DNA of 64,000 nt from Zoroaster sp. YZ-2022 (lineage: Eukaryota > Echinodermata > Asteroidea > Forcipulatida > Zoroasteridae). Shown in pieces: positions 1 to 64,000 of the stretch. The notes beneath the pieces are model-generated. The model made no database searches. It was not told the origin of the DNA and saw only the letters and a list, made by a program, of their open reading frames with translations. Both the position numbers and the translations under genes were made by a program. The stretch is from NCBI GenBank assembly GCA_029582265.1, contig CM055828.1, positions 12,559,777-12,623,776 on the forward strand, read 5' to 3'. The stretch's first letter is position 1. The number at the start of each line of letters is the position of its first letter.

Positions 1-311
1 GCAATTGGTATTAGGCTGATACCTCGATAATTAGTTGCCACTGACAGGTTTCCTTTCTTAGGAAGGGGAACTATTCCACTCTTACGGAACATATCAGGTT
101 TGATAAAGTTGTTGAATATATGGTTGCATAGTTCTAAAAGTGTCGATTTGAATAAGTCCAGCTTCCAGACCTCTGGAGGAATTCCATCAAGCCCTCCTGC
201 TTTCCCACATTTGAGATTCTTGAGAATTTCATCCAATTCTGGCATTGTGACGTCCTCCATGCTGATGTCAAGGTCTTGCTCGGATATGTTTTCTATTGTT
301 TGCTCGGTTGA
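1..311 (-). pseudogene. LINE reverse transcriptase fragment (5' part of RT)
   Basis: One minus-strand frame is open from about 311 to the left edge. It reads like the fingers region of a non-LTR retrotransposon reverse transcriptase: KAGGLDGIPPEVWK, then IVPLPKKGNLS, then TNYRGISL. These are conserved RT blocks upstream of the catalytic YADD, which would lie beyond position 1. The element runs off the window. Its other edge abuts the truncated Polinton gene near 312, so the LINE (or a deletion) removed the start of that gene. The clade is not assigned; the NYRGISL wording is common in RTE-like LINEs. Confidence 0.8.
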
Positions 312-901
312 TGGAACAGGGAGCTCAAACGCAAGTAAAAACCTCATTTTTAGCAGCCGGTACCGGTTTAGACGCGAAAAGAGAATTTATAAATATAGTG
401 GACGCTTTGATCGATTCTCCCGTAGATTTAGAAAAATCTATTCAACAATATCAAGATGTTTTAAAATACGCTCGATCGCAATTAAATTTTGTTATCGGAG
501 AAAATGTATATCTCATGCCAAGCGACATGAATTTACGAATAGGTACGTACGTGGGATACAACAATAATGTTTTGATCGCGACTAGTAAATTATCTCTCGG
601 TTTAAATCTAAACACAAATTCAACGACCGTTCCTCCACCGCCGCAAGGTTTAGAAGCGGTAGCGCATTCACCGTCAACAACAACTACTAGTTTAGATGAT
701 ATACAGCCAGACGTCATCGCTCACCAGGCTCACGCTGACAAAGCTGTGCAAGCTGACAGCTCTGCTGAGCAAGCTGCGCAAGCCGAGCAAGCGTTGGAGC
801 AAGAAGATTTAAAAACCCTCGACTCGCTCCCTACAATAACCCAAGACTCTTTAGAAGAATCAAGTACAACCGCAACGCACCAAGAAGAAAAAATGCTCTA
901 A
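312..901 (+). CDS. Polinton conserved hypothetical protein, N-terminally truncated
   Basis: The open frame runs from GAQTQVKTSFLAAGTGLDAK to the stop at 901. Its relative in copy B (29,791-30,395) begins further upstream, so the first residues here (from 296) come from the flanking LINE side. By eye about three quarters of 79 aligned residues agree between the copies through KREF, YARSQLNFVIGE and PSDMN. After residue 110 comes a low-complexity tail: proline patches, then an Ala/Gln/Glu-rich helix with many AEQA and HA repeats. No catalytic motif or membrane segment is visible. The function is unknown; the setting suggests a virion or accessory protein. Confidence 0.6.
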
Positions 902-987
902 TCTTTGGTTTTGCAATTTTAACTGGACTCGGCGTTATGATTTACGAATTGTTAAGCTAGGCTTTACGCTAGCGTTAGCCGCTAAGG

Positions 988-2429
988 CTAGAGTTTTTTC
1001 TGTACATAAGTTATAATTAAAACTCCAACCCCGGTTAAAGCTAGCCACAAATGTTCCGCCGTCCACGTGACCACGTTAGAAGCTGTTTTAAATAACCAAC
1101 TTACTATCGATCCGATAATAGCTGGTAAAGCGGTTAAAGCTTGTTTTCCGAGTTTCGCTAATACACTCGCTAGATTTTTTAATGTTTTTTGTATCCACTC
1201 TTTTACACCTCCACTCGGTTCTGGCGTTGGTGGCGCGGGTTTCGGAGGCGAGCGTTCTGGAGGTGTATGTTTAGGAGGCGCGGGTTTGGGTGGCGCGGGT
1301 TTTGGCGGTATAGGTTTGGGTGGCGCGGGTTTTGGCGGTATAGGTTTGGGTGGCGCGGGTTTTGGCGCTGGCGTGGGTTTAGGTAAAACCGAACTTACTA
1401 CAAGGGCGATTGTTTCACCGATTACAGTGAATAGTAAACCGATAACACCGAATAACAAACCAAGCGAAATACCTTGTTCTCTAAATAAAGTTTCAAATTT
1501 TTCTTTAGTCGTAACATCTCTTTCTATCATTTTTCCATTGTTTCATCAATTCTATTAATTTGACTACGAAGAACGCGATCATGCGCATCTATTTGCTTCG
1601 ACAAAACTTGTTTGTCATCTTTTAGTTTTGCAATTCTCGACGATACTTTTCATCAACATTGAGTCCTCTTCCTTCAGCGTCACTAATTATTTCTTCCATA
1701 TCAGAGATTCTTTGGTTTATTGCTTTTAATTTAGTTAAAAGGAATAATTGTTCACCTCGAATTGTAGTCATAATGTCATTGAGCGCTACTACTTCCTGCC
1801 ATGGAATGTTTAATTCCGTTTGAGTATCTTGATCTCTTGAAAGAGTCATAGTTGCCATTTCAATAGCTTCTGCTACTCGTTGCTTCGGTAAAGATGGTAA
1901 CCTTCTACCACGACCTAAAATGACTGGGGTTGTTAGATTGGAATCTAACGCCGATACAGTCGTTGTTTTATCATCAGTTAATGGTCTTTTTGCTTCGTTT
2001 ATAACATTTATTATAGCTTGTTTACTTTTATCAAATATTTCTAAATCATTTAAAGTTAAACCTTTTATACCGCTTAATTTTAAAAATCCACCCGATTTTA
2101 AATTAGTTAATCGTATTTCTGTATTACCTTCTTTTTTTTTAAAGTAAACCCACGTTCTTATTCTTATCAAATTTATAGATAAAGTTATTATAGTCTTTCA
2201 TAACGGGTTCATACCCTATACTTTTATAGAAATCATCGACTATATCTTTACGTAATCTATTTTCTTGAGATAAAGTTGGTGTACTAAAAGACGTTTCTTC
2301 CTCTAGCGGTAGAGCTTGTTCGGTCAATTGAATATTATCGTTGTTGTTTGCGATATCATCTTCAATATATTCATCTTCGAAATTAAAAGCCGGATCCATC
2401 GGTATAAGTTCATTTCTTCCTTGCGCCAT
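988..2429 (-). pseudogene. Polinton coiled-coil and membrane protein, broken by about three frameshifts
   Basis: Read leftward, the likely start is the Met at 2,429 (MAQGRNELIP), leading into an acidic region. The frame shifts near 2,165 into a stretch with RTWVYFKKKEGNTEIRLTN and a helical, coiled-coil-like segment. It shifts again near 1,630 (KQIDAHDRVLRSQINRIDE) and near 1,535 into TLFREQGISLG. A hydrophobic helix follows, then a proline-rich tract of repeated PKPAPPKPIPP units (about 1,230-1,390), then VKEWIQKTLKNLASVLAKLG and C-terminal hydrophobic segments. The copy B relative at 30,448-31,180 shares the FREQG, DWIQKTLKNL and final hydrophobic parts but lacks the proline tract. It could instead be two adjacent genes. 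The function is unknown. Confidence 0.55.
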
Positions 2430-2436
2430 TTTACAA

Positions 2437-2523
2437 TTACTTTTTAATAAATAAAAAATTTGTTCCGGAAAAGGCAAACGCGTTTACTACCGCACCTCCA
2501 ATCATCATCGCTATAGACACCAT
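2437..2523 (-). CDS. Possible 28-residue hydrophobic peptide
   Basis: A short minus-strand frame starts MVSIAMMIGGAVVNAFAFSG and stops eight bases upstream of the Met of the next gene. It is mostly hydrophobic and could be a single membrane helix. It lies in the divergent gap between that gene and the capsid gene. Short membrane peptides occur in Polinton-like elements, but there is no second copy here to compare, so this may be chance. Confidence 0.3.
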   Translation of the reverse strand: MVSIAMMIGGAVVNAFAFSGTNFLFIKK

Positions 2524-2572
2524 TTTACTTTTTATTTATAAAAAAAATATTGTATTTTACAAACTATAAAAT

Positions 2573-3844
2573 ATGATTAATGCATACGGAGATGTACTCG
2601 ATCCATACAGAAGATTAAGAGAACCTTTGGGATTAAAAGGATTTCGTCAAAAAGTCGTCATTACAAACAATCCGAGCGTCATTACCGAAAATCAATTGTT
2701 GACGGTTCGTTTTCCAAATTTAGGAAGAAATTACGTCATCGTTCCGGGAACGGTTAGATTAGCCTTCAACATTGCTCTAGAGTCGGATGATGATACGAGA
2801 ACGATGGTACATAACATAGGTAGAGCCATCGTAAAAAATATAACCATTAAAATGGAAGGAAATGAAGTATTTTCTTTAGACGATGCGGATGTGTTCAATT
2901 GTTATAAAGACGAATGGTTAACGAAAGACCAACGCGAAAATCTAGCGTATCAAGGCATCGAAGATGCTAACGTGACTAAATTGCGAGTAGGCGCTAACGA
3001 CGCGGTTCCCGCAGGTAACGGAGGAAAAGATAAAGCTATCGCGGATACATTTAAAAATAGATATCACATTCCGCTCGATTTTGAATTACTCACCGATCAT
3101 CAACCCTACTACCAATCGGGGATCGGAGATCGATTGAGTTACGAACTCGTGTTTAATAAAATTTTTAACGTGATTAAAAGCACCGACGATAATGCGAGAT
3201 ATATCATAAGTGGGATTTCTTTAGAATACGAAATCGTTCATTTGCCGGTTCTCGCGCAAACGATAAAGCAACAATATAGCGACAAGGTGGTGATATTGTT
3301 TGATCGCGTTCTAAGACAAAGCGTGACCCCATTAAACAAACGCGCTACAACGTGGAATATAAATTTAAATACGCCCGCAAAAAGTATGAAAGGATTATTG
3401 TTTTTATTCAAAGAGCCGGATGTAAAAGAAACCAACAAGTTTTATAATCCAAAAATCGATAAAGTTTCAATTACGATCGAAGGCGTTCCTAATCAACTTT
3501 ACGCGCAGGGAATGAAAAGGTATCAACATTGGGAAGAAATTCAACAATATTTGGGAGATTCGAATAAAGAACACGCCATGCGTGTCGTTAAAGCTTTAAA
3601 TTTATCCAACGTTAAACAAGCCGATTATTTACTCGATAGATACGGTTTATTTTTAGATATGAGAACTAGCCACGACTATAAAATACACGGAAGTGGAAGA
3701 CAAGTACAAAACTTATCTGAAGGAATTACCATTCAAATGGATAAAAAAGCAGAAGCTCCGGGTGAATTATACATGTACACTTTTATTATTATGGATGCGC
3801 AACTCAATATAAAAGGTGGACGTTTTAGTTCCGTCGTTTATTAA
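2573..3844 (+). CDS. Candidate Polinton major capsid protein (double jelly roll)
   Basis: This is an uninterrupted 423-codon frame, starting MINAYGDVLDPYRRLREPLG and ending at the TAA at 3,842. Beta-rich stretches alternate with loops throughout. Recognisable blocks are VVITNNPSVITENQLL, FPNLGRNYVIVPGTVRL, KMEGNEVFSLDDADVF, NRYHIPLDFELL and ALGD-like GIGDRLSYELVF. I recognise these from a family of invertebrate Polinton capsid-like proteins, although it is shorter than many described Polinton capsids. The position, 26 bases before the packaging ATPase, is where a capsid gene is expected. It is the only large gene of copy A with no break. The start fits because AT-rich non-coding sequence precedes it. 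The capsid role is inferred from family resemblance and context. Confidence 0.65.
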   Translation: MINAYGDVLDPYRRLREPLGLKGFRQKVVITNNPSVITENQLLTVRFPNLGRNYVIVPGTVRLAFNIALESDDDTRTMVHNIGRAIVKNITIKMEGNEVFSLDDADVFNCYKDEWLTKDQRENLAYQGIEDANVTKLRVGANDAVPAGNGGKDKAIADTFKNRYHIPLDFELLTDHQPYYQSGIGDRLSYELVFNKIFNVIKSTDDNARYIISGISLEYEIVHLPVLAQTIKQQYSDKVVILFDRVLRQSVTPLNKRATTWNINLNTPAKSMKGLLFLFKEPDVKETNKFYNPKIDKVSITIEGVPNQLYAQGMKRYQHWEEIQQYLGDSNKEHAMRVVKALNLSNVKQADYLLDRYGLFLDMRTSHDYKIHGSGRQVQNLSEGITIQMDKKAEAPGELYMYTFIIMDAQLNIKGGRFSSVVY

Positions 3845-3869
3845 TCATCTTGACTAATATTAAAAACAA

Positions 3870-4457
3870 ATGTTGCCGAAATATCCACACGTTGCGTTAA
3901 TTTGCGGACAAACCGGATGTGGAAAAACAGAATTTATTTTAAATTTGATGGAAAATGAATATTTAAAACATTTCGAAATGATAGTTATATTATGTCCCAT
4001 CGAGTGCTCGTTGACGATTTAAACGATATTTCATTAAATCAAGCTTTACAAATTTATAGCGATGTATACGAAGGAGATGAAACGTTGTTTATCATCGACG
4101 ACTGTAGCGCAAATAAAGGATTGCGATATAAAAAAAAATTTGAAAGAGCAGCAGCAGCACGAGCTATCGCTATTAGCTTTCAGCGGCCGACACAAGCATC
4201 ACAGCTGTTGGCTCATTTCACAAAAATATAATAGCGTATTAAAAGATTTTAGAGAGCAACTCAAATGGGTGTGTTTATTTTATTGTAAAGATAGAGACTC
4301 GTTTGAAGATTGTCTTCGAGAAAATGATGTCATACCGACGAAAGAGTTAAGAATGGAAATTCATGAAAATTTAAAACGAGTTAAACATCGCAAAAAAAAA
4401 CGGATCAACCTACCGATTATGAAATACGTGACTAGGTTACTTGTAGGTTACTTGTAG
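3870..4457 (+). pseudogene. Polinton packaging ATPase (FtsK/HerA type), frameshifted
   Basis: The Met at 3,870 starts MLPKYPHVALICGQTGCGKT, a clear Walker A P-loop at residues 13-20. That frame stops at about 4,022. The reading moves to the frame holding GDETLFIIDDCSANK (Walker B, hydrophobics then DD) near 4,074-4,120. A GCA-rich run at 4,147-4,165 seems expanded, and a further shift leads to DFREQLKWVCLFYCKDRDSF and a basic end at about 4,430. In Polintons this enzyme pumps DNA into the capsid. With at least two shifts the copy cannot make a full ATPase. Its last codons run into the minisatellite. Confidence 0.75.
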
Positions 4458-4950
4458 GTTACTTACAGGTTACTTGTAGGTTACTTACAGCTTACTCGTA
4501 GGTTACTCGTAGGTTACTTGTAGGTTACTTACAGGTTACTCATAGGTTACTCGTAGGTTACTTGTAGGTTACTTGCAGGTTACTTACAGGTTACTTGTAG
4601 GTTACTTGCAGGTTACTTGCAGGTTACTTGTAGGTTACTCGTAGGTTACTTGTAGGTTACTTGTAGGTTACTTGTAGGTTACTTGTAGGTTACTTGTAGG
4701 TTACTCGTAGGTTACTCGTAGGTTACTTGTAGGTTACTTGTAGGTTACTTGTAGGTTACTTGTAGGTTACTTGTAGGTTACTTGCAGGTTACTTACAGGT
4801 TACTTGTAGGTTACTTGCAGGTTACTTGCAGGTTACTTGTAGGTTACTCGTAGGTTACTTGTAGGTTACTTGTAGGTTACTTGTAGGTTACTTGTAGGTT
4901 ACTTGTAGGTTACTTGTAGGTTACTTGTAGGTTACTTGTAGGTTACTTGT
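4433..4950. repeat. 11-bp minisatellite (TAGGTTACTTG)n
   Basis: About 47 tandem copies of an 11-base unit, with frequent one-base variants (TTACTCG, TTACAGG, TTACTTGCAGG), run directly on from the ATPase gene and end in a T-rich stretch. Longer blocks of variant order recur, for example around 4,560-4,650 and 4,780-4,870, so it has also grown by larger duplications. It fills the gap between the ATPase and the gene at 5,001. Confidence 0.95.
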
Positions 4951-5000
4951 TTTTGTTTTTTTTGTTTTTTTACTAATTATTTTATAAATACTTACAATAA

Positions 5001-5641
5001 ATGGAAGACATTCATAAACTATTAAACGAAGAGAGCTTAAATAATCAGCCGTCATTGATGTTGCCGCCATCTTTAGACGGCTCTGCTGAGCAAGCAATCT
5101 TGCTTAAGCAAAAGCAAAAAGATCGACAGCTTCTTGCTGTCGTAGCAGGAGGAAATTCCAAAAAATATTTAGGTAAAGAGTATTCAGTTAGTAGCATCGA
5201 AGCTTTATCTAGAGAAGAACTAGATGTATTACACATGCAATACGAAGCTAAATTAGGACATGAAATAACACATTCTTTAGGTAGTGCCATTATAAAATTA
5301 TACGTTAAATTGGTATGTCATAATTTAACGCCCGTTAAATTATTTGGACGTAGTTTTAAAATTGGTGACGAAGATAAATTTATTTCAGATTTAGAGAGAG
5401 ATCCATTCATTTTACCCACGTCACTCTTTCCCCCATATTATGCAAATTATACTACGAGTACGGTGAGTACTTGGCGCCGATTGCTCTGGTATTAATTACA
5501 TCAAAAAAAATTGAAGAAGAAGAATCTTGTATAGATAATGAAAGCGATGGAGCCAGAGCAGAATGTAGAACAAACGAGCAACGATTCACCGCGTCAGAGT
5601 CAAGCGAGCGTGCCGTTGAAGGTAACGAAAACACCGACTAA
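5001..5641 (+). pseudogene. Polinton conserved hypothetical protein with one frameshift
   Basis: The frame begins MEDIHKLLNEESLNNQPSLM and includes AVVAGGNSKKYLGKEYSVSS and EELDVLHMQYEAKLG, then a stretch ending near 5,455 where it drifts out of frame. The neighbouring frame continues with EYGEYLAPIALVLITSKK and an acidic tail to the TAA at 5,639. I infer one original gene of about 210 codons with a single indel near 5,450. The last part is hydrophobic enough to touch a membrane. The end overlaps the start of the next gene (5,538) in another frame, typical compact viral packing. The function is unknown. Confidence 0.55.
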
Positions 5642-6022
5642 AAAAAAAAAAAATACAAACAGAGTCGCGGCTGGAAAAGACTCGCGGAACTTAATAAAAA
5701 GAAAAAACAAGAATTAAAAAAAGGTGCGCTTCGCGGCTCAAGCGCTACCAAAACTCGTCGTACAGCTACGCTCGCGCCAAAAGGTGTTATAGTAAAAAAT
5801 GACGTAGAAAGCGACGGAATAAACTACTATTACCTCGCTTTTGGACTCGCAGCCGTTGTAGGTTTTGTTTATTTCATTAACCAAAACTCTAACTCAGTTT
5901 CACAGCCGTCAACAAGTGCTGTAGCTCCAGCTACAGCACCTCCACCGTCAGTTTTAAATAATGATAAACAGTTAGCGCCGATTATAGATAAAAAAGAAAT
6001 TGATCCATTCAAAATGCAATAA
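5538..6022 (+). pseudogene. Polinton single-pass membrane protein, frameshift in an A run
   Basis: The Met at 5,538 starts MKAMEPEQNVEQTSN, a polar Ser/Gln-rich N-terminus, then a lysine run. The gene contains 14 consecutive A at 5,641-5,654, and the frame changes across it. The second frame gives SRGWKRLAELNKKKKQEL, a basic stretch, and then the clear membrane helix YYYLAFGLAAVVGFVYFIN near 5,828-5,884. A Pro/Ala/Ser-rich tail ends at the TAA at 6,020. The A run makes either a mutation or slippage plausible. The role is unknown; it fits a virion membrane or entry-stage accessory protein, but that is only inferred from topology. Confidence 0.5.
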
Positions 6023-6056
6023 ATTTAAAAATTATTATATATTCTATAGATAAAAT

Positions 6057-6311
6057 ATGTCTTCAATGATAGATACGACTGTAATCGTTAATTCAGTTTA
6101 TCACGGAGCAGTTTTAACGGCGATGACCGTTTTATATAGCATGCTAAGTAAAAAACTATTTAAAATAAATCCAGCTGATTTAGATAAGTTGGATGTTATA
6201 AATGGTTTAAAACTATCAACGACGGTTGGGTTGGCGCTAATGTCTCAAACGTGGTTAGTTAGTAAAAATATTTTACCTGCAAAGATTTCACCTATGAAAT
6301 CTGATGAATAA
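6057..6311 (+). CDS. Small Polinton membrane protein (84 residues)
   Basis: An intact frame starts MSSMIDTTVIVNSVYHGAVL, with one hydrophobic helix near residues 15-30 and a second (STTVGLALMSQTWLV) near 55-70. It lies between the previous membrane protein and the integrase with only 21 bases to the next Met, so it belongs to the same gene block. No named family is recognised. The start is supported by the AT-rich leader and the lack of an upstream in-frame Met. Confidence 0.5.
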   Translation: MSSMIDTTVIVNSVYHGAVLTAMTVLYSMLSKKLFKINPADLDKLDVINGLKLSTTVGLALMSQTWLVSKNILPAKISPMKSDE

Positions 6312-6332
6312 AATATATTTATAAATAATAAA

Positions 6333-7339
6333 ATGGATAAACAAATAAAACTAAAATTACAAAACGCGTATTATAATCCAAAAGGATACTGGAAAGGTCT
6401 CGGAGCGATCGATAAATTAGCTCAAGAAACAAAAGTAAATAAAAAAGTAGTTTCACGGTGGATAAAAAAGCAAGCGCTGTGGCAAATTTATTTACCATAT
6501 CCTAAATATATTCCTAGACCGACCAGTTCAAATTCAACGTTACAAAAACCAAAAAAGGTTCATCAAGCGGATTTATTGTTTCTTCCGCACGATACGATCG
6601 GAAGGGGTAAAACTAAAAAGACGTACAAGTACGCGTTAACCGTTGTAGATTAAGCCAGCAGATATAAAGAAGCGGAACCGTTAACCGATAAAACCACCGC
6701 TCAAGTCGTTCTAGCGTTTGAAAAAAATTATACACGTTCGCCGTTAACTTGGCCAAAAATTTTAAAAGTCGATCCTGGAAAAGAATTTATGTCGAGCGTC
6801 GGTGTATTAATGAGTAAACACGATGTAAAAATCCAAAGAAGCGAAGCTGGGAATCATAGAGCTCAGGGTATAGTAGAGCGATTTAATAGAACTTTGGGCG
6901 AAAGAATATTTTCTCATCAATACGCGCAAGACGGATGAGAGAAATAGAGAATGGGTTAAAAGATTACCCGCGGTTGTAAAAGCATTAAACAACGAAACAA
7001 CTCGACTCATCAATTTAAAACTTAAAGATGGCGATTAAATTACCCCTCGTTGAACAAAATCCTGCCTCACCAGTTGTAAGCGGTGATAAAAAGAAAGAAA
7101 AAAGAAACCCAACTAGTAGTTTAGTTCGATATTTATACGCACCCGGTGAAGCAGAAAAAGATACGAGACGGCGTGCGACCGATCCTATATGGAGTATAAA
7201 AAATTTTAAATTAGCTAAAACGATGAAAGCTCCGAATCAGCCCATCTTGTATTATTTAGAAGGAGGCCCCGCTCGTAGTTTTGTAAGAGAAGAATTACAA
7301 ATTATTCCTCGAGATACAGAAAATCCACCAATTTTATAA
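6333..7339 (+). pseudogene. Polinton retroviral-like integrase, broken
   Basis: The N-terminal part (MDKQIKLKLQNAYYNPKGYW) contains a helix-turn-helix-like stretch, LAQETKVNKKVVSRWIKKQA. The DDE core follows: QADLLFLPHD holds the first Asp, VDPGKEFMS the second, and RAQGIVERFNRTLGE the Glu. A TAA at 6,651-6,653 interrupts just after the first Asp block. A shift occurs near 6,935 and another near 7,025. The last frame (7,028-7,339) carries the SH3-like C-terminal domain with DPIWSIKNFKLAKT. Integrase inserts the element into host DNA. Its 3' end faces the polymerase gene tail to tail. Three breaks mean no activity from this copy. Confidence 0.8.
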
Positions 7340-8909
7340 TGACCGTAAGAGTACGTATGTATTCCATCCTCTAAAATATATATCTTTGTGTCTAAAGGAG
7401 ATAGTGATATTTTATTTACTCGCGTTGTATATAATCTATGTTTTCCATTTCTAATAAAATTCATCTTGTGATTTAATGGTTTTAAATCACATAAAACTTG
7501 TTTATAGTTTTCGTGTTTAATTTTCTTTTTTAAAACTTGTCTTTTAACGCCTTTAGCTTTTTTTATTTCTTCTTCTTTCGATAAAAGTATAGAGTACATT
7601 TTTGGTCTTAAACCAACAATTTCAGAGATTAGAGTTCCCGCAGTCTCGTCTTTCATTTTACCAATCACTTTTTTATTTTCTTCAGAAAATAGAAAATGAT
7701 CTTTGTAATCATTAAAGTCGTATAAATCTTTAGCTTTTTTCATCTCTTTATAAACCTCTCTCGATTCAATCTCAAGAGTCAAACTGGTTAAGTCGTCGGC
7801 TGGAACAAGCTTTATCTCGTTACCGTATTTCTTTTTTAAATGATTGTAATAAAAATTACATAATTCTTAATTTTTTTCTTCATCTTTAAAAACCTCATTC
7901 GTTTCAATCTTAAGATGCGCTTGCTCGTCGGAGTAATGTAATTTTACCTCGCTACCGTATTTCTTTTTATTATAATCTTTATAATTACTAAAATCGTATA
8001 AATGCTTGTCTTTTTCCATATCTTTATAAACATCTTCCGTTTGAATCTCGAGTAACAAGCTATCCGTATCCGTGTAAAGTAAATTACACCTCGAGTCGTA
8101 TTTCTTTTTTAAATGATTGTAATAAAAATCATACATTAAATGTTTAGATAAATCCAGTATGCTCATTCCAACGTATACTGGGCGGTTGAGTACTAGTTTT
8201 ATTTTATGCATGTGAATCGCCGCTAAATAGTTATCAAAAATCCTAACCTCAGCAAAATTTGGTTTCGCGATTAATGTACGAATTTGATTTTCTGCTTTTT
8301 CATCGTTTAATGGCTTCAAATTCACGTTAACGCGATTTCGTACATTTTCCATCGTTTTTCCAAAAACTGAATTATTCATAAGTTTGTATGAATCTTTTTC
8401 AAAATCTGACGTTGCGTTTTTTCTGAGTTGGGTGTTTAAATCAATGTATGATTTCATCCATGGCGATTCATCAAATTCTAAAACGCGATGAATTTTAGTT
8501 AGTTTCATACCGAGTTGTAAATACAATTGTAAATTACGATAATGAAGCACGTAGTTGCATTTATCGTATAAATTTGGAACTAATTTTTCAACGTTTGGAG
8601 CGGGTTTGTTGTTTAATAGCTCGAGTTGATATCCACTCATCCATTCTTTCGGTACCCTCAACGTCTCTGGCGCGAGTGGATATGTATCGTGAGAATCGTG
8701 TAATTCTTTAGGGTATTCTAAATCAACTTCTAAAATGCATCCTTTTCCACGTATTAATCCTTTATCCAAGAGTCTGTCAACTCGGTTTTTAGTCATCCAT
8801 TTAAAATTACCCGTTGGTAAAGGTTTACTCATCGCGTAGCCGTACAAATTATTCGCGTCTAAATATTGTATAAAAGTCGTTGGTTTTGTTTTATCGTAAT
8901 CGGGTATAT
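7340..8909 (-). pseudogene. Polinton DNA polymerase B, C-terminal (palm) part
   Basis: Read leftward from the piggyBac insertion, the frame has the motif A block DANNLYGYAM near 8,858-8,829 and the Kx3NSxYG-type block LMNNSVFGKTMENVRNR near 8,350. Motif C is LLYTDTDSLLLE near 8,080. This order is that of a protein-primed family B polymerase palm. A TAA at 7,868-7,870 interrupts the frame; the same frame then continues to SEENKKVIGKMKDE and EIVGLRPKMYS and reaches YGHYKI near 7,345. The expected stop there is missing, so translation would read into the antisense of integrase to 7,252. The motif C area is tandemly triplicated (see repeat). Confidence 0.8.
7690..8135 (-). repeat. Tandem triplication around polymerase motif C
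   Basis: Three in-frame segments resemble each other. The first (about 8,135-7,975) runs FYYNHLKKKYDS to LYDFSNYKDY and holds the only YTDTDS. The second (about 7,972-7,870) starts KKKYGSEVKLHYSDEQAH. The third (about 7,855-7,695) starts FYYNHLKKKYGNEIKL and runs to LYDFNDYKDH. At DNA level about 30 bases around 8,105-8,135 and 7,830-7,860 are the same. The later copies have lost the catalytic Asp pair. Confidence 0.7.
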
Positions 8910-11347
8910 CCCTTTCAGCACCAAGACCAATTTTTCAATTATGCCTTGGGTACCACACTCATTTCTTTTTCATGTCTACTTGGTTACCACAGGACTTTTG
9001 GCAAGTTTCATTGTATAGCGCCCTCACATGTTGATGCATTGCAAGGCAATTTCTCTATTGTTAACATACAGGTGTCATAATGAATTACTCTCTGAGCCAT
9101 GAAATCAACTTTATAATAAAATACCAATTATGTTGACCTACATTAAAATGGCAAAACACTGTTATTGGGGTTTATTAAGTATTGTGACTTATACAGTAAG
9201 GAAACTGACTACAATTTTTTAATCTATTTTGTTTGAGCAAAAAAGACTGAACGGGGACTTGAACCTAGGCTTGAACCCTTCCAGCCCCCCCCCCCCCGTT
9301 CAATGTTGGAAAATCTGGGCTTGCGGTGTGCGTGCATCACATCAACATTGAAACGGGGGGGGGGAGAAGGGTGGAATTAAATGAAATCACATGTACATGT
9401 ATACAACCAAAAGTAGTTGGGCACAGACAGATCATTGGGTATGAAAATTCTCAAAACAGGGAACAACACACATTGGCTTATTACACTGTTTGCAGATCAT
9501 ACGCGTTTGTGTTCTCTTTGCCCTAGTACTGCAAACAACACAGTCACGTTTTTTGCTGGAGACATTTTTTCCAGGATAGTGTTGACATGAAAAAGGCCTG
9601 GAACCACATGGAAGTTGGCTTGCATGATGTACGGGGTCGTACTTCCAGGTGGATAAAAGTTCTTCGATGACCTTTACCCTAAAATCCAAATTGAAAAGGT
9701 GATGGTTTGTAGATATGGTGTTGTATACCACAGTAGCATTCAGAAAACAGATGTCAAGAATGTTTACGAATACTCTTTTCCACCATTTCATTGTTCTGTG
9801 TGGATGAGAGTAATACTGCACAATTTGTGCTGCCAGATCAGTTCCTCCCATGTATTTATTGTAATCGCAAACTACAGAAGGTTTTTTAATGTCGCGATGT
9901 CCGGTTAAACTGTTTTTACTACGAATCTGCTTAGTGGTGACACTGCAATTCCCGTAATTTGTCAAGAGAGTTACACGCTTTGTGTCTTGCCAGACGACAC
10001 AAAGTTGGCCTGCCTTTGTATAAAAGCGGGGGTCTTCTGTTTTTTTCATTGAGAACTTTTTGGGATTAGCAAAATCAGGAATTCCTTGTGTGGTGTAGCG
10101 CACAGTTCCACAAACTCCAAATCCTAGCTGTGATAACTTGGAGACCAGAGCTGGGCTGTTGTACAAATTATCCATGAAAATGACATGACCCTTGTGTTCC
10201 AGTCCTTTCACTAGATCCAAGACAACCTGGCCTGGTGTATGAAGAACAGATGGATGGTGTGTTGCCATGCTTGCAGCATGCACAGCGGAGGGTTGAATTG
10301 CTGCTGTGCTTGGCCGAGACCCTGTGAACATCTTCCAAGCACACGTATACCCGGATTCGGACTCATTTAAAGAGAAGCATTTCAGTCCCCACTTGTTGGC
10401 CTTTCGCGGTAAGTACTGCTTAAAGCTCAGTCGTCCTTTAAACTTCACCATACTCTCGTCTGGTGAGAGGTTTCGTCCAGGGCTGTATATTTTGAGAAAG
10501 GTTGGCAGTACAATGTCGAGTAAAGGGCGAAGTTTTGCTAGTTTGTCGGTAGGGCTGTCGACTTGAGCTCTGTTGTTGGCTAGGTGAAAAAATCTAAGGA
10601 TTGCAGTGAATCTGTTGCGGGACATAGATGACGGATATACCGGACTTCGAAGAACATCTGACATGGACCAGTGCATGCTGTATCGAGGCCTTTTGTTGAT
10701 ACCCATGCAAAGTAATAATGCCACGAATGCCATCATTTCGGGAATATTTGTTGGAGTCCAAGCAGACTGACGATTGGTTGGGTTTGCAGGCAAAGTTTGC
10801 TCAGTATATCTATTTGTCTCCGTCACCATCAGCTCCCAGGTCGCTTGACAGAAGTACAGTTGAAAAATTTGGAAAGGTGTACAGTTACTCAAATCTTCAG
10901 TCGTTCCCCTGTTTCCACTGAATTGCATGGGTTTCTTCGTGTATGCGTTAGTTTCACACCAACCAGACCGGTAGTTTGGCTTTTCCGATGATGATGATGA
11001 TGTCGGGACGCATTCCTCTTCACTATCATCCGACTCCGGTGTAGAATCCTCGTCAGAAGACATATCTGACCCACTATCTGCGAAGAGTTCTTCCAAAATG
11101 TGTGCACTTCGATCGACGTCCATAGCTATCAATGGCACGCAAAAGCTCGCGGGCGTCCTTTTTCAGCCAATCAGAAAACACTTGTCAATTGAGGGCGCTA
11201 TTGACATTTTCCGAAAACAGATGTTACCGACGTGCCACAGGGGCTCGCCGGGAACAAATGAGAATTGTTTTCGCGTGCCAAAAGAACACAACGGTACCCA
11301 AGAGATATACAATATTGAGCCAATATGGCACAATGGGGTTGAAAGGG
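8910..11347 (-). mobile_element. piggyBac transposon inserted in the polymerase gene
   Basis: The ends are inverted: CCCTTTCAGCACC at 8,910 and, reversed, CCCTTTCAACCCC at 11,347. A second shared block (CTTGGGTACC) lies about 35-50 bases inside each end. This matches piggyBac termini, which start CCC. The flanking tetranucleotides are ATAT and TTAT rather than TTAA, so either the target was unusual or both copies mutated. The polymerase frame is open on both sides. The 2,438-bp element contains one long transposase gene and is the freshest-looking insertion here. Confidence 0.88.
9432..11138 (-). CDS. piggyBac transposase (PGBD-like), intact
   Basis: The 568-residue frame is uninterrupted. 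An acidic Ser-rich N-terminus (about 20-50) is followed by the DDE_Tnp_1_7-type core. Candidate catalytic Asp residues are D227 in LSPDESMVKFKGR, D323 in VIFMDNLYNS, and D425 in VCDYNKYMGGTD, with D434 nearby. The YYSHPHRTMKWWKRVF block follows. The tail has a Cys-rich zinc-binding domain, CVVCSTRAKR then ICKQCNKPMCVVPCFENFH, the cross-brace type that binds piggyBac ends. It cuts and pastes at TTAA sites in the nucleus. Met 1 or Met 6 could be the start. The coding region looks full length and possibly active. Confidence 0.92.
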   Translation of the reverse strand: MPLIAMDVDRSAHILEELFADSGSDMSSDEDSTPESDDSEEECVPTSSSSSEKPNYRSGWCETNAYTKKPMQFSGNRGTTEDLSNCTPFQIFQLYFCQATWELMVTETNRYTEQTLPANPTNRQSAWTPTNIPEMMAFVALLLCMGINKRPRYSMHWSMSDVLRSPVYPSSMSRNRFTAILRFFHLANNRAQVDSPTDKLAKLRPLLDIVLPTFLKIYSPGRNLSPDESMVKFKGRLSFKQYLPRKANKWGLKCFSLNESESGYTCAWKMFTGSRPSTAAIQPSAVHAASMATHHPSVLHTPGQVVLDLVKGLEHKGHVIFMDNLYNSPALVSKLSQLGFGVCGTVRYTTQGIPDFANPKKFSMKKTEDPRFYTKAGQLCVVWQDTKRVTLLTNYGNCSVTTKQIRSKNSLTGHRDIKKPSVVCDYNKYMGGTDLAAQIVQYYSHPHRTMKWWKRVFVNILDICFLNATVVYNTISTNHHLFNLDFRVKVIEELLSTWKYDPVHHASQLPCGSRPFSCQHYPGKNVSSKKRDCVVCSTRAKRTQTRMICKQCNKPMCVVPCFENFHTQ

Positions 11348-11595
11348 TTATGGGGGTTGTTTGCTTTTGCGTATCGTTTACTTACCATACACGTTCCTCC
11401 TCTACTACCGTTTTCTATAAATAAATGCATGTCAACATCCGTAAACAATTCTAAACAAACTTTCGAATGTTTAAGCAAAGCGTCCCAACTTAATCCTGGA
11501 CTCGTATAATAATTAACTGGATCCAAACCGTATTTCTTCATACAAGTGGTACGAAAATTTTCAAACACGTCCGCCAATAAGCAAGTATCCGTACC
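11348..11595 (-). pseudogene. Polinton DNA polymerase B, middle fragment (Exo III region)
   Basis: Between the two transposon insertions about 80 codons remain open in one frame. DTCLLADVFENFRTTCMKKY is the Exo III area of the proofreading domain, followed by GLDPVNYYTSPGLSW and GTCMVSKRYAKAN, which leads toward motif A. The frame enters from the hAT boundary at 11,595 and leaves at the piggyBac boundary at 11,347. This shows that both elements landed within the same coding sequence. Confidence 0.8.
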
Positions 11596-13929
11596 ATAGG
11601 CGGATCCAGGATTTTTCAAAAAGGGGGGTCCAACCAGTGGCGTAGCTGTGATTTTTTCCAGGGTGGCAAGTGCTCTCAAAATTTCCGACTTAGGGGGATA
11701 GATCAATAATGCCCCCCTAAAAACTCCTCGGAAACACCACTTATGGTAAGATTTTTCCCTCTGCAACATTATTTTTTCGTAACTATTTTTTTTTTAATGA
11801 AAAACAAATGGTATGGCAGGGACGGATCTAGGAATTTTTACAGGGGGAAAGGGGGAATCAGGCCTTATGTCCCATTGTTGTGGACATATAGGTAATGCAG
11901 CACATTCATAGGCGGATCCTGGATTTTTTTTAATGGGGTCCAACCAGGGACACATATATTTTGTTACAGATGGGATGAATTTCCGTGTGAGTTCCTTCCC
12001 AAAAACAAATCCTGGGTGCGCCAGTGGTCTAGCCCCCCAAAAATATTGGCTCGTACCGCGCCTGCTACCTACAAACCCAACCTTCGATGTTCCCTTGCCT
12101 GCACGAAGCCGAACCCTTAAATATGCCGTCAATGAGTATCTTGCCGGTTATGTGGCAAGGAATACTATCCAGTCGTTGGGGGTATTCCGAGGACTGAGGA
12201 GCTTTAGTCCAGCTCTCAAACGAAATGGGTGCCCTCAATTCAAACTTTCATCTAATTCACCTATAGGTATTCTGCCGGTAACATCCGCATTACTCACGCA
12301 GAGGGGCTGTTTATGAAATCACACTCATGCAGCGCCCTCAGGAAGGTTTTCATGGGTTCTACATTGTCATGGATGGAACGTCTGGCGATGAGAGTTTTCC
12401 TTTTCATAGTGGCTTTAAGACGATGGTTTATAAGAGAAGGGAAAGTTGTTTGAAAACATCCTTCTTTGGTTTTTTTCGACAAATGTTTGACAGACCTTAT
12501 CAAGATTGATGGTCATGTCATGATTAAGATTGAGAAGAGTTAACCCAGCGAGACGATCCTGACCCATTCTGTTGCGAAGGTAGGTCTTCACTCTTCGAAG
12601 GCAGGAAAAAGAACGTTCTGCTTCACAGCTCCCAACAGGCAGAATGCAACCAATTCGAAGGAGAGTGCTAATGTTTGGAAATACATCCTCATCAGCATGC
12701 AGGAGACATTCAAGGAGGCTTGATGGAGGTTGCTTCTCCCTTTCCCATAAGCGTTTCCACTCCTTCACCTCTGCTCTCAATGATGATGGTTGTGGCAGAT
12801 CTGCTTCCCAAAACATCAGCTTTTCCAAAACATTATTCAAATTGGAACTTGCAAAAGCAGATGGGAGAAGATCCAAAATGGCTGCACCCTGTCTGCTCTG
12901 TGGACTGAATCTGCTCCTGAACTCTGCAGAAATATGATCTAGGAATGGTATGGCACAGTTCCTCAGGAAGTACTCTTTTGGACAACTGCTGGGGGCATTA
13001 GGTCTATGGGACTGGTTTCCTGTCCTTGGGGCTCTCGGGGCCAACAGAGTCGATCCGACAAGGTGGGATAAACGGGTGGCATCAGCAAACCATATTTCAA
13101 ACTCCTCCTCTACCTCTTCTCTGAGAGCAGCCACACGATCTACCGTGTCACCGATCATTCGGTACGCATGGAAAATATCTAAATCCCTCTTTTGCAATTT
13201 TAATGAAATGGGTTTGATGGTCTCCATGGCATTTTTTGCAACAATGAAAGACACAAGTGTCTGTGACGATGTCAGGCTGGATAGAAGTCCTTGCGCTTTA
13301 ATCCTCGTCTCCTGGTCCCATCCGCCCACCCAGCTATCCTTGTAGATATCAGGATATGTAGTCGGATATGTACATGTACATGGCCATGCACAGTAATATA
13401 TGTACGCAAACCTGATTGGCCAATAGTAAAATAAAAGTCCGCCAACCAATAGCAACTTAGCTTCCAAAAGTTATCGGGGACGATTGCCATTGCTTTGGTC
13501 TACGACACGACCGGAAGAGCGTTTACATGCGTTGGTCGTACTCTGCGCCCGTACACACTACGCACAAGTTCGATTGTCCCAGTTATTACAATGTATTACA
13601 TGTATTGAGGTTTGCGCACTTTGCGGTAAGCTTTGTACTAGAACGAAACTTTCCCAAAGTCCACAGAGACGCTGTTAGAATTTTGTTTAATGTTTTTTAA
13701 CTTCTTGTGCATGTGCGTGCGTGAGTACTTTATCCGTAGGAGGCCCCCTTAGGTCATGCCTCCCCCCCCCAAAAAAAAAAAAACACACATCGGAAAACAC
13801 CCATAACAAAATCCCCCCACGAATAAAAATAAAAATAAATAATTTTTTTTTTTAATTATAAAACAAACAAAAAAAACGCCAAAAAAGGGGGGCCCGGACC
13901 CCCTGGACCCCCCCCCCTGGATCCGCCTA
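11596..13929 (-). mobile_element. hAT transposon insertion, degraded
   Basis: The ends are inverted: ATAGGCGGATCCAGG at 11,596 and CCTGGATCCGCCTA at 13,929. The flanking 8-mers TCCGTACC and TGCGTACG agree at six of eight positions, as expected for an old hAT target duplication. The left end sequence recurs in the same direction at about 11,908-11,955 (TAGGCGGATCCTGG, then GGGGTCCAACCAGG), so the left side is partly duplicated or holds a second partial insertion. Inside is a transposase relic on the minus strand. A G-rich/C-rich block (13,760-13,925) forms the right end. Confidence 0.8.
12415..13467 (-). pseudogene. hAT transposase C-terminal half
   Basis: Homology-like sequence starts around residue 48 (WVGGWDQETRIKAQGL) and runs to the end. 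It passes EFEIWFADATRLSH and reaches the hAT dimerisation block CEAERSFSCLRRVKTYLRNRMG near residue 290, then LTLLNLNHDM. This resembles the ZMYM/THAP12-type hAT proteins. The N-terminal DNA-binding finger and the first catalytic residues are missing, and the first 45 or so residues look like non-coding DNA read by chance. It cannot be a complete transposase. Confidence 0.8.
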
Positions 13930-14503
13930 TGCGTACGCACGTATAAATCGTGATAATCTCCTAAATTTTTACATTCAAACTTGTTATAAACGTTCGTTGC
14001 GAGCTCGTATTGTTCTTCGGTAATGTGTTGGTCGTTTAAACTGCTATAAACTTTTTCTTGCGGAGGAAGTTTTTTTTCTTCAAATCTTTCAAAACTATCC
14101 ATGTACTCGTAAGGATAAATACCCTTTTGTAATAAAAGTTTTACTTTCTCAAGATCGCGCTCGTACTTTTTAACGATTGGAAAAACGTCGTTTGATTCTA
14201 CGAGTTTATCTAACGACGCTAGTAAAAATTGAGCGCTGTCGATAAATCGTAGTTGTCCGATTGAAAAAGATATGTACTTTTCTATATTGTTTGGAATACA
14301 CGTTAGATTTCCTCGCGTTTGACTCGCGGCTGGCATAATGAGATGAGAGTCGTAGCCTCGCAAATTATGAAATATGACTGGAATAAAAGTTTTGTCTGGT
14401 TTTAAACTTAGTTGCAAGTTACATTTACTATGCGCCGCTCCTCTGTATTTACCGGTAATGTGACAATGATCGCGTACTTTGCTAAACTTGTCATCGTCTT
14501 CAA
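13930..14503 (-). pseudogene. Polinton DNA polymerase B, Exo II fragment
   Basis: The frame contains DHCHITGKYRGAAHSKCN (a Cys/His cluster common before the exonuclease in these enzymes), FHNLRGYDSHLIM (the Exo II block with its Asp), then IGQLRFIDSAQFLLASLDKL and an approach to Exo III. It is joined to the upstream part by a one-base shift near 14,500 and is cut at 13,930 by the hAT element. Residues after YVRT in the open frame belong to the hAT end. Confidence 0.8.
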
Positions 14504-15936
14504 AGAATCGTCTTCTTCATCTTCTTTAGCCATGTAAATTTTTTAGGATTTTTAAATATTTCGTTAATATTTTCTTCTTCCTTTTCTAATTCATTTAAAA
14601 AATGCTCCGCGGCATCTTCTCCTCGGTATACAACGGGAGAACGAGTATCGCCGTCGCACCGAACGACGACATACGAATAACCGCAAACAACGTGTTCTTG
14701 TAGTTTTTTAGTATTTGTCGTATTCACATCGTCAATCTTTTTAATAATACTTTCAAAGTCGGCGTATATAACGAAAGGAACTTTCATCTTTTTATGAAAA
14801 TTTATAAATTTTAGAGTATCGTTTTTACCCTTTTCCGGCATAACGACCGTCGTCGGTCTGTCGTTAATTCCCGTACACATTTTTACGTGATTTTCAAGAT
14901 ACGCTTCCGGCGAGTAACCCTGTAAACATCTAAAACAAAAATGTTTACTATCTTTGTGACTCGTTTGGTCGTAAAGTAATTTATTCACATCTTTAATCCA
15001 AACGTAGTGAGATTTAGTACCTTCTTTTTCTTCTTTATGAAATAATAATAAATTAATACGATCTATATCCGCGGGTTGATTGCTGAGTTTGTAAACTAGT
15101 ATTGATTTTGATTCATAACCAAAAACGTTTATCGCGATACAATTTTGTTTCTCTACTCGCTTCATTTGATTAATCGGAGTTGGAGCGTTGATATTGTCAA
15201 CATTTAAACCATCCTCTGCCGGGTATTTAGACATTCTATCAACATTCTTTTTTGCGGGAAAAAGAGCGCTGCGCAGCGCCCATCGTAAACAATCGTCGTC
15301 TTTGGTTTTTACGTTGATGCACGCTTTTTTTTTTTTTATGTAGTCGCATAGCTCGATATAAGAACCGCCTCTCAAAGGTTGATATCTCGCGATAGTAATA
15401 CTCATATCTACAATACGATCAATCTCCCATCCAGAACCCCTTTGCGTCCATTTTTCTAAAGACTCTTGAATTTGTGAAAAAACGGTATTAAATACATTTT
15501 CGATACTATCCAAATTCAATAAAACAATTTGCCTATTATTATGAAAATTTGGTTCGGCATAATCGATCGTACCGTCTAGTTTTTCTTTACGTAAATTAAT
15601 ACGTATATATATCATAAACTTAAATGACGCAAATTCTTGCAAGTCTATACCAAACTTGGCTCTAATCTTTGGTTTTACCGCCTCCCAAAAAATGTTTAAA
15701 TCTTTTTCTTTGCTATGATTTAGCGGAATGAGCATTCTTCGTTGACGTAAATATCTTCCACCGTCAATCGGTGGTTCGTTAAATCTCAACTCTTCTTCTT
15801 GATTAAAAAACCTTTTAATAGCGGCGATGTAGTCTTTTTTTAACAACTGACCTCTTTTTCCAATGCCACGGTGAGGTAACTCAATATTTTCAGACGCTAT
15901 ACGCTCTCTCAATTCGACTAAATTTAATTTATACAA
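14500..15936 (-). pseudogene. Polinton DNA polymerase B, N-terminal part
   Basis: About 478 open codons run from MYKLNLVELRERIASENIEL. The region includes CLRWALRSALFPAKKN near residue 218, a zinc-finger-like HFCFRCLQGYSPEAYLENHV near 330, and the Exo I block VIYADFESI near 390, holding the metal-binding Asp and Glu. The frame stops after a Lys/Thr stretch at 14,500, a one-base shift from the next part. Upstream, a short frame from a Met at 16,106 (RRYLSKWTLQELKDFTRE) also looks genuine, so the true start may lie there. The enzyme replicates the element by protein priming. Confidence 0.82.
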
Positions 15937-16110
15937 TGGCTTTTGTTTATGACGACGTAAATATCTTTTTACGCTTCGTAATAAGATTTTTTATTTATTT
16001 TTTTCGTTCTATTGTCTCGCAGTATAAAAATTGGTTTACGCTCTCTGGTAAAATCTTTCAATTCTTGCAATGTCCATTTCGATAAATATCTTCTTCTTTC
16101 TTCCATACTC

Positions 16111-16424
16111 TCTCTTTACTATTCACCTACATAATATTATTATTATTTTTATTTTTTTATCAATTTGTTGGTGATATTTTTTTCAGACCTGTATTTTGAG
16201 CGGTTTTTTAAAATGTAATTTTTAAAATTAAAAATGTTATCTCCCCCTACTACTACCCAAACACTCTCGTGACGTCATCCCTTTTTTGATGACGTCACGC
16301 TCTGCCCTCCCACTTTTAACCTCTACTCATCATTAACCACGCCCATTTTTAAGTACCCCTCATCCAACATATTTTTCAAAAAATGATTTTTGAAAATGAG
16401 CCAGAACCCCCATCTGACATACTA
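16111..16424. other. Right flank of Polinton A, with a TGACGTCA hairpin
   Basis: No gene is seen. The stretch is AT-rich up to 16,230. A perfect 12-base inverted repeat, CGTGACGTCATC (16,268-16,279) and GATGACGTCACG (16,288-16,299), is separated by eight bases. TGACGTCA is the CREB/ATF-type core, and the same octamer appears in the ends of the element at 22,880-29,645. I found no terminal repeat that fixes the end of the Polinton. Confidence 0.5.
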
Positions 16425-16790
16425 CTAAAATACTCAAAGTTGAAAGCCAAGGACCCCCAGGTTATGATAGTGGGCCATTTTTACACAATCCATCAAATGA
16501 ATGGGCCTCAAATCTTTGTTTTTCAGAAAAAGTTGAGGGTATTATGATAAACAGCTCGGCGTATGACTTTTTTTCTCACTTTAGTTGGGTGCACCCTCAC
16601 GTGGAAAATCTCTTTCCTATACCTACAACGTAACCGTTAATCTTACATAGCCCCCTCAAAGGACGAAGTAAGTTAGTTTCTTTAGCCCAAATTGTACTAA
16701 TAATAGCTTTTGAGGGTTTAAATGTCGGTGCGGTCAAACTTTGCATGAATTAGTATACAGAAAACTTGATGAAGATAACAATTGTTGTGG
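16425..16790 (+). repeat. Dispersed repeat, copy 1
   Basis: This stretch and 18,000-18,320 are direct copies with many small differences. Shared blocks include CAAGGACCCC, GGTTATGATA, TTACACAATCCA, AATGGGCCTCAA-like runs, CTTTGTTTTTCAG, GATAAACAGCTC and TCAAACTTTGCATGA. It has no coding potential. It is probably part of an older transposon that also includes similar pieces near 17,140 and 17,730. Confidence 0.75.
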
Positions 16791-17999
16791 TATTTGACGG
16801 AAGGAACGCGTTTGCACCCAAACTCCAAAAAAATATTTTTTATAATCCGTCTGTATTGCATACAGCGCTGGAAAATGACGAGGAGTATGAGTGTTCGACG
16901 GCCGTTTTCGAATGAATGTCGAGGCCAAAAAGTCTTAAAATGATGAGTTTTCTAAGAGGAAAGACCTAAGCTATCTGTTGATTCCACGCTTGTGACTGTA
17001 TCTCAAAAACTGGCAGACCTACCGCGCAGCAAATGTTCATGCTATATTAAATGTTTGCTGTTCAAATCCCGCCCAGCCATGTACAGAATGTACGGGGCTA
17101 TTCAAAGCCAATAATTTATTATGAAAAAAAATACTTTCTCTGACAGCGCTGCAAAGGTCCACGGGTTGGGTGCATTTCAGTGGCCATTTTGTAGAGATAA
17201 CCATCCCCAGCCTTGTATTTAAATACGACTCTATAGTGTACATACTTCACAAACAAATTCCAGTATGATTTAACACTTTCTCAATAAATCTGATAATGAG
17301 TATTAGGCAAGCAAATATGTTTTGACGTTGTGGGGGTTTATGGTGTGTAGTCCCTGGGTAGTCTGTGTTTTAAGGGATTTTATGTGCAAATATTGTTAAA
17401 TAAATTAATTAATTTAAAAAAAAAAAAAAATTTAAACAGACCCCGATGGTCTGAGGGGACAGTACCAGCGCACTATCGGATCGTTCTACGAGTACGTTGG
17501 TAGTTTTTGAATGCAATTTAAATGTGTTAAAGTATTAAGGGATAAATTGGGTAAAAAAATTGTCTCCGGTGGGAGTTGAACCGGTGACCGTTGGCTTCAC
17601 AGTCAGTCGCTCTACTGACTGAGCTATCAGTGCCTTGAACACTTAGTGCAATACACTGAAGATGGAGATATGATTTGCCTACTTTTTCCTGTAAAATTAC
17701 ATGTAATTTTGACAGTGTACTTTCTCTCACAGTGATGCAAAGATACTAGGGGTGACTACATATCAGTGGCCGTTTTGCAGGGAACAAACAAATTCCAGTA
17801 TCATCAGCCCCTGCCCTCCCCACTTTTCGACACTGCTTTAAAAATACGCTTATATATACATAGGTTGCAATAATAGGCCTATGTCATGCAATGCGTTTAA
17901 CGCAATTGAGGTCGACGTTAAATTCTCACAACAAACGAAGCATCCATTTTGGAAAAAGGCCTTACGCTTGAAATCAAATTAGGACCACTTTTTCATGGC
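16791..17999. other. Gene-free stretch with similar half-repeats and a tRNA-like piece
   Basis: No coding sequence is supported. Two segments resemble each other: 17,130-17,270 and 17,725-17,810 share a TGCAAAG block, CAGTGGCCATTTTG against CAGTGGCCGTTTTG, and AATTCCAGTAT. An A run lies at 17,415-17,429. A tRNA-like segment lies at 17,561-17,634 (listed separately). Confidence 0.5.
17561..17634 (-). repeat. tRNA-derived (His-like anticodon) pseudogene or SINE head
   Basis: Read on the minus strand it has an A box (TAGCTCAGTCAGTAGAGC), an anticodon loop CTGTGAA (GTG, His-like) and a B box (GGTTCAACTCC). The acceptor arms do not pair, so it is not a functional tRNA gene. It resembles the heads of tRNA-derived SINEs. 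Confidence 0.6.
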
Positions 18000-18320
18000 C
18001 TAGTGTATCCAAAATACTCACAGTTGGAAGTCAAGGACCCCAGGTTATGATATTGGACCACCTTTACACAATCCACTAAATGTATGGGCCTCAATTCTTT
18101 GTTTTTCAGAAATATTTGAGGGCATACACTTTATGATAAACAGCTCTGCTCATGACTTTTTTTCTCATTTTAGTGGGGTGGCACCATCATGTGGAAAAAA
18201 CAAAGGATAAAATAAGTTAGTTTAGCCTAAACTGCTCTAAAATAACTTTTGAGGATTTAAATATCGGTCAAACTTTGCATGATTGAGTATTCAGAAGCTT
18301 GGTGAAGATGATTACAATTA
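18000..18320 (+). repeat. Dispersed repeat, copy 2
   Basis: This is the direct copy of 16,425-16,790, ending in the same TTTGAGGATTTAAAT and GTCAAACTTTGCATGA blocks. It leads straight into the tRNA-like array. Confidence 0.75.
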
Positions 18321-18339
18321 TTATTATTTAATATATCTT

Positions 18340-19654
18340 TAACCTACAGAATGATGAAGAATCAGTTAGCTCCGTTGATAGACTGCGTGACTGACGATCC
18401 ACGGTTTCTTGGATTGAATCTCGAATCTCGAACAGAGAATTGTTTATTTTGTAAAAGTGTGTACTATTCCTGTTGAAAACAATCAAATGGTCTTTTAACT
18501 TCAAATACATCTTTAACCTACACTGTAAAAAAAAATCTGTAAATTTACATCAAAAGTGATGGCAGCAGCATCGCCAGACACTTTGATGTAAAAATACAGA
18601 TATTTAGTTTTTTAAGATAACGCCCAAATTTGCTTTTATAGTTTACAAAAATCTGTAAAATAATTTTACATCCATACGTTAAAAATACAGGCAATTTGTT
18701 ATTTGAAATCCAAGCAAATGGCTGTAATCTGTATTTAAGTGTTGTGAAAATAAAAAAACATACTGTTTCTGTGAAATTTTCTCCGTAAAAATACAGAATT
18801 TTTTTACAGTGTATAGAATGCACAAGAATTAGTTAGCTCAGTTGGTATTGCGCGTGACTGACGAGACAGAGGTACTTGGATCGAATCCCGACTAGAGAAT
18901 TGCTAATTTTGTAAAAGTATATTCCTGTTGAAAACATTAAAGATAATTTGAAGTTAAAAGGAATACACTTTTACAAAATAAACAATTCTCTGTTCGAGAT
19001 TCAATCCAAGGACCTCTGGATCGTCAGTCACGCGCTCTATCAACTGAGCTAACTGATTCTTCAGCATTCTCTAGGTTAAAGATATATTTGAAGTTAACAG
19101 ACCATTTAAATGTTTTAAAGAGGATTATACTTTTACAAAATAAACAATTCTCTGTTCTGGATTCGATCCAAGGAGCTCTGGCTCATGAGTCATGCGCAAT
19201 ACCTACTGAGCTAACTTATTCTTGTGCATTCGATAGGTTAAAGATATATTAGAAGTTAAAAGAACATTTAAATGTTTTCAACAGGAATACACTTTTACAA
19301 AACAAACAATTCTCCGTTCAGGATTCGACCCAAGGACCTCTTGCTCGTCAGTCACGCGCACTAACAACTGAACTAACTGATTCTTGTGCATTCGCTAGGT
19401 TAAAGATATATTTGAAGATTAAAAGATCATTTAAATGTTTTCAACAGGAATACACTTTTACAAAATAAAAAATTCTCTGTTCAGGATTCGATCCAAGGAC
19501 TTCTTGCGCTTCAGTCACGCGCACTACCAACTGTGGTAAATGATTCTTGTGCATTCGATAGGTTAAAGATATAGTTAAAAGACATTTTAACCTAGATAAT
19601 GCACAAGAATCAGTTAGCACAGTTGGTATTGCGCGTGACTGACGAGCCAGAGGT
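18340..19654. repeat. Array of about 160-bp tRNA-like units in both orientations
   Basis: Seven units share a tRNA-like head (GTTAGCTCAGTTGGTA, GCGCGTGACTGACGA, TTGGATCGAATCC) and a tail with AGAGAATTGTTTATTTTGT, CTGTTGAAAAC and TTTAACCTA. Two are on plus (18,340 and 18,828). Four follow head to tail on minus (about 18,950-19,575). A last plus unit (from 19,598) is cut at 19,654 by Polinton B. The D loop and B box are recognisable, but acceptor pairing is poor. It is a tandemly amplified tRNA-derived SINE or satellite. Confidence 0.75.
18521..18811. mobile_element. MITE with TA target duplication inside a tRNA-like unit
   Basis: The ends are CACTGTAAAAAAAAATCTGT and, inverted, CACTGTAAAAAAATTCTGTA. 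Each is flanked by TA (18,519-18,520 and 18,812-18,813). The surrounding unit reads CTTTAACCTA before and GAATGCACAAGAAT after, exactly the continuous motif of neighbouring units, so the empty site can be read directly. It is 291 bp with no coding sequence. TA duplication suggests a Tc1/mariner-type mobiliser. Confidence 0.85.
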
Positions 19655-20026
19655 AGTAGATAGTAAGTGGCGCTCCTTGACCACTCCCCCCAAAACCCCC
19701 TACCCCCGCCCAAAAACTAGTTCATAGATCTCTCTTTTGAACCGGTTTTAACCGGTTAATCCTGGCTGATTTATCCTCCAATCATTTTTACGATCGGAGG
19801 ATGTTAACCTCACCGCCTCTCAAAAAAAGATATCGAAAAAAAAAATTAAATTTTAAAAATAATTTCATAACATCTAGTAGGATGATAAAGACGATGGATA
19901 CTCAATTTTGGTCAAAGAATGTCGAGCAATTCAAAGAGTTTATTGAAAAAATAATGTAAAGATTGGCGAGCCATCTGGCAAGTACAGTAAATTGATTAGA
20001 AAAATCTCTGGCGGTTGTAAAACATT

Positions 20027-20269
20027 TTGATAATTTACATCCTAAAAACATTCCGTGCGAATGGCTTTTTAGTGGGTAAAACTAGTAAGTGTTGTCTACC
20101 TAGTGTGGCAGGAGACAAATTTTGTCCACTGCATCAGTGGCGTATTCGACAAGGAAAATCTATATCGGCTCCATGCAGAATGTGTAATAAGGGTACTAAA
20201 ACAAAGTCGCGTTTATGTACGAAATGGGGTAATTATAATATAAAAAAATACATTTTTAAACCGCGCTGA
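20027..20269 (+). CDS. Small Cys/His-rich protein of Polinton B (uncertain)
   Basis: The supported part is about 20,078-20,269. It carries KCCLPSVAGDKFCPLHQW, then APCRMCNKGTKTKSRLC, a possible zinc-binding pattern (C-x2-H, C-x2-C, C). The end is basic. An upstream frame with MDTQFWSKNVEQFKEF (19,893 on) may be part of the same original gene but is separated by stops. It is the first frame inside the presumed left terminus. No family is recognised. Confidence 0.35.
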   Translation: MIIYILKTFRANGFLVGKTSKCCLPSVAGDKFCPLHQWRIRQGKSISAPCRMCNKGTKTKSRLCTKWGNYNIKKYIFKPR

Positions 20270-20337
20270 AGCGAGAGCTAGACGAAAATTTTGAACTAGT
20301 CATAAAGGAGTTGAAAAATAAAATAGTATTAACAAAA

Positions 20338-21024
20338 TTAATTATACGCTGGTGGTCTTTCTAGCGGATCTAAGGCTAGTTTATTATACAACTCGTTGTA
20401 AGATTTTCCTATAGAAAATTTTGCAGTAAATTCATATGTTTTGCTACAAGGTCTTTTTTTTCTTTTTCTCAGATGGCTTTAACATCTGGCGGAGCGTCTT
20501 TAGGAGTAAATTTTGTTCGAATGTTTTCTTTCATCTCCGAGTACTTGTTTCGCTCCTCGTTGATTAAAAGAAATTCTTCTTGGATTATAAGACCGTCTTC
20601 GATCGCTTTTGAAACGTAGCTGCCGATGGTGTTAAGTTTACTCTCGGCTAAAACTCTTATCTCGTTGTGTTTCTTTGATTTTTACCGAGCTTGTATTTCG
20701 CGTATCTCATCGCAATCGCCATACTGCCTAGCCCGACCGGCGCTGCTACGACGCTAGCCAGACTGGCAATTCCAGTCGCTCCAGCCCCCATACAGCCTAA
20801 TTCGGCCATTGTTTCTACGATAGATAAGGTTTTGATGATTTTGTTGTATTTTTATACGATCTCTCGCGCTCTTTTCTCTCTACGGAAATTTCTTTTTGGA
20901 TTTCATCGATTTTGTGTAATCTAAACGCATTTACATCTAGATTACCCGAGGTGTCCGTAGCTGGTAATGTTGGATATAACTTTGTATCGGCAGAGGTGCT
21001 TATAGTTGGTAATGCATCTGTCAT
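20338..21024 (-). pseudogene. Polinton conserved protein with hydrophobic core, frameshifted
   Basis: The Met at 21,024 starts MTDALPTISTSADTKLYPTL, followed by LHKIDEIQKEISVERKERER (coiled-coil like). After a shift near 20,830 there is a glycine/alanine-rich hydrophobic stretch (ELGCMGAGATGIASLASVVA). After another, the helical block EIRVLAESKLNTIGSYVSKA, then DGLIIQEEFLLINEERNKYS. A last shift in an A run near 20,455 leads to KFSIGKSYNELYNKLALDPL and the stop at 20,338. I recognise this layout as a widespread invertebrate Polinton-associated protein of unknown function. Confidence 0.55.
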
Positions 21025-21058
21025 TATTCTATTAATAATAAAGATTATATTTTTTATT

Positions 21059-21541
21059 TTAAACCAATGGAAAACTTTCAATTTTTATATCGAAACAGAT
21101 TCCCGTATCTCTAGCGCCAAAAACGTTCGCTTGTACAAAGACTTCTTGATCTTCGGTCTTGAAGCAAATTCCACATTCTAAATGCTGCGGTACGGTGCTA
21201 AAAGAAAGTTCTGGATTAAATTCATCGGTAGTGGAAAATATATAAGCTGTGTTGGCTACAAAGTTGCGTTTTGACGTGACTGAATAAAAACCATTTTTAC
21301 CCTTGATTCTTTTGGCAAAAATTGAACAGTATACCGGTTCTATTTCGAGAAAAAAACATGGGTGATGTTTTGCTCCTACCCACTCGAGGTAAATGGGTAG
21401 TCTTCCCATTAAATTTATCAAGGGTATCGTGTGACGAATTTCTCTTGTACCAATACGTCCATGATGTTCATAAATGGACGGATTGTAATTTTTGGATGAA
21501 ATGGGTTTGCTCCTACGACTAGGACCGTAAATACTCGTCAT
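21059..21541 (-). CDS. Polinton B hypothetical protein, tandem copy 1
   Basis: The intact frame starts MTSIYGPSRRSKPISSKNYN; it is 160 residues. It is a clear duplicate of the gene at 21,672-22,130, sharing PSIYEHHGRI, IPLINLMGRL, FAKRIKGKN/E, LECGICFKTEDQEVF and the SFST-like strands. It appears mostly beta-rich with no membrane helix. Between the copies (21,545-21,640) lies a relic of the end of the next gene (GMPAIITVEI region), so the duplicated unit was about 600 bp and included that end. A small structural virion protein is a reasonable guess only. Confidence 0.55.
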   Translation of the reverse strand: MTSIYGPSRRSKPISSKNYNPSIYEHHGRIGTREIRHTIPLINLMGRLPIYLEWVGAKHHPCFFLEIEPVYCSIFAKRIKGKNGFYSVTSKRNFVANTAYIFSTTDEFNPELSFSTVPQHLECGICFKTEDQEVFVQANVFGARDTGICFDIKIESFPLV

Positions 21542-21671
21542 TTATAATAACCATTAAAAAACTATTTATTAATTTCGACGGTTATAATGGCTGGCATACC
21601 GTGATTATTAATGTCTCTGCCGGTCGAATATTTAATTTTAAATCTCAGGACTGAAACTTTAAATTTTTATA

Positions 21672-22130
21672 TCAAAACAGACTCCAAAGCTTAAACTTCC
21701 AAAAAAGGGTCGCTTGTGCAAAGACTTCTTGATCTTCTGTCTTGAAGCAAATTCCACATTCCAGATGCACCGGTGTAAATGGAGTTCTAAGAAAAGAAAG
21801 TTCTGGTTTAACATTGTTAGTGGAGAATGTATAAGCTCGATTAGCTACAAAGTCGCGATTTGACGTGATTGCATGAGATTCATTTTCACCCTTGATTCTT
21901 TTGGCAAAATTTGAACAGTATGTCGGTTCTCTCTCGAGAAAAAACCTTGGTTGACGCGATACGCCATCCCACTCGAGGTGTATGTGTAGTCTTCCCATTA
22001 AATTTATCAACGGTATCGTGTGACCAACTTTATTCGGATCAATACGTCCATGATGTTCATAAATGGACGGATTGTAATTTTTGGATAAAATGGGTTTGCT
22101 CCTACGACTAGGACCGTAAATACTCGCCAT
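21672..22130 (-). CDS. Polinton B hypothetical protein, tandem copy 2
   Basis: The 152-residue frame starts MASIYGPSRRSKPILSKNYN and ends a little differently from copy 1, because the last 15 or so codons diverge (FWKFKLWSLF). The shared blocks are as given for copy 1. The relative in between and the matching non-coding AAACAACTATTTATTAATTTC spacer make this a direct duplication rather than two old paralogues. Confidence 0.55.
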   Translation of the reverse strand: MASIYGPSRRSKPILSKNYNPSIYEHHGRIDPNKVGHTIPLINLMGRLHIHLEWDGVSRQPRFFLEREPTYCSNFAKRIKGENESHAITSNRDFVANRAYTFSTNNVKPELSFLRTPFTPVHLECGICFKTEDQEVFAQATLFWKFKLWSLF

Positions 22131-22150
22131 TTATAATAACCATTAAACAA

Positions 22151-22400
22151 CTATTTATTAATTTCAACGGTTATAATGGCTGGCATACCGTGATTATTAA
22201 TGTCTTTGCCGGTCGAATCTTTAATTTTAAAACTCAATTCGTTTAAAGTGCCACTCTTGAGATTTTTTCGTAATGGATTACAATATTCTATCCAGGCGCT
22301 TTCGCCTAATGATTTATCTTGTAAGGGAAAAACGTTTAAAATACTCTTAAAGCTTGAACAATTTCTTCCGGCGACTTGTCCATTCAAAAGATTTACGTGA
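22151..22400 (-). pseudogene. Polinton conserved gene, C-terminal part only
   Basis: The supported stretch runs from about 22,400 (NLLNGQVAGRNCSSFKS) through NPLRKNLKSGTLNELSFKIK and DSTGKDINNHGMPAIITVEI to the stop at 22,151. The beta-strand end resembles the tails of Polinton minor-capsid-like proteins. Residues further upstream in the open frame are the antisense of the next gene and not believable, so the N-terminal part is lost at a rearrangement near 22,380. Confidence 0.45.
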
Positions 22401-22879
22401 CAGAAAACGAATTTGTACAAGTAGAACTCGCCGATCCTTTTAGCAAGTACAAGTTGCCTCACGTCAATAACGATGAGATTGTAAGTAGCTGGAATTCGTA
22501 TCCGCTAAAGTTTTATCAGAATCAAATGAATTTTGTAACGTGGTGTAGTACGACGGGGTGTGGAGTGAGTTACGACCATTTACTCCATTCGAATCCGATG
22601 ATTAGTAGTTTCTTCAAATTTCACGTCTATTATCAAATTAGACGATTGCTCAAAGAAATGAGCTGTCCCGCATCTTTTCAAAATTTTTGGAGCGCGGTTG
22701 AAAACAATATAGACATTGGCGCGGATAATAAAATATGAAGAGACTTTCACATCTCACCAGTATCGAATTGGAAACAACAAGAAGACAAAAACTCTAGAGC
22801 ATTGGGAATAGCCTATTATTACGACAACGTTTACATTCCGGTACCTGGGAAAGACTACGATAATTCAAGCTTACACGCA
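22376..22879 (+). pseudogene. Polinton conserved gene, first part (split by the 6.77-kb insertion)
   Basis: Starts MSIQKIYVTENEFVQVELAD, with the conserved-looking FYQNQMNFVTWCSTTGCGVS and FFKFHVYYQIRRLL. A TGA at 22,736-22,738 interrupts, but the same frame stays open through LGIAYYYDNVYIPVPGKDYD up to the insertion at 22,879. The reading resumes without shift at 29,646 and stops at 29,745. So a single stop codon plus the insertion inactivate it. I recognise the protein as a frequent Polinton companion of unknown role. Confidence 0.6.
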
Positions 22880-23340
22880 AGTAGAATGTGTGGCGCATCA
22901 CACTACAGTTGTGGCGGTGCAGTGTGCAATTTGTGTGCAGTGATTTTGTGCAGTTTGTAACGGCAAGAACCACATTGCACCACAGTGAAATGGAGCAATG
23001 GGCGACGATTTTGCACTTTGTGGAGGAGGGTGCACTTTGTGGAGGAGGGTGCACTTTGTGGCGGTGGAGCACCATAATTTTTTTTTACTTGGCCACAATT
23101 TTTTTTCTTCTTCCATTTTTTTTTTTATGACGTCATTTCGGCCAAGTAAAAAAAAATTGTGTTACCACTGCTCCACCGCCACAAAGTGCACCCACCACCA
23201 CTACAAAGTGCAAAATCGTCGCCCATTGTTCCATTTCACTGTGGTGCAATGTGGTTCTTGCCGTTACAAACTGCACAAAATCACTGCAGACAAATTGCAC
23301 ACTGCACCGCCACAAACTGTACTGTGATGCTCCACACATG
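22880..23340. repeat. Terminal palindrome of the left arm
   Basis: The first 460 bases fold on themselves: 22,886-23,105 and 23,127-23,339 are inverted copies (GTGCAGTGTGCAATTTG, AACGGCAAGAACCACATTG, CAAAGTGCAC blocks). TGACGTCA sits at the centre near 23,128. The right arm has the same structure at 29,200-29,645. Confidence 0.8.
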
Positions 23341-23400
23341 ATTGAAATTTTTCATGATTGAATTTTTTTTTTCAATTTCTTTTTTTTTTTTTTTCAACCA

Positions 23401-23690
23401 CAATTTTACCACTGCACACAACTGCACACAAAATACTGCACACAACTGTACACAAAATACTGCACACAACTGCGCACTACTCCCTCCACACAAACTGCAC
23501 ACAAAATACTCCACACAAACTGCACACAAAATACTGCACACAACTGCGCACTACTCCCTCCACACAAACTGCACACAAAATACTGCACACAAAATACTGC
23601 ACACAACTGTACACAAAATACTGCACACAACTGCACACTACTCCCTCCACACAAACTGCACACAAAATTAAAGGTGGAGGTGTGCAGTTT
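23401..23690. repeat. Tandem ACTGCACACAAAAT array (left arm)
   Basis: Mixed units of 14-22 bases built from ACTGCACACAA, CTGTACACAAAATA and ACTCCCTCCACACAA repeat many times. The mirrored array in the right arm is 28,800-29,125 and is longer by a few units. Cysteine-rich frames read from it are artefacts of the repeat. Confidence 0.9.
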
Positions 23691-24800
23691 GTGTGGTGGA
23701 GGGAGTAGTGCGCAAGCGCAGCATGCATATTGATGATTTCGGGCAAGTTGAGACATAATGACACAAAAATATAAACACAAAAGAACACATTCAACTCTTT
23801 TATTATTTTTTTATTCACTTTTTTTTTTAAATTCACGTAACAATGAATGGATTACCGATACAAATCACTATATAAAAGAAAACTCAAAAATTATTATAAC
23901 TCAAAGTATTAATAATTCCCAAGAAAAATGCACATTAAACAAGAATCCCTATATAAAAACAATGTAAATCAAATATCTATTGGACTTAGCTTGTCAATTT
24001 TGTACACGTTATATGGTAATTTTGGGGAGAGGAAATGATGAGGGATGTATAGGACTAGGGAAATCAATAGATAGTCAAGTGAATTATAAGGAATATAACA
24101 TAATTAAATACTCCCTCCACACAAACTGCACACAAAATACTGCACACAACTGCGCACTACTCCCTCCACACAAATTGCACACAAAATTAAAGGTGGAGGT
24201 GTGCAGTTTATGTGGTGGAGGGAGTAGTGCGCATGCGCAGCATGCATATTGATGATTTCGGGTAAGTTGAGACACGTCATAGCAAACTATTACCGTTTTT
24301 ATATATTTGTCAATGAATTTAAAGGTGGAGGTGTGCAGTTTGTGTGGTGGAGGGAGTAATGCGCAAGCGCAGCATGCATATTGATGATTTTGGGCAAGTT
24401 GAGACATAATGACACAAAAATATAAACACAAAAGAACACATTCAACTCTTGTTATTTATTTTTTATTCACTTTTTTTTTTAATTCACGTAACAATGAATG
24501 GATTACCGATACAAATCACTATATAAAAGAAAACTCAAAAATTATTATAACTCAAAGTATTAATAATTCCCAAGAAAAATGCACATTAAACAAGAATCCC
24601 TATATAAAAACAATGTAAATCAAATATCTATTGGACTTAGCTTGTCAATTTTGTACACGTTATATGGTGATTTTGGGGAGAGGAAATGATGAGGGATGTA
24701 TAGGACTAGGGAAATCAATAGATAGTCAAGTGAATTATAAGGAATATAACAGAATTAAAAGAAAGTCAACTCACACTGAATTTTACAGGGATTAAGAGTC
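23691..24800. repeat. Tandem duplication within the left arm
   Basis: A block beginning CGCAGCATGCATATTGATGA and continuing through the ATAATGACACAAAAATATAA, GATTACCGATACAAATCAC and ATAGATAGTCAAGTG stretches occurs at 23,715-24,105 and again at 24,367-24,755. Both copies are mirrored in the right arm (28,770-28,365 and 28,100-27,710). Confidence 0.85.
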
Positions 24801-25084
24801 TACACTCCTTGCAATAAATGTAACACGATAGATTTACACATCTCACTCGTTCATACCGAGCACATGGGACGAAGTGTTTTGGATTATATTTCCGCTTCAA
24901 TGAACTGCTCAGGAACTTGGAATTTCGTTGCGTGTACTGTCAACGAAACCGTAAATGAAGTCGGATATTAGGGCTCATAATACAGTTGTCTAACTTACAT
25001 GAAACAACGGCCCGCTTTAGAATGTCAGGCCTGTAGTTCACAATACACTGTCTATTTAAAGATGAATAGAAAGTCACCCAGAAG

Positions 25085-26460
25085 TTTAGAACCCATGCTC
25101 ATTTTGCTGCTCATTTGCTCATTTCGAGAACCCATGCAGAGGCACTCATTTTCTTCGAAATTAAGTTGTCACTGCCCTTGATGTAACGTAATAGTGTAAA
25201 ATAACCATAAAGGATTACTGTAAGACTAACAGAGGTTGTTATTTTATAGATTTTTTTATTCCTACCAAAAAACACTATTATAGATGTTTTTTATTTTTTT
25301 ATTACAGTAGTCTTTCTGAAACATCTGGTCTTTCATTATCACTCTTCCTCGTTCTCTTCATCCTCATTTAGTTGAAGTAGTAGTCCGTCAAATTTGGTAT
25401 GGTGTTTAGGCATTACTCTGTTCAGAGCTTTGTTTACTTCCATGCCTTTATTTACTTTTTCTTCGAGATCTTCCGCAATATCCTGATGAGTCCCATTATC
25501 TTTTCAGATGTAGGTAACTTGACAAAAAATCCTTGTATTTGTTGAAAAAGATTCGCTTGACTGCCCAAAGGGTTTTCCTATTTGCTCATTTTGCTGCTCA
25601 TTTTGCTGCTCATTTGCTCATTTCGCTGCTCATTTGCTCATTTCGCTGCTCATTTGCTCATTTGCTGATTTGCTCATTTTGCTGCTCATTTGCTCATTTC
25701 GAGAACCCATGCAGAGGCACTCATTTTCTTCGAAATTAAGTTGTCACTGGAAGACTAAGATTTCGAGGAAGATGATTCAGAATCCGATACGGAGGTGGAA
25801 TATGACGAATCATCGGAAGAGCATGAGTCTAGTTCTGAACTGGAAGACAATGCCACTTTTCGAGACTGGTTGGAAGAGGCTAAAGTGGCTACTGAAGAGA
25901 TGTGGTGTGAAAAATATGAAAAGTACGTCAACGGGGGTATGAGTGAAGATCAAGCCAAGGAAAAAGCCAATAGGAAAACCCTTTGGGCAGTCAAGCGAAT
26001 TTTTTTCAACAAATAGAAGGATTTTTTTGTCAAGTTACCTACATCTGAAAGATAATGGGACTCATCAGGATATTGCGGAAGATCTCGAAGAAAAAGTAAA
26101 TAAAGGCATGGAAGTAAACAAAGCTCTGAACAGAGTAATGCCTAAACACCATACCAAATTTGACGGACTACTACTTCAACTAAATGAGGATGAAGAGAAC
26201 GAGGATGAAGAGAACGAGGAAGAGTGATAATGAAAGACCAGATGTTTCAGAAAGACTACTGTAATTAAAAAAAAAACATCTATAATAGTGTTTTTTGGTA
26301 GGAATAAAAAAATCTATAAAATAACCACCTCTGTTAGTCTTACAGTAATCCTTTATGGTTATTTTACACTATTACGTTACATCAAGGGCAGTGACAACTT
26401 AATTTCGAAGAAAATGAGTGCCTCTGCATGGGTTCTCGAAATGAGCAAATGAGCAGCAAA
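25085..26460. repeat. Inner inverted repeat of the central region
   Basis: 25,090-25,580 and 25,969-26,455 are inverted copies covering the 3' end of the zinc finger gene, its downstream AATAAAAAAATC stretch and the CATGCAGAGGCACTC block. The spacer between them holds a (TTTGCTCAT)n array and the middle of the gene. A third, direct copy of GAACCCATGCAGAGGCACTC lies at 25,703. Confidence 0.85.
25741..26227 (+). pseudogene. C-terminal half of the element's zinc finger gene
   Basis: The frame reads DESSEEHESSSELEDNATFR and DWLEEAKVATEEMWCEKYEK, then GMSEDQAKEKANRKTLWAVK. A shift near 26,010 leads to HLKDNGTHQDIAEDLEEK and ALNRVMPKHHTKFDGLL, ending in an acidic tail at 26,227. The first 50 codons duplicate the end of the N-terminal half at 27,290-27,407. 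An inverted copy of its end lies at 25,585-25,340 on minus. No enzyme motif; charged helical protein. Confidence 0.6.
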
Positions 26461-26695
26461 ATGAGCAAATGAGCAAATGAGCAGGCAAATGAGCAGCGAA
26501 ATGAGCAAATGAGCAGCAAAATGAGCAGCGAAATGAGCAAATGAGCAGCAAAATGAGCAAATGAGCAAATGAGCAGCGAAATGAGCAAATGAGCAAATGA
26601 GCAGCGAAATGAGCAAATGAGCAAATGAGCAGCGAAATGAGCAAATGAGCAAATGAGCAGCGAAATGAGCAAATGAGCAGCGAAATGAGTAGTTA
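26400..26695. repeat. ATGAGCAAATGAGCAGCGAA minisatellite
   Basis: Units of 9 and 11 bases (GCAAATGA, GCAGCGAAATGA) repeat about 25 times just upstream of the zinc finger gene. An inverted, shorter version lies at 25,580-25,700. Leucine/serine/phenylalanine-rich frames on it are artefacts. As it directly precedes the gene start region it could be promoter-proximal. Confidence 0.9.
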
Positions 26696-26761
26696 TAGGC
26701 CTATATATAAACTATTTCTTCCGTTTCTTGTCAATCGGAGATTAAGCATCAGAGATTCAAC

Positions 26762-27409
26762 ATGAATGTTATTTCTACTGTCAAACCCCATGCTTGTCAC
26801 CAGTGCGGCAAAAGCTTTGGACGGAGATATAACCTACGGAGGCATGCAGAACATGTACATAATGAAGAGAAATCTAAAATGGATGAAGTTGACGATGATT
26901 CTGAAATTAAAGCTATCCAATCTGACAATTCTGACATCGATAATTCTGAACCCGATGTTAAAAAGCGTAGATTTGAAGATTCGGAAATAGAAACTTGTGA
27001 AACTGAATCTACGCAGGATGAAGACGAAGATTTCGAGGAAGATGATTCAGAATCCGATACGGATAACCTACGGAGGCATGCAGAACATGTACATAATGAA
27101 GAGAAATCTAAAATGGATGAAGTTGACGATGATTCTGAAATTAAAGCTATCCAATCTGACAATTCTGACATCGATAATTCTGAACCCGATGTTAAAAAGC
27201 GTAGATTTGAAGGTTCGGAAATAGAAACTTGTGAAACTGAATCTACGCAGGATGAAGACGAAGATTTCGAGGAAGATGATTCAGAATCCGATACGGAGGT
27301 GGAATATGACGAATCATCGGAAGAGGATGAGTCTAGTTCTGAACTGGAAGACAATGCCACTTTTCGAGACTGGTTGGAAGAGGCTAAAGTGGCTACTGAA
27401 GAGATGTGA
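26762..27409 (+). CDS. C2H2 zinc finger protein of the large-TIR element (N-terminal half)
   Basis: The frame starts MNVISTVKPHACHQCGKSFG and contains one classical finger (C-x2-C, then RRYNLRRHAEHVH) at residues 12-33. A long acidic region rich in Asp, Glu and Ser follows. A 234-bp segment (26,829-27,062) is repeated directly after itself, so NLRRHAEHVHNEEKSKMDEV and the acidic block occur twice, without the finger's Cys pair in the second. It ends ATEEM, where the copy at 25,741 continues into a further conserved region. Thus the protein is truncated by the inverted arm at 27,416. It likely binds DNA; a role in the element's own mobility or expression is conjecture. Confidence 0.65.
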   Translation: MNVISTVKPHACHQCGKSFGRRYNLRRHAEHVHNEEKSKMDEVDDDSEIKAIQSDNSDIDNSEPDVKKRRFEDSEIETCETESTQDEDEDFEEDDSESDTDNLRRHAEHVHNEEKSKMDEVDDDSEIKAIQSDNSDIDNSEPDVKKRRFEGSEIETCETESTQDEDEDFEEDDSESDTEVEYDESSEEDESSSELEDNATFRDWLEEAKVATEEM

Positions 27410-27415
27410 TGTGGT

Positions 27416-29645
27416 GTGACTTTCTATTCATCTTTAAATAGACAGTGTATTGTGAACTACAGGCCTGACATTCTAAAGCGGGCCGTTGTTTCATGTAAGT
27501 TAGACAACTGTATTATGAGCCCTAATATCCGACTTCATTTACGGTTTCGTTGACAGTACACGCAACGAAATTCCAAGTTCCTGAGCAGTTCATTGAAGCG
27601 GAAATATAATCCAAAACACTTCGTCCCATGTGCTCGGTATGAACGAGTGAGATTGCAAGGAGTGTAGACTCTTAATCCCTGTAAAATTCAGTGTGAGTTG
27701 ACTTTCTTTTAATTCTGTTATATTCCTTATAATTCACTTGACTATCTATTGATTTCCCTAGTCCTATACATCCCTCATCATTTCCTCTCCCCAAAATCAC
27801 CATATAACGTGTACAAAATTGACAAGCTAAGTCCAATAGATATTTGATTTACATTGTTTTTATATAGGGATTCTTGTTTAATGTGCATTTTTCTTGGGAA
27901 TTATTAATACTTTGAGTTATAATAATTTTTGAGTTTTCTTTTATATAGTGATTTGTATCGGTAATCCATTCATTGTTACGTGAATTTAAAAAAAAAAGTG
28001 AATAAAAAATAAATAAAAAGAGTTGAATGTGTTCTTTTGTGTTTATATTTTTGTGTCATTATGTCTCAACTTGCCCAAAATCATCAATATGCATGCTGCG
28101 CTTGCGCACTACTCCCGCCACCACACAAACTGCACACCTCCACCTTTAAATTCATTGACAAATATATAAAAACGGTAATAGTTTGCTATGACGTGTCTCA
28201 ACTTACCCGAAATCATCAATATGCATGCTGCGCATGCGCACTACTCCCTCCACCACATAAACTGCACACCTCCACCTTTAATTTTGTGTGCAATTTGTGT
28301 GGAGGGAGTAGTGCGCAGTTGTGTGCAGTATTTTGTGTGCAGTTTGTGTGGAGGGAGTATTTAATTATGTTATATTCCTTATAATTCACTTGACTATCTA
28401 TTGATTTCCCTAGTCCTATACATCCCTCATCATTTCCTCTCCCCAAAATTACCATATAACGTGTACAAAATTGACAAGCTAAGTCCAATAGATATTTGAT
28501 TTACATTGTTTTTATATAGGGATTCTTGTTTAATGTGCATTTTTCTTGGGAATTATTAATACTTTGAGTTATAATAATTTTGAGTTTTCTTTATATATAG
28601 TGATTTGTATCGGTAATCCATTCATTGTTACGTGAATTTAAAAAAAAAAGTGAATAAAAAAATAATAAAAGAGTTGAATGTGTTCTTTTGTGTTTATATT
28701 TTTGTGTCATTATGTCTCAACTTGCCCGAAATCATCAATATGCATGCTGCGCTTGCGCACTACTCCCTCCACCACACAAACTGCACACCTCCACCTTTAA
28801 TTTTGTGTGCAGTTTGTGTGGAGGGAGTAGTGTGCAGTTGTGTGCAGTATTTTGTGTACAGTTGTGTGCAGTATTTTGTGTGCAGTATTTTGTGTGCAGT
28901 TTGTGTGGAGGGAGTAGTGCGCAGTTGTGTGCAGTATTTTGTGTGCAGTTTGTGTGGAGTATTTTGTGTGCAGTTTGTGTGGAGGGAGTAGTGCGCAGTT
29001 GTGTGCAGTATTTTGTGTGCAGTATTTTGTGTGCAGTTTGTGTGGAGGGAGTAGTGCGCAGTTGTGTGCAGTATTTTGTGTACAGTTGTGTGCAGTATTT
29101 TGTGTGCAGTTGTGTGCAGTGGTAAAATTGTGGTTGAAAAAAATAAATTAAAAAAAATAAAAATTGAAAAAAAAAATTCAATCATGAAAAATTTCAATCA
29201 TGTGTGGAGCATCACAGTACAGTTTGTGGCGGTGCAGTGTGCAATTTGTCTGCAGTGATTTTGTGCAGTTTGTAACGGCAAGAACCACATTGCACCACAG
29301 TGAAATGGAGCAATGGGTGACGATTTTGCACTTTGTAGTGGTGGTGGGTGCATTTTGTGGCGGTGGAGCAGTGGTAACACAATTTTTTTTTACTTGGCAG
29401 AAATGACGTCATAAAAAAATTTAAAAAATGGAAGAAGAAAAAAAATTGTGGCCAAGTAAAAAAAGATTATGGTGCTCCACCGCCACAAAGTGCACCCTCC
29501 TCCACAAAGTGCAAAATCGTCGCCCATTGCTCCATTTCACTGTGGTGCAATGTGGTTCTTGCCGTTACAAACTGCATAAAATCACTGCACACAAATTGCA
29601 CACTGCACCGCCACAACTGTAGTGTGATGCGCCACACATACTACT
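27416..29645. repeat. Right inverted arm of the large-TIR element
   Basis: This is the reverse complement of 22,880-25,077 throughout, starting GTGACTTTCTATTCATC. It lacks a 29-base stretch found in the left arm near 24,815-24,850 and has more units in the 28,800-29,125 array. These differences argue that the arms are separate real sequences. Confidence 0.85.
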
Positions 29646-29747
29646 CACGCATACTCTAGAGAGAATGATTATTCAGACGCGACAAAGATGGGCTTTGGAG
29701 ATCATCTCTCGACGTATACAGTCGCCTACATTTCACAATCTCCCTAG
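29646..29747 (+). pseudogene. Polinton conserved gene, last part after the insertion
   Basis: The frame that entered the insertion at 22,879 continues from the duplicated CACGCA at 29,646: YSRENDYSDATKMGFGDHLS, then TVAYISQSP and TAG at 29,745. Counting only one copy of the 6-bp duplication keeps the frame, which proves the insertion came after the gene. Confidence 0.65.
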
Positions 29748-29790
29748 ACTGAGCGAGCTTGGGTTAAATTTATAGGCTACTTACGTCGGG

Positions 29791-30395
29791 ATTGGCTCAA
29801 GGCTTTACGGATATAGGTATAGAACGAATCAATGACTCTATAGAACGTACGTTTACGCCGTGCTAGGAGCTCAAGCTCAAGCTAAAACTGGAATTCTCGT
29901 ACCGGGTATCGGTTTAGATGCAAAAAGAGAATTCTTAAACATTCTCGATGCTTCGATCGATTCTCCGGTTGATTTGCAATCTTCTATTCAGAGGTACCAA
30001 GATTCTTTACAATACGCTCGATCGCAGTTAAACTTTGTCATCGGAGAAGATTTGTACCTTATTCCCTCCGACATGAATTTGGGTATAGGTACGTACGTGG
30101 GTACAACAACAATATTTTGGTCGTAACGCCGGGTCTATTGCTCGGATCGAATCTAGACACAAATTCAACGCCCGTTCCCCCTCCGTCACCATCAATCGAT
30201 TCTCAACCACCGCCGTCATCTATCGATACTCAGCAACTGTCATAGGCCTATAACGATACGCCATCCATCGTTTCCACTACCGATTTACCACTATCCGTCG
30301 ATACTCAGCAACCACCATCCATTGTTCCATCCGTCGAAACTCAACTCGACTCACCACTATCTATCAATACTCACCAAGAGGAAAAAATTCTCTAA
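29791..30395 (+). pseudogene. Polinton conserved hypothetical protein (relative of 312-901), frameshifted
   Basis: A first frame holds GFTDIGIERINDSIERTFTP (to 29,859). A second begins GAQAQAKTGILVPGIGLDAK and follows the copy A gene closely through SQLNFVIGEDLYLIPSDMN. A one-base loss near 30,105 relative to copy A shifts it. The remainder is Pro/Ser-rich and ends HQEEKIL at 30,395. This copy shows the N-terminal part that copy A lost. Confidence 0.6.
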
Positions 30396-30447
30396 TATTT
30401 GGTCTCGCGATTGCTTTTGTGCTAGGCGTGGCTATTTACGAGTTTAT

Positions 30448-31180
30448 TCAACGTTGACCCTGTAGATAAGATAAAACAATGACTCCGACTCCACTCACAA
30501 GTAGCCATACATGTGTCGCCAACCATCCTACCGCTCCCGAAAGATGCGTCAATAACCAACTGAATACTCCGCCGATGATACCCGGTAGAGAATCCAAGGC
30601 TTTTAATCCAAGTTTCTTTACTAGATTCGATAGATTTTTGAGAGTTTTTTGTATCCAGTCTTTTACGGTACCGCCACTTGGAGTTGGAATCGGTTTTACG
30701 CTCGCTACGATCGAAGCGACGATGGTACTAATCGCCGCCAATATACTGACTATCGTTACGCCTTGTTCTCTAAATAAAGTTTTAATCTTTTCAGCTAGAC
30801 CCGTATCTGATCTTAATATTTTTCTTATCGTTTCTTTGATTCTAGTTATTTGGCTTTTTAGAGATTGATTATTTTCATGTACTAAAGTTTGACGGGCTTC
30901 ACGTTGGTCGTTTAATTCTTGTAATTTATTTCTTGCTTTTTGTCGTTCTTCGTCGCTAGTAGCCTCGTCTAATTCAGTCCTGGTTTGAATAATCTCATCA
31001 TCTATTTTTCTAAGTTCTGCTAATTTAATTCTAGACTACCAGCAAGAGTCTGAAGTTTCTTATCTAAAGCAGCTAGCTCTCTATAATTTAACCCTTCGGT
31101 TTGCGCAATTCAATCAATCAATTTGGTTCCACATTAGCATATTCGTCTAATATAGTGGCTAAAGCCAGTGACTTTAAAAT
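30448..31180 (-). pseudogene. Polinton coiled-coil and membrane protein (relative of 988-2,429), truncated
   Basis: Read leftward from about 31,180: LKSLALATILDEYANVEP, a break, ELAALDKKLQTLAGSLEL, then a long coiled-coil-like stretch (DEERQKARNKLQELNDQREA, NQSLKSQITRIKETIRKI). TLFREQGVTIVSILAAIS and VKDWIQKTLKNLSNLVKKL follow, with hydrophobic segments at the end. It lacks the proline repeat of copy A. Its start is lost to the LINE at about 31,180. Two small breaks lie near 31,020 and 31,110. Confidence 0.55.
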
Positions 31181-32652
31181 TGTTTTCGCTTCATCATTTT
31201 TTCAATAACCTGGTTCTCATCTTTCAAGCTGTGCTTATTCTTTTGCTTATTTATTACCTGCCTGTAGGTATTTTCTGTGATGCCTGATTTGTGATATATG
31301 CTGTCTTTGTCGTAAGTGAGCTGTTTAATGAAACGAGCATCTTCTTGCCGACATACATGAGCGACCCAGTTGTATTGTTGGCCTCTGATAAAGTCTTCAT
31401 TGTCTGAGATCCCGCAGATTCTCTTAATATCTTCATTTTTGTATCTGTATTTACAAAACTCACCCTCAGAACCATCCGCCCTTTTGTAAGAATTCACATT
31501 TTTCTCCCTCTGGTGGCCTCCTTTCACTAATGATCTCAATAACAATGTAAACGCCGACTCTAGCTTGTCAAAATGCCTTTGAGTGGGGCACCATGCCTGG
31601 CAACCGTATTTCATGACTGATCGGACCATTGCTTTGAAAAACTGAACTCGGGATTTCAGTTTTATCTTGTAATTGGTGTATAATTTTTTAAGCTCATAGA
31701 ACTTGCAGGTGCCTGCGGTTATTCGTTTCTCGATTTCAACATCGCCGGTGGCACAGTCATTGTACATAATTGTCGACCCTAGATATTTGAAGGTGGCCGA
31801 GTTCTTGATTTCTACGCCATTTAGTGATGTTATTGAAGATGGATACTGTTTGTCGCCTAGGGAGTCTTTTGTTCCAAGTAGTTCCCAGTTTAAAATGAGG
31901 GTTTCGGTTTTAGTTTCATTTATTTTCAGGCCATGGGCTGTGAAAATTCGCTCGATAATTATTAGCATCTCCTGGAGGTCTTCTGCTGACTGAGCGTAGA
32001 TGACCAGATCATCAGCGTACCCCAGGTAGGGTATAAGACTAAAACCTTTGTTGTTTTCTTGGAATTTTTGGACGAGCAATTTTTGGGAATTTCATAGTAT
32101 AATTCAAACCCTGTCAAATTTCGATCTTGGCATTCTTGCTGGAACAAGCGCATACAGTGGTTGGCATAAATATTATACAGGCATGGACTTTCCGAACCGC
32201 CCTGCCGTACTCCACTGGTGGTCTTAAATCTCGCTTGCTCATCACTCGCCATATAGCACTCAGTCTGTGAATACATTGACTCAAGTAAATCAACCAAAAT
32301 CGAATCCCCAAAAGCTAACCTAGCACTCCTAAACAATAAATCTCTCCTAATATGATAAAATGCTGCTGATAAATCGATCATCCCAACAAATAATTCCCTT
32401 TGATATTTTCTAGCCCATTTTTGTGTCTGCTTCAGGCAATAAATTCCGTCTATGGTACCCCGATTCGGTCTAAACCCGTATTGCCTCTCATCTAAATAGC
32501 TGTCGTAAGCTGGGGTTAACCTTTGGACCACAATAGACACAAATATTTTTGTTAGGATTGACGATAAAGTTATTCCTTGGTATTTGGTACAATCTAGCAT
32601 TGATCCTTTATTCTTGAAAATTGCGTTGATCTTCCCTAAACCAAAATATGCT
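31174..32652 (-). pseudogene. LINE reverse transcriptase, 3' part
   Basis: From the LTR boundary at 32,652 leftward the frame has KINAIFKNKGSMLDCTKYQG, then DERQYGFRPNRGTIDGI, ELFVGMIDLSAAF and VRQGGSESPCLYNIYAN. A shift near 32,060 leads to PYLGYADDLVIYAQ (catalytic YADD) and a long thumb/C-terminal region ending at 31,174. There is no endonuclease domain here because the 5' part was displaced by the LTR element and is not found on its far side. The RT clade is not assigned. It differs from the fragment at 1-311 and from the one at 63.2 kb. Confidence 0.85.
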
Positions 32653-32653
32653 A

Positions 32654-34221
32654 TGTTACGATCCGAAAATCTTCAAACTATAGGTGAATGCAAATTATTC
32701 AAAAAGCCTGAATTTTCTCAGATGCAACAAAGAAATCAAGCAAGGTCACACTGATATAAAGAACACAGAAACAAAGTGATTTAATAATGAAAATATCAAC
32801 CGCTTCAAATATCAATGGGTTTAACAAGCGTACAATGATTAGGGTAAACAAGTGTACATTAAAAAAAAGATCTTATACTAAATAAGAAGAAGATCTTATG
32901 GCCCTGTCACACTGTTGCGTATCGTACTAGCGTATGCCAGCGTATGAAAATTATCACTCATACGCTGGTATACGGTGACATACGCTAGGGGTACGTTAGG
33001 CATAGGTTGTATACGTTTCAAGCACGGTGGCATACGCTGGCATACGCTGGCATACGCTGAGGCAGAAATAAATGTTTAAGCATGCTTAAAATTTGTGTGC
33101 GTATGCGGACGTATGGTTAATACGCTAAGCATACGCTAGGCATACGCTGAATACGCTAGAGGTACGATATAGGTACGTTACTCATAGGTCGAGTACGCTG
33201 GACATAAGTTGCCATACGTTGGCATGAAGGTGTACCGTACAGCTAGCGTATTGATAGCGCATTGAAAGGCCGCCGATTATATAGGTACTTTGTCACGTGA
33301 TAGGCGGATAGGCGGTACGCTGGGCATGCGCAGTTCATACGCTACTCATACGCTAGCCATACGCAGAGTACGCTGTCCATACGCTGGTCATACGCTGTTC
33401 ATACGCTGACATACGCTGGTCGTACGCTGACATTTGCTGACATTCGCTGTCCATACGCTGTCAATACGCTTGCCATACGCTACTCATACGCTACTCATAG
33501 GTTCAATACGGTAAGTATACGCACAATTCTGTATTTTCAAGGGCTTTTTGTGCGTATGAAAATTATATTATGAATTTTCATACGCAACTCTTACGTTTCT
33601 CTCATACGCAACAGTGTGACAGGGCCATTACGGGCGAGGACTGACACCAAAAACAGTTCTCTGACACGGTGTAAATAGAGCTAAACGCGGGGCGAATTCA
33701 CCTCCAACAAACGGCCGGAAATAGACGAAACCACGGGGACACAAGTCGCCTGACTACCGTGACAAAAATATGGGAAAGACGAAATCCCAAAAATACTGAA
33801 CTGTAGATTTAGTTCACAAAATGTCTCTTCCGGAATTAAATTCAGCTCTCAGACACTTCACTCGGTCAACACGAACTTTCTCAAATCACTCCACTGACGA
33901 GTCGTAAGCGACATCACAGGTCCTAGTGGGTGTACACTGAAGTCTCATCAACTCCTGTTTACCGAAGTCTTGGTTTGCTCAAGTCCTGTTTAAAATCCTC
34001 TACCAGCCCGTATTTATAGTTGTTAATCCCTTCTAGAAAATACTAAAGGTTTCTTCTTCACTTCACTTGTAGAAATTTCTGTTAAATTACATCATTGTCC
34101 AAAAATAAACTTCCAGAACGTTCTATTCATAACCCGCAAACATAATCCCGCCGCCTTATGGGGTCAACACGTGGTCACGCACGGATTATCTCACACTTGC
34201 GGTTTGCGTGTATATGTAACA
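32654..34221 (-). repeat. 3' LTR of the Gmr1-like element (with MITE insertion)
   Basis: Bounded by TGTTACGATCC at 32,654 and GTAACA at 34,221, the inverted TGTTAC/GTAACA pair expected of LTR ends. Its first 240 bases match 39,192-39,405. Without the MITE (32,899-33,627) it would be about 840 bp. Next to it TCTCCCCCA (34,222-34,230) is the polypurine tract read on the other strand. Confidence 0.85.
32899..33627. mobile_element. Harbinger-like MITE built of CATACGC repeats
   Basis: The inverted ends TGGCCCTGTCACACTGTTGC are near-perfect for about 24 bases and are flanked by TTA (32,896-32,898 and 33,628-33,630), the PIF/Harbinger-type duplication. The inside is dominated by CATACGCT and its complement AGCGTATG in both orientations, dozens of times. 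It lies within the LTR. There is no coding sequence. Confidence 0.85.
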
Positions 34222-34425
34222 TCTCCCCCATAAAATAAAGAAAATTTACAGAAGGAAATTTTCGTTTCAAAAAGAAATTTTAACATAAACTTATAACAAA
34301 GTTTAAACAGTTATGCCTGGCTAAGACTTGTTACAGTAATAACAAAATAAGTCGTATTATAACTCTTATAATTAGGCCCACTGGTTTACCAGAGAAATAA
34401 ATATTAAGTGATTAAGTACAATCTT

Positions 34426-35730
34426 CTAAACTCTGAACAGAGCATCAGCAATAACATTGCTCTTTCCGGCAATATGAACAATCTTGAGTGGATAGGGTTG
34501 CAAAATCAAACTCCACCGAAATAATCTTTGGTTCTTGGTCTTGAATTTCTCCAAAAACACAAGTGGGTTATGATCAGTATAAATGATCGTCTCTCCAGCA
34601 CCATTGGTTATATACACTTCAAAGTGTTGTAGGGCAAGGACCAGACCTAACGCCTCTTTTTCGATGGTGGAGTATTTTGCCTGCTATTTATTCAGTTTCT
34701 TTGAGAAGTAACTAATCGGTCGCTCGATGCCTGACTCATCTTCTTGGAGCAAAACCGCTCCGACACCAACATCACTGGCGTCAATGGCTATTTTGAACGC
34801 CTTGTCAAACTTTGGCGCAGCCAGAACCGGTTCGTTCGTTAAAATGGCTTTCAATTGCTCAAATGCATTTTGGCATGAGTCAGACCAAACAAACTTCACA
34901 TTTTTCTGTAAAAGTTTAGTCAATGGAGTCGCAATAGTGCTGAAGTTTGGAACAAACTTTCTGTAAAATCCACTCATACCCAGGAATCTCATCAATTCTC
35001 TCTTCCCTAGCCTGTGGGTACGGGAACATCTTGAATGGCTTGAATCTTTGCTACTCGTGGAAGCACGTGACCTTGACCGACCACATGACCTAAGTAGGTC
35101 ACTGTTGCTTTGGCAAACTCACTCTTTTTGAGATTTACCACCAGGTTTGCTTTTGAGAGCTTATCAAACAGGGCACTCAAGTGTTTCAGATGGTCTTCCC
35201 AGCTATCGCTGTATACCAAAATGTCATCAATATAGACAACACAATTTTCTAGCCCAGCAATGACTTGACTCATCATTCTCTGAAACGTAGCCGGGGCATT
35301 TTTCATCCAAAAAGGGCATCGTTTTACATTGGTACAGACCATCAGGTGTCACAAACGCCGAAATTTCTTTGGCTCGGTCAGTCAAGGGCACTTGCCAATA
35401 TCCCTTTAACAAGTCTACTTTACTGACAAATGCAGAATTTCCCACCCGATCAATGCAGTATTCTAACCTAGGGATAGGATATGAATCAGTCTTAGTTTCT
35501 GCATTGACTTTTCGATATAATCTATACAAAATCTAAGAGTACCGTCAGGCTTTGGTACCATGACAATGGGAGAACTCCAAGAACTCTGACTAGGTTCTAT
35601 AATGTCATGCTCTATCATGAACTTAACCTCTTCCCGAACCTTCGATAATTTGTTAGGATTAAGTCGGTAGGGTGCCTGTTTTATCGGCCTTGAATTTCCT
35701 ACATCAACATCATGAACTTCCACCGACGTA
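34426..35730 (-). pseudogene. Gmr1-like reverse transcriptase and RNase H
   Basis: Read leftward: APYRLNPNKLSKVREEVKFM and SSPIVMVPKPDGTLRFCIDY (RT start), then KVDLLKGYWQVPL, then the catalytic block CVVYIDDILVYSDSWEDHLK (YIDD), then FLGMSGFYRKFVPNFSTIAT. RNase H follows with FKIAIDASDVGVGAVLLQED and IIYTDHNPLVFLEKF, ending VHIAGKSNVIADAL near 34,435. The frame changes near 35,520, 35,340, 35,000 and 34,650, so it is dead. The motifs are Ty3/gypsy in style. Confidence 0.88.
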
Positions 35731-35939
35731 CGACCCGGTTTGTCAGAACAAATTTGCTCGTACTTTTGGAGTAGGTTTGATAAATCTGTCCGTTGGTCAT
35801 TGTGCAAATGGCCAAGGATTTCATCCAAGTTAGCCAGAATTTCAGAATTTGAAAGCTGCACAGCGAAAAACTCAAGTTCAGACGTTTTTGTCTCAAGGTC
35901 TTCATTACATGAATTGTCATCGTCGGGTTTTAACTCAAT

Positions 35940-37010
35940 AACAGCTACCCCCACTGGTTGACCAAAATTATCACGCTCATAATATTTCTTGAGCATGTTA
36001 ACATTACAAACTCTCTGGCTCTTTCTTCGGTCTGGGGTGCTGATTACGTAATTAACATCATTGAGTTTCTTTTGGATACAGTAGGGCCCACTAAACTTCG
36101 CTTTAAGGGGCTCGCCAGGCAGAGGCAACAGTACTAGTACTTTCTCGCCGGGTTTAAAGATGCGGACCTCAGATTTCTTGTCTGCTCTTGTCTTCATGAC
36201 CCGTTGAGACACCTTGAGATGTTCTTGTGCCACAGAACACGCCTTGGATAACCCCTCTTTGAAGTTCGACACATAGTCGAGCAGATTGGTCTCATCCTCC
36301 TCTGCCAAAAATCTCTCCTTAATTAGTTTCAAAGGCCCCCTCACCTCATGACCGTAGACCAACTCAAATGGAGTAAAACCAGTTGACTCGTTCGGTGAGT
36401 CCCTAGTGGCAAACAACAGAAAGGGAATTCCTTTGTCCCAATCTTCTGGAAAAACCTCACAGTATGCTCTTATCATATTCTTGAGGGTTTGGTGGTACCT
36501 CTCCAGAGCTCTGAGACTGCGTGTGATATGCAGATGATTTCAACTGCTTCATCCCCAGCTCACGCAGGACTTCCTGAAACACACCCGACATGAAGTTAGA
36601 CCCCTGATCGGACTGCACTTCTTTCGGTAAACCATATCTTGTGAAAAACTGCATAAGAGCCTCAACAACAACTTTGGCTGTTATCTTCCTCAGTGGAATG
36701 GCCTCTGGAAATCTGGTTGACAAATCCATGATGGTCAACAAAAACTGATGCCCGGACTTCGTCCGCGGTAGAGGACCAACACAATCCACTAGGACTCTTG
36801 TAAATGGCTCATCAAATGCAGGAATCGGTATCATCGGTGCAGGCTTGATTGATGGCTGTGGTTTCCCCACCATCTGACACGTATGGCACGAATTTCACCA
36901 CATCTTGGTGTAGCTTAGGCCAATAAAAATGTGCCATGACTCTAGCTTGAGTCTTTCTGATGCCAAGATGACATGCAACCGGAATCTCGTGAGCAATTCT
37001 CAAGATCTCA
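35940..37010 (-). pseudogene. Gmr1-like integrase, upstream of RT
   Basis: The zinc-binding start is AHEIPVACHLGIRKTQARVM near 36,985-36,930, the HHCC arrangement. The core has FTRVLVDCVGPLPRTKSGHQ (first Asp) and PKEVQSDQGSNFM (second Asp). The glutamate block is split by a shift near 36,470. The C-terminal part includes NESTGFTPFELVYGHEVRGP and a GPY/F-like module, KFSGPYCIQKKLNDVNYVIS. The same frame then runs on into RT, which shows the INT-RT order directly. Confidence 0.88.
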
Positions 37011-37429
37011 TCACGGTAACACGGAGGTATAACAATTTGATGGACAATACTCCATTCTTCATCAGCTGGTCTCTGGGTAGGTCTCCATTTCCTCATTAAC
37101 ACGCCCGACTTGACGTAGAAGCATTCTGGAACCCCCTGAGCCTCTTCCTCAGAACACGCTGTCTGGGCGAGCTTCCTCAAATCTGGGTCCGCTTTCTGCT
37201 TCTCTATCAGCGAGGATCGGCTAAATTTAGCATCTTGAGACACTCCCTCATTTTCTTCAAAATTATTGAAAAAAGTTTCAGCCAGCCAAACACCAGAGTC
37301 CTCCTCTATAGGCACTGACTCTGCAACCTCCTTTTCCGTCTGTTTCATCTGAGATCTTGTCACTGCACATTCGGGGAAGATTTCTGGAAACTCCTCCTCC
37401 AAAGAATGAAGTTCTGGCTCATCCACAGG

Positions 37430-37800
37430 TTCACCAGAGACAATAGGGGATGCCGACACTTTACCTCCCGCAACGTCATTACCTAGCAGAAATCCGACAC
37501 CTTTCATCGGTAGACTAGGAACAACTCCAACATCCACAGGGCCAGTGATCAATTCACATTTAAAATTCACCCTATGCAACGGGACAGGCATAAAATTACC
37601 CCCAATACCTTGAATCAACATTTTTCGCATTCAGCGAACTTTCTGGAGACAATGACAACACATCCTCCAGCATCAGTGACTGTGACGGGCCTGTATCCCT
37701 TAGGATAACAACTGAACTGCCGGCTTCATCAGACGCACACGAAACATCACCACGATAAACAAAATCTTTGTAGACCTCATCAACTTGGTTGATTTCATCA
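37430..37800 (-). pseudogene. Gmr1-like aspartic protease
   Basis: The active-site triad appears as SSVVILRDTGPSQSLML near 37,720, and the second conserved block as PMKGVGFLLGNDVAGG near 37,480. A frame change lies between them near 37,610. It sits between the gag zinc knuckle and integrase, as expected for processing of the polyprotein. Confidence 0.75.
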
Positions 37801-37929
37801 AACACCTTCGAAGAAGAAACACGGTTGCCATCGGCCTCACCGGACTTCCTACCAAGTATATACGGACAAAAGCGACAGGCTTTTCAGAACGCTCTCGATC
37901 GTCAGCGATGAACTTGAAACATCTCGCCT

Positions 37930-39078
37930 TCGTGTGGCCCTTTTTGTGACAGTAATCACACGGAGGAAAAAAACTTCTTCTTTTGGTCCTCCTTGGCTCC
38001 ACTTGGTGATGAAGACTTCTTGTTTGATGGATCAGGATTTCCAGTGCTAGACTGCGCCTCGGGACCTGACTTGCCCTTATCAGTGTTTTTGTAGAAACCC
38101 TTTGACCGGAAATTAGTTTTACCCATACTCATATTGTGAGTTAATTCATAATCATCGGCTACCGCTGGAGCTTTCTTTAATTTGATGATCTGGTGTTCTT
38201 CCAAATGGGTTTTGATACTCAGAGGGACACTGTTTTTGAACTCCTCCATGAGGACAACTTCTTTTAACTCCTCAAATTTCTTCTCAATTTTGAGAGATCG
38301 ATACCATCGGTCAAAAACAATTTCTTTTTGTCTAGCGAATTCCACAGAGGTCTGGCCATTTGATCTAGTAAATTTTCGAAATTTCTGCCTATATATGCCT
38401 CAGGAACCAATTCATAAGCATTTAAAATAGTTGCTTTAACGGTACCGGTAGCATATTCACTACACTGTTCCTCTGAGAGTGTGGCATAGACCTTTTGAGC
38501 CTTACCCACACTAACGTGCTCTGCAAGAGCAAAGGCCAATATTTCTCAGGCCAACTAAGACTTTTGGCAGTTTTCTCAAAAGATAGAAAATAATGTTTCA
38601 ACATCATGTTCGTTGAATTTTGGCACCAACCTCACGTTCTTCGCTAGATCAAAGTCAATTGGAGTTTTCTCTTTGCCTGTGTCTTTCTTTGCACCCAATT
38701 CCATTTCTTTAATTTTGAGTTGATGTTCGAGTTCAAGCTTTCGTAGTTCAAATTCTCTTTCTTTTTCTTCTCTTTCAAACTCAAGTCTGAGCCTTTCTTT
38801 TTCTTTTTCTCTTTCAAACTCAAGCCTGAACCTTTCTTTTTCCAGCTCAATTTTGGCAAGCTCAATTTCTCGGTCAGCAGTTTGCGGAGACTCAGCCATC
38901 TCTAGATTCAATTTTTCCGCAAGATGCTCACTAGTTTTGCCTTCTTGACACTTCGAGAAATTTCTAGTTGAACATATTTAGCAACTTCATACAACTCATC
39001 TTTTGTTAACAGTTGCAACTTATCGACTGACAAATCCTCAGCCTCCACGAAAGCTTGTACCTTAAACTTACTAGCCAT
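37930..39078 (-). pseudogene. Gmr1-like Gag with zinc knuckle
   Basis: Starts MASKFKVQAFVEAEDLSVDK with a short helical SAP-like module (LTKDELYEVAKYVQL). A shift near 38,920 leads to a long Glu/Arg/Lys coiled coil (about 38,640-38,880). Capsid-like helices follow in several frames (ILNAYELVPEAYIGRNFENL, MEEFKNSVPLSIKTHL). It ends in one CCHC knuckle, CDYCHKKGHTKARCF, near 37,955-37,910. The SCAN-like capsid region is typical of animal gypsy elements. At least four breaks. Confidence 0.8.
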
Positions 39079-39173
39079 AATTATTCTACACTACCGTAAC
39101 AATATAACAAAGCGTGCAACATTGCTTGACAGTTGTACAATAAAAGTAGTGTGGCTTATTTTATTTCGATTTC

Positions 39174-39188
39174 CCGGACAGGCCCCCA
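39174..39188 (-). other. Primer binding site of the Gmr1-like element
   Basis: On the minus strand TGGGGGCCTGTCCGG begins three bases after the LTR end, as expected for a tRNA 3' end complement starting TGG. The primer tRNA is not identified. Confidence 0.6.
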
Positions 39189-39191
39189 ATT

Positions 39192-39407
39192 TGTTACGAT
39201 CCGAAAATATTCAAACTATAGGTGAATGCAAATTATTCAAAAAGCCTGAATTTTCTCACATGCAACAAAGAAGGTCACACTGATATAAAGAACACAGAAA
39301 CAAAGTGATTTAATAATGAAAATATCAACCGCTTCAAATATCAATGGGTTTAACAAGCGTACAATGATTAGGGTAAACAAGTGTACATTTAAAAAAAGAT
39401 CTTTTGG
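39192..39407 (-). repeat. 5' LTR, truncated
   Basis: Matches the first 240 bases of the 3' LTR with small differences (a 10-base loss near 39,268), then breaks off after AAAAAAGATCTT at about 39,405. The promoter-bearing part of this LTR is therefore gone, as is the insertion-site duplication. Confidence 0.85.
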
Positions 39408-39446
39408 GGAAGTGAGCCAGCACCCTATCTTTTTCTTCTACGTACT

Positions 39447-39846
39447 ACACATCTATGAAGAAAAAAATTACAATTTTGCTAGTTTACGATGGAACACTTC
39501 TCGTCAAAGATATATGCATGCCGTTCGTACATTGTATTATGGAGATCCCAATCGGATAATTGTATGCATTTTTAATTAGTTGGGCTGGGCTCAGTAGTGG
39601 ATCGATTAATTGGGGGCGCTAATATATTATAGGTAGAGATGTGATGAACACATCTGTGAAGAAAAAAATACTACAATTTTACTATTTTACGATTGAACAC
39701 TTTCCCGAAAGATAAGCATCCAGTTTGTACATTGTACTTATAGATATCCCGATTGAATAATTGTATGCATTTTTAATTAATTTGTTTATTCTAATTAGTG
39801 GATCGATTAATTGGGGGCGCTAATAGATTATAGCTAGAGATGTGAT
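39447..39846 (+). repeat. Two tandem units of about 200 bp
   Basis: Each unit starts ACACATCT(A/G)TGAAGAAAAAAAT and ends GATTAATTGGGGGCGCTAAT and GAGATGTGATGA; a third start lies at 39,847. They are alike across most of their length but not identical. No coding sequence. Confidence 0.8.
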
Positions 39847-39907
39847 GAACACATCTATGAGCACAAAATTTGTTTTGCCATACAATGGAACACTGTTCAA
39901 GTCAAAA

Positions 39908-40160
39908 GTGGCCGAGCGGTCTAGCGCACCGAACTCAAGTTCTGGTGTTGCCAGCAGCAGGGTGTGGGTTCGAGCCCCGGTCGTGACACTTGTGTCCTTG
40001 AGCAAGGTATTTAACCATAATTGCTTCGTCCTTCGGATGGGACGTAAAGCCGTAGGTCCCGTGTGTTGTGTAATGCACGTAAAAAAGAATGCGCCTTGAG
40101 CACCACTTAGTTGGTGGATACGTGCGCTATATAAGTCCACACATTATTATTATTATTATT
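39908..40160 (+). mobile_element. tRNA-Leu/Ser-like SINE, internally deleted copy
   Basis: The head GTGGCCGAGCGGTCTAGCGC (A box) and GGTTCGAGCCCC (B box) are tRNA-like with a long variable arm. A body with CCTTGAGCAAGGTATTTAAC follows. The tail is GCGCCTTGAGCACCACTTAG, TGGATACGTGCGCTATATAA and (ATT)n. Compared with the copy at 55,925 the middle is shorter and different. Confidence 0.88.
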
Positions 40161-40289
40161 AAAAGTTGTGCGAATCGAGTGCATTTTACTGTGGTACTGT
40201 ACGTTTACACTCAATGACGAATATTGACGATTTTTGGCGGTATTTGAAATTTGGTGCCAGCACTGGCACCAAATACCGTACACTTCATA

Positions 40290-40870
40290 CTAAAAGGCGT
40301 CAAGAGGCGTCCAGAACGGATTCGGCGTCAACACCCACATCTGCAGGCGTCAAATGGTTTTCCTACCACGACAACTAGTAGAAATAGCCGACAAGATGTG
40401 AAATATGGCCAAATACTTAGAGAAGCGTAAATGTGATATCTACATATATTTTGGAAGTTCTAAAAGTCTTTTTACCATGAAAAGAAATGTATATTTAAAC
40501 TTGACAAACGTTAACATTTTACGGCGGCCATTCTTCCCCAGCTATTCGGTCATGTGCAGAAATGGTACAGTCCTATGCGCATGACCAAACAGGAAGAAGG
40601 CAAAATGGCTGCCGTAAAATGTTAACGGTTGTCAAGTTTAAATTCATATTTTTTCATGGTAAAAAGACTTTTAGAAATTCCCCCAAATTCTTTATATATC
40701 ACATTAACGCTTCGTCTAGGTATTTGGCCATATTTCACATGTTGTTGTCGGCAATTTCTACTCGTTTTCGTCGTAGTAAAACCCTTGACGCCTTGAGCAC
40801 GAGATGTTGGCCTAGCCTGGAGTTGACGCCGAATCCAGTCCTGACGCCGCTTGACGCCTTTTACAGCAAC
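40290..40870. repeat. Foldback element with GGCGTCAA ends
   Basis: Two arms of about 270 bases are inverted copies around 40,575. Shared blocks are AAAAGGCGTC at the tips, GGCCAAATAC, CATGAAAA and TAACATTTTACGG near the centre. It is a palindromic MITE-like element with no gene. Confidence 0.8.
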
Positions 40871-40927
40871 TAACGCCTAGGCAGGCTAGGCACTAACGTT
40901 ACTAGTGTATAGTAGTAGTACTGAATA

Positions 40928-43567
40928 CAGGTCAACTCGTACGCGTGCCAACTCGTACACACCAACTCGTACACGCACCAACTCGTACACGCACCAACTC
41001 GTACGCACACCAACTCGTACGCACACCAACTCGTACGCGTGATTTACCAACGGGAGTGTGATACGAAGTAATGTGTTGTGTTGTTATTGAAATTATCCTA
41101 CATAGTTTTGCTTTAGGCCACTCACATTTAATTGTGAGTTTCCTGTTTAAGGTTTTAAAAAATGGACGAGGTCACTTTTAATTATTAATTATTAATTATT
41201 TTCAGGCGGTTAACTTTTTGTGGCGGCTGCCATTTATATCGCGATACTTTGGGGTTTTGACTGGCACAAGCAGGTTACTATTGCATTTTAACACCATACT
41301 GTAGTGTTCTCTTACATGGTACAGGCTTCATACTTAATAAAGGACTAGTAATTTTGTAATCATAATTTTTATGTGTGAAATAAATATTTCTTAGTACATG
41401 TATTTGTATGTTTTTCATGTGTGATTTACCCGTATTAACACAATTTGCTCCTTTACATTTACAATAATTATGCAGCAGCAGCAGGGGTAGCGCGAACTTG
41501 CACCTAGGAGTTAATATACGTTTTTGATCACTACAATTTAAATTTAGGGGTTGTTGAAGGATCAAATGAACCCATTGCTTCTATTGTTTTGAAATTCACA
41601 TTTGCGAAATTTGATGTTTTTGACCCTTTAAAAAAAATCTTGGTGCCCCTCTTGATACCCCCCCCCCCACTACTTGCAGTGGCACTAGCGTAGTGAGGCA
41701 GTGATCGGATTGCAAGAATACAATAGCCAAATACAGGCTGAAAAGAACGAGCAGATATGAGCAAGCGTGTACACTAGTCTCGGTTCAAGACGATGTTGAT
41801 GCAAATTGGACAGACGATCGATCATACCTGCATATGTCGCAAGTAGATCTCGGCGTCTATCCAATATACAACAACATCGTCTTGAACCAAGACTACGTGT
41901 ACACTGGTACCCCAAACATATCGATAGCTATAAACGTACACGTATACCCCCAACGCGCTGGGTACCAGTACAACATTTACTGTACAAGATGTCGGCTCAA
42001 CCACCCGACATGCGTGGTGCGAATGCAATGTACGTACGTAAATGTACGTCGGAACCGAAGTAGATTTGAAAGTGCAAGTATTTAAATTAATATGGCAGAA
42101 ACACAAACAAGGACGAACAAGAAACTTCCGAAACTTCTTACAGAATACACAGTAAATACTGAAGTTCTTATTTTAATTTTATGTATAGCCATTTTTACGT
42201 GCGAGGCGGCCAAATATGTTGCTGGAAAAACTGCCAGGCGGCCATTCAAATCAGTGAGGCCGCAAAACGAAAACTACCCTGTGTTAAACCATATGGAGGT
42301 GGTAAACGCTGCCGCTCCCAAACTGCTCGTTCATTTCCCCCTGTTTAATCATTTGTTTTTGTTACTATCTCAAGCTCGTGACTGTTTAAGAAACAGGATA
42401 CTAAATTATTTTCAAATACTTACTCAAGTTCTGGATCCGCTGAAGGGTGATGCAAAATGTTCAATGCGACGTGGACACAACTGTACTAGCCCGGCGCGGC
42501 CCGTACATACACTAGATCCCAGAATGTCCGGCCGGCCATGTGCGCCGCCCGCCCGGCCGCATGCATGGCACGACGGCACGTCAGATTTTGAGATTTTGCG
42601 TGCATAGTCTCTGCTCAAGACGGCATCACACTCGGAGCGTGCGTTGTAGATTGATGATGTACATGTACATGTACATGTACATGTATGCTGCTACACGACA
42701 TACGCTTTCATTCAATTATACGAGCGCTTTTTATTCAACTGCGACAGTTGTGGTATGTAAAAGAGACTACATTTTCAAGCAGATCTAACTTGGAAAACAC
42801 GGACCGTGAATATCAGATATAAATATCGCAAAATTTTGTGATGAAAGTCAGTTTTCAAAGGCGAAATTGTAGAATAATTAAATCAAATTAAATAATTAAA
42901 TATTTGACGCGGTGCCAATTTCGGACGCGCGCGGCAACAGGAAACTCACAATCAATTGTGAAAGGCCTTATGTGGCGTATAGACAGGTTAATCCAAGTAG
43001 GATCGTTGTGTTATTGAAGTGTAACTAGTTTAAAAGCTGGAAGTAATAATTGAAGTTTAACAGTATTAATGTTTTTTGTTGTGTTTCCGTAAAGCTTGAA
43101 TTAATAATTTTGCTTTGAAGCAATGTGAATTAAAAAAAGTAAAAAAAAAAAATCAATTTAGATTTTTTTTAGATATAAATAAATATATAAGGACCGATTG
43201 TTTTTTTTGTTCGACGTGACATAATAATCTCTTTTGGAAATGTGTGGCCCTGAGAAGGGCCGGTTTGTTCTTGTTTTCGTCGCTCACTCAGTGGTGTCTA
43301 CATCGCAGGACCATGAAGATGACTGCAGGCTGCCAACAGCCCGGAAGTCTTGAGGGACCCCGCTTGGTAATCACCCCACAGCTTGAAAACTCTGCCTTGT
43401 ACAAAATATCCTACTGCGTACGAGTTGGTTTGCGTACGAGTTGGTGTGTGTACGGGTTGGTGCGTGTACGAGTTGGTGCGTGTACGAGTTGACCAATATG
43501 CGCACGAGTTGGTCCGTGTACGCGACGAGTTGGCGTGCGTACGAGGCCAGACGAGTTGACCGACCTG
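40928..43567. mobile_element. Element bounded by CAACTCGTAC 16-mer arrays (element 1)
   Basis: The left end CAGGTCAACTCGTACGCG leads into seven CAACTCGTACRCRCAC-type units (to 41,045). The right end is the inverse: GTACGAGTTGGTGCGT units from 43,418 to GAGTTGACC at 43,561. The related but different element at 43,993-45,024 has the same CAGGTCAACTCGTAC termini. The 2.4-kb inside has no convincing gene: a palindromic stretch at 41,770-41,920, (GTACAT)n at 42,655-42,690 and A/T-rich DNA. Confidence 0.65.
41046..43417. other. Interior of element 1, no supported gene
   Basis: Frames here are short and unlike known proteins. A pair of inverted segments (around 41,772-41,797 and 41,876-41,900, CGGTTCAAGACGATGTTG against CATCGTCTTGAACC) is seen, and a C/G-rich patch at 42,490-42,570. 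The longest frame (42,092-42,607) lacks any domain or repeat support. Confidence 0.4.
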
Positions 43568-43992
43568 CTTCGGTAATTAATAGCAGCCATTTTGATCTAA
43601 CGTAACCGACCGATGAGTGACGATCGTTGCAGTAGCAGTTCTGTAATGTATGTAGCTAAGCCAAAGTGCTTAAAAAAGGAAAATGGTCAGGGTAAGTCTG
43701 TGTTTCAATTCAACGGTAGGGAGTCTAGTATTGAGCCTAGAATGGGGCTAAACCAAACGTATGTGTGAATATAAGGCCAAGAGAATGAAAGTAGATTTGC
43801 GTCCGGGAAATTTCGAAAACACATGAGGCTTTTTTTCATTATTCATTATTCAGACATTATTTCCATTGATCATTAATAACAGCGCAATCACAAGATGTTT
43901 CTTCTAATTTGACGTATTCTTAATCACTTTATGTACATGCTTTCTACCTGCGAGACAGAGAGAGAGGGAAGGGTGAAGGGTTTAAAAGCTTT

Positions 43993-45024
43993 CAGGTCAA
44001 CTCGTACCTTCGCCAACTCGTACCTTCGCCAACTCGTACCTTCGCCAACTCGTACCTTCGCCAACTCGTACCTTCGCCAACTCGTACCTTCGCCAACTCG
44101 TACCTTCGCCAACTCGTACCTTCGCCAACTCGTACCTTCGCCAACTCGTACCTTCGCCAACTCGTACTGCACTATAGTCAACTCGAACCTTCACTCGCAC
44201 GTTCACTATAGTCAACTCGTACCTGCACTATAGTCAACTCGTACCTTCACTCGCACGTTCACTATAGTCAACTCGTACCTTCTCTAGACTATAGTCAACT
44301 CGTATAGTCAACGCAACAGTTAAATCATCTCGTACATGGTGTCATCAAAATTTGGACAGCCGATAGGCTTCCCTTTTACGAATGTTTTAATAATTGCGCA
44401 GTATTGCAGTTTCAAAATGAAGGGTTTCTTTTCAATTGCGCTGTATTGGTAATTTTTATATGTGTTGCACAATAAAAGAATGTTTTTATGTTTTTTTATT
44501 TTGTACAAATCTTCCTTTGAATTTTTTGTTGAAAATTTTTTTTATTCCAAAATTTTTCATGTTTTACATGCGGTTTGTATATGTGTTGCACAATAAAAGA
44601 ATGTTTTTATGTTTTGTTTGACTTTATTTGTTTCATTCCCCAAAACATCTGGTTCCAGACCCAGGCGTTCTTCTGCCTGACGTCCAATCCAATGTGATAA
44701 ACCATTAAAACACTAATTGACTAATGTTGAGAAAAACTTTTTTATGGACTTTAATGGCAAGTTCGCCAATATTAAATAATAACATTTTGATAATGACGAT
44801 CCGTAACTTAAGTACGCCCTCTGTCGTCAAGTGGAAGTCATGTGACCTCATCTTGGAAGTAGCTCCCGGCCGTGCCCCTTTCACGACGAACGTTGGCGAA
44901 GGTACGAGTTGGCGAAGGTACGAGTTGACTTAACAGAAGGTACGAGTTGACTTAACAGAAGGTACGAGTTGGCGAAGGTACGAGTTGGCGAAGGTACGAG
45001 TTGGCGAAGTTATGAGTTGACCTG
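43993..45024. mobile_element. Element bounded by CAACTCGTACCTTCGC 16-mer arrays (element 2)
   Basis: From CAGGTCAACTCGTACC at 43,993, about 11 perfect 16-base units run to 44,168, then degenerate ones with CACTATAGT to about 44,310. The right side has the inverse array (GGCGAAGGTACGAGTT) from 44,893 to GAGTTGACCTG at 45,024. Inside is AT-rich, with a direct repeat TATGTGTTGCACAATAAAAG at 44,458 and 44,578. Confidence 0.75.
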
Positions 45025-46052
45025 TTTCCGGACATTCCGTTTAAAAGAGGAGTAACAAGGAGAATTTTGGTCATTAAGACTCTTTTTATTGTTTTGCACA
45101 TCTTTATTTGGAGAGGAGATTGAACATAGGGACTAGCGACCCAATCAGCCCCCCTCGCTGGTAATGTCTCTGAGTAGAGGTGTTGTCTAATTTATACGTG
45201 CGGGCCGCACACATAGGCATAAGAAAAGATACAAAGGCTCAACAGCGAACGTGTTGTGCATGTGAAGGCGGTACAGTTGCAGGTGCGGATCGGACGAAGT
45301 TTACCATACAGTTTTAGCGCGATGCGACCTTTTTTGTGAACGACGTACGCAGGACTAAGACTGTAACTAGTGTAAGAGAACATGTGCTAATGATTATAGT
45401 GGTGGAAATTTGGTAAAAACTTCGTTTTACTGATGTGGATGATTTGGAACTAAATTTGTTTGGTGGAAATACCGTTTTTGTGCAAATAATGATTATTTTG
45501 GCAAATAATGAAAAATTTAGGCGGTAGCTTTTGGGACATGCGGGCGGTGGACGCAAATCTATGACTTTCATTCTCATGGCCTAATATGACGACTCGTATC
45601 AGCTCGACCCCAAAAAAGTAGCGTAGCCGTAACTAACGTTAACCGTAATTAAGTTAATTAAAGTTAGGCCAACCAATCGTTGTGCTGATCATCATGTTTG
45701 CTGAGGTAACGTTAACGGTCGCCCCATTCTAGGTTTTAGGACCAATACACTGGACTCCCTCTGTATCCTTGGCCCTAGCCCCTAGCCCCACATGGTTATC
45801 CGTTACGCCACATCGTTATGACGCCCCTACCCATCCATAATGCCACTCACCAGGCATAATGCCCCATCGCCATTACACTCCATCTCCATTACGCCCCACT
45901 ATAGGATTTCCGTGCACAAAAAACAATTATTTAATTAATTTAGCCTATTTAAAAAAACAAAAACAAACAAAAACAAACACAATCTTAAAAGATTGTGAAA
46001 TATTATTTTTTTTTAAATTAAATTTTTTAAATATTTGTCAGGTGCAGGCTCA
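45025..46052. other. No gene seen
   Basis: This stretch holds CATTACGCC/CCATAACG-like short runs (45,790-45,900) and A/T-rich sequence. I see no coding frame, repeat family or RNA gene I can support. Confidence 0.5.
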
Positions 46053-46232
46053 CCCATTGCCTTAAAATATTTAAAGGAAATGGTTTGGAAATCGAAACAT
46101 TTAAGGGGACATTTTAAAATTGAGCTTTTGAATTTTAGGGAGCCCATTGCCTTAAAATATTTAAAGGAAATGGTTTGGAAATCGAAACATTTAAGGGGAC
46201 ATTTTAAAATTGAGCTTTTGAATTTTAGGGAG
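46053..46232 (+). repeat. Perfect 90-bp tandem duplication
   Basis: 46,053-46,142 and 46,143-46,232 are identical, starting CCCATTGCCTTAAAATATTT. Because 90 is a multiple of three, a frame through it repeats a 30-residue block, but nothing else suggests a gene. Confidence 0.95.
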
Positions 46233-46302
46233 CTTTACAGTATTTTTTGGAGGAGGATCGTCACATTTACAAGATTGTGTTTTGTATCCGATAAGACATC
46301 AC

Positions 46303-46502
46303 TGTATAAGCCTTATCGCTAATAGCAGCTGCAAGGAATTGTGGGATGTATGTGGGCACAACAGCGCCACTGAGTGCCGTGCGGACAAACAAAATATTAT
46401 TGACGTCACAAAAGCTGCGCCAAACAGATGCCCCTTTTGGTATCCCTGTATGCTTTGCGGCAGTTGCTTCAGTGGCAGTGCTATTAGCGATAAGGCTTAC
46501 CA
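46303..46502. repeat. Short foldback element
   Basis: Arms ATAAGCCTTATCGCTAATAGC (46,306) and, inverted, GCTATTAGCGATAAGGCTTA (46,481-46,500) enclose about 150 bases. Likely a small MITE. Confidence 0.65.
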
Positions 46503-46944
46503 GGCGAGTCGGTATGCAAGATCAAGATAATAGAATTAACTAGAGCTGAAGTGTTGGTACAAACACATGGTGCTTGTGAGAACTTACGGTTAAATGAAAT
46601 TATCATTGACGATGTCAATCATATTTTGCAAATGTGGATCATCTTTTGTTATAAAAATGTCAATTTCATATTCAAAAGACCTATCAATTTTGTATTAGAA
46701 TGTGTTGAATTTGAACTTCCTGTTTGGAAGTAACTTAGGTGAGATCAGGTTATTTGAAGATCATATCTGACACAATAAAGTTTCATGTTCATGAAAAAAT
46801 AACGTTAGTATCTACTTGGGTTCAGGAGATGGTATTTCATAATAAATAATTTTAACTACATATACATGTAATGTGCAAAGCTGAACATCTTAACTTCCGG
46901 TTTAGTCACGTTACTAAATTTATCACGAAAGTAATATACTGGAT

Positions 46945-47470
46945 GTCTGTTATAATCGTTTTGAGGCTTTGCATGGTGGAATATCGATATCGTTTCGGTT
47001 TGCGGTAACACCATGTGTTTATCTCAACTAACGTGAAGCTGAGGTACAGGTTCTGAAAAGAACCGTATCGTACAACTCGTATCTCAACCTTCGTTAAGTG
47101 AGAAAGGTTCAAGGGAGAACCAATTTGAACTCGTTTTTCTCTACTGTCGCTAAGTGAGAAATATGGTTCAGGGAGAACCATGGGAACTTCACGGGTTAAT
47201 ATGGTTCAGGGAGAACCATGGGGACTTCACGGGTTCTCCCTGAACCATATTAACCCTTGAAGTTCCCATGGTTCTCCCTGAACCATATTTCTCACTTAGC
47301 GACAGTAGAGACAAAACGAGTTGCCCGAAATTGGTTCTCCCTTGAACCTTTCTCACTTAACGAAGGTTGAGATACGAGTTGTACGATACGGTTCTTTTCA
47401 GAACCTGTACCTCAGCTTCACGTTAGTTGAGATAAACACATGGTGTTACCGCAAACCGAAACGATATGTT
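46945..47470. repeat. Long palindrome centred near 47,225
   Basis: Arms of about 240 bases are inverted copies: CGTTTCGGTTTGCGGTAAC, TGAAGCTGAGGTACAGG, GTATCGTACAACTCGTATC and GGTTCAGGGAGAACC on the left have their complements in reverse order on the right. Near the centre the 15-mer GGTTCAGGGAGAACC, itself near-palindromic, recurs several times. The sequence could form a very long hairpin. Confidence 0.85.
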
Positions 47471-47474
47471 ATAA

Positions 47475-48065
47475 TCGTACTAAATTTTGTGAAATGCTGT
47501 TCGATAATTTCTGAGAATATGTTTCCCTTTTTTAAACTGCGGCTACATGTAGGTGGCGCTCAGATCTGTGATGACATCAAACATGTTTTTGAAAACATAA
47601 GATGTCACTATTCGCACCGTGCATGAGCTGTTCAGGGCACATGTTGTTAGACCACTGTGGGCACAGTGTTCTAGCAAGGATAAAATTATAGGGTAGGGGC
47701 ATTTGTACGAGACCAATCTGTGAGTGCATAGCGCGAAGCCACTATGACGTAGGGTCCGGGACCTGCTTAAGGGCCCCGTGATATTTTTAGGTTCTTGATG
47801 CTCTCTGGTGCAATCTGAGGCTATTAAGGGGCATATTGTATAATAGCTAGGATGATCCTAGATCGTTATGTTTTCACATAAGCGCTAGGATAAAGAGTGT
47901 ACAAAAAAACGTAGCTTGCATGTTTTACGAAGAAATAAACACATTGCACTGTAATAGCTTAAATCTATGAATCTACTATGAATCTATACTGTATTGTTAT
48001 TATGTGTATGCCTTTGATCATAAAAAATATTGTAACTTTCACTGTGTTTTTGACCAATTCTTGCC
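47475..48065. other. No gene seen
   Basis: This stretch links two foldback elements. I see no coding frame, repeat or RNA gene I can support. Confidence 0.5.
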
Positions 48066-48478
48066 TTGTTTTGATCTTCTCTGCGGTTCAATTCTGTCCA
48101 CACGATGTGATCACATGTCATACACCTACATGTACTGTTTCATACGTTTTCACGGTCATAGGTGCAATTACTGGAGCCGAGCAGAGCCGTATCTTGGGCC
48201 GGCTCTGGAGCGGAGCGGCAAACAGCGCCCCCGCCCGACTGTGTTAATTCGTGTTGAAAACTTGTACAATACAAACCCACGGCTTATTCAGTTTTCAACA
48301 CGAATTAACACATTGAGTCGGGCGGGGGCGCTGTTTGCTGCTCCACTCCAGAGCCGGCCCAATATACGGCTCTGCTCGGCTCCAGTAATTGCACCTATGA
48401 CCATGAAAACGTATGGAACAATAGGTATATGACATGTGATCACATCGTGCGGACAGAATCGAACCGCAGAGAAATTCA
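48066..48478. repeat. Foldback element, arms about 190 bp
   Basis: Arms 48,070-48,260 and 48,288-48,475 are inverted copies (CTGCGGTTCAATTCTGTCC, TGTGATCACATGTCATA, ACGTTTTCACGGTCATAGG, GCCGAGCAGAGCCGTAT, GTCGGGCGGGGGCGCTG), separated by about 30 bases around AATACAAACCCACGGC. No gene. Confidence 0.85.
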
Positions 48479-48783
48479 ATGCTAGAGGGCTACGATGTGC
48501 ACTGAGCGGAGAGCCACTTTATTCTCATTGAGTCATATTGGGTTCATGTCTGTGTACAGCATAATTCAAGGTCTAATAGTATAAAATGATGCAAAAATTG
48601 TGAATATATCTTTTGTGGTTAATGAGATACAATGTATTTATAACTTTGGAATATTAAACCTCTATTTGAGGTAATTCGATATCTGATGGTGTCATCATGA
48701 CGTCACAACTTCATTATGACAATAAAAAACAGAAGGTTGAGAAGACATTGTGGGTCTATAAGCCACGCCAGACAAATCATTAA

Positions 48784-51741
48784 CCCTAACCCCCAGGCCC
48801 TTTTAGGTAGGATGCATCCTCAATCACACAAAATGCTACAAAATGTCTTCATAAAAATTGGAAGGTTGGCCCTGAATACTCCAAAATCACCCAATATATT
48901 GTGCTGTATTTCGTGTGTAGGGTGCCCACTGCCTCAATCACACAAAATCACACATAGTATACATAGTCAGGTCAAAATACAGTTTATCCCCCAAAAAATT
49001 GCTACAAAAGGTTTCTCAACTGATTCTGGTAGGTTTTAGTGTACTTTTTAACATACTAAAAGTTTACCAAAGTAGGGCCCCCGGAAAAGTGTTTTTTTCA
49101 AGATGGCGTCCAAGATGGCCGCCGAAACCTCTTAATGATCATAACTATGTAACTATCAACTCAAATTTGATGATCTTGGTGTCTATCCCTAGGTTTTTTG
49201 GGGCAAAGAACACATTAAGATCATAAAAAATGATGTTGGCCTATATATGTAACACAAAAAATCCAATATGGCGTCAAAATGGCCAACACCTCCAAATGAC
49301 CGCAAGTCCATAACTATTGACTCAAATTTGATGATCTTGATGTCTATCCCCAGGTTTTGGGGGGCAAGGAACACATTAAGACAACTTTGGATATCACTGA
49401 GCTGTTGAATCATTATGAAATTGAACTCATGACCTTCAGCTGTCCACTATCACCTAATGCACAAACACCTTTGTCCATAGAATAAGTTTCAGAGCGTTCA
49501 GTTTTGAGTGTCATCCTCCTCCTCAGTATCGACCTCTTGAGTGTTGTTTGGATTGTCACAGTTTTCAGTTTGGCAAGGGCCACATGCAGCAGTGCAGGGG
49601 AGTCCATAGCGTCTGCAGCTGCATCGACAGGATTTGCATCCCCCCGAACAGTTGCAATGGATAATTTTCAAGAGTTCGTCAGGCGCAGCATTGTTTTGGG
49701 TCATAATTGGAATTAACTGATCATTTTCCTGTTTCCATCCCCATTCAGTTGGGTTCATTTCATTTGCCATCCCCATCCATACCATAATTTGAAAGTACAC
49801 ACGTTGGCTATGGAATCTTGTTGCAGGTGATGTTGGGGGAAGCCGTTCAGGAGTGACAAATGCTTGAGCAGTTGCCACTTTCTTGATGAAAATGATATGG
49901 CGCAGTGATGATAGCGTATCATTAGACTTGCCACCAAAGAGATCAACCATCAGGTCTTTGCCAAGATCTGATATGTCCTCTTGAGATTTGTTTTGAAGGA
50001 TGAATGCACTAGCACAGGACTTCATGACAGGATCAGATTTCACTAATTTCCGGAAGGCTGACTTTTTTCCGATGCCGTAAATCCTTGAAGTTGAATCACA
50101 GCCTGAGTAGGCATGTACAAAGAGCAACTCATTGCACACATCGTCTCCTAAAGTTTCTTTCAACAGGTTAATGTTATACACTCTGTGTTCTTTTGACTGC
50201 TTGTTTGCGTCAGAACGGAAGTAGATGATCTCATTGTCTGTTCTGGAGTAATGAAGGAGCAAGATCAGCAAATCTGTATCCTCACCGACCAACGTTGTGG
50301 TGCAATGACGGGATCGTTCAACAGTTGCCTTAACGATATCAACGTCTGCATCCCCTGGTGACTGAATGACATGGCATCCCCTTTTAGTTAGTGCTGTGCT
50401 GATGAGAGCAATCATGTCTGCCTTGTTTTTGTCACGAGACAAAAAGTCCTCCTTTTTGCCTGAAAACTCTGTTTCTGCAGTGAAACTAACAATAGGGTGC
50501 AGGTTTTTTCCTCGTCTCTGTTGTGTGTTGTCTTTTATGGAGGGACCTTCACCATAGCCATCGAACACCACTGTCGCTTGTCCGTAATGTCTCACAGTGA
50601 AGTCTGCATAAGACTCAACTATTGCATTATATGAGTCGCCTTTCTTCCACGGTAAACGATGGAGCAAAGAGCCACCATCAAGCACGTAACAATCTGTTTT
50701 GGGAATAGAGTTCATCACAGCCTCACTTGATAAGTCCGCAGCATGGTCTCGAATTGCCTGAGCAAGCTGAGGTTTGTCTGCTTTTCGAAGAATGTTCCTG
50801 GTCTCAAAGAGGGCTGGAGGGTAGGGGCTTAGTTCATACGTCAAAACCTCTTCAAGGGAAAGATCTCCTGACCTTGACACCACAAGGAAACGCTGGAACA
50901 GAAGGGCAGGATCAATGGTACGATCAGGAGCAATCTTCACAGCAGAGATATTCCCAAGGGTTTTGGCTCTGTCTTTCCGCTTGAATTTGTAAGTAAATGC
51001 CGACTTTCCGATTATATCTTCAATGATCTTGTTCCCAACCGATTCAAAGTCATGTACATTAACATCTGGCCCAGCCACTATCCCGTTGACAATGTTTCTC
51101 AGAGTAGGATCAGATGTGAAGGGTGAGCAGGCTGCAAGCACACATTTTCTGAAATGCTTCATACTTCATATATGGAAAATGCCCCCTCAACCTGTTAGAT
51201 AATGGACCACTTTCATTTTTAATGGTCGTAATGTGTTCCTTGCCTCAACAAACCTGGGGATAGACACCAAGATCATCAAATTTGAGTTGATAGTTACATA
51301 GTTATGATCATTAATAGATTTCGGCGGCCATCTTGGACGCCATCTTGAAAAAAACACTTTTCCGGGGGTCCTACTTTGGTAAACTTTTAGTATGTTATAA
51401 AGTACACTAAACCCTACCAGAATCAGTTGAGAAACCTTTTGTAGCAATTTTTGGGGGGTTGAGGGGGTATTTTCCATATATCGACCTGACTAACATGTAC
51501 CCTTTGCCTTTATCCCTTTATTATGAACAAAAATACATGTTTTTTTGTTGTTGTTGTTGTTGGCTCAGTCAACTGATATTGACACAGTTTTCATGTTTTT
51601 GCAGTAAAAGTGTCATGTCATTTGTTGGTACATGTACCATACTGCATGTCAGATAACACAGAACATATAGCATCCTTCCTCAATCACCCAAAATGCTCCA
51701 ATACCTCATAGAGGATTTTGTGTGATGTGCGGTGGTTAGGG
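48784..51741. mobile_element. TTAA-flanked element carrying a FEN1/XPG-like nuclease gene
   Basis: CCCTAACC at 48,784 follows TTAA (48,780-48,783), and GGTTAGGG at 51,734-51,741 precedes TTAA (51,742-51,745). Larger subterminal inverted repeats lie at 48,965-49,215 and 51,205-51,492 (CAGGTC, GCTACAAAAGGTTTCTCAAC, CCAAGATGGC-type blocks). A 60-base block is also repeated at 49,158 and 49,318. TTAA duplication occurs with piggyBac and Kolobok transposons, but no such transposase is inside. Confidence 0.7.
49498..51162 (-). CDS. FEN1/XPG-like PIN-domain nuclease with CXC tail
   Basis: This 554-residue frame has no break. The order of acidic motifs matches FEN1/XPG nucleases: D162 in YVLDGGSL, D201 in VVFDGYG, D271 and D273 in QSPGDADVDIV, D295 and D297 in VGEDTDLLIL, and D356 in SGCDSTSRIYGIGKKSA, which also looks like the helix-hairpin turn after the last Asp. 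The two usual Glu are Asp here. The end (503-535) is a Cys-rich CXC/tesmin-like segment, HCNCSGGCKSCRCSCRRYG then CTAACGPCQTENC, followed by an acidic tail. The family includes structure-specific DNA nucleases; whether this one moves the element, or is a passenger, is unknown. The first Met is 18 bases inside the inverted repeat edge, so the N-terminus may be longer, possibly with an intron. Confidence 0.75.
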   Translation of the reverse strand: MKHFRKCVLAACSPFTSDPTLRNIVNGIVAGPDVNVHDFESVGNKIIEDIIGKSAFTYKFKRKDRAKTLGNISAVKIAPDRTIDPALLFQRFLVVSRSGDLSLEEVLTYELSPYPPALFETRNILRKADKPQLAQAIRDHAADLSSEAVMNSIPKTDCYVLDGGSLLHRLPWKKGDSYNAIVESYADFTVRHYGQATVVFDGYGEGPSIKDNTQQRRGKNLHPIVSFTAETEFSGKKEDFLSRDKNKADMIALISTALTKRGCHVIQSPGDADVDIVKATVERSRHCTTTLVGEDTDLLILLLHYSRTDNEIIYFRSDANKQSKEHRVYNINLLKETLGDDVCNELLFVHAYSGCDSTSRIYGIGKKSAFRKLVKSDPVMKSCASAFILQNKSQEDISDLGKDLMVDLFGGKSNDTLSSLRHIIFIKKVATAQAFVTPERLPPTSPATRFHSQRVYFQIMVWMGMANEMNPTEWGWKQENDQLIPIMTQNNAAPDELLKIIHCNCSGGCKSCRCSCRRYGLPCTAACGPCQTENCDNPNNTQEVDTEEEDDTQN

Positions 51742-51745
51742 TTAA

Positions 51746-52618
51746 TATGTGGACTTTATATCACTTGGGTAAAGTGGTTCACTTGCAGGGTAAAATCTGT
51801 AATCCTTAAATGGAATTTTCATGTCATCTGTGCATTCAAATTATTTAAGCATTCATGAGCAGGGTACAAGACTGCTCATAAACCCTGGGAATGAGGATAG
51901 TTCATTAGGGGGGGGGGGTTCTTGTAACTTTCGCCTAAACTTTGCTATTCACTGTTAATGGTTACAATTTGTGTTTAAGATTTGCCTTTTCTTGAAGAAC
52001 TTTTCCAGACCTGAAACACGTTGCCAATGAACCATCTTACAGTAAGTTTACTACATGTGTAAGTATTTTAAAGTATTTTGCAAACATCAGAATTATGCAA
52101 GTTTGTTTTTGAAAAAACTTTTTTTAGACAATGAAAGAACGTGCATTCTTGTAATCTGTGCATTATTTATAGGCATTTATGAACAGTGGGTACTAGGCTG
52201 CTCATAAACCCTGGGAATGAGGATAGTTCATGGGGATTCTTATAAATTTCACCTAAACTTCCCTAACGCTATTCAAGGTTTCAATTTGTGTTTAAGATTT
52301 GCCTTTTCTTGAAGAATCCGCATAGCGGAGCATAGCGATCACTACTCAAAAGAGAATTTCACATGCTGTCACTGCAAATAGCCTTTACTTAAATCCTTTT
52401 CACCATGCAAAGCTGCAAGTCTTACATTTTGTCAAACAGTGTTTCAATCTCGTTACATTAATTAATAACAGAGTGTGGTAAATTGCACATTGGTACGGTA
52501 ACTCGCATTACTGGTAACCATTTTGATGGCTTATAATTACATTGTGCTTGGCACATTTCTTCTCTATTGGTGGGGCGGGTAGAAGCAAAATATAAAATAC
52601 CATCATGTTCAAAATATA
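51746..52618. repeat. Direct repeat pair of about 140 bp in a gene-free stretch
   Basis: 51,870-52,000 and 52,198-52,318 share GCTCATAAACCCTGGGAATG, AGGATAGTTCAT and GTGTTTAAGATTTGCCTTTT. Between and around them no gene is seen. Confidence 0.7.
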
Positions 52619-53728
52619 CTACTCAAAACAATTTAGGGAACACCGGATTTTTAACATCAAATAGGTTTGAAATGTTCCATGAACTGGGATTTTCATTTGC
52701 AACCCCCTCTCTCTTTCAGTATTCATGCAGGGTTCGTACCGGTCATGGAAAATCTGACGTGTTATTGCGCAACAATTGTTCGGCACAAGAGCGGGGGCCG
52801 TGTACACGCTCGCTTCACATGGGTGGTTGTGCAGGAGCACTCGTAAACCTGTTCCACACCTTTGTCTTTGTCTCCATTGAAATCTGTAAAGCTGCGGTAT
52901 ACATGTACTAAGATTTCTATAGACCAATTTCCGTGCACCATTGTCCCATTGTTACTCGGTACCGTGCCACTCGGATAATGGGGAAGGAATCCTTCCTCCA
53001 TGCTCGGTTGACGTGTAAATACGACGAAGAATTCTTTCGAGGGCTCAGTGGACTTCTAAAGACGCAACACCAAATACGCCCTCCTGGCTATAATTCCCAC
53101 GGGAAACTCGCCAATTTGTCTGCTGATAAGCTAAATGGGGGTGTCTCGTCTTAGTTTCATTGACGTAACCAAACAAAATTCACGCAAAAAAAACCACGTG
53201 TTTGTGTGTGAAAAAGAAACCCGCACAGGGGCCCAGAAAAACTTTTTTATTCCCGACGGATGCGAACCGGCAACCAAAAAGACACAATTTCTGGGTCACA
53301 AGTTCACATCAAAGAACTGACTGCCGACTTTGGAATGTTGAATGTATCAATTTGGGATTAGAGCCAAGACGAGAGTTGGGGCTATTGTTCACTTGACAAT
53401 GACTGACAGGTTGTGGTTTTACACTCCCAGATTGGCTGGTTTACAAGCTATTATATACTAAACACGTGGTGTTTGTCCCACTCTGCCTGGCACGTGGTAC
53501 CCCGCTCATCTGGTTTTTGCCTAAGCAGTGTGGTAGCGGAACCAGTGTCGTTTAACGTTGATTGCTTATAAATAGATTGCGGCAGGCCGCTTAGTTACAA
53601 ATGCGGTGCATCAAAAACATTCTCTTGAAAATAAACAAAGTTGCCGGCCAATTAAAATGTATCAATAAAGCTTCCTACAAGATGAAATAAATCCCTCAGT
53701 GGCAACAAATTATTGTTGTTCACAATTA

Positions 53729-54395
53729 CAGTGGCGTAGCTGGCTATGTTCGCCAGGGGGGGGCCTATCGGATCCCAGGGGGCCCACCAATCAATGACAC
53801 CGACTTCTTAATTGTTATCCGGAAAAAGTGTTAGTGCTGCTATACCTTCTACATGCATATTAAGCCATTGGATTTTGATTAATCGCGGGTTATAAAAAAA
53901 TGACTGTACAGATTTTTAGGGCCCCCTCTTTACCTGGGGCCGTGGGCAACTATCCTTTTGCCCTTATGTAAAAGCGGCCCTGTATACAGGGCTGAATTTA
54001 TAAGGGGGCAAAGGGGGAAATTGCCCCGGGCCCCCCTGCCAGAGGGCCCCCAGACTAAGGACTTCCTTTATAAAAAAATGTAATAATTATAAAATTAGTT
54101 TTATATTTTTTTTGAAGAAATGCGGTTTATCATTCATTTTAGTTCATTTTTTATTTGTCATGTAATTTAATTTCTATGTCGAGGGGCCCCCGAACCTGAA
54201 GGGACCCCCGAACCTGAAGGGCCCCGGGCCCCTCAAGGTCTAAATCTGGCCCTGCCTGTATAGTCCTGCCTGCTGGTGGGCCCGTCAGTCAGTCCCATAA
54301 GCATATGAAAAAAATTTGCATGTGTTAGGGGGGGGCCCCACTTATTCTGGAACTGGAGCCAGGGGGCAGCCGCCCCACCCCCAGCTACGCCACTG
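53729..54395. mobile_element. hAT MITE (level 3), CAGTGGCGTAGCTGG ends
   Basis: Inverted ends CAGTGGCGTAGCTGG and CCAGCTACGCCACTG are flanked by a perfect 8-bp duplication CACAATTA (53,721-53,728 and 54,396-54,403). G/C-run rich inside; no gene. Confidence 0.92.
53987..54254. mobile_element. hAT MITE (level 4), CAGGGCTGAATTTA ends
   Basis: CAGGGCTGAATTTA at 53,987 and its inverse (TAAATCTGGCCCTG) ending 54,254 are flanked by a perfect 8-bp duplication CCTGTATA (53,979-53,986 and 54,255-54,262). 268 bp, no gene; the youngest layer of the stack. Confidence 0.9.
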
Positions 54396-55382
54396 CACAA
54401 TTAGTTCTCGAACTGAACAAAGGAAATTTTGGGGTGTTTTTTTTTCACCATGGAATAAATTATAGCGTATCGATAGCGATAGCGTATCGGCCGATTTATA
54501 GCGGTATTTTTTATAGCGTATCGGGCATGCCTGGCTAGAACACTGTATTACGCGAATCTACTTAGATTCGCGTTGTTAATGTTGGGCGCGAATCGATTCG
54601 CGGATTCGCGTCGGATTTCTAGGCCTGTCACGTGGAAACGAGACGCAAATTGCATGGGGATTAATCCACTGATAAATTGAATTCTTTGCAATATAATTGC
54701 TTCAAAATGCCAGGGAACTGTCATTTTAATGATGCATGGTTGGAGCACGCAGTGTCTGGTGAGTGGATTCTGAAAATTAGTGCTAAACCGGGGTCGGCAA
54801 GGTGTAAGATGGAAAAGTCATGGAAAAGTCATGGAATACTTGTTGTAAAGGTCATGGAAAGTCATGGAATTATCTAAGTAAAAATGTGTACGAACCCTGT
54901 CATGTCATGAAATGTGAAATCACTACATGATCCTTTATCATCTGTTTCATTGTGCAGTTGTTTCTCATCAATTCTGTGAAACGTGTTTATCTGAAATAAA
55001 TGATCTTGCTTTAACTGTGATTATTCCGGTGTTCCCCAAATTGTTTTGAGTAGTACATGTATAAGCACATGTAACTGTAAGACAATATAATCACCTGGAT
55101 GGTAACTTAAAAATTTAAATTAGAATGTTGCAGTTTATTTCAGTAAAAGATCCTCATGTAGATGCATGCATGTAATAAATCTCTCCTTTTCTCAAAACCA
55201 TTCATTTTTATAGGGTTTTGAGGGATCAAACTATGTACATGTATACAAGGGATTTATAACACATACATGTATATAATACATGTATGGGTCAACCAATATG
55301 ATTTTGGGGAAAACCTGATGTCATCGCTAGCCAAGTTGCCCTGAAGCAATTTCCCTTTGGGATTCAGGCTGGAAAGAAGACA

Positions 55383-55727
55383 ATATAACACCCAAGTAGA
55401 TCCTTGTCATTTGATTGGAGGATTGTAGGTCACACGGAATTAATTAATTAAACCATTACATGGCCTACATGTACGTCATAAACCATGCATTTTGGTTCCA
55501 TTCACCGTGCATTTTTGTTCCATCCCATTTGATCTATTGCACGCTAGATCACATTATGTTCAGTAAAAAACGCCCTCTTTTGACAAGACACAACCATTCG
55601 AGCATACCGTGCGCGTCATAAGCCGAAAAATAAAGTTGTGTATGCCAGAATACAATCTTGTATATTTTGTTTATTCTTATAGTTTTATCCTCCAATCAAA
55701 TGACAAAGATCTACTTGGATGTTATAT
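55383..55727. mobile_element. MITE with 41-bp inverted ends
   Basis: ATATAACACCCAAGTAGATC (55,383 on) and its inverse ending 55,727 pair over 41 bases with two mismatches. About 345 bp, no gene. Family not assigned. Confidence 0.85.
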
Positions 55728-55924
55728 AAAACAAATAATGAATGTTTTGCATAATTTGTGCAATGGAGAGAATATTTTCATTCGTTGAAAGATTTTAGTC
55801 TTTTGATGGAAACCGCCTTTCTGTTTAGTTATTGTGTCACTGGTTTTTCATGTTAAGCATAAAAATTTCCCCTGAAGAATTACAATGATTACTGATCTTT
55901 TTAATTGCAGCTTCACGGAGTGTC

Positions 55925-56256
55925 GTGGCCGAGCGGTCTAGCTTACCGGACTCAAGTTCTGGTGTTAGCAGCAGAATGTGGGTTCGAATCCCGGCCGTGA
56001 CACTTATGTCCTTGAGCAAGACACTTAACCATAATTGCTTCTCTCCACCCAGGGGTTAAATGGGTACCTGTGAGGGCAGAGTTGGTTGATTAGCCCTATT
56101 TGAGCTGTATACTCCCCAGGGAGCTGAGATGGTTTCAGGAATGATTTATGAGCCTTATGAGCCTTATGAGCAGGGGTAATGATATAATGCGCCTTGAGCA
56201 CCACTTAGTTGGTGGATACGTGCGCTATATAAGTCCACACAATATTATTAATCCTA
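55925..56256 (+). mobile_element. tRNA-derived SINE, long copy
   Basis: Same family as 39,908-40,160: GTGGCCGAGCGGTCTAGCTT, GGTTCGAATCCC, CCTTGAGCAAGACACTTAAC, GCGCCTTGAGCACCACTTAG and the TGCGCTATATAA tail. It has about 75 more bases in the middle (GTTAAATGGGTACCTGTGAG to ATGAGCAGGGGTAATG), a stretch absent from the other copy. Confidence 0.9.
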
Positions 56257-58040
56257 ACCTTTGTCTCTTTCATTGAAGTATGAAATGGAAATAAATGTGA
56301 ATGAATGAGAACAAACGTTCAGTGAAGTATAAATTTAGATATAATAAATTTAGACATAACTAGAGATTCAGAGTTTGTCTTGACACAAACTAGGTGTTCG
56401 GGAGGGTGTAAAGGTCAAATTGGGGTCACCTTTTTGTAAATATTTTTTGACAATTAACGATCTGTACAATGGTGCAAAAATTGTAAATTTACCTTTTGTG
56501 GTTGTTGAGCTACGATTTTTTAAAATATGAAATTTGACTTCCGGTTTGGACAGGAAGTAAGGTCAAATTGAGGTCACTCACAACTCGTGTTTCATCTACT
56601 TGTTAAGTTCTAAGTACATGCCAAGTTTGAAGTTCATGTGAAGTTTGCAAGTACATGTATGTGTTTTTTTTGCGGACAAACGCGGGGGAGGAGAAGAAGA
56701 AGTTAAAAAAAATTTTTTTTAAAACCGAACAAAAACAATAGGTGTTTAGGGTACATACATGTACCTGAACACCTAATAAATTTAACTGCACTGAGTGAGT
56801 TAGTGTGCACATATACATGTACACACACACAGTATGCTGCAGCTGAACTGAAAGTTAACAAGCTACATTGTACTGAGTACAAGTTCATGTTTATTGGTTA
56901 ATTGTTGGTTGTGTAGAACATTCAGTATGCTATTGTAAATAACCACACGCACTATGAGTGGGCAACCAGGCTATATAAAATAAAGCCCTATGCAAGTTTG
57001 TGATTCCGATACGTGGATGGGACTACATGTAGATATATACAAGACCAGCAGCAAAGATGAATATTGTAATACGTGTTACAGTGTACGTGAAATGGCCTAC
57101 ACAAGAATACGGGAGGTTCGTGGCAGGTGTGCATGAACAGCAAACTGATATACATACATGTATGACGGACTGATATATGATTCTAACTTACCGGTAATTA
57201 ATAGTTATTTTCCAATCAAGAGAGGGTGCTATGTAAATATTCTGTGATTGCTTGTAAATTTTCCTTGAATAAATTTACACAGACTATTGTATTTCTTATT
57301 GGGTAAGAAACTACGTCTGATGGTGGAATTTAATGATGTGTCTGTCTATTCAATAAACCGATATTAGCACCAATTCAATCAACACCTTCCCTTGCGATTT
57401 CCCTAGACAACAAGAGGACTACAGTGTAGTTAATTATTCTTATCTACCCCAAATCATTACAGTATGTTAACAGGTTTAATTGTTTCACTTAGCTGGCACT
57501 TAGTGGAACCAAAACAAAACACTGAGATGTAAATTAATGGCCCTTCAGAAGCAGATAGCTCCTATGGAATTTGATGTTAACCAGTTTGCTTTGGAGGCCG
57601 TGTATACAGGCAATTTTTTTGTACAGTGGATCGGAGAGCGTCTAAACACGCATTCCGATTTTTGTGTGTGTTACCGGGAGACTTGTCAACACGCCACATG
57701 TGGCGTGCCATCGTGGCGGCTGACTTGTATACACGCAATCGTTTCTCGGAGTCCGTGGGGTCACGGTTCGGTGGCCCCGGACAAAAGGCACTGCAAACAA
57801 TGAACGAGTTCACTCTTTTTGTAGATTTTTGCATAATCCCTTTATCCAAGACATGTTCCTTTGACGTACCAGCCAAGAATTTGTAAAGACGGATTTATAT
57901 CCATTGTTTACGAGGCCTTTCCTCTCTCTCCGGGTATGCCGTCTGTTCGACCGGGCACTGGTCGCTAATAGGCCGTTGCATCGGAGCTAAACAAACACAA
58001 CCGTAATTAAAAAACTAGCCATTTAATTCTCGAAATGTCA
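56257..58040. other. No gene seen
   Basis: This stretch contains TACATGTA runs and a CGCCACATGTGGCG palindrome (57,692-57,705). Open frames at 57,537-57,886 overlap on both strands and look random. Nothing else is supported. Confidence 0.45.
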
Positions 58041-58044
58041 ATGA

Positions 58045-58178
58045 GTAAAGGTGTTTATTTGGGTGTCCGGACTTAGTTTCATTGACAAAAAAAATTATTA
58101 ATGGCTAGAAATTTTTTCTGATTTTTCACTGAAAATAAACCCACATCGGGGACCGGAAAAAAAAAAAATATTCCCGAC
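58045..58178 (+). repeat. Dispersed repeat shared with 53,127-53,263
   Basis: GGGTGTC, CTTAGTTTCATTGAC, AAACCC(G/A)CA and TATTCCCGACG occur in the same order and spacing in both places. The copy at 53.1 kb lies inside the level 2 hAT-like element, so this may be a fragment of the same family. Confidence 0.6.
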
Positions 58179-58515
58179 GTGAACTGGTTAAAAGGGTTGA
58201 GTCAAGTCATACATGTAGGAACGGTTATGGTAGTGGGGCATTTGTGTTATAATACACCTTTTCTTGTCTCTTCTAGTCTTAGCATGTACAGGTACATGTA
58301 TACACTTTTCAGTCGCTCTTCAGAAATAATGGAAATTCTCCAGATAAAACTGAGTACTTAACTGAATATTTTTTTTTCTTTCTCTAGACCCACAAAATGA
58401 AAGCTGTGCGCTGTCCTACAGATGAACTTTCCTTGTCAAATTGTGCTATAATTTCTTCTGTGGATTTCGATGAAAAAACAAGGTAAACGAGACGTAAAAT
58501 GTATGTTCTGATACT

Positions 58516-59405
58516 GGTCCCAGGGGTGGTGCCTTCATGCCGAACACATTGCATTCGTTCTATCTAGGGGTGACGATATCACAATAATATCGTAATGATA
58601 CGATATTCAACAAAGTATCGGTTAAACTGGTTATGGTTTTGAAAATTTTGAAATATCGCCATATTGACAATATTCCAAAAATATAGCCGCTATCAAATTT
58701 ATATCGCTCTTTTTAGTTAAAATATCGGCAGAGTGATAAATTGTCTCAAAATTTCATGTTATTATACGGTGATATCAACAAAGTTACGGTACCGTGAAGA
58801 GCTAAAATCACGGCGCGGCCCTGCTCATTTTCCTAAGACTTGCACGTGTGGTCTTTTTTCGTGCTTTGTGCTCACGGTAGTCCTGGAATAAACGCGCTGG
58901 TGTACATTGTGAGGTTGTTCACATTCGGCAGATGTCGGATACCAGGATAATGATCGGTTAACTGTGCGTGCGCGATCGATCAATTGCCCGTTCGTTCTCA
59001 CCTCTGGGATGGGGCATTTATAAACCATGAGTTTGTTTAAAATGGACATCACGGTGAGTTATTTTTTATGAAATGTTTGTCGCACCGAGCGGCAAAAATT
59101 TTATAACTTGGCTCGTTTTGGAGCGACTGTTTGGAGTAACCGATTATTACCTAATGCAACTTCCCTGTAGAACTTGCATGAAAAAATGGTTCATACATGT
59201 ATATCAGCGTCCAATGTCGCTAATGTTCGATACATACATTTTTTTTCATGTATTTAACAAAAATCTGCGTATTGAGACGATAATATCATCGCTGATATCA
59301 TGCCGTCGAAAATCGACTATCAAAAAAATTCAGTATCGTAACCCCTAGTTCTATCTGATAGAATGAATGCAATGTGTTTGGGATGAAGGTGCCATCCCTG
59401 GGACC
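58516..59405. repeat. Short hairpin split by a hAT MITE
   Basis: GGTCCCAGGG then TGGTGCCTTCATGC and ACACATTGCATTC on the left (58,516-58,564) are mirrored on the right (59,356-59,405). Without the insertion the arms would be adjacent, forming a hairpin of about 48 pairs with only a few mismatches. Confidence 0.8.
58565..59347. mobile_element. hAT MITE, TAGGGGTGACGATA ends, 8-bp duplication
   Basis: TAGGGGTGACGATA at 58,565 and its inverse TATCGTAACCCCTA ending 59,347 are flanked by GTTCTATC on both sides (58,557-58,564 and 59,348-59,355). Subterminal ATATCG/CGATAT motifs abound. 783 bp, no transposase. Confidence 0.92.
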
Positions 59406-59742
59406 CTATCCACGCATGATTTCTATGTTATGTGGTCATGTTTCAAGGTTCATGCTGATGACATCACCAAATTTTGTGAAATTCTGAATCTGCTGCTAGA
59501 AGGCACTTTTGAAAACATCTGACCTCGCTCAATATAACTACTTATTTAGTCTTCTAAGGTTATACCAAATTTGTGTTATAATTGCGATATACATGTATAT
59601 GTTGGTGAAATTCTTGCATTGGGTTATAAACAGTTGATTTAATTTTGCTTTACGCCAACGTGTGTACAAATGTATCTAGCACTGCGTACTCGGTGCAGAA
59701 CCCACTGCTATAGGATTCTAGCTGGCCATTCGTCATTGGGCA

Positions 59743-59815
59743 AGCTCAGTGGTCGAGAAGTTAAGACATCTGCACTAGTAAGCAGGAGGTTGTGGGTTCG
59801 AATCCCGCCTGAGTA
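59743..59815 (+). repeat. tRNA-like sequence (SINE head), Thr-like anticodon loop
   Basis: Acceptor arms pair at about six of seven positions, there is an A box TGGTCGAGAAGTTAAGAC and a perfect B box GGTTCGAATCC. The anticodon stem is only four pairs with an oversized loop (ACTAGTAA), so it is more likely a SINE or tRNA pseudogene than a tRNA gene. Confidence 0.55.
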
Positions 59816-59879
59816 GCCTGTGAAGTTTTTTCACACATATATAATTTTGCTCCACTTTAATTATAGAGCTCTGTCTGTA

Positions 59880-60000
59880 TACTGTGTACGTGTACATACA
59901 TGTGTGTACACAATGTACATGTACATGTAGTACAATGTACATTAATTAATGTACAAAACATGTACACAACATGTACACATACAAATGTACATACAGTGAT
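59880..60000. repeat. TACATGTA-rich palindromic stretch
   Basis: Repeated GTACATGTAC and a perfect GTACATTAATTAATGTAC palindrome (59,936-59,953). Such runs recur through the window. Confidence 0.8.
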
Positions 60001-61520
60001 GATCAAAGGTAAGTACCCCTAAAGTGTTCGAGCGAGACGAGCGAGAATGTGTTTTAAAGAGCGAGTTCGGGGGCCCTCGAAATCACCCTAATATTCGCTC
60101 GCAACCCGCTCGTTTGAAAAATTGTCCTCGAAAGTCCGTCGTTCGAGGGCAGCGCCCGGCTCTCCTAAGGCTCACTGACCCGTGAAAATAAAACAAACAG
60201 AAGATACAAGTAAGAGCTGACACTAACCGCAAAAGCACCACACTGGTCCATGTTTACAGCGGACTGGACTCAGAGTCAGCAAATTTTGTTGAACAAAAGA
60301 CTGCCTTAGTTACCGACCGGCCGGCCTAACCGCACGAATTTTACGTCACTGGCATGAATATCAATCGCAACCTGTCTGCCGTGTCGGCAGACTCCGCTGA
60401 GTCAGTGAACCCCCCGCAATGGCTCTTTCACAGCCAAGTTTCTGAATTGTAGATTTGGTTCAGTGGACTCTTTTTTTTATAAATCGGCGGTCAGCTAATG
60501 CATACAACGGATTTATCCCGATAGTTTTTAATCATTCACGGAGAGATACCGCTATCGTGTTTTTAATGAAGAATTGATGTCCGGGTCGGTTTTATCTCGT
60601 TAATTACGAGTTATTTGTTGCCATTTCAAAGAAGTTTTTTTATATGGTAATTTTAATAAATCATTTTCAAAGGATTGCCAGGATAACTTCGATCATTATT
60701 TAGCTCAATGAAATAAGGATCGATAATGTTCAGCTCGCGCAAGGACGACAAGATGATCAGGCAATTGTTATTTCTTTCCCTTTGGTTGAAATCCATGATG
60801 TTGCCATGATAGGACTGTTACCAGGGTTGCACCGAAACAATAAGTGCCTCGTTAGATAAGTTAGCGATGCCGACCAAGTATTTAAAGAATTTAAATATAT
60901 TTTTCGGACTCATACATCACCGTATGAGAAAAATGTCCAATCAATTAACAAGATAGTAGATGGGTGAGTATCTGTAAATACATGTACATGTATGATTGGT
61001 TGTTCCATGAGTCAAAGACCTCATCATAATATGCCCACTTTTTTCAGGTGTCCAAATTTTCCCACAGTTGTTTTGTCCCAGGTGCGGTGCCGACATTTTC
61101 AGAAATCGGAGCATCCAGGTCTTTGGAACACTGCCAAGAAGAGTTGACACTACTGAAACTCATCGACTGTTTACTGCTCTACACATTTTATATGGAAATG
61201 GAACCCTGGGTACTGGTCACCCCGAAAATAATAAATACATACGTGTCATCAATTTGTGTGTGTGGACAGACCTTTAACAAATTAAAAGGAAGGATTTTGG
61301 AGCATTTTATGCTCAGACACATAATTCCACCCAAATAGTTTTTGCCATACAGACAGACGGAATGATTGACGATTTCTTTGTAGTTAAATATGTATCTTCA
61401 AACGAATTCTTCCTCCAAGCCGCTGGAAATGTAGTTGTAATATGACACGTTCATGATAATCAATAAAGTCGAGAAGGACCAGGGATTTACCAATCGTGGG
61501 ACAACAACTACATGTATGTT
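60001..61520. other. No gene seen
   Basis: GAGCGAG/CTCGCTC-like patches lie at 60,030-60,130. A plus-strand frame at 61,048-61,338 has scattered Cys residues but no recognisable domain. I cannot support a gene or repeat family. Confidence 0.45.
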
Positions 61521-61524
61521 TTAA

Positions 61525-61848
61525 CCCTCCTATGCCCAGGCTGAAATTTGGCCCAGTCAGCACGGCACCCACAGACGCTCACTTGAGTATTTTTGGTTGC
61601 ATTGCCAATAGGTCAAACCACAGAGTCACACAGAGCTGTGTATGTACTTGGTTTTGGTTTGACCTCCTTGAGTGCACTGCACAAAGTCAATGGGTTGGGA
61701 GTTACATTCAAATTTTGAGTGTCTTTGGGTTTGACCTCCTATCACAGCCACATGTGCTTGCATGTATTTGAGTGCACTGCACAAAGTCAATGGGTTAAGA
61801 GAGACATACAAATTTTGAGTGTCTTTGAGTGTTAAACCTATAGGAGGG
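61525..61848. mobile_element. TTAA-flanked MITE (piggyBac-like ends)
   Basis: CCCTCCTATG at 61,525 after TTAA and ATAGGAGGG before TTAA at 61,849-61,852. A direct repeat inside (TGAGTGCACTGCACAAAGTC at 61,669 and 61,769) makes up most of the 324 bp. CCC termini plus TTAA fit piggyBac mobilisation. Confidence 0.85.
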
Positions 61849-61852
61849 TTAA

Positions 61853-63235
61853 AAATTAAAATTACATGTACCCATTATTAAATATATTCTGAGGAACGGG
61901 GGACAAATATAATAATAATAAAGCATTATTATTGGCGTCCCCAACAAAAACATTCAGGTTTCACTTTTATACTGGGGCAGACTGGGGCTTAGTTTTACCC
62001 CGCACTCAGATAAATTCCCTATCCCTGTTGCCTGAAAAAAAACCTGCAAAGAACAAACAAATATGAGCTTCATTAGATTTGACTAAAATCCAAAAGAAAT
62101 ATTTTTTGTATTCTTTTAAATATACCCTGTGTATATTCTCCTACAATAAATTCCTTGCCGGCGGAGAAATAAAAGTTTCTTAAGTTTAAAATAAATTGCC
62201 CGTCAGAAGAAATGATTGACAGCTCCATTGTTGTTCCAGAATGTTGGATTGCGACGCAGCCCTTTGAGGTTCCGGAAATCGCAGCAGAGAGTTAAACATC
62301 AATGAACTTTATGAAGTGGGCGTTTGCAATAAGGACTGCGTGTTAAAAACAGAAACACTCATCAGATTTAAATGTGTGACTGTGAATCATTCCCGGCAGA
62401 AAAGAAATATGTAATCATTTCTGCACTCTTTTATAGGTGATGATAAATCTAAGGAGACGTTGCGTTACTCCCTATCCTACCCCGGCCCCATGCATATTTA
62501 GTGTTTAAAAATGTTCCCGTTTTTAAAATAAATACGAGTCATTTATTTAATTTTTTCATTTGTTTTTTATTCAGTAAAATATGTTGTAAATATTTGTTAA
62601 ATTATATTTTGATTGTTAGCAACTATCATTTCCATTGGCCTTAAAACCGTCGATATGCCTGGAGAATAAATACATTCATTCCAACGAGAATGATTGACAG
62701 CACTAATGTTAATTTACATGTATGCTGAGTTCATAAATCATCAAAAGGATTCTTGCTGGAACCCGCCATACCATAACTGTTGAGGAAAATAATGTGATAA
62801 TGACACTGATGATATGTGTACAAAGTGTATTTTTATTTGTGGAAGTGTGTATACTGTGATCCTTATATATGAATTCATCCAGAGGAAGGTCATTTTAATA
62901 AAACCCGACTTTTATTAGGAAAGATTACTTCTGAGCGGGTTTGTTTACATCATGCTTGGTGCTCATTTAGTATGCAAATGAGCTGTAGACCTGCACATCC
63001 AGGAACTCCATTATGTCTGCCTGTGGATACGTGGAATGTGTATAATATGCACATATGCATGGCTCCGTGTACACGTTTACTGTGTGTACATCTGTGTATG
63101 TGCGCTGGAGTCCAGTTCAGATACTAGTACATGTAGCTACAAGCGGGGCAAAATTGTGCAACCAATCCATTCTGACACGCCTTGGTCAAGCCTACCTATT
63201 GCACGATTGAATTTAAAAGTGACCCGACTCTCTTA
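61853..63235. other. No gene seen
   Basis: Mostly AT-rich with an (AAT)n patch near 61,908-61,930. The last part may be the 5' side of the LINE that follows, but I see no convincing frame. Confidence 0.45.
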
Positions 63236-64000
63236 AATCTGCAGTTATTACACCTGTTCTAAAGAAGCTGACTCTTGATCATAAGGTATTGAAGAATTAC
63301 CGCCCTGTTACATGTAGCAAGCATGGAATTGCACATGTATGCTGACGACACCCAGATCTACACGTCTATCTGTCCTACTACGCCTGATGGGATCGTATTG
63401 GCTGTGTTAAGGATAGAGGATTGTATTACAGAGGTTCAGAACTGGATGTCATCTAACTTTCACAAACTCAATGCTGACAAGACAGAGGTACATGTATTAG
63501 TGATTGGTTTCAGGGCTCAACTTGCCAAGTTCAACCTGTCATCCCTTAAGATCGCTGGGATTAAAGTCTCCATACAAGCTAACCGTGTTAGGAACCTAGG
63601 GGTCATGATTGACTTCGGGATGACTGTCTGCTCAGGTGTCTATTATCATCAAGGCTTCAAACTTCCACCTGATTAACATTGGTAGAGCCCGTAAGCTGCT
63701 GACTGTTGAGACCACAAAGCTGGCAGTGCACACACTAGTGACTTCACGACTTGACTATTGCAATAGCCTCTTGATTGGTATCAGCAAGAAACTGGAAAAG
63801 AGTCTCCGAAATGTTCAGGACTGCCGTAAGATTAATTTTAAATAAATGCAAGTATGACTCCATCACGAATAATCTCATGAATTTACATGTACATTGGCTT
63901 CCAATTGTTCAAAGAATCAACTTCAAGGTTATCACTCTTATGTTCAAAGCATACCATAAACAAGTTCCTAAGTATATCACAGACATGCTCCATGTTAGAC
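63236..64000 (+). pseudogene. LINE reverse transcriptase fragment (L2/CR1-like)
   Basis: AVITPVLKKLTLDH and LKNYRPV (RT fingers) are followed at once by the palm block HMYADDTQIYTSI near 63,335, so about 120 codons between them are missing. WMSSNFHKLNADKTEVHVL follows. Further shifts lead to TTKLAVHTLVTSRLDYCNSL and INFKVITLMFKAYHKQVPKY at the right edge. The order and wording fit the CR1/L2 group. It continues beyond the window. Confidence 0.85.

What the first reader, a model, noticed from the sequence alone, without database searches (positions are those of the whole stretch)
22880..29645. Non-autonomous, almost wholly palindromic element with Polinton signatures but no Polinton genes
Seen: a perfect 6-bp duplication (CACGCA), ends beginning AGTAG, and inverted arms of about 2.2 kb in a 6.77-kb element. 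It sits in the reading frame of a Polinton gene, and dropping one duplication copy restores that frame. Known: Polintons make 6-bp duplications, have long inverted ends and begin AG. Inferred: this is a Polinton-dependent satellite that carries only a C2H2 zinc finger protein. I know of no well-described class like this.
Basis: partly seen in the sequence, partly recalled or inferred. Interest (0 to 1): 0.88.

Follow-up and report, generated by a model that had tools for sequence, protein, structure and literature searches.

The report
Palindromic Polinton satellites with one gene
This is one copy of a large family of small, mirror-image jumping DNAs in an animal-like genome that share their ends with virus-like Polinton elements but carry only one recognised gene of their own, which suggests that they live off Polintons.

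Summary
In detail: 22880-29645 is a 6,766-bp element with a perfect 6-bp duplication, AGTAG ends and 2.2-kb inverted arms. It belongs to a family. Of 20 loci examined, 13 had both tips in hand and all 13 show perfect, different 6-bp duplications; 7 were not evaluable. An 18-base end motif occurs 517 times genome-wide, its reversed control 0 times. The ends match the published (AGT)2//(ACT)2 ends of vertebrate Mavericks. A degraded 15.1-kb element with integrase and chromodomain pieces has the same tips and duplication length and shares 0.57 terminal kb at 83-87%. Of 34 matches to that integrase on contig C1, 6 lie between convergent tips 10-22 kb apart. The satellites' one recognised gene (C2H2 finger, acidic linker, conserved C-terminal domain) is high-copy, often intact, constrained between subfamilies (dN/dS about 0.25-0.43), and has 53 metagenomic relatives; the window copy of it is scrambled. 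Best reading: a gene-bearing, palindromic, non-autonomous Polinton family moved in trans by Polinton integrase. Mobilisation and the protein's role are inferred. My literature searches, which exclude Repbase, Dfam and most subscription journals, showed no such class.

The parts
22880..29645 (.). whole palindromic non-autonomous element, 6,766 bp
22874..22879 (.). target-site duplication CACGCA, left copy
29646..29651 (.). target-site duplication CACGCA, right copy
22880..25077 (.). left arm of the palindrome
   Evidence: 94.0% to right arm
27416..29645 (.). right arm of the palindrome
22886..23339 (.). left terminal module, itself a near palindrome; related to solo 467-477-bp elements
29200..29639 (.). 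right terminal module
25096..25586 (.). inner inverted repeat, left
   Evidence: 95% to partner
25965..26467 (.). inner inverted repeat, right
26762..27409 (+). 5' part of the C2H2 zinc-finger gene with an internal duplication, cut short
25759..26227 (+). 3' part of the zinc-finger gene, displaced upstream of the 5' part and in two frames
22358..22738 (+). degraded host gene, left flank (same gene type in L046)
29836..31035 (.). host gene pieces, right flank (ORFs 29836-30126 + and 30448-31035 -), homologous to pieces near 266-1542 of the window

Best explanation
The element is a copy of a high-copy, non-autonomous Polinton (Maverick) family: a dependent element, or satellite. It keeps Polinton ends, a long palindrome built from the terminal repeat and adjoining Polinton-type noncoding DNA, and one gene for a C2H2 zinc-finger protein. 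SHOWN: tips and 6-bp duplications shared with integrase-bearing elements; high copy number; recurrent palindromes; a conserved gene; a satellite tip abutting Polinton sequence at a site that is uninterrupted in another copy. INFERRED: Polinton integrase inserts them and Polinton protein-primed polymerase copies them; the palindrome is made and kept similar by fold-back (panhandle) synthesis or conversion; the zinc-finger protein binds terminal or tandem-repeat DNA, or regulates expression, to the satellite's benefit.
For: Perfect, different 6-bp duplications in 13 of 13 evaluable copies. 517 exact 18-base tips against 0 for the reversed control. Tips AGTAGT..ACTACT as in vertebrate Mavericks (PMC8097293, passages). 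The 15.1-kb element with rve/chromo pieces has the same tips, a 6-bp duplication, and 0.57 kb of terminus at 83-87%. 17 of 34 C1 integrase places lie within 16 kb of a tip (0.72 expected) and 6 lie between convergent tips. 282 ZnF matches from 150 scored of 1,949 candidates. dN 0.036-0.053 against dS 0.11-0.15 in 12 between-subfamily pairs. 53 metagenomic relatives. Own arm nearest in 15 of 20 ends. Nested insertion at C10 beside an integrase, with an uninterrupted counterpart.
Against: No transposition seen. No single element with integrase, PolB and these exact tips was shown; the 15.1-kb element is degraded and PolB was not found in it. 5 of 20 ends are not nearest to their own partner. Some family members lack the gene. 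Within-subfamily changes in the gene look little constrained and are few. Only 3 of 15 listed C1 ZnF places lie in convergent pairs of the exact motif, so most listed copies have other tip variants or decayed tips that I did not read.
Confidence: 0.82

Rival explanations
1. Ordinary internal-deletion (MITE- or foldback-like) derivatives of Polintons whose zinc-finger gene is a passenger with no role in their spread.
For: Gene-less members exist: L033 and the solo elements L041 and L045. The window copy of the gene is scrambled. Arms contain Polinton noncoding pieces.
Against: Many intact copies, dN/dS about 0.25-0.43 between subfamilies, and a conserved C-terminal domain in metagenomic relatives. 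No Polinton copy holding the gene as a resident was found, though few were read.
Confidence: 0.3
2. A self-mobile transposon: the zinc-finger protein's C-terminal domain is an unrecognised recombinase, and the likeness to Polinton ends is secondary.
For: It is the only recognised gene in the family; the C-terminal domain has no Pfam match.
Against: Tips, duplication length and 0.57 kb of terminus are shared with integrase-bearing elements that were not seen to carry the gene; gene-less members also have 6-bp duplications.
Confidence: 0.06
3. Assembly artefact: the inverted arms come from foldback reads or misassembly.
For: Long inverted repeats are hard to sequence. The second copy of this locus (L046) differs by 6-8% in flanks and centre but 13% and 25% in the arms, with nearly all change on its own branch.
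Against: Palindromes recur at many sites with different arm lengths and duplications. If L046 is a poorly polished nanopore-type duplicate, lowered accuracy in inverted duplicates is a published effect (PMC7229812, abstract), and the arms were then read in a physical molecule.
Confidence: 0.03
4. Members of another DNA-transposon superfamily, such as Ginger.
For: Ginger has a related integrase-type transposase (PMC2836005, passages).
Against: Ginger ends follow TGTNR with 4-5-bp duplications; here AGTAGT ends and 6 bp.
Confidence: 0.02

Closest known systems
Polinton/Maverick elements with (AGT)2//(ACT)2 ends
   Same: AGTAGT..ACTACT ends, 6-bp TSD, long TIRs (PMC8097293, passages)
   Different: no integrase, polymerase, ATPase, protease or capsid gene recognised in the element; 0.47-8.4 kb in the copies read (published intact vertebrate elements 12.7-24.6 kb); arms of 2.2 kb exceed the published TIR range of 46-1,447 bp; a gene not recognised in the Polintons read here
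MITEs and foldback elements (recalled)
   Same: non-autonomous, high copy, inverted-repeat structure; solo 467-477-bp members
   Different: most read members are kilobases long and carry a conserved gene
Tlr elements of Tetrahymena, once suggested to be non-autonomous Polinton derivatives
   Same: the idea of a non-autonomous Polinton relative is already in print (PMC4028283, one passage)
   Different: that paper argues against it: Tlr has its own capsid gene and an ancient divergence; here no capsid gene is recognised
Ginger1/Ginger2 transposons
   Same: integrase-type transposase in the wider group
   Different: TGTNR ends and 4-5-bp TSDs (PMC2836005, passages)
Defective or satellite genomes of protein-primed linear viruses (recalled)
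   Same: palindromic end-derived molecules dependent on a helper, as an analogy
   Different: chromosomal insertions with TSDs and a gene of their own; no particle or extrachromosomal form shown

Membership tests
Polinton/Maverick | 6-bp target-site duplication | tested here: met
   13 of 13 evaluable copies, 7 further loci not evaluable
Polinton/Maverick | (AGT)2//(ACT)2 end motif | tested here: met
   PMC8097293 passages. The window's left tip is AGTAGA, one base off; the right tip is exact
Polinton/Maverick | long terminal inverted repeats | tested here: met
   arms of 2.2 kb, beyond the published 46-1,447 bp
Polinton/Maverick | own rve integrase | tested here: not met
   no such ORF in the window element or in L033, L035-L039, L042, L044 (ORFs of 95 aa or more, read by eye; Pfam run on the window ZnF pieces only)
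Polinton/Maverick | own protein-primed PolB and capsid genes | tested here: not met
   none recognised in the same elements
non-autonomous Polinton derivative | termini shared with integrase-bearing elements of the same genome | tested here: met
non-autonomous Polinton derivative | mobilised in trans by Polinton integrase | not testable with these tools
   inferred from ends and TSD
MITE | short and non-coding | tested here: not met
   met only by the solo elements L041 and L045; the window element and L051 carry the ZnF gene
Ginger | TGTNR ends and 4-5-bp TSD | tested here: not met

The most novel reading that the evidence does not exclude
A widespread class of animal satellite elements parasitises integrated virus-like Polintons: they replicate as palindromic panhandle DNAs by the Polinton's protein-primed machinery, insert by its integrase (at times into Polinton genes), perhaps travel in its capsids, and carry one selected gene, a C2H2 zinc-finger protein that steers the helper's machinery or expression towards the satellite: a transposon-world counterpart of helper-dependent satellite viruses.
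Probability: 0.3. Interest if true: 0.88.

Novelty: new variant of a known kind. Interest (0 to 1): 0.72.

Why it matters
Polintons are described as large self-synthesising elements or endogenous viruses. A high-copy, gene-bearing dependent family would show that their machinery can be exploited in an animal genome, would give hundreds of integration events from which to read end and target rules, and would let one test whether protein-primed fold-back replication, known from linear viruses (recalled), leaves palindromes in chromosomes. The metagenomic relatives of the gene suggest that it is not confined to one species.

Tried and rejected
Set aside: misassembly; a single decayed Polinton; Ginger; the zinc-finger gene as a resident Polinton gene. 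The last looked possible at C10, where a ZnF gene lies 3.8 kb from an integrase, but the left tip junction, compared with the uninterrupted site in the 15.1-kb element, shows a nested insertion; its right junction was not fetched. The other near case (C4:39237791, 9.3 kb from an integrase) was not followed.

Led nowhere: IMG/VR scans for the zinc-finger protein and for the minor-capsid-like protein and tblastn in phages found no relative, so gene neighbourhoods outside this genome are unknown. Profile searches did not confirm PolB in the window ORFs that I took for it. Literature (open PMC subset only): searches of Polinton with non-autonomous, MITE, palindrome, satellite and defective, and for phrases such as 'non-autonomous Polinton'; the listings I saw (12-30 per search) described no such class. 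The phrase search found 3 papers, each holding only 'Polinton-derived'. [quoted passage not shown] Repbase, Dfam and most subscription journals were not searched; PMC1450207 is not held.

Not answered: structure prediction; the empty-site search with the window's left flank and right flank (asked once). Scripts that failed: time limit; error; error after printing the results used here; the remainder was rerun.
Full report
OBSERVATION. The window is G000:C13:12559777-12623776 of an unnamed 1.0-Gb genome in 616 contigs. Element 22880-29645 is flanked by CACGCA on both sides and ends in AGTAGAATGTGTGG and, on the other strand, AGTAGTATGTGTGG. Its arms (2,198 and 2,230 bp) pair at 94.0% counting gaps and 99% without; 72% of its length is mirror-symmetric and 86% lies in some inverted match. 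The frame claim is consistent with the sequence, but the host gene is already degraded (an in-frame stop upstream) and no uninterrupted homologue was obtained.

A FAMILY, NOT A SINGLETON. The first 401 bases gave 89 matches from 40 scored of 686 candidates. I examined 20 loci: the window, 18 loci taken from the best matches, and the locus L051-L053. In 13 both tips were found, and all 13 have perfect, mutually different 6-bp duplications: CACGCA, ACTGTC, AATATA, TATGAG, AATGCC, CAGGGT, AATGGC, ATGCTC, GACAGT, AAGGCA, AGCATT, AATTGT (the last is the 15.1-kb element) and ATTAAT. The other 7 (L034, L043, L046-L050) lacked two clean tips in the stretch held and were not counted. The 18-base pattern AGTAGTATRTGTGSMGCA occurs 258 times forward and 259 times reverse; the reversed control occurs 0 times. 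Only the first 100 places are listed, all on C1. Among these, 26 neighbouring pairs under 25 kb are convergent, 0 divergent and 2 same-strand; the 26 pairs span 440 bp to 23.1 kb.

POLINTON CONNECTION. (a) The common published end of vertebrate Mavericks is (AGT)2//(ACT)2, and intact ones have 6-bp duplications (PMC8097293, passages). (b) The 15.1-kb element C14:886705-901816 has the same tips, a 6-bp duplication, TIRs of about 0.93 kb at 93%, rve and chromodomain integrase pieces and a WW protein, and a protein that I take for the minor capsid protein (name recalled; 464 homologues, none of the 120 listed informatively named; no match in solved structures). It also holds reverse-transcriptase-like ORFs (recognised by eye) and is degraded. 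Its terminal 568 bp match the two ends of the window element at 83-87%. (c) Of 34 C1 places matching that integrase (35 rows listed), 17 lie within 16 kb of a tip (0.72 expected for random places, maximum 4 in 1,000 draws) and 6 lie between convergent tips 10.5-22.1 kb apart, with the upstream tip 5.3-6.5 kb from the listed start of the match. (d) A 5-kb piece inside the tip-bounded 15.9-kb element at C1:70.0 Mb has an ORF with WW and PC4 domains and a protease-like ORF, for which the evidence is weak: no Pfam match and E=0.097 to the S273R protease. (e) Integrases 53-71% identical lie near DNA_pol_B_2 matches at several places, for example C1:11.15, C2:43.05 and C4:52.77 Mb (compared by eye). 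No single element with integrase, PolB and these exact tips was shown.

THE GENE. Intact copies encode 258-291 residues: one C2H2 finger, an acidic linker and a conserved C-terminal region. In the window the 3' part lies upstream of the 5' part and in two frames, so this copy is broken. Genome-wide there are 282 matches from 150 scored of 1,949 candidates; most listed rows show no stop inside. Of 13 loci read for the gene, which I chose partly for divergence, 7 run through the C-terminal domain (2 of these reach the fetched edge), 5 are cut short and 1 gave no ORF. Between subfamilies A (L051, L061-L063) and B (L055, L057, L060) the 12 pairs have dS 0.11-0.15 and dN 0.036-0.053. Fisher tests on two of these pairs gave p=0.0004 (L060/L061) and p=0.017 (L051/L060); the pairs share history and are not independent. 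Among the 9 within-subfamily pairs, 6 have few changes at ratios of 0.5-0.9 and the 3 with L051 have lower ones. There are 53 metagenomic relatives among 68 candidates; a 38-member alignment keeps 6 invariant columns, all in the C-terminal region. A profile search of solved structures matches the finger only in the rows I saw (60 of 290). IMG/VR and phage records gave no relative.

GENE AND POLINTON LOOK SEPARATE. Of roughly 150 listed ZnF places, 2 lie within 10 kb of a listed integrase (compared by eye; both lists are capped). One, at C10, is a satellite inserted in a relative of the 15.1-kb element: the sequence matches that element at 97-100% (with about 1.3 kb of it absent) up to ...GAAGCTACACA and then begins AGTAGTATGTATGCAGC, while the 15.1-kb element continues without it. 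The right junction was not fetched, so its duplication was not seen. Satellites thus lie in Polinton-type sequence at least twice (here and in the window); Polintons are common in this genome, so this alone is not surprising. Satellite arms contain Polinton-type noncoding pieces (L051 element 747-946 at 91.5% and 945-1387 at 82% to the 15.1-kb element).

ARMS AND MECHANISM. Among 560-bp ends of 10 elements, 15 of 20 ends are closest to their own partner (chance 1 in 19 each) and 5 are not. In the longer-arm tree the arms of L035, L036, L038 and L042 pair within elements, while the window's arms pair left with left and right with right of L046. Within-element likeness is expected if arms are copied from each other in replication or by conversion; I read it as fold-back synthesis by a protein-primed system, by analogy with linear viruses (recalled). 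This is inference; recent origin of each palindrome would give the same pattern.

SECOND COPY OF THE LOCUS. L046 (C13:12253400-12263399) holds the same host sequence and the same insertion at the same site. Flanks and centre differ by 6-8%, the left arm by 13%, the right arm by 25%, with nearly all arm change on the L046 branch. It is either a decayed duplicate or a poorly polished duplicate of the locus, as nanopore reads of inverted duplicates could give (PMC7229812, abstract). Unresolved; it is not counted as an independent insertion.

VERDICT. It works like a trans-mobilised satellite of Polintons. It is not an autonomous Polinton (no own machinery recognised); by ends and TSD it is a non-autonomous Polinton family. 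Mobilisation in trans and the protein's role are inferred. I saw no earlier description in the searches named under Tried and rejected.

Noticed in passing
L046 (G000:C13:12253400-12263399) against window 21867-31584: A second copy of host plus insertion about 0.32 Mb away, with divergence concentrated in the palindrome arms (13% and 25%, against 6-8% elsewhere): a decayed duplicate, or a poorly polished duplicate in the assembly.
   Followed up: partly
window 9432-11162 (-): 576-aa open frame with a DDE_Tnp_1_7 domain (E=3.3e-77), piggyBac-like (name recalled).
   Followed up: no
window 12415-13470 (-), 31174-32672 (-), 35463-37630 (-): Pieces of a hAT transposase (dimerisation region), a reverse transcriptase in two frames, and a retroelement integrase with H2C2 domain.
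   Followed up: no
window 320-640 and 29866-30185; 21049-21647 and 21628-22236: Related host-element pieces at both ends of the region (76% identical) and a tandem duplication of an ORF (84%), so more than one Polinton-type copy seems to be present.
   Followed up: no
L033 (G000:C4:22221423-22229869): 8.4-kb member with a 6-bp duplication and no zinc-finger ORF; it shares three pieces (88-98%) with the left part of the 15.1-kb element.
   Followed up: partly
L069 249-890 (+): 213-aa ORF combining a WW domain and a PC4 domain inside the tip-bounded 15.9-kb element.
   Followed up: no
window 49498-51165 (-): 555-aa open frame without a Pfam match at E 0.001.
   Followed up: no
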